This document shows, one piece after another, positions 1 to 13,960 of a stretch of DNA of 13,960 nucleotides (positions are counted from its first letter, which is position 1; every line of letters begins with the position of its first letter). Both the position numbers and the translations under genes were made by a program. The notes beneath the pieces are model-generated. The model was not told where the DNA came from. It saw only the letters and a program-made list of their open reading frames with translations, and ran no database searches. The DNA lies in contig CALBZH010000681.1 of the NCBI GenBank assembly GCA_937889795.1, positions 1 to 13,960 on the forward strand. The letters run 5' to 3'. The stretch comes from an uncultured Syntrophobacteraceae bacterium (GTDB lineage: Bacteria > Desulfobacterota > Syntrophobacteria > Syntrophobacterales > Syntrophobacteraceae).

Positions 1-116
1 TGGGCGCCGACATCGCCACCATCCCCTACGCGGTCATCGCCCAGCTCTCCAAGCACCCGCTCACGGACATCGGCATCGACAAGTTCCTGAAGGACTGGGA
101 AAAGGTTCCAAAGTAG
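1..116 (+). CDS. C-terminal end of a transaldolase / fructose-6-phosphate aldolase-type protein (partial)
   Basis: The reading frame is open from base 3 to a TAG at 114-116 and encodes the last 37 residues, beginning [15 protein letters not shown] and ending DWEKVPK. This tail matches the short (about 214 aa) transaldolase/fructose-6-phosphate aldolase family as found in Geobacter, including the [11 protein letters not shown] motif near the C-terminus. The family is a cytoplasmic Schiff-base aldolase of the pentose phosphate pathway; the catalytic lysine lies upstream of the window. It is probably an ordinary housekeeping neighbour. A 5-bp-stem hairpin (133-148) follows but is too weak to call a terminator. 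Confidence 0.85.
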
Positions 117-286
117 GGGCGGCATGCCGACGACCGGCTTTCACCGGTTTCACTTTGTGAAGGAAAAATCCGGAAAGGTTTTACCCTTATGCTTTTGTTC
201 GAGACGGTGCAAGGACAGGGATGTCCTTCTCGCCGGCAAGCAGGTCGAGCAACCGGACAAATCTCTATCAGCCAGGCAGGACAGAC

Positions 287-1063
287 ATGGACTACGATTT
301 CGATGGCAGAAAGTACGAGAAGGCATCGGTCCATCAGAAAGAGTGGGGTTCCAGCATCATTGCCACTCTCGAGTTCCGGGGGGACGAGAAGATTCTCGAT
401 CTGGGGTGCGGGGATGGGCTCCTTACCTCCCGTATAGCGGATCTTGTCCCCGGCGGAGAGGTGGTCGGCATCGACGGCTCCAGGGGGATGATCGAGGCAG
501 CGCGGGAGAAGGTGCGCCCCAACCTGAGGTTCATGCTGCTCGATATCAACGACATCGAGTTTGAGGGGGAGTTTGATGTCGTGTTTTCCAACGCCGCCCT
601 GCACTGGATCAAAGATCACGGCAAGCTCCTGCGCAACGTGGCCCGTGCCCTCCGCCCGGACGGAAGGGTTCGGTTCAACTTTGCAGCCGACGGTAACTGT
701 TTCCATTTTTTCCGGGTGATGCGGGAGGCGATGAGCCGGGAGCCATTCTCCGACTGCTTCCGTGACTTTTCCTGGCCCTGGTTCATGCCTTCGCTGCAAG
801 CCTACCAAGCCTTGGTAGCGGAGAGCCCGCTGCGGGAGGCCCGGGTTTGGGGCGAGAACGCGGACCGGTACTTTCCCGATGCGGATACCATGGTGCGCTG
901 GCTCGATCAGCCGAGCCTGGTTCCCTTTCTTCCCCTGGTGGAAAAGGCCCAACGAGACCTGTTCCGGAGTTTCGTCATCAACCGGATGATCGAGCTTACC
1001 AAGCGAAGTGACGGAACCTGTTTCGAGACCTTCCGGCGGGTGAACCTAGCGGCACAAAAATAG
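287..1063 (+). CDS. Class I SAM-dependent methyltransferase, trans-aconitate-methyltransferase-like
   Basis: Product of 258 aa. The Rossmann-fold SAM site is clear: motif I LDLGCGDG at residues 37-44, acidic residue in GIDGS near 61-65, then LLDIND (about 84-89) and FDVVFSNAALHWIKDH (about 96-111). The N-terminus DFDGRKYEKASVHQKEWG and the NAALHW motif are typical of proteins annotated as trans-aconitate 2-methyltransferase or as methyltransferases of unknown substrate. I chose ATG 287 rather than the upstream ATG at 221 because AGGA sits 6-7 bases before it and similarity begins there; the 22 extra residues read like untranslated sequence. It is followed by a strong hairpin and about 450 non-coding bases, so it is probably not cotranscribed with luxI. 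The same-strand position and a possible polycarboxylate substrate leave open a link to the LeuCD homologues downstream. The substrate is not established. Confidence 0.85.
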   Translation: MDYDFDGRKYEKASVHQKEWGSSIIATLEFRGDEKILDLGCGDGLLTSRIADLVPGGEVVGIDGSRGMIEAAREKVRPNLRFMLLDINDIEFEGEFDVVFSNAALHWIKDHGKLLRNVARALRPDGRVRFNFAADGNCFHFFRVMREAMSREPFSDCFRDFSWPWFMPSLQAYQALVAESPLREARVWGENADRYFPDADTMVRWLDQPSLVPFLPLVEKAQRDLFRSFVINRMIELTKRSDGTCFETFRRVNLAAQK

Positions 1064-1071
1064 GCAGAACT

Positions 1072-1112
1072 GCCGGAAGGGACCGACTCCGCTGGTGTCT
1101 GTCCCTTCCGGC
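1072..1112 (+). terminator. Strong hairpin downstream of the methyltransferase
   Basis: GCCGGAAGGGAC (1072-1083) and GTCCCTTCCGGC (1101-1112) are perfect reverse complements, giving a 12-bp GC-rich stem with a 17-base loop, 8 bases after the stop codon at 1063. No T-run follows on the plus strand, so it is not a textbook intrinsic terminator. It could still stop or pause transcription or protect the 3' end of the mRNA. Confidence 0.5.
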
Positions 1113-1435
1113 TCCGCGGCTTCATCAGGGACCATTCTCTCCAACATCCCCTCCCCGCAGCAAGGGCTCCAAGGCAGAAGCGATACCCAGGAGCGCTGTA
1201 AGCTTTCTTCATGAAAACAGACGGAAAAGGCATATAGATGCACCCTTCTCGCACTGTAGTCACCCTCTACCCCTAATTTTGTTGCGCACACTTCGGATCT
1301 TGTTCGCTTTGCCAGACTTACGACTGATATCTCTCTCCGCATACAACCGTCCAGTTTCACTGAAGCAGTACCCGTTCCCTCCCCCTTCTCTCTTACCACA
1401 TGGGCGCATGCCCAGAACAACTATCACTACTAATT
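1113..1435. other. Non-coding region upstream of luxI
   Basis: No reading frame here has a convincing start, ribosome site and codon use. GC content falls toward luxI. A small dyad, TGGGC-GCAT-GCCCA (1401-1414), lies 21 bases before the lux-type box. A looser CTGT...ACAG pair (1196-1220) is also visible. An ATG at 1400 is in frame with luxI, but the extra 37 residues have no similarity to LuxI N-termini, and the lux-type box would fall inside the coding sequence. Confidence 0.5.
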
Positions 1436-1455
1436 AACTATAGCTTATTACAGTT
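1436..1455 (+). promoter_or_regulatory. Candidate lux box (LuxR-type operator) upstream of luxI
   Basis: The 20-bp sequence AACTATAGCTTATTACAGTT is an imperfect dyad: bases 1-4, 6 and 7 pair with 20-17, 15 and 14. It fits the NNCT-N12-AGNN pattern known for LuxR-family operators, with CT at positions 3-4 and AG at 17-18. Its centre lies about 44-45 bases before the transcription start implied by the -10 element at 1478-1483, the usual spacing for LuxR activators that replace the -35 contact. It is 55 bases upstream of the luxI ATG. The likely ligand is the LuxR protein at 12226-12990. Confidence 0.65.
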
Positions 1456-1477
1456 TACAAGTCTATCTTACTTCCCT

Positions 1478-1483
1478 TACTAT
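1478..1483 (+). promoter_or_regulatory. -10 element (TACTAT) of the luxI operon promoter
   Basis: TACTAT differs from the sigma-70 consensus at two positions and keeps the key A2 and T6. No good -35 hexamer lies 17 bases upstream; the lux-type box ends at 1455 and takes that place, as expected for an activator-dependent promoter. The implied start near 1489-1491 leaves a leader of about 20 bases with GGGAGGA at 1498-1504, six bases before ATG 1511. Confidence 0.5.
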
Positions 1484-1510
1484 TCCCACACATCGAAGGG
1501 AGGAATAGCT

Positions 1511-2119
1511 ATGCGTAACAAGATCATTGTTACCCGCGCGGACGACCCTGAATTGCCCACGGTCTTACTGATGAGCATGTTCCAATTCCGGCACAAGATC
1601 TTCCGTGAGAGGCTCGGCTGGGATGTCATGAGCCTAGACGGTATGGAAGTGGATGTCTTTGACGCGCTGCGGCCGGTCTACATCCTTTCCAGCGCATCCG
1701 ATGCGGTGGTCAATGGCTGCTGGAGGCTCCTCCCCACCACCGGTCCCTACATGCTGAAGCACGTATTCCCGGAACTCCTGCACGGGACCACGCCCCCCCA
1801 AACCCCGGAGGTTTGGGAGCTGAGCCGGTTCGCGGTTGACAGCAGCGCGCGGTCGCCCCAAGAGAAGAAGGTGCTCCGAACCATGTGCGGCATGGTCCAA
1901 AACGTGCTTCGCTTCGCCGAGAAAAACGGCATCCGCCAATACGTCACGGTGACCAGCGTCGCCCTGGAGCGTTACTTCCGGCACTTCGGCGTTCCCATGC
2001 GGAGGATTGGAAGCGGTGTCGCCAGCTATCTCGGCGATGTCTGCTCGGTCGCCTGTTACATCGACATAAACGACGAGCTCCGGGGCGCGGTGAGGCAGCT
2101 GGCGGCCGGACTGGAGTAA
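1511..2119 (+). CDS. luxI: Acyl-homoserine-lactone synthase (LuxI family)
   Basis: Product of 202 aa, normal for the family. It joins the acyl group of an acyl-ACP or acyl-CoA to the amine of SAM and lactonises it, releasing methylthioadenosine. All the residues usually invariant in LuxI proteins are seen in order: R27, F31 and W37 (FRHKIF...LGW), D48 and D51 (VDVFD), R72 (CWRLL), F86 (KHVFPEL), E103 and R106 (WELSRFAV). The C-terminal half carries the acyl-binding VTVTSVALERYF segment; the threonine here is often linked to 3-oxo-acyl preference, only a weak hint. Start ATG 1511 is supported by GGGAGGA six bases upstream and by the family N-terminus. It is the first gene of the long plus-strand run and lies directly behind the lux-type box, suggesting positive autoregulation. 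The next gene starts 6 bases after its stop. Confidence 0.95.
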   Translation: MRNKIIVTRADDPELPTVLLMSMFQFRHKIFRERLGWDVMSLDGMEVDVFDALRPVYILSSASDAVVNGCWRLLPTTGPYMLKHVFPELLHGTTPPQTPEVWELSRFAVDSSARSPQEKKVLRTMCGMVQNVLRFAEKNGIRQYVTVTSVALERYFRHFGVPMRRIGSGVASYLGDVCSVACYIDINDELRGAVRQLAAGLE

Positions 2120-2125
2120 CGGCTC

Positions 2126-2623
2126 GTGCGAATACTCCACATCGGGTATACGGAAGAGAAACTGGAAAGGCGTTACCCGCCCCAATTGTTAGAGCAAGCC
2201 CAGTTCAGCAGGTGCCAGAGCCTGGAGGATGCCTTGGCCATGCTGGAGCGGGAAGACCCTTTTGATTGGATCCTCGTGGAGGAAGGGATCCTGCTCGGGG
2301 CGCCGATTGGGATGCTGCGGAAGCTCCTGGAGCACAGGCGTAAGATCCCGGTGGCGCTGCTTAACACTACGCCCCCCCATACCTTCGATGTTGTCTGCGC
2401 TACCGAGCATGAGGAACGCTGCACCAGGATCTTCTTCTGCACCATCTCTGATCCTGGTTCGATCCAGGTCTGTCAGGAAGAGGGGAGCATCGGGGCAGTG
2501 GTGGAATATCAGGCCGAGCATTACATCGACAACCAGACGCCGCAGGAGAGTGCACGACTCATCGTCAGGTATCTGGACCGAGCGGTGGCGGCCAACAGGA
2601 GAGAGAAAGATGGTCGTGAGTGA
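2126..2623 (+). CDS. Unrecognised 165-aa protein between luxI and a methyltransferase
   Basis: I do not recognise this family. It starts at GTG 2126, six bases after the luxI stop, with CTGGAG as a weak ribosome site. The protein is cytoplasmic in character, with no signal peptide, no membrane segment and about equal acidic and basic residues. The first 80 residues alternate predicted strands and helices: MRILHIGYT, LEDALAMLERE, FDWILVEEGILL, a basic helix LRKLLEHRRK, then IPVALLN. This is loosely like a receiver or other Rossmann-type alpha/beta domain, but without a convincing phospho-acceptor Asp pocket. Several cysteines (in SRCQ, DVVCA, ERCTR, FFCTI and QVCQE) are scattered with no metal-site spacing. 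It overlaps the next gene by 14 bp, so the two are translationally coupled and likely act in the same pathway or regulation. Confidence 0.8.
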   Translation: MRILHIGYTEEKLERRYPPQLLEQAQFSRCQSLEDALAMLEREDPFDWILVEEGILLGAPIGMLRKLLEHRRKIPVALLNTTPPHTFDVVCATEHEERCTRIFFCTISDPGSIQVCQEEGSIGAVVEYQAEHYIDNQTPQESARLIVRYLDRAVAANRREKDGRE

Positions 2624-3269
2624 AACGGAGATTGCAGCGTTTTGGGACCGGAAGTTTCTTAAGGAAAACCTGATGTGGGGACTGGAACCGAGCCTTTGTG
2701 CGGTTAGCGCGGCGTCCTTCCTCGCAGAACGTGGGGGCAGCGGCGATCTTCTTGACATCGGCTGCGGTTACGCCCGGGACTCCGGGTTCTTCGCGACCCT
2801 CGGGTTCCGGGTGACCGGGGTGGACATCTCGGAAGTAGCCATTAACAAGGCACGCAAGCTCTATCCCGAGATCGCTTTCAGGGTCATGGACATCGCGGCT
2901 CTGAATCTCCCGGAGGGCTCCTTCGATGTCGTCTTCGGAAACTTCATCCTCCACCTTTGCACCGCCCCCGAGAAACGAAGCGAAATCCTGAATGAGGCGC
3001 ACCGGGTCCTAAAACCGGGGGGATACCTCTTCATCAGCGTGGCCTCGGTTTGGGACGCCGATTACGGGGAGGGGGAATATGTCGGATCAAACCTCTTCAA
3101 GAACGAGAGAGGGGTGATCAAGTACTACTACAATGAGCCCGCAGTACATCAGGAGTTCGCCTCTTTCATACTGATCGAGGTTAGGGAGATCGTCGAGGAG
3201 CATAACCACGACCGGCCGCACTGTCATCGGAGCTATTTCATTGTCGCCAAAAAAACAGGAAAGGAGTGA
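2610..3269 (+). CDS. Class I SAM-dependent methyltransferase
   Basis: Product of 219 aa. SAM-binding motif I is LLDIGCGYARDS (47-58), the acidic strand is VTGVDISEVAI (68-78), motif II/III are RVMDIAALNLPEGSFDVVFGNFILH (read as two blocks, about 91-99 and 105-115), and the post-motif HRVLKPGGYLFISV is typical of UbiE/Tellurite-resistance-like methyltransferases acting on small molecules. Start ATG 2610 has AGGAGAG six to seven bases upstream; GTG 2616 is an alternative. It overlaps the upstream orphan gene by 14 bp, and its stop lies two bases before the start of the radical SAM gene, so all three are coupled. The substrate cannot be read from sequence; the setting suggests tailoring of the cluster's product. 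Confidence 0.88.
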   Translation: MVVSETEIAAFWDRKFLKENLMWGLEPSLCAVSAASFLAERGGSGDLLDIGCGYARDSGFFATLGFRVTGVDISEVAINKARKLYPEIAFRVMDIAALNLPEGSFDVVFGNFILHLCTAPEKRSEILNEAHRVLKPGGYLFISVASVWDADYGEGEYVGSNLFKNERGVIKYYYNEPAVHQEFASFILIEVREIVEEHNHDRPHCHRSYFIVAKKTGKE

Positions 3270-3271
3270 CC

Positions 3272-4378
3272 ATGCAAGAAACCCAACCCCGTTACGTTTT
3301 GAGAGGCCTGGACAGCTACAGCCGCGAGGAACTGGCCAACTATTGGAAATCCTTCGATCCTCTCGGTGAAGACCCGAAGATCCTCGGAATCGGCCTGAGC
3401 TGCAGCCATGTCTGCAACCTCCGCTGCGTCTACTGCTACGCCGGTCCCCTCTCCCCGAAAGCGGACGAGCTCACTGTACACGAGCAGAAGGAGATCATTT
3501 CACAGGCTCGTGCCTTGGGTGCCCGGATGGTCATCGTCTGCGGCGATGCCGAGCCACTCATGGACAGGAGTCTCCTCCCCATGGTGAAGCACTGCCACGA
3601 CCTCGACATTACTTCCGTCGTGGTCACCAACGCGATTCCCATGGGAGACGACCGCCTGGCCCTTACTGTCCACGGCATGGATGCCAAGAGCGTGGTCAAC
3701 TACCTGCGTGACCACGGTGCTTCCGTCATCGCCAAAATGGACAGTGTCCATGAGGAGACCTACAATGCCATCGTCAATGTCCATGGTTCCTGGGCGAAGT
3801 TCCGCCTCGCCGTGGACCGGCTGGTGGATGCAGGCTTCACCGCCTTCGAAGAGCGCTACGGAGTACGGGTGACCCGGCTTGCCTTCAGCGGTGTAGTGAT
3901 GAAGCAGACCCTGATCGAGGTTCCGATGATGCGCGACTTCGCCCACGTCCGCGGAGCCCAGTTCATCTGCAAGCTCCCTTCGTTGGTCGGGACCGCACTG
4001 GACAACCTGGACTGCATGTTCCCGGTCGAGCGCTACGAGGAGATCCGCGCCATCCTGGCACAGTACACGGAGAAGCGGGAGACCCTCATGGTCGACACCC
4101 CGCGCTGTATGGCCTGGCACTACGGCCCGGTAATCGGGATCAACGGCGACATTCGGGAGTGCTACACCTCTGACTGCAAGGGGGACCAGTTCATCGGCAA
4201 CATCCGCCAGACCTCCCTCAAGGAGCTGATCGTGAAGCGCAACCGGATCTACGACATAAGCACCGACAACTTCTGTCCGGTAAAGACCCGGATCAACCAG
4301 GAGTTAGTGGCGCAGGGGAAGGACCGACTCTGGCAGGTCCTTCCAGAGAACCGCTGCGCCAAGATGATGAGCTACTAG
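3272..4378 (+). CDS. Radical SAM enzyme with SPASM/twitch-like cysteine-rich C-terminus
   Basis: Product of 368 aa. The radical SAM [4Fe-4S] motif is C48-x3-C52-x2-C55 (CNLRCVYC), with an additional C44 just before. A GGE-like segment CGDAEPL (90-96) follows the second strand. The C-terminal part has C279 (PRCMAW), then C297 and C302 in GDIRECYTSDC, C335 (FCPVK) and C362, arranged like the auxiliary-cluster SPASM or twitch domains, including the INGDIREC turn that precedes one ligand. Such enzymes modify peptides or small molecules by 5'-deoxyadenosyl-radical chemistry. Start ATG 3272 has AAGGAG five bases upstream; GTG 3266 would be within that site. No obvious precursor peptide is encoded beside it, so a small-molecule or protein substrate is equally possible. 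A degenerate stretch follows. Confidence 0.9.
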   Translation: MQETQPRYVLRGLDSYSREELANYWKSFDPLGEDPKILGIGLSCSHVCNLRCVYCYAGPLSPKADELTVHEQKEIISQARALGARMVIVCGDAEPLMDRSLLPMVKHCHDLDITSVVVTNAIPMGDDRLALTVHGMDAKSVVNYLRDHGASVIAKMDSVHEETYNAIVNVHGSWAKFRLAVDRLVDAGFTAFEERYGVRVTRLAFSGVVMKQTLIEVPMMRDFAHVRGAQFICKLPSLVGTALDNLDCMFPVERYEEIRAILAQYTEKRETLMVDTPRCMAWHYGPVIGINGDIRECYTSDCKGDQFIGNIRQTSLKELIVKRNRIYDISTDNFCPVKTRINQELVAQGKDRLWQVLPENRCAKMMSY

Positions 4379-4705
4379 CGACAAGGGGGGAACCATGGAG
4401 CCACTCGTGGTCCATGTTGGAAAGGTGTCGCGTTGCGCCGTAGCGAAATCGACATTGACCAGAACCTCCCAAGCAGTTCATGAAAAAGATCGAGCGCACA
4501 GGGTACGTCAGGCACTGAAAGGTGGGTCTCCCGGCACAACGGATTCGGAATGGAAACGGATCCTATTCATTCGAGGTGAACCGGTATCGGAAAGGGTACC
4601 TCCTTGAAGGGAAAGGAGAACATCGCGGTCACCCTCGAGCACCTTTACCATCAAAAAAGGCAGCAACGCGAGATGCCCTGGCTCTGGCAGGGTGAACTGA
4701 TATGA
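4379..4705 (+). pseudogene. Candidate decayed gene between the radical SAM and YrdC-like genes
   Basis: This 345-base gap has no clean reading frame but shows coding-like pieces in several plus-strand frames. One frame reads ALRRSEIDIDQNLPSSS then stops (4483); another reads SYSFEVNRYRKGYLLEG (from 4561); the first frame resumes as KENIAVTLEHLYHQKRQQ and ends PWLWQGELI at a TGA at 4703-4705. The last piece uses GC-ending codons like the neighbours. An ATG at 4395 with AAGGGGGG four bases upstream opens a 70-codon frame (to 4607), but its codon use has far less GC3 than the flanking genes, so I do not call it a protein. A frame-shifted remnant is the best reading; the parent family is not recognised. 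Confidence 0.35.
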
Positions 4706-4723
4706 ACCATTCACGGGAGGAGT

Positions 4724-5359
4724 ATGGAAACTAAAATCATGAAAGCCTCGACGGAGGCGATAGAGTACGCGATACAGCTGCTCAAACAAGGGGCGGCGGT
4801 GATCTTCCCGAGCGATAACATCTACGGGATGGTGGCCAACGCAGAGGATCCAGAGGCTGTCAAGGAGATCTACGCACTCAAGGGGCGCGACGAGGGAAAG
4901 CCGCTTGGTTTCATGACCAACAGGAACCACGCCACAAGGTGGGGGTCCTTCAGCATCGACGCGAGCCGTGCCCTGGAGTTCTGGCCCTGCGGTCTTACCA
5001 TCATCGTCCCCAAGTACGCGAGCGTCCCCGACTACATCACTAAGGGGTTCAACTCTATCCTTTTGAGCTGCCCGGACGAGACCTGTGCCGAACTGGCAGC
5101 ACAGGCCGAATTTCCGCTCGCCTGCACCTCCGCCAATCTCTCGGGGGAGCTGGCGGTATCGAGCTGCGACCAAGCGATGGCGGTCTTTGATGGAAAGGTA
5201 CCGCTGATTATCGACGGCGGGGAGAGTAGCCGGAAGTCGGCCGGGACCATCATCGACTTCTCCAGGACTCCGCCGACGGTGCTGCGCATCGGTGCCTTTC
5301 CGCTCGAGAACCTGCGCCGGGCGGTCCCCAGCCTGATTGTGGCGAGCCGGCTGATATGA
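4724..5359 (+). CDS. YrdC/Sua5-type L-threonylcarbamoyl-adenylate synthase paralogue
   Basis: Product of 211 aa, the size of single-domain TsaC/YrdC or YciO proteins. The known family makes a carbamoyl-adenylate from bicarbonate, an amino acid (threonine) and ATP for tRNA t6A. Visible motifs are the N-terminal IFPSDNIYGM (27-36), the K53-x-R55 of LKGRDEGKPLGF, the S136-A137-N138 of CTSANLSGE, and IIDGG (162-166) with TIIDF. The KxR/SxN tetrad is therefore intact. The arginine usually found in the central VRxP segment is replaced (LLSCPDE). A very close GGAGG precedes ATG 4724; ATG 4739 is an alternative. Its stop overlaps the start of the next gene (ATGA). No TsaD, TsaB or TsaE partner lies nearby, so a role in carbamoylating the cluster's product is a reasonable inference over a housekeeping tRNA role. 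Confidence 0.8.
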   Translation: METKIMKASTEAIEYAIQLLKQGAAVIFPSDNIYGMVANAEDPEAVKEIYALKGRDEGKPLGFMTNRNHATRWGSFSIDASRALEFWPCGLTIIVPKYASVPDYITKGFNSILLSCPDETCAELAAQAEFPLACTSANLSGELAVSSCDQAMAVFDGKVPLIIDGGESSRKSAGTIIDFSRTPPTVLRIGAFPLENLRRAVPSLIVASRLI

Positions 5360-6285
5360 CACTTGTCCGCTGGCACCTGCTCCTGGCCGTCCTCTTTGTC
5401 ACGCTCACGGAGCTACCGCCGCCGGTATCGGGAGAGGAGAGGCGGAAGGAGACGGTGAGGCAGAGGACCCCGATGGGGTTGGCACCGCTTCCGCCGCCGG
5501 TTCGGGAACCCGGGATGCCTGATCTTCCCCAGGAGGTTCACGGCCCGGATGCAGCGTTGTCGGCCGCTCCGGCACGGGTGTCGTCGGTGGACCCGGAAGA
5601 GGTTCAGCCTTCTACCATGGAAGCGACTTCGGCGAAGGAGGCGCCCTTAAAGCCAGCGGGGAGGTACGGGACGGTAACCCGGCTTAACTACCGCTACGCG
5701 GTGAACGGGGAGAGCGGCATCGCTCTTGGACACTTTCATCTCTTCCCGAACAGCACGCTCATTGCGGCAACCGTCGAGTTCTTTACCAGGAAACGGAGCA
5801 GGGAGCCCTTCGAGTTCAGTACTTTCGCCGCCGAGGTAAACCTCGGGCGTCCCTTTGTCCCCTCGACCCAGTGGGGAAACACCTTCGGCTGGGTGGCCCG
5901 CTTCCAGTCCACCCCAGGTGCCTACTTGGTGGTAAGCGGCGGTCTGCAGTGGGACATATCCCGGACCCCGGGATTAACACTTCCGTTGCAGTGGAAGAGC
6001 TTCATTCAGGTATTAGCGAAGAATCGGGACGATGCGGGGACGGTGGATATCTTCAACTGGTACGAGTTTGTCCTGATCGACAAGCGGCTCATCCTCCGGG
6101 GGACCAACGTCTGGTTCCTCATCCCGGGAGGGAAGGACGCGGTCCGCCTGACCCAGGATCTGGTTGTCCCGGTGCACAACCGGTTCGACCTCTACCTGAG
6201 GCATTTTTTCCAGAACAACGGTTCCATTGACGAGACCCGCAGCGACGGGTCGCAGTTCGCCGTCGGCCTCCGTTACACTTTCTAG
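5356..6285 (+). CDS. Exported outer-membrane beta-barrel candidate with Pro-rich N-terminal linker
   Basis: Product of 309 aa, family not recognised. Residues 1-26 form a Sec signal peptide (VRW then a hydrophobic core LLLAVLFVTLTEL, ending PPPVSG). Residues about 27-100 are rich in Pro, Ala, Glu and Ser and look disordered. From about residue 105 to the end, alternating polar and aromatic/hydrophobic strands repeat (TRLNYRYAV, TLIAATVEFF, YLVVSGGLQWD, FDLYLRHFF), and the protein ends GLRYTF: a C-terminal phenylalanine in an amphipathic strand, the usual signal for BAM-assembled outer-membrane proteins. The start overlaps the YrdC-like stop by 4 bp, so the two are coupled. Next to an MFS gene, it could give the product or its precursor passage through the outer membrane. 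Confidence 0.75.
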   Translation: MTLVRWHLLLAVLFVTLTELPPPVSGEERRKETVRQRTPMGLAPLPPPVREPGMPDLPQEVHGPDAALSAAPARVSSVDPEEVQPSTMEATSAKEAPLKPAGRYGTVTRLNYRYAVNGESGIALGHFHLFPNSTLIAATVEFFTRKRSREPFEFSTFAAEVNLGRPFVPSTQWGNTFGWVARFQSTPGAYLVVSGGLQWDISRTPGLTLPLQWKSFIQVLAKNRDDAGTVDIFNWYEFVLIDKRLILRGTNVWFLIPGGKDAVRLTQDLVVPVHNRFDLYLRHFFQNNGSIDETRSDGSQFAVGLRYTF

Positions 6286-6305
6286 CCGACGTCACGAGGT
6301 GAGGG

Positions 6306-7505
6306 ATGCAAATTGAAAATAATCGCTCCATCTGGACCTTTGCCTTTACCGGATACATGTTCATGACCGTGGTGATCTGCTCCGGGGTCTCGGTCATCGT
6401 GCCGGCGATACCGAACATAATGCGGGAGCAGGGGATCTCGGCCGGCTTCATCACCGCGGCCTTCGTATCGCTGCTGACCGGGAGGTTCCTCTCCTCCATC
6501 TTCACCGGGTATCTCCTTTTGAGAGTGCGCCCGCAGCAACTCCTCTACACCTCGTTCGCGCTTCATACGCTAACGATGGCGTTCCTTGCCTTCGCGCAGG
6601 GGGGGAGCGCCTTTACCACCCTCCGCTTCCTGGAGGGGATCTTCGAGGGGATCGTTTCGGTGGTGCTGCAAGTGATTGTGATCGCTCTTTCCACACCGGA
6701 GGACCGAGGGGTCAAGATGGGGTACATGCAGTCCGCCTTCGGGGTCGGCTTCATCGTGGGGCCCATGATAGGGAGCCTCTCTATGCGCCAGTACGGTTCC
6801 TCCGGGGTCTTCTGGGCAGTGGCGGGCCTCATGGTGATCTGCATCATCTGGCTCACCCTAATCTTCCGCAGTCTCTCCGGTCAGATGACACAGTCTCCCC
6901 CCCAGAAGCTCACCTTCAGCCTTGACTTCCTGAAATTCATCCCGTTTTACAGCGCGCCGATTCTGCAGCGCCTCTTGGTGGTGGCCTTTGCGATGCTGAT
7001 CCCGCTATACCTAGTAGACCGGTTCCACCTCGCTTCACACCAGATCGGCTACTTCTTCACCCTTTCCGCAGTGATCACCTCCACCACGATGCCCTTCACC
7101 GGGAAACTGGGGAAGCACCCCTGCTGCAACTATTTTGTGGTGGCGGCTATGTTGGTAATGGGCCTGTCCATCCTGGGGATGGGAGTGACCTCCGACCCGA
7201 TCATCTTCACCGCCTGCTTCGTGGCAGAGACGTTCGGTTTCGCGGTGATGGCCCCCAACTCGATGAAGATCTTCGGGGACGTCGTATCCGAGCACCCGCG
7301 CCGTGGTGAGGTGGTGGGGACTTCGTCGAGCTTTCGGGAGCTTCTGAACATTGTGCTCTCTTTCGCCCTTATTCCGCTGTACCAGTTCAGCATGTCGCTC
7401 CCTTGGATCATCCTCGCGATGGTATGCATGCTCCTCTCCCTCCCCTACCTGAGGAACGCTCGGCGTGGCGAACGCGTGGCGGCCCGCGTACCCTCCGGCT
7501 CCTAG
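6306..7505 (+). CDS. MFS transporter, DHA1-like exporter
   Basis: Product of 399 aa with about 12 hydrophobic segments, the usual size for the major facilitator superfamily. The first helix is FAFTGYMFMTVVICSG; VSVIVPAIPNI follows, as in drug:H+ antiporters of the DHA1 type. The loop 2-3 signature is present in a relaxed form (LLTGRFLSSIFTGYLL), and AFGVGFIVGPMIGSL (helix 5, motif C-like G-x3-GPxxG) favours export. Start ATG 6306 has GAGG and GAGGG just upstream, 20 bases after the preceding stop. Placement within a biosynthetic run suggests it exports the cluster's product and may give self-resistance; the substrate is not known. Confidence 0.88.
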   Translation: MQIENNRSIWTFAFTGYMFMTVVICSGVSVIVPAIPNIMREQGISAGFITAAFVSLLTGRFLSSIFTGYLLLRVRPQQLLYTSFALHTLTMAFLAFAQGGSAFTTLRFLEGIFEGIVSVVLQVIVIALSTPEDRGVKMGYMQSAFGVGFIVGPMIGSLSMRQYGSSGVFWAVAGLMVICIIWLTLIFRSLSGQMTQSPPQKLTFSLDFLKFIPFYSAPILQRLLVVAFAMLIPLYLVDRFHLASHQIGYFFTLSAVITSTTMPFTGKLGKHPCCNYFVVAAMLVMGLSILGMGVTSDPIIFTACFVAETFGFAVMAPNSMKIFGDVVSEHPRRGEVVGTSSSFRELLNIVLSFALIPLYQFSMSLPWIILAMVCMLLSLPYLRNARRGERVAARVPSGS

Positions 7506-7526
7506 GTCTGCGAAAAGGAGAAGAGC

Positions 7527-7904
7527 GTGGCAAAGAACTGTACAAAAAAATCTAGTAGGCCCATTTGGTCCAGGAGAAGCCGGACGGGATGTCGCTGAGA
7601 GGAGTATGTCCCTTGCTACTTTGCGTCGAGCTGGGCATGGAAGCGGTTCCCATCGCCTGGATCGACCTGGTCACCCCCTGCGTTGGCTTCTCGCTGGAGG
7701 ACCACCCCTCAGCTCCCTGAACCGTAACTTCAACCCGGTGCAGCTGGTGCCGGTGCTGTAGAAAGTCTTCAACAACGAGAGAACCGGTTCCGGCTCAACC
7801 CCGAGCAGGAGGGGCTGAACCGAGATTTTTGTAAGGTCTTCATTAACTGCAAGCTCAACATCTACACCTATGACAGCGCCCTAGGCAACGTCGACATGAA
7901 ATAG
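7527..7904 (+). pseudogene. Frame-shifted remnant of a gene between the MFS and first LeuD-like genes
   Basis: A start-like GTG at 7527 has AAGGAG seven bases upstream and opens VAKNCTKKSS, but that frame ends at 7598. Coding-like sequence then continues in other frames: EKPDGMSLRG and ELGMEAVPIAWIDLVTPCVG (about 7574-7720), then LNRNFNPVQLVPVL, an in-frame TAG, and KVFNNE (about 7717-7780), and finally ENRFRLNPEQEGLNRDFC with NCKLNIYTYDSALGNVDMK, ending at a TAG at 7902-7904. The last two pieces are rich in GC-ending codons and read like a real protein C-terminus. At least two frameshifts and one nonsense codon are needed to join them. The parent family is not recognised. It suggests the operon once carried another enzyme or transport protein here. 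Confidence 0.55.
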
Positions 7905-7926
7905 ACTAACAGACAAGGGGGAAGTG

Positions 7927-8415
7927 ATGGATTACAAGGGCAGGGTCTGGAAATTCGGCGACAACATCGATACCGACGTGATTTTCCCGTCACAGTACAT
8001 GCTCCTTCCGACCATCGAGGAGATGAAGGTGCACACCTTCGAACCCTTGGTGGCGAACTTCCACGAAAAGGTACGTCCGGGCGACATGATCCTTGGGGGG
8101 GAGAACTTCGGCGGGGGTTCCTCGCGGGAACAGGCGCCGTCGGTTTTGAAGGCGGTGGGGATCACCTGCATCATTGCCAAGTCCTTTGCCCGCATCTTCT
8201 ACCGCAACGCCATCAACATCGGGCTTTTGGCCATCGTCTGCAACTGTTACGACGAGGTGCACGAGGGAGACGTCCTGAGTGTCGATCTAGCGTGGCAGAT
8301 CATCGAGGTGGAGGGAAGCGAGCTCCGCTTCGGCTTTAAGTCCTTCCCTCCCCACGTCACCCAGATGGTGGCGGCCGGTGGTCTCATCGAATACATCAAC
8401 GGCTCGGGCCGCTGA
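7927..8415 (+). CDS. Aconitase-superfamily small subunit (LeuD-like), first copy
   Basis: Product of 162 aa, archaeal/short LeuD type. It is the swivel domain of an isopropylmalate isomerase or homoaconitase-like hydro-lyase and works with the LeuC-like subunit encoded 21 bases downstream. Seen: KFGDNIDTDVIFPSQYM (9-25), the GENFGGGSSREQA substrate-binding loop (about 56-68) and FARIFYRNAINIGL. The substrate-recognition stretch after PxxY, which from memory reads YLRT in homoaconitase and YLVY in isopropylmalate isomerase of methanogens, reads YMLL here; the Arg used for the extra carboxylate is missing. ATG 7927 is preferred to GTG 7924 because of the spacing to AAGGGGGAAG. No leuA, leuB, homocitrate synthase or dehydrogenase is present, so leucine or lysine biosynthesis is unlikely. 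Confidence 0.9.
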   Translation: MDYKGRVWKFGDNIDTDVIFPSQYMLLPTIEEMKVHTFEPLVANFHEKVRPGDMILGGENFGGGSSREQAPSVLKAVGITCIIAKSFARIFYRNAINIGLLAIVCNCYDEVHEGDVLSVDLAWQIIEVEGSELRFGFKSFPPHVTQMVAAGGLIEYINGSGR

Positions 8416-8436
8416 AAAGAAAGGAGAAGTCTGCAA

Positions 8437-9702
8437 ATGGCAATGACACTGTCGGAAAAAGTGCTGGCCCGGGCCGCGGGCAAAGATGAGGTGACGCCGG
8501 GGGAGATCGTCCAGACCGAGATCGACTGGATCATGACCAACGACGCCACCACCCACGTGAGCATCGACATCTTCGAGCAGAAGCTCCTGAAGCAGGAGAT
8601 CAAGCACCCGGAGCGGGTGATCTGGGTGGTGGACCACAACATCCCGGCGGAATCGGTGGAGACCGCCAACGTGCACCGCAAGCAGCGGATCTTCGCTGGA
8701 AAACACGGCTTCAACAGCCATGTCGGGGAGGGGATTTGTCATCAGCTCCTGGTGGAAAAGTACGTTCTTCCCGGTCAGGTGGTGATCGGCGCCGACTCCC
8801 ATACCTGCAGCCATGGCGCCCTAGGCGCCTTCGCCACCGGCGTCGGCTCCACCGACTTGGTCGGGGCGATCCGGGAGGGGAGCCTCTGGTTCATGGTCCC
8901 GGCCACCCTGAAGTTCCACTTGACTGGAAAGCTCAGGGAAGGAGTCACAACGAAAGACCTCATCCTTACCATCATCGGCGACATCTCAGCAAACGGCGCC
9001 AACTATCGTGCCATGGAGTTTTCTGGCCCGGCGGTCAGCACGCTCTCGTTCGAGTCGCGGCTTGCCCTGTGCAATCTCGTGGTGGAAGCAGGGGGCAAGA
9101 ACGCCATCATGGAGGCCGACGAGAAGGTGGTCGGCTATCTCAGGCGCAACCGTCCCCAGGGGGCCACCGGGGTGGTCCTTCAAGGGGACCAGGGGGCGGC
9201 TTACGAGAAGTTCTTCCACTACGACCTCTCCCAGATCGCTCCGGTGGTCGCCTGTCCGCACGCGGTCGACAACGTCTCTCCGATCATCGCAGTCGAAGGG
9301 AGGGAGATCGATCAGGTCTTCGTCGGATCCTGCAGTAACGGCCGGATAGAGGACCTGCGGATCTTGGGCCGAATTCTCAAGGGGAACCGGGTGCACTCCC
9401 GGGTGCGTCTCGCTGTCTCCCCTGCGTCGACTAGGGTCTTCCTGCAGGCCCTTGAGGAGGGACTCATCTCTACCTTCCTTGAGGCAGGGGCGATGGTCCT
9501 GAATCCAAACTGCAGCACCTGCTGGGGGGGGTGCCAGGCGGTGGTCGGAGACGGTGAGAGGCTTCTCTCCACCGGAACCAGGAACTTCAAGGGGAGATCC
9601 GGGAGCGCCTTAGCCGAGGTCTTCCTTGGTTCGGTGTACAGCGCAGGAGCTGCCGCCCTTGCCGGCAAGATAGTGAACCCGATAAACTACCTGGGCCTCT
9701 AG
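8437..9702 (+). CDS. Aconitase-superfamily large subunit (LeuC-like), first copy
   Basis: Product of 421 aa, matching the short archaeal-type LeuC/HacA size. It would hold the [4Fe-4S] cluster that activates a hydroxyl of its substrate for dehydration and rehydration. Cluster ligands are C299 (VGSCSNGRIEDL) and the pair C359 and C362 (NCSTCWGGC), the last with an additional C366. GADSHT (118-123), HQLL (102-105) and RAMEFSG (191-197) are conserved active-site segments. The small subunit lies 21 bases upstream; AAGGAG is ten bases before ATG 8437, and ATG 8443 is an alternative. The first twelve codons are nearly identical to those of the second LeuC-like gene, so the two D-C pairs probably arose by duplication and then diverged. 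The exact substrate is unknown. Confidence 0.92.
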   Translation: MAMTLSEKVLARAAGKDEVTPGEIVQTEIDWIMTNDATTHVSIDIFEQKLLKQEIKHPERVIWVVDHNIPAESVETANVHRKQRIFAGKHGFNSHVGEGICHQLLVEKYVLPGQVVIGADSHTCSHGALGAFATGVGSTDLVGAIREGSLWFMVPATLKFHLTGKLREGVTTKDLILTIIGDISANGANYRAMEFSGPAVSTLSFESRLALCNLVVEAGGKNAIMEADEKVVGYLRRNRPQGATGVVLQGDQGAAYEKFFHYDLSQIAPVVACPHAVDNVSPIIAVEGREIDQVFVGSCSNGRIEDLRILGRILKGNRVHSRVRLAVSPASTRVFLQALEEGLISTFLEAGAMVLNPNCSTCWGGCQAVVGDGERLLSTGTRNFKGRSGSALAEVFLGSVYSAGAAALAGKIVNPINYLGL

Positions 9703-9726
9703 GCCATTAGAGCAAGGAAGGAAAAA

Positions 9727-10233
9727 ATGGAAAACAATCTTACCGGAAACGCTTGGAAATTCGGCAACAACATCGACACCGACATCATCATGCCCTCCCA
9801 GTATCTCTCCTGGCCGCTGGAGGAGTCCTACCGCCTCGCCTTCGAGCCGCTCCGGAAGGGGTTCGCCGATCTGGTTACCCCGGGGGACGTGATCGTGGCC
9901 GGCTCCAACTTCGGGAGCGGGAGTTCCCGCGAGCAGGCGGCGCAGGCGATCTTCCGGATGGGGATCCGGGCCGTGATCGCGAACTCCTATGCCCGCATCT
10001 TCTACCGCAACGCCCTCAATATCGGGCTTTACGCCATCGAGTGCCCTGAGGCCGAGGCGATAATCGAGGAAGGGAACCGAGTCAAGATCGACCTGGACCG
10101 GGGAGTGCTGCTAAACCTTTCCACTGCTCGCGAGGCCTCCTTCGGCCCGTTCCCGCAGAACCTCCGGAAGATCATGGAGGCGGGAGGGCTGGTCGAGTAC
10201 ATGAAAAAACGGAACCATCAGGAGGCGAGGTAA
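9727..10233 (+). CDS. Aconitase-superfamily small subunit (LeuD-like), second copy
   Basis: Product of 168 aa with the same architecture as the first copy: KFGNNIDTDIIMPSQYL (11-27), the loop GSNFGSGSSREQA and YARIFYRNALNIGL. The residues after PxxY are YLSW instead of YMLL, so the two small subunits probably bind different acyl parts; neither has the Arg seen in homoaconitase. The ATG at 9727 has AAGGAAGG five or more bases upstream, and the LeuC-like partner begins four bases after its stop. The C-terminus is basic (KKRNHQEAR). It is about as similar to the first copy as to archaeal homologues by eye, so if it is a duplicate, it is an old one. Confidence 0.9.
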   Translation: MENNLTGNAWKFGNNIDTDIIMPSQYLSWPLEESYRLAFEPLRKGFADLVTPGDVIVAGSNFGSGSSREQAAQAIFRMGIRAVIANSYARIFYRNALNIGLYAIECPEAEAIIEEGNRVKIDLDRGVLLNLSTAREASFGPFPQNLRKIMEAGGLVEYMKKRNHQEAR

Positions 10234-10237
10234 CGCA

Positions 10238-11494
10238 ATGGCAATGACACTGGCGGAAAAGATACTGGCCCGCAAGGCCCTCAAGAAGGAGGTCGCTCCT
10301 GGAGAACTCGTCACCGTCGCGGTCGATCACACCATGACCTATGACCTCTTCTGCCCCTCGGTGGTGGAGGCGTTCAAGGAGATGGGGTTCAAACAGGTCT
10401 GGAATCCGAACAAGATCGCCATCATCTTCGATCACCTAGTGCCGGCGAAAAACGCGAAGGAGGTGGAGCACTTCAAGGTGAGCCTCGCCTTTGCCCGTGC
10501 CCAGGGGATCACCAAAGTGCACCAGCACGATGGGATTTGCCACCAGCTCTTGTTTGAGAAGGGGTACTCCCGCCCAGGAGACGTGATCCTCGGGACTGAC
10601 TCGCACACGGTCACCACCGGTGGGGTCGGAGCCTTCGCCACCGGGATCGGCTACACCGAGATGGCGTCGATCTGGGGTACCGGAGAGATCTGGCTCAAGG
10701 TACCGGAGACGCTGCGTTTCGAGATCGAGGGGGAACTGGCGCCGGGGGTATCGGCCAAGGACCTAATACTGAAGATCATCGGCGACATCGGGCACGCCGG
10801 GGCGACCTACAAGGCGATGGAGTTCGGAGGCACGCTCATTGGCCGGCTCAGCGTGGCGCAGCGCCTCACCATCGCCAACATGTCCGTCGAGGCGGGGGCC
10901 AAGGCGGGGCTCATGGCCCCGGACGAGAAGGTTCTGGAACACTACCGGGAACTTGGAATCACCGACTTCCCCATGCTCCGCCCCGATCCCGATGCAGCCT
11001 ACCGCTCCGTTTCCCGCTACGACGCCTCGAAGCTTGTCCCCATGGTCTCCTGCTCGCCGGCGGTGGACAACGTGATGCCTCTCTTCGAAGTGGCGGGTGA
11101 GGAGGTCCGGAAGGCATTTCTGGGCTCCTGCACCAACGGCAGGCTTGAGGACATCGAGATGGCGGCGTCGCTGGTCCGCGGGAAGAAAATCCATCCTAAG
11201 GTGGAGATGATCGTCACCCCCGCCTCCCGCACCATCTACCAGCAGGCGATTCAAAGCGGTGCAGTTGCCGCACTGGTTGAAGCGGGGGCCTACGTTACCG
11301 TTCCAGCCTGCGGCCTCTGTTCCGGGATCAACGGCGGGGTGGTTGCCGACGGAGACACCATTATAAGCTCGAACAACCGGAACTTCCTGGGAAGGATGGG
11401 AGGACCGACAGCTCGGGTGATCCTCGCCTCCCCGGCATCGGTCGCCGTGTCGGCGCTGGCGGGCAAGGTGGTCGACCCGAGAGAGTATCTGTAG
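10238..11494 (+). CDS. Aconitase-superfamily large subunit (LeuC-like), second copy
   Basis: Product of 418 aa. Iron-sulfur ligands C298 (LGSCTNGRLEDIE), C358 and C361 (ACGLCSG) are present, as are DHLVPA (65-70), HQHDGICHQLL (95-105), GTDSHT (119-124) and KAMEFGG. The CGLC form with GGVVADGDTIISSNNRNF resembles archaeal homoaconitase/isopropylmalate isomerase large subunits more closely than does the first copy. It begins four bases after the second LeuD-like stop and its own stop is immediately followed by the GTG of the last methyltransferase, so the three are translationally linked. It would form an independent heterodimer with the second LeuD-like subunit; whether the two pairs act in sequence (dehydration, then rehydration at another carbon) or on two substrates is not known. 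Confidence 0.92.
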   Translation: MAMTLAEKILARKALKKEVAPGELVTVAVDHTMTYDLFCPSVVEAFKEMGFKQVWNPNKIAIIFDHLVPAKNAKEVEHFKVSLAFARAQGITKVHQHDGICHQLLFEKGYSRPGDVILGTDSHTVTTGGVGAFATGIGYTEMASIWGTGEIWLKVPETLRFEIEGELAPGVSAKDLILKIIGDIGHAGATYKAMEFGGTLIGRLSVAQRLTIANMSVEAGAKAGLMAPDEKVLEHYRELGITDFPMLRPDPDAAYRSVSRYDASKLVPMVSCSPAVDNVMPLFEVAGEEVRKAFLGSCTNGRLEDIEMAASLVRGKKIHPKVEMIVTPASRTIYQQAIQSGAVAALVEAGAYVTVPACGLCSGINGGVVADGDTIISSNNRNFLGRMGGPTARVILASPASVAVSALAGKVVDPREYL

Positions 11495-12169
11495 GTGCAA
11501 GAGATGGTGATAACCAGGGCGGAAATCCGAAAGTTGGCTGAGGAGCGCATCCGGAGGGGAGACAGCACCGGGTGGTTCGAGGAGCTCTACCGGCGCGCCG
11601 AGGGGAATCCCAATGCCATTCCGTGGGCCGACCTTGAGCCCAATTCGAACCTGGTCTCCTGGGCGGAGAGGACCGGACTGGCCGGCGTGGGGCGGCTCGC
11701 CCTCAAGGTAGGATGCGGACTCGGCGACGACGCCGAGGAACTGAGCCGGCGTGGTTTCGAGGTCACAGCCTTCGACATCGCGCCCACCGCCATAGATTGG
11801 TGCCAGCGACGATTCCCCGAGTCGCGGGTAGACTACCAGATAGCCGATCTCTTCGATCCACCGGAGAGTTGGGTGGGGCGCTTCGACTTTGTGCTGGAGT
11901 CGTACACCCTGCAGTCATTCCTTCCGGAACTCCGTCCGCGCGCCATGCGGCAGGTGGTGCGCCTGGTGGCTCCGGGAGGAGCCCTGCTTGTCATCTGTCG
12001 TGGCCGCGAGCAGGGGGAGACCCCTGAAGGGGTCTGGCCGGTCCCCCTCTCACGGGAGGAACTGGGCAGGTTTCAGGAATTGGGACTTGAGGAAGCGGCC
12101 TTCGAGGATTTGCTGGACAACGAAACCCCGCCGGTACGGAGATTCCGCGCCCTCTACTTCCGCCCCTGA
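11495..12169 (+). CDS. SAM-dependent methyltransferase, thiopurine-methyltransferase-like
   Basis: Product of 224 aa. The N-terminal WFEELYRRAEGNPNAIPWADLEPN (in two blocks, about 27-39 and 40-50) resembles the substrate-side helix of TPMT-like methyltransferases. Motif I is KVGCGLGDDAEELSRRGF (71-88), and the acidic ribose-binding residue is D94 in VTAFDIAPTAIDWC. Then follow YQIADLFDPP and FDFVLESYTLQS. GTG 11495 follows the LeuC-like stop directly; ATG 11504 is an alternative with no better ribosome site. It is the last gene of the run. The substrate class for these enzymes is broad (thiols, halides, carboxylates), so methyl-ester or S-methyl formation on the product are both possible. Its stop is 56 bases from the end of the convergent luxR gene. 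Confidence 0.85.
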   Translation: MQEMVITRAEIRKLAEERIRRGDSTGWFEELYRRAEGNPNAIPWADLEPNSNLVSWAERTGLAGVGRLALKVGCGLGDDAEELSRRGFEVTAFDIAPTAIDWCQRRFPESRVDYQIADLFDPPESWVGRFDFVLESYTLQSFLPELRPRAMRQVVRLVAPGGALLVICRGREQGETPEGVWPVPLSREELGRFQELGLEEAAFEDLLDNETPPVRRFRALYFRP

Positions 12170-12225
12170 AAAAAGCCCTGCCCCTGCCTATAGCGTGGCG
12201 TAAGGCGGAAGAGATTAGCTGGGGA

Positions 12226-12990
12226 CTATTGCGAGCCTCCGGCCCTTCCCAGGGCTAGCCCTGGGAAGATGAGCCCCCGCGATACAGCCTGCACAACGGC
12301 ATGCAGCCGGTTTGACACCTGCAGCTTGTCCGTCGCGTTCTGCAGGTGGAAGACGACGGTCCGCTCAGAGATCCCCAGGATCTGGGAGGTCTCCCACGAC
12401 GTTTTCCCTTCCGCCGCCCAAAGGAGGCACTCCGTCTCGCGTTGGCTCAGCTTGGTGGGCGGGGGGAGTTCCACCGTCTTCACAGCCCGAAGCACCGCCT
12501 CCAAGATGTGGAATGATATGGCATGGAGCATCGGTATAGCCTTGTTGATCCGAAGGCTGGTCTTGCTGTGGTCCTCGCAGGAGGCGAGGCTCAACATTGC
12601 CGATTCACCCTGCGGGGTGTGCACAGGGATGCTTACTCCACTGCGGAGGCTGTGTTCCCGAGCGGCTAACATGAGGGTTCGCGCTTTCTGGCTCTGTTCG
12701 CCCTTAAAGGCCTCCTCCCAGACGTAGGGGATGACGCTAGTGACACAGTGGAGCACGGTGGGATCGATCTTTTCATACCCTTCGGCTACGTAGTGCTGGC
12801 GCCACTCTTCTGGGTAGTCACTGATGATGAACTGGTAGGGCATGACGAAGGAGTTGCGCAACTGAATGGCAAAGAGGAAGTAGTCGAAGCCGTAGCTGTT
12901 ACAGAGTAGCCTCAAGAACGAGTTAATCTCGGATATAGACTCTGCCTCTGCTATCATTTGAACCAGCTTTGAGTATTTTAACCTATTCAC
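12226..12990 (-). CDS. luxR: LuxR-family acyl-homoserine-lactone-binding transcriptional regulator
   Basis: Product of 254 aa, two domains. Residues about 1-170 form the autoinducer-binding domain, with W63, Y67, D76, P77, W91 and G118 at the places of the TraR residues W57, Y61, D70, P71, W85 and G113, all conserved. Residues about 177-240 form the GerE-type helix-turn-helix: LSQRETECLLWAAEGKT, then ILGISERTVVFHLQN, with E185, L189 and G195 in place. It would therefore be a true AHL receptor, not an orphan solo with a changed pocket. Start is GTG 12990; the ATG at 12992 is out of frame and ends at once. It lies at the far end of the cluster from luxI and points toward it. The likely site of action is the lux-type box at 1436-1455. 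A short tail FPGLALGRAGGSQ beyond the usual end includes a perfect DNA palindrome. Confidence 0.95.
   Translation of the reverse strand: MNRLKYSKLVQMIAEAESISEINSFLRLLCNSYGFDYFLFAIQLRNSFVMPYQFIISDYPEEWRQHYVAEGYEKIDPTVLHCVTSVIPYVWEEAFKGEQSQKARTLMLAAREHSLRSGVSIPVHTPQGESAMLSLASCEDHSKTSLRINKAIPMLHAISFHILEAVLRAVKTVELPPPTKLSQRETECLLWAAEGKTSWETSQILGISERTVVFHLQNATDKLQVSNRLHAVVQAVSRGLIFPGLALGRAGGSQ
12245..12268. repeat. Perfect 24-bp palindrome in the 3' end of luxR
   Basis: CTTCCCAGGGCT is followed directly by its exact reverse complement AGCCCTGGGAAG. It encodes the FPGLALG tail of LuxR. In RNA from either strand it can form a 10-bp GC-rich stem with a CUAG tetraloop. It sits between the convergent operon end and luxR, where a bidirectional terminator would be expected, but there is no adjacent U-run on either strand. 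Confidence 0.75.
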
Positions 12991-13062
12991 ATTCTTTCCC
13001 TACCCCGCGTTCTCTCAAAGTAAGACGCCTTATCCAGCCTTTTCCGGTGCTCGAAGGCTGTG

Positions 13063-13085
13063 ATTATATTGATGCAATAATATAA
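13063..13085 (-). promoter_or_regulatory. Putative luxR promoter with overlapping 22-bp dyad
   Basis: On the minus strand a perfect TATAAT (13068-13063) lies about 70 bases before the luxR GTG, with no good -35 hexamer 17 bases upstream. It overlaps a near-perfect dyad (13064-13085): TTATATT pairs with AATATAA around a central TGCA, 9 of 11 base pairs matching. The placement over a -10 element is that of an operator. It does not match the CT-N12-AG lux-type pattern, so the binding protein is unknown; it could also be simple AT-rich sequence. Confidence 0.4.
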
Positions 13086-13274
13086 GTTATAAAAATGTTA
13101 TTTAAAATTATTAATATTATAGTTTGAAAAAAAATACAACTTTTTTGATCATGCTTGAGCCGCTAAAAGTTAGATTTTATTGAGGAGATTTGTTTTTTCT
13201 TCTTCGGGTGGGGTGGGGGATTTTCATATGCATTGCGTGCCCTGTCTGGGCGGAGGTGCTGAGAGGTGGGTCGG

Positions 13275-13518
13275 ATGAAAAGGACATTCTCATGGTTAGT
13301 GCTGCTGCTCTTCATCGCCGCTTGCACCGCCCAGGACTGGGTGCTGCTGGAGCCGAAAGCAGATCTACTTCATTCCCTCAGTCAACAGCGAGGGGGTTCT
13401 GGCTAGGTCAGAGGTGCTGGTAAAGCTCCTTGAGCGGGAGACCGGCTACTTCTTCGTTTGTGCTGTCACGACGAGCTATCTGGTACCGGTCGGCACCAAC
13501 AAGTGGGATTTCGCCTGA
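13275..13518 (+). pseudogene. Frameshifted, truncated PhnD-like phosphate/phosphonate-binding lipoprotein
   Basis: ATG 13275 opens a lipoprotein signal peptide: MKRTFSWLVLLLFIAAC with the lipobox cysteine at residue 17, then TAQDWVLLEPK. The frame runs to a TAG at 13404-13406. From about 13360 the +1 frame carries the expected continuation QIYFIPSVNSEGVLARSEVL, KLLERETGYFF and TTSYLVPVGTNKWDFA, ending at a TGA at 13516-13518. This matches the first 80 or so residues of PhnD-type periplasmic binding proteins (IPSVN...VLAR...LLExETG...TSYxxV...GTNK.DFA), which are normally about 300 aa. A single-base indel near 13358-13363 explains the shift; a small deletion appears between SYL and GTNK, and the rest of the gene is missing. 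No transporter partner genes are visible. Confidence 0.7.
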
Positions 13519-13876
13519 GAAAGGTAAAGGTGTCACCCGTTAAAAGGTTGTCCTTCAAAAGCAAAAAAGTTCACCATGCAAGAAAAAGTGGTTTTCCAAG
13601 CCTTGCATTTTGCGGTCATCGGCATTGAACCATAACCGTTATTTCTTTCATGTTTTGATGTCAGCTTTTGCTGCAAGCTGAATAGTTACAGGCAAAGAAT
13701 ATTCAGTGGCAATATTTCCCTCCTTTTACCTCACAACCCTCCGTTCCCCGCAAACGAAAAAGCCCACCAAAAGAGGTCTTTTCTGTTGATGTTTCGGGAG
13801 CTTGTCATCCTATGGGCGATACCCCTTGCTAACGTTTCACATGCACTTTCCATGCTGAGAACAATTCATTTCCTTG
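13519..13876. other. Region without a gene
   Basis: No frame shows a ribosome site with codon use like the neighbours. GC content is well below that of the coding regions. A 6-bp stem CAGCTT/AAGCTG (13662-13680) is visible, as is the terminator candidate listed separately. It may be the decayed continuation of the PhnD-like gene or simple intergenic DNA; I see no PhnD-like residues past 13518. Confidence 0.4.
13757..13782 (-). terminator. Weak intrinsic terminator candidate for the right-edge minus-strand gene
   Basis: Read on the minus strand, AAAAG-ACC and GGT-GGG-CTTTT form a two-part stem (AAAAG/CTTTT and ACC/GGT) around TCTTTT, followed by a T-run from the five A's at 13757-13761. It lies about 95 bases after the stop codon of the gene entering from the right. 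The three-base bulge makes it weak. Confidence 0.3.
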
Positions 13877-13960
13877 TTACTCTGAAGAGAACTCCTTCTC
13901 GTACTTCCGCAACAGCTTTTCCACGTCCCGTTTCATGGGCGCCTTCCACGGCCCCACGGC
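13877..13960 (-). CDS. C-terminal 27 codons of an unrecognised protein (partial)
   Basis: The minus-strand frame is open from the right edge to a TAA at 13879-13877. It encodes AVGPWKAPMKRDVEKLLRKY followed by EKEFSSE, with GC-ending codons typical of the genome. The tail is an amphipathic, highly charged helix. The family cannot be named from this piece. An internal ATG would leave only 19 codons, so the gene most likely continues beyond the window. Confidence 0.55.
   Translation of the reverse strand, partial: AVGPWKAPMKRDVEKLLRKYEKEFSSE

Follow-up and report, generated by a model that had tools for sequence, protein, structure and literature searches.

Geobacter uraniireducens Rf4 is named as having a luxR-linked cluster (PMC5872303), an AHL reporter responds to extract from Desulfuromonas soudanensis (PMC4914508), and the LuxI/LuxR homologues of Leptospirillum are said to resemble those of G. 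uraniireducens (PMC4187201). Separation of luxR and luxI by many genes, as known from Agrobacterium and Rhizobium, has been described as a "complex topology" (PMC3386692). The luxR-linked biosynthetic gene clusters, one of them in Geobacter, resemble the locus analysed here in that lux genes adjoin biosynthetic genes; they are, as far as the cited portion of the source goes, clusters recognised by antiSMASH, whereas the present gene set lacks PKS, NRPS and every other standard core (PMC5872303). D. soudanensis WTL, a metal reducer with a positive AHL reporter, likewise has LuxI/LuxR, but its circuit adjoins ImcH and CbcL homologues, and the part of the report concerned names no biosynthetic cluster there (PMC4914508). 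The mycoplanecin cluster shares with our locus a LeuD-like domain and a radical SAM enzyme in one cluster, and primary metabolism supplies its LeuB and LeuC; it differs in its NRPS product and its isopropylmalate synthase-like enzyme, and YrdC goes unmentioned in the portion of the source used here (PMC10817943). Radical SAM proteins of the wider family also lie beside leucine-type enzymes on Cereibacter sphaeroides plasmid pDE (30% identity) and in Methylosinus sporium (39%), but these clusters, unlike ours, contain an isopropylmalate synthase-like enzyme, an asparagine synthase, AurF and an AMP ligase, and no LeuCD or YrdC match was found in the stretches compared.

Here we analyse a 13,960-nucleotide stretch of DNA from an uncultured Syntrophobacteraceae bacterium (the window). 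An earlier note on this DNA, which presumed a Geobacter-like genome, held that AHL signalling is hardly described in Geobacter-type Desulfuromonadales and that placing luxI first and luxR last is unusual. The former is contradicted by PMC4914508 and PMC5872303, so that AHL signalling in Geobacter relatives was rejected as a novelty, and the latter falls within the complex topology of PMC3386692. We consider it somewhat better than an even bet (probability roughly 0.55) that the window holds a biosynthetic cassette which has spread horizontally, makes a small molecule for export and, in the window's lineage, lies beside a LasI/LasR-type circuit.

Results and discussion

Gene content and layout

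Eleven + strand genes sit between a LasI-like AHL synthase and a LasR-like regulator on the opposite strand, and every gene named by the earlier note was recovered as an open reading frame at or near its position:

1436..1455, no strand: lux-box-like dyad AACTATAGCTTATTACAGTT (CT-N12-AG, 20 bases, 6 of 10 pairs)
1511..2119, + strand: luxI, AHL synthase, LasI-like (PF00765, 2e-33; LasI 1ro5, 2e-37; Shine-Dalgarno-like gggagg)
2126..2623, + strand: 165-aa protein, family unassigned
2610..3269, + strand: MT1, SAM-dependent methyltransferase (PF08241), core gene; 2610 is the better placement of its start
3266..4378, + strand: radical SAM enzyme (PF04055) carrying additional conserved cysteines, core gene; start GTG 3266 or ATG 3272
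4724..5359, + strand: YrdC/TsaC-like carbamoyl-AMP synthase, altered amino-acid site (TIGR00057, above cut-off)
5356..6285, + strand: secreted protein that may form an outer-membrane barrel (inspection of the sequence by eye suggests a signal peptide and a C-terminal F)
6306..7505, + strand: MFS transporter, presumed exporter (PF07690, 1.4e-34)
7779..7880, + strand: scrap resembling the C-terminal end of a Desulfosporosinus 405-aa protein, L001:12649-13866 (blastx); the frame's stop codon is at 7902-7904
7924..8415, + strand: LeuD1, dehydratase small subunit (TIGR02087; loop YMLLPTIEEM), core gene
8437..9702, + strand: LeuC1, dehydratase large subunit, class 1 (TIGR02086; tree), core gene
9727..10233, + strand: LeuD2, dehydratase small subunit (TIGR02087; loop YLSWPLEES), core gene
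10238..11494, + strand: LeuC2, dehydratase large subunit, class 2, CGLC (TIGR02086; tree), core gene
11495..12169, + strand: MT2, SAM-dependent methyltransferase (PF08241)
12226..12990, - strand: luxR, AHL-binding regulator, LasR-like (PF03472, 1.3e-34; PF00196, 7.1e-17; LasR, 6.5e-35)

The row falls into three blocks, interrupted by gaps at 4379-4723 and 7506-7923, and is ended by luxR, 56 bases past MT2. The genes for LuxI, the 165-aa protein, MT1 and the radical SAM enzyme are tightly packed, with a 6-base gap behind luxI and overlaps thereafter, and are therefore likely to form one transcript. At E 0.01 the 165-aa protein matched nothing in Pfam or NCBIfam (Pfam values of 0.05-0.09 are at chance level), and blastp at 1e-5 gave no match in the loci of Desulfosporosinus sp. 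PR (L001), Clostridium sp. N3C (L002), M. sporium (L003) and C. sphaeroides pDE (L007). The secreted protein may be an outer-membrane protein; Pfam and NCBIfam gave chance-level matches only, and its single-sequence structure model is poor (pLDDT 43.8).

A core shared with two Bacillota genomes

Judged by sequence comparison, the enzyme genes of the window are no chance row: the radical SAM enzyme, MT1 and two LeuDC-type [4Fe-4S] dehydratases distinct from each other form a core that is also grouped in two other anaerobes. Desulfosporosinus sp. PR has counterparts of the radical SAM enzyme (54% identity), YrdC (46%), MT1 (46%), LeuD1 (59%), LeuC1 (53%) and LeuC2 (55%), in the order MT1-LeuD1-LeuC1-LeuD2-LeuC2-methyltransferase, and also has metK. 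In Clostridium sp. N3C the cassette is split over two contig ends, one contig carrying MT1 (42%), LeuC1 (46%), LeuC2 (47%) and two LeuD, and the end of the second carrying an MFS gene and a radical SAM gene broken by an in-frame TAA; class II tRNA-synthetase-like and ATP-grasp proteins are also encoded. The other clusters offer nothing that significantly matches the window's MFS, secreted protein, 165-aa protein or MT2: blastp at 1e-5 did not link MFS with any MFS protein of either Bacillota locus, and while a methyltransferase gene follows LeuC2 in Desulfosporosinus too, its comparison with MT2 gave no match at E 1e-3.

The radical SAM enzyme scores 46.8 bits against the PF04055 cut-off of 29.5, and its structure model has a pLDDT of 90.5; no close structural relative was listed by Foldseek and VIA-align, whose silence is no proof of absence. 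The family is small and distinct, with 44 of 48 matches below E 1e-58 and the next step down at 2.5e-15. Cysteines C48, C52 and C55 of the CX3CX2C motif are invariant in 29 aligned rows, taken from the 44 strong matches (15 strong ones, some short and some simply unselected, and 4 weak ones were left out). A pattern-limited scan across 84,980 species picked up relatives in 3 genomes; within the class of Desulfosporosinus, 1 of 82 has them, namely Desulfosporosinus itself. On viral contigs, three weak matches (21-28% identity) were seen.

The lux genes and their relation to the cassette

The claim that a complete luxI and a luxR with its ligand-pocket residues enclose one-directional genes was confirmed by Pfam domains, alignments with LasI and LasR, and open reading frames. 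The Autoind_synth domain of LuxI (115.9 bits versus 24) and the Autoind_bind and GerE domains of LuxR (119.3 versus 23 and 61.2 versus 23.5) exceed their curated cut-offs. LuxI keeps R, F, W, D, D, R, E and R, and LuxR keeps W, Y, D, P, W and G plus the HTH residues, all of which we take to be family-conserved positions.

The dyad, whose first base is the position (1436) at which the earlier note began, overlaps a weak -35 hexamer (TTTACA, 1454-1459) by 2 bases, with a second hexamer, TACTAT, ending at 1483. Its score was reached by 208 of 2000 shuffles, and it is therefore not significant; a fuller dyad at 1431-1450 (8 of 10 pairs, without CT-N12-AG) overlaps it. AHL control of the cluster, for which gene position and this weak dyad are the grounds, is putative.

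A search with positive control found no luxI in any of the three other draft genomes that carry the radical SAM gene, and the Desulfosporosinus and Clostridium drafts also yielded no AHL-binding LuxR in a search that recovered known luxI. Among the LuxI matches listed (120 of 673), one that is 80% identical sits on a 716-kb contig, a size assigned to none of the 48 radical SAM matches, and none of the 120 shares a contig with a radical SAM match when equal contig size is used as the link. In both Bacillota genomes LysR genes adjoin the cassette. Since no luxI was found in these three drafts, we take the lux genes to be local to the window and rejected luxI as a core member; the supposition that lux is conserved together with the pathway does not hold. 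The same observations, with the weakness of the dyad, favour a reading in which the cassette is a real biosynthetic unit with its own promoters and the lux pair an unrelated neighbour that controls other genes. The likely co-transcription of luxI with the first enzyme genes and the place of luxR at the end of the row weigh against it, however, and we regard it as unlikely.

YrdC-like protein

The YrdC-like protein scores 131.9 bits against the TIGR00057 equivalog cut-off of 123.2, so that it is possibly an ordinary TsaC, a threonylcarbamoyl-AMP synthase. Like TsaC/Sua5 it has an above-cut-off family score, the KxR/SxN motif and R195, whereas other threonine-site residues are altered in the cluster type. 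We aligned the window and Desulfosporosinus proteins with 12 rows chosen from 120 listed of 203 matches. KxR/SxN, the ATP-site motif, is kept in all 14 rows. Five rows are of the cluster type, two of them (window, Desulfosporosinus) known to lie in a cassette and three grouped by identity (44-70%); in these T33 is replaced by S in 4, T35 by N in 5 and S181 by G in 4, and R121 is lost in 5, while the nine other rows keep all four residues. The window protein has S at T33 and G at S181 and keeps R195, and thus lacks the full T33/S181/R195 set (roles of KxR, SxN, T33, S181 and R195 as given in the relevant part of PMC10321239). An intact ATP-site motif with a changed threonine site suggests carbamoyl-adenylation of another amine. 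This special YrdC accompanies the core in two of the three genomes; Clostridium N3C yielded no protein of the cluster type, and its sole YrdC family gene is a 383-aa open frame on a contig apart from the cassette. The entries for the window's radical SAM enzyme and for its YrdC each comprise several member sequences, from 8-9 contigs. Matching by equal contig size placed the two together on the window's contig (56,071 bases) alone, in a YrdC search that was not sensitive, as the Desulfosporosinus YrdC is missing among the matches listed.

LeuDC-type dehydratases

In the LeuC tree the three LeuC2 rows form a clade (support 100/100) apart from the other LeuC of the same genomes; the class 1 pairing of window and Desulfosporosinus reaches only 86/81, and a LeuD split into one class 1 and one class 2 subunit is unsupported (31% of bootstraps each). 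Fe-S cysteines are kept in both LeuC. LeuC and LeuD pass the subfamily models covering isopropylmalate and homoaconitate dehydratases, and score below the leucine isopropylmalate dehydratase equivalogs (TIGR02084, 160.7 and 162.2 versus 245.85; TIGR02083, 420.4 and 437.1 versus 610.65) and below the HacB and HacA equivalogs. The loop is YMLL in LeuD1 and YLSW in LeuD2 versus YLRT in row 2pkp, the loop type that we take to be the mark of homoaconitase. It is the LeuD loop that decides the substrate, according to the portion of PMC7308503 cited here.

No LeuA-like synthase or LeuB-like dehydrogenase was found among the window genes, and on this ground and the sub-cut-off scores a plain leucine or lysine operon was rejected. 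More broadly, a primary or cofactor pathway of keto-acid chain lengthening (as for leucine, lysine or coenzyme B precursors) would suit the subfamily models passed by LeuC/LeuD and the TsaC equivalog passed by YrdC, but it is made improbable by the same missing enzymes, by patchy presence and by the additional LeuCD that both Bacillota genomes carry elsewhere than in the cassette.

Gene scrap and possible decay

Within the second gap, 34 aa at 7779-7880 match the Desulfosporosinus 405-aa protein at 47% identity (blastx, 31.6 bits; best of 1000 plain base shuffles, 23.1 bits), which suggests that the local pathway lost one ancestral gene. We take the 405-aa protein, from a cysteine motif, to be possibly a radical SAM protein; it gave no NCBIfam match at 1e-8, no Pfam match at 1e-4, and no counterpart in Clostridium N3C, in Methylosinus or among plasmids. 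The first gap (4379-4723) contained no gene relict, nothing exceeding 19.2 bits against Desulfosporosinus and Clostridium proteins. Together, the scrap and the in-frame TAA of the Clostridium radical SAM gene make decay possible. That the local copy is a decaying pathway whose ancestral product is no longer made, as the scrap and the unexplained 345-base first gap might indicate, is nonetheless distinctly improbable, given that the other genes are open, that Fe-S cysteines are kept in both LeuC and in the radical SAM enzyme, and that the window's radical SAM enzyme and YrdC each have several member sequences.

Proposed pathway and significance

The earlier note's proposal of a small-molecule pathway outside any natural-product class looks correct, in that no matching class was found and the core genes stay together in the two Bacillota; searches of the open-licence PMC literature turned up no account of these genes as a set. 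For the favoured reading, a horizontally spread cassette beside a LasI/LasR-type circuit, we envisage that LuxI-made AHL would bind LuxR, which would act near 1436-1455 to induce luxI together with the genes that follow. Each of the two dehydratases may take a diacid of its own, in both cases one with a non-polar side chain (2-alkylmalate type), and the diacid precursor would be drawn from primary metabolism, because the window has no LeuA synthase or LeuB dehydrogenase. The radical SAM enzyme could modify an unreactive carbon, and the YrdC-like enzyme could join bicarbonate and a non-threonine amine to AMP, giving an activated carbamate open to transfer or ring closure. The methyltransferases would cap the product, and MFS and the secreted protein would export it.

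More tentatively, with the odds somewhat against so full a claim, these genes may represent an undescribed anaerobic natural-product class, in whose synthesis a radical SAM enzyme works with two distinct isopropylmalate-type dehydratases and with a YrdC repurposed from tRNA modification to adenylate the carbamoyl of another amine; the cassette would have spread across phyla with a swap of regulator, AHL control here and adjoining LysR genes in Bacillota. If true, anaerobes would harbour a compact cassette that dispenses with PKS and NRPS, its product would be hard to predict from sequence, AHL would be a possible switch for it, and a universal tRNA-modification enzyme would have been recruited to small-molecule synthesis.

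Gene row of the window

The earlier note was right that luxI and luxR bracket a row of genes; both are complete, and eleven + strand genes are enclosed by them. The features referred to here are as follows:

221-1063, methyltransferase of the BioC/trans-aconitate type, upstream of luxI (best NCBIfam match trans-aconitate 2-methyltransferase, below cut-off)
1511-2119, + strand, luxI, complete gene
7779-7880, scrap in the gap before LeuD1: 34 codons with 47% identity to the C-terminus of a 405-aa Desulfosporosinus sp. PR protein
12226-12990, - strand, luxR, complete gene

The best PDB matches of LuxI and LuxR were LasI (2e-37) and LasR (6.5e-35), respectively, and the residues that we take to be essential are kept in both. 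Genes overlap or are spaced within about 25 bases in three tight blocks (luxI to the radical SAM gene, YrdC to MFS, and the dehydratase small subunit LeuD1 to the second methyltransferase, MT2), which are set apart by two gaps, 345 and 418 bases long. The first of these (4379-4723), which parts the radical SAM gene from YrdC, contains no recognisable gene and may be another relict. The methyltransferase at 221-1063 may or may not be a cassette member, and was left out of the cassette count. A perfect 20-base palindrome, TCCCAGGGCTAGCCCTGGGA, lies within the luxR 3' end (12247-12266) and is the sole 20-mer with 10/10 pairs in the whole window. The region upstream of luxR (12991-13200) is A+T-rich, and 12501-13500 has a lower GC content (0.497) than any other 1000-base stretch of the profile.

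Distribution of the cassette

By sequence, the radical SAM protein is part of a small family with a sharp edge: E was below 1e-58 for 44 of 48 matches and 2.5e-15 for the next. When 84,980 species genomes were scanned in a pattern-limited way, relatives turned up in 3, and within the class of Desulfosporosinus only Desulfosporosinus itself (1/82 genomes) had one.

The Desulfosporosinus sp. PR contig encodes LysR, metK, radical SAM, MFS, YrdC, a LeuC/LeuD pair, a methyltransferase, an alpha/beta hydrolase, and the 405-aa protein, followed directly by MT1-LeuD1-LeuC1-LeuD2-LeuC2-methyltransferase. Identities to the window were 46-59% for radical SAM, YrdC, MT1, LeuD1, LeuC1, and LeuC2, while Desulfosporosinus LeuD2 was 49% identical to window LeuD1 and only 45% to window LeuD2. 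In Clostridium sp. N3C, the cassette genes are divided between two contigs, one starting with MFS and a radical SAM gene interrupted by one TAA, the other with MT1, an extra LeuC-like protein, two LeuDC pairs, and a 350-aa protein. On the latter (2-8733), this third LeuC-like protein and class II tRNA-synthetase-like and ATP-grasp proteins adjoin the two LeuDC pairs, and a LysR stands next to the group. In a large-subunit tree of 12 LeuC rows, the three LeuC2 rows formed one clade (100/100), separate from the same genomes' other LeuC, and LeuC1 of the window and Desulfosporosinus paired at 86/81; the small-subunit (LeuD) tree did not resolve these classes. As judged from these sequences, the core genes are more than a chance row, and the pathway proposed in the earlier note is well supported as a cassette whose core recurs in both genomes.

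The scrap matched the 405-aa protein at 31.6 bits vs 23.1 bits for the best of 1000 base shuffles, a sequence match that further ties the window and Desulfosporosinus cassettes. The 405-aa protein had no NCBIfam or Pfam family match, and a search of Clostridium N3C and Methylosinus did not find it; judging by a cysteine motif, it may be a second radical SAM protein. This gene was probably present in the ancestral cassette and then lost in the local lineage.

Known systems offer a precedent for a LeuD-like domain together with radical SAM, in a cluster described as drawing missing steps from primary metabolism (PMC10817943). Two other gene groups were observed. On Cereibacter sphaeroides plasmid pDE (9965-17522), a row of genes for a radical SAM protein, a methyltransferase, an isopropylmalate/homocitrate synthase, a PLP enzyme, and an asparagine synthase, with IS66 genes on both sides, looks like a plasmid-borne biosynthetic cluster. 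In Methylosinus sporium (8748-16889), AurF-like, radical SAM (39%), AMP ligase, isopropylmalate synthase, class III aminotransferase, and RraA-like genes lie close to a TonB receptor.

Predicted enzyme functions

In the radical SAM protein, CX3CX2C and C90, C279, C297, and C335 are invariant (29-row alignment). Its predicted structure (pLDDT 90.5) most resembles the folds of SkfB, SuiB, MoaA, and viperin-like proteins, with 12-18% identity, and the protein may be a twitch-type enzyme.

YrdC retains KxR and SxN, the reported ATP site, in 14/14 aligned rows; T33, S181, and R195 are given as the threonine site (PMC10321239; Pyrococcus Sua5 numbering). Five rows were grouped as cluster-type (those of the window and Desulfosporosinus, plus three metagenome proteins assigned by their 44-70% identity), and these differ from 9/9 other rows in T33 to S (4/5), T35 to N (5/5), loss of R121 (5/5), and S181 to G (4/5). 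Cluster-type YrdC would thus keep carbamoyl-adenylate chemistry with an amine different from the usual, although the window protein scores above the TsaC equivalog cut-off, which counts against a changed substrate.

Both LeuC keep the three cluster cysteines and both LeuD the GSSRE motif. The recognition loop, reported to set LeuD substrate (PMC7308503), differs between LeuD1 and LeuD2, and both loops are unlike those of aligned known-structure homoaconitase and isopropylmalate isomerases; the two dehydratases may act on two distinct substrates with non-polar side chains. Step order, precursor, and product of the pathway are guesses.

Lux genes and possible quorum control

The novelty claimed for AHL signalling in the Geobacter-type group is outdated: Desulfuromonas soudanensis is reported to have LuxI/LuxR and a culture extract that switches on an AHL reporter (PMC4914508), and a luxR-linked cluster is listed for Geobacter uraniireducens Rf4 (PMC5872303). 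An arrangement of luxR and luxI with many genes between has also been described (PMC3386692).

The lux pair falls outside the cassette core. PF00765 (luxI) was not found in 3/3 draft genomes with radical SAM, in a search that recovered the known Ensifer plasmid luxI; PF03472 gave no match in either Bacillota genome and a single one in Methylosinus. A LuxI sharing 80% identity with that of the window is recorded on 5 contigs, which reach 716,060 bases at most; because none of the contigs listed for the 48 radical SAM hits has that length, this near relative seems, from listed contig sizes, to lie on a long contig that lacks the radical SAM gene.

Lux boxes often overlap the -35. The lux-box-like inverted repeat ahead of luxI (1436-1455) overlaps a weak -35, but when the 200 bases preceding luxI were shuffled, 208/2000 shuffles reached its score. 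Quorum control of the cassette is plausible as a hypothesis.
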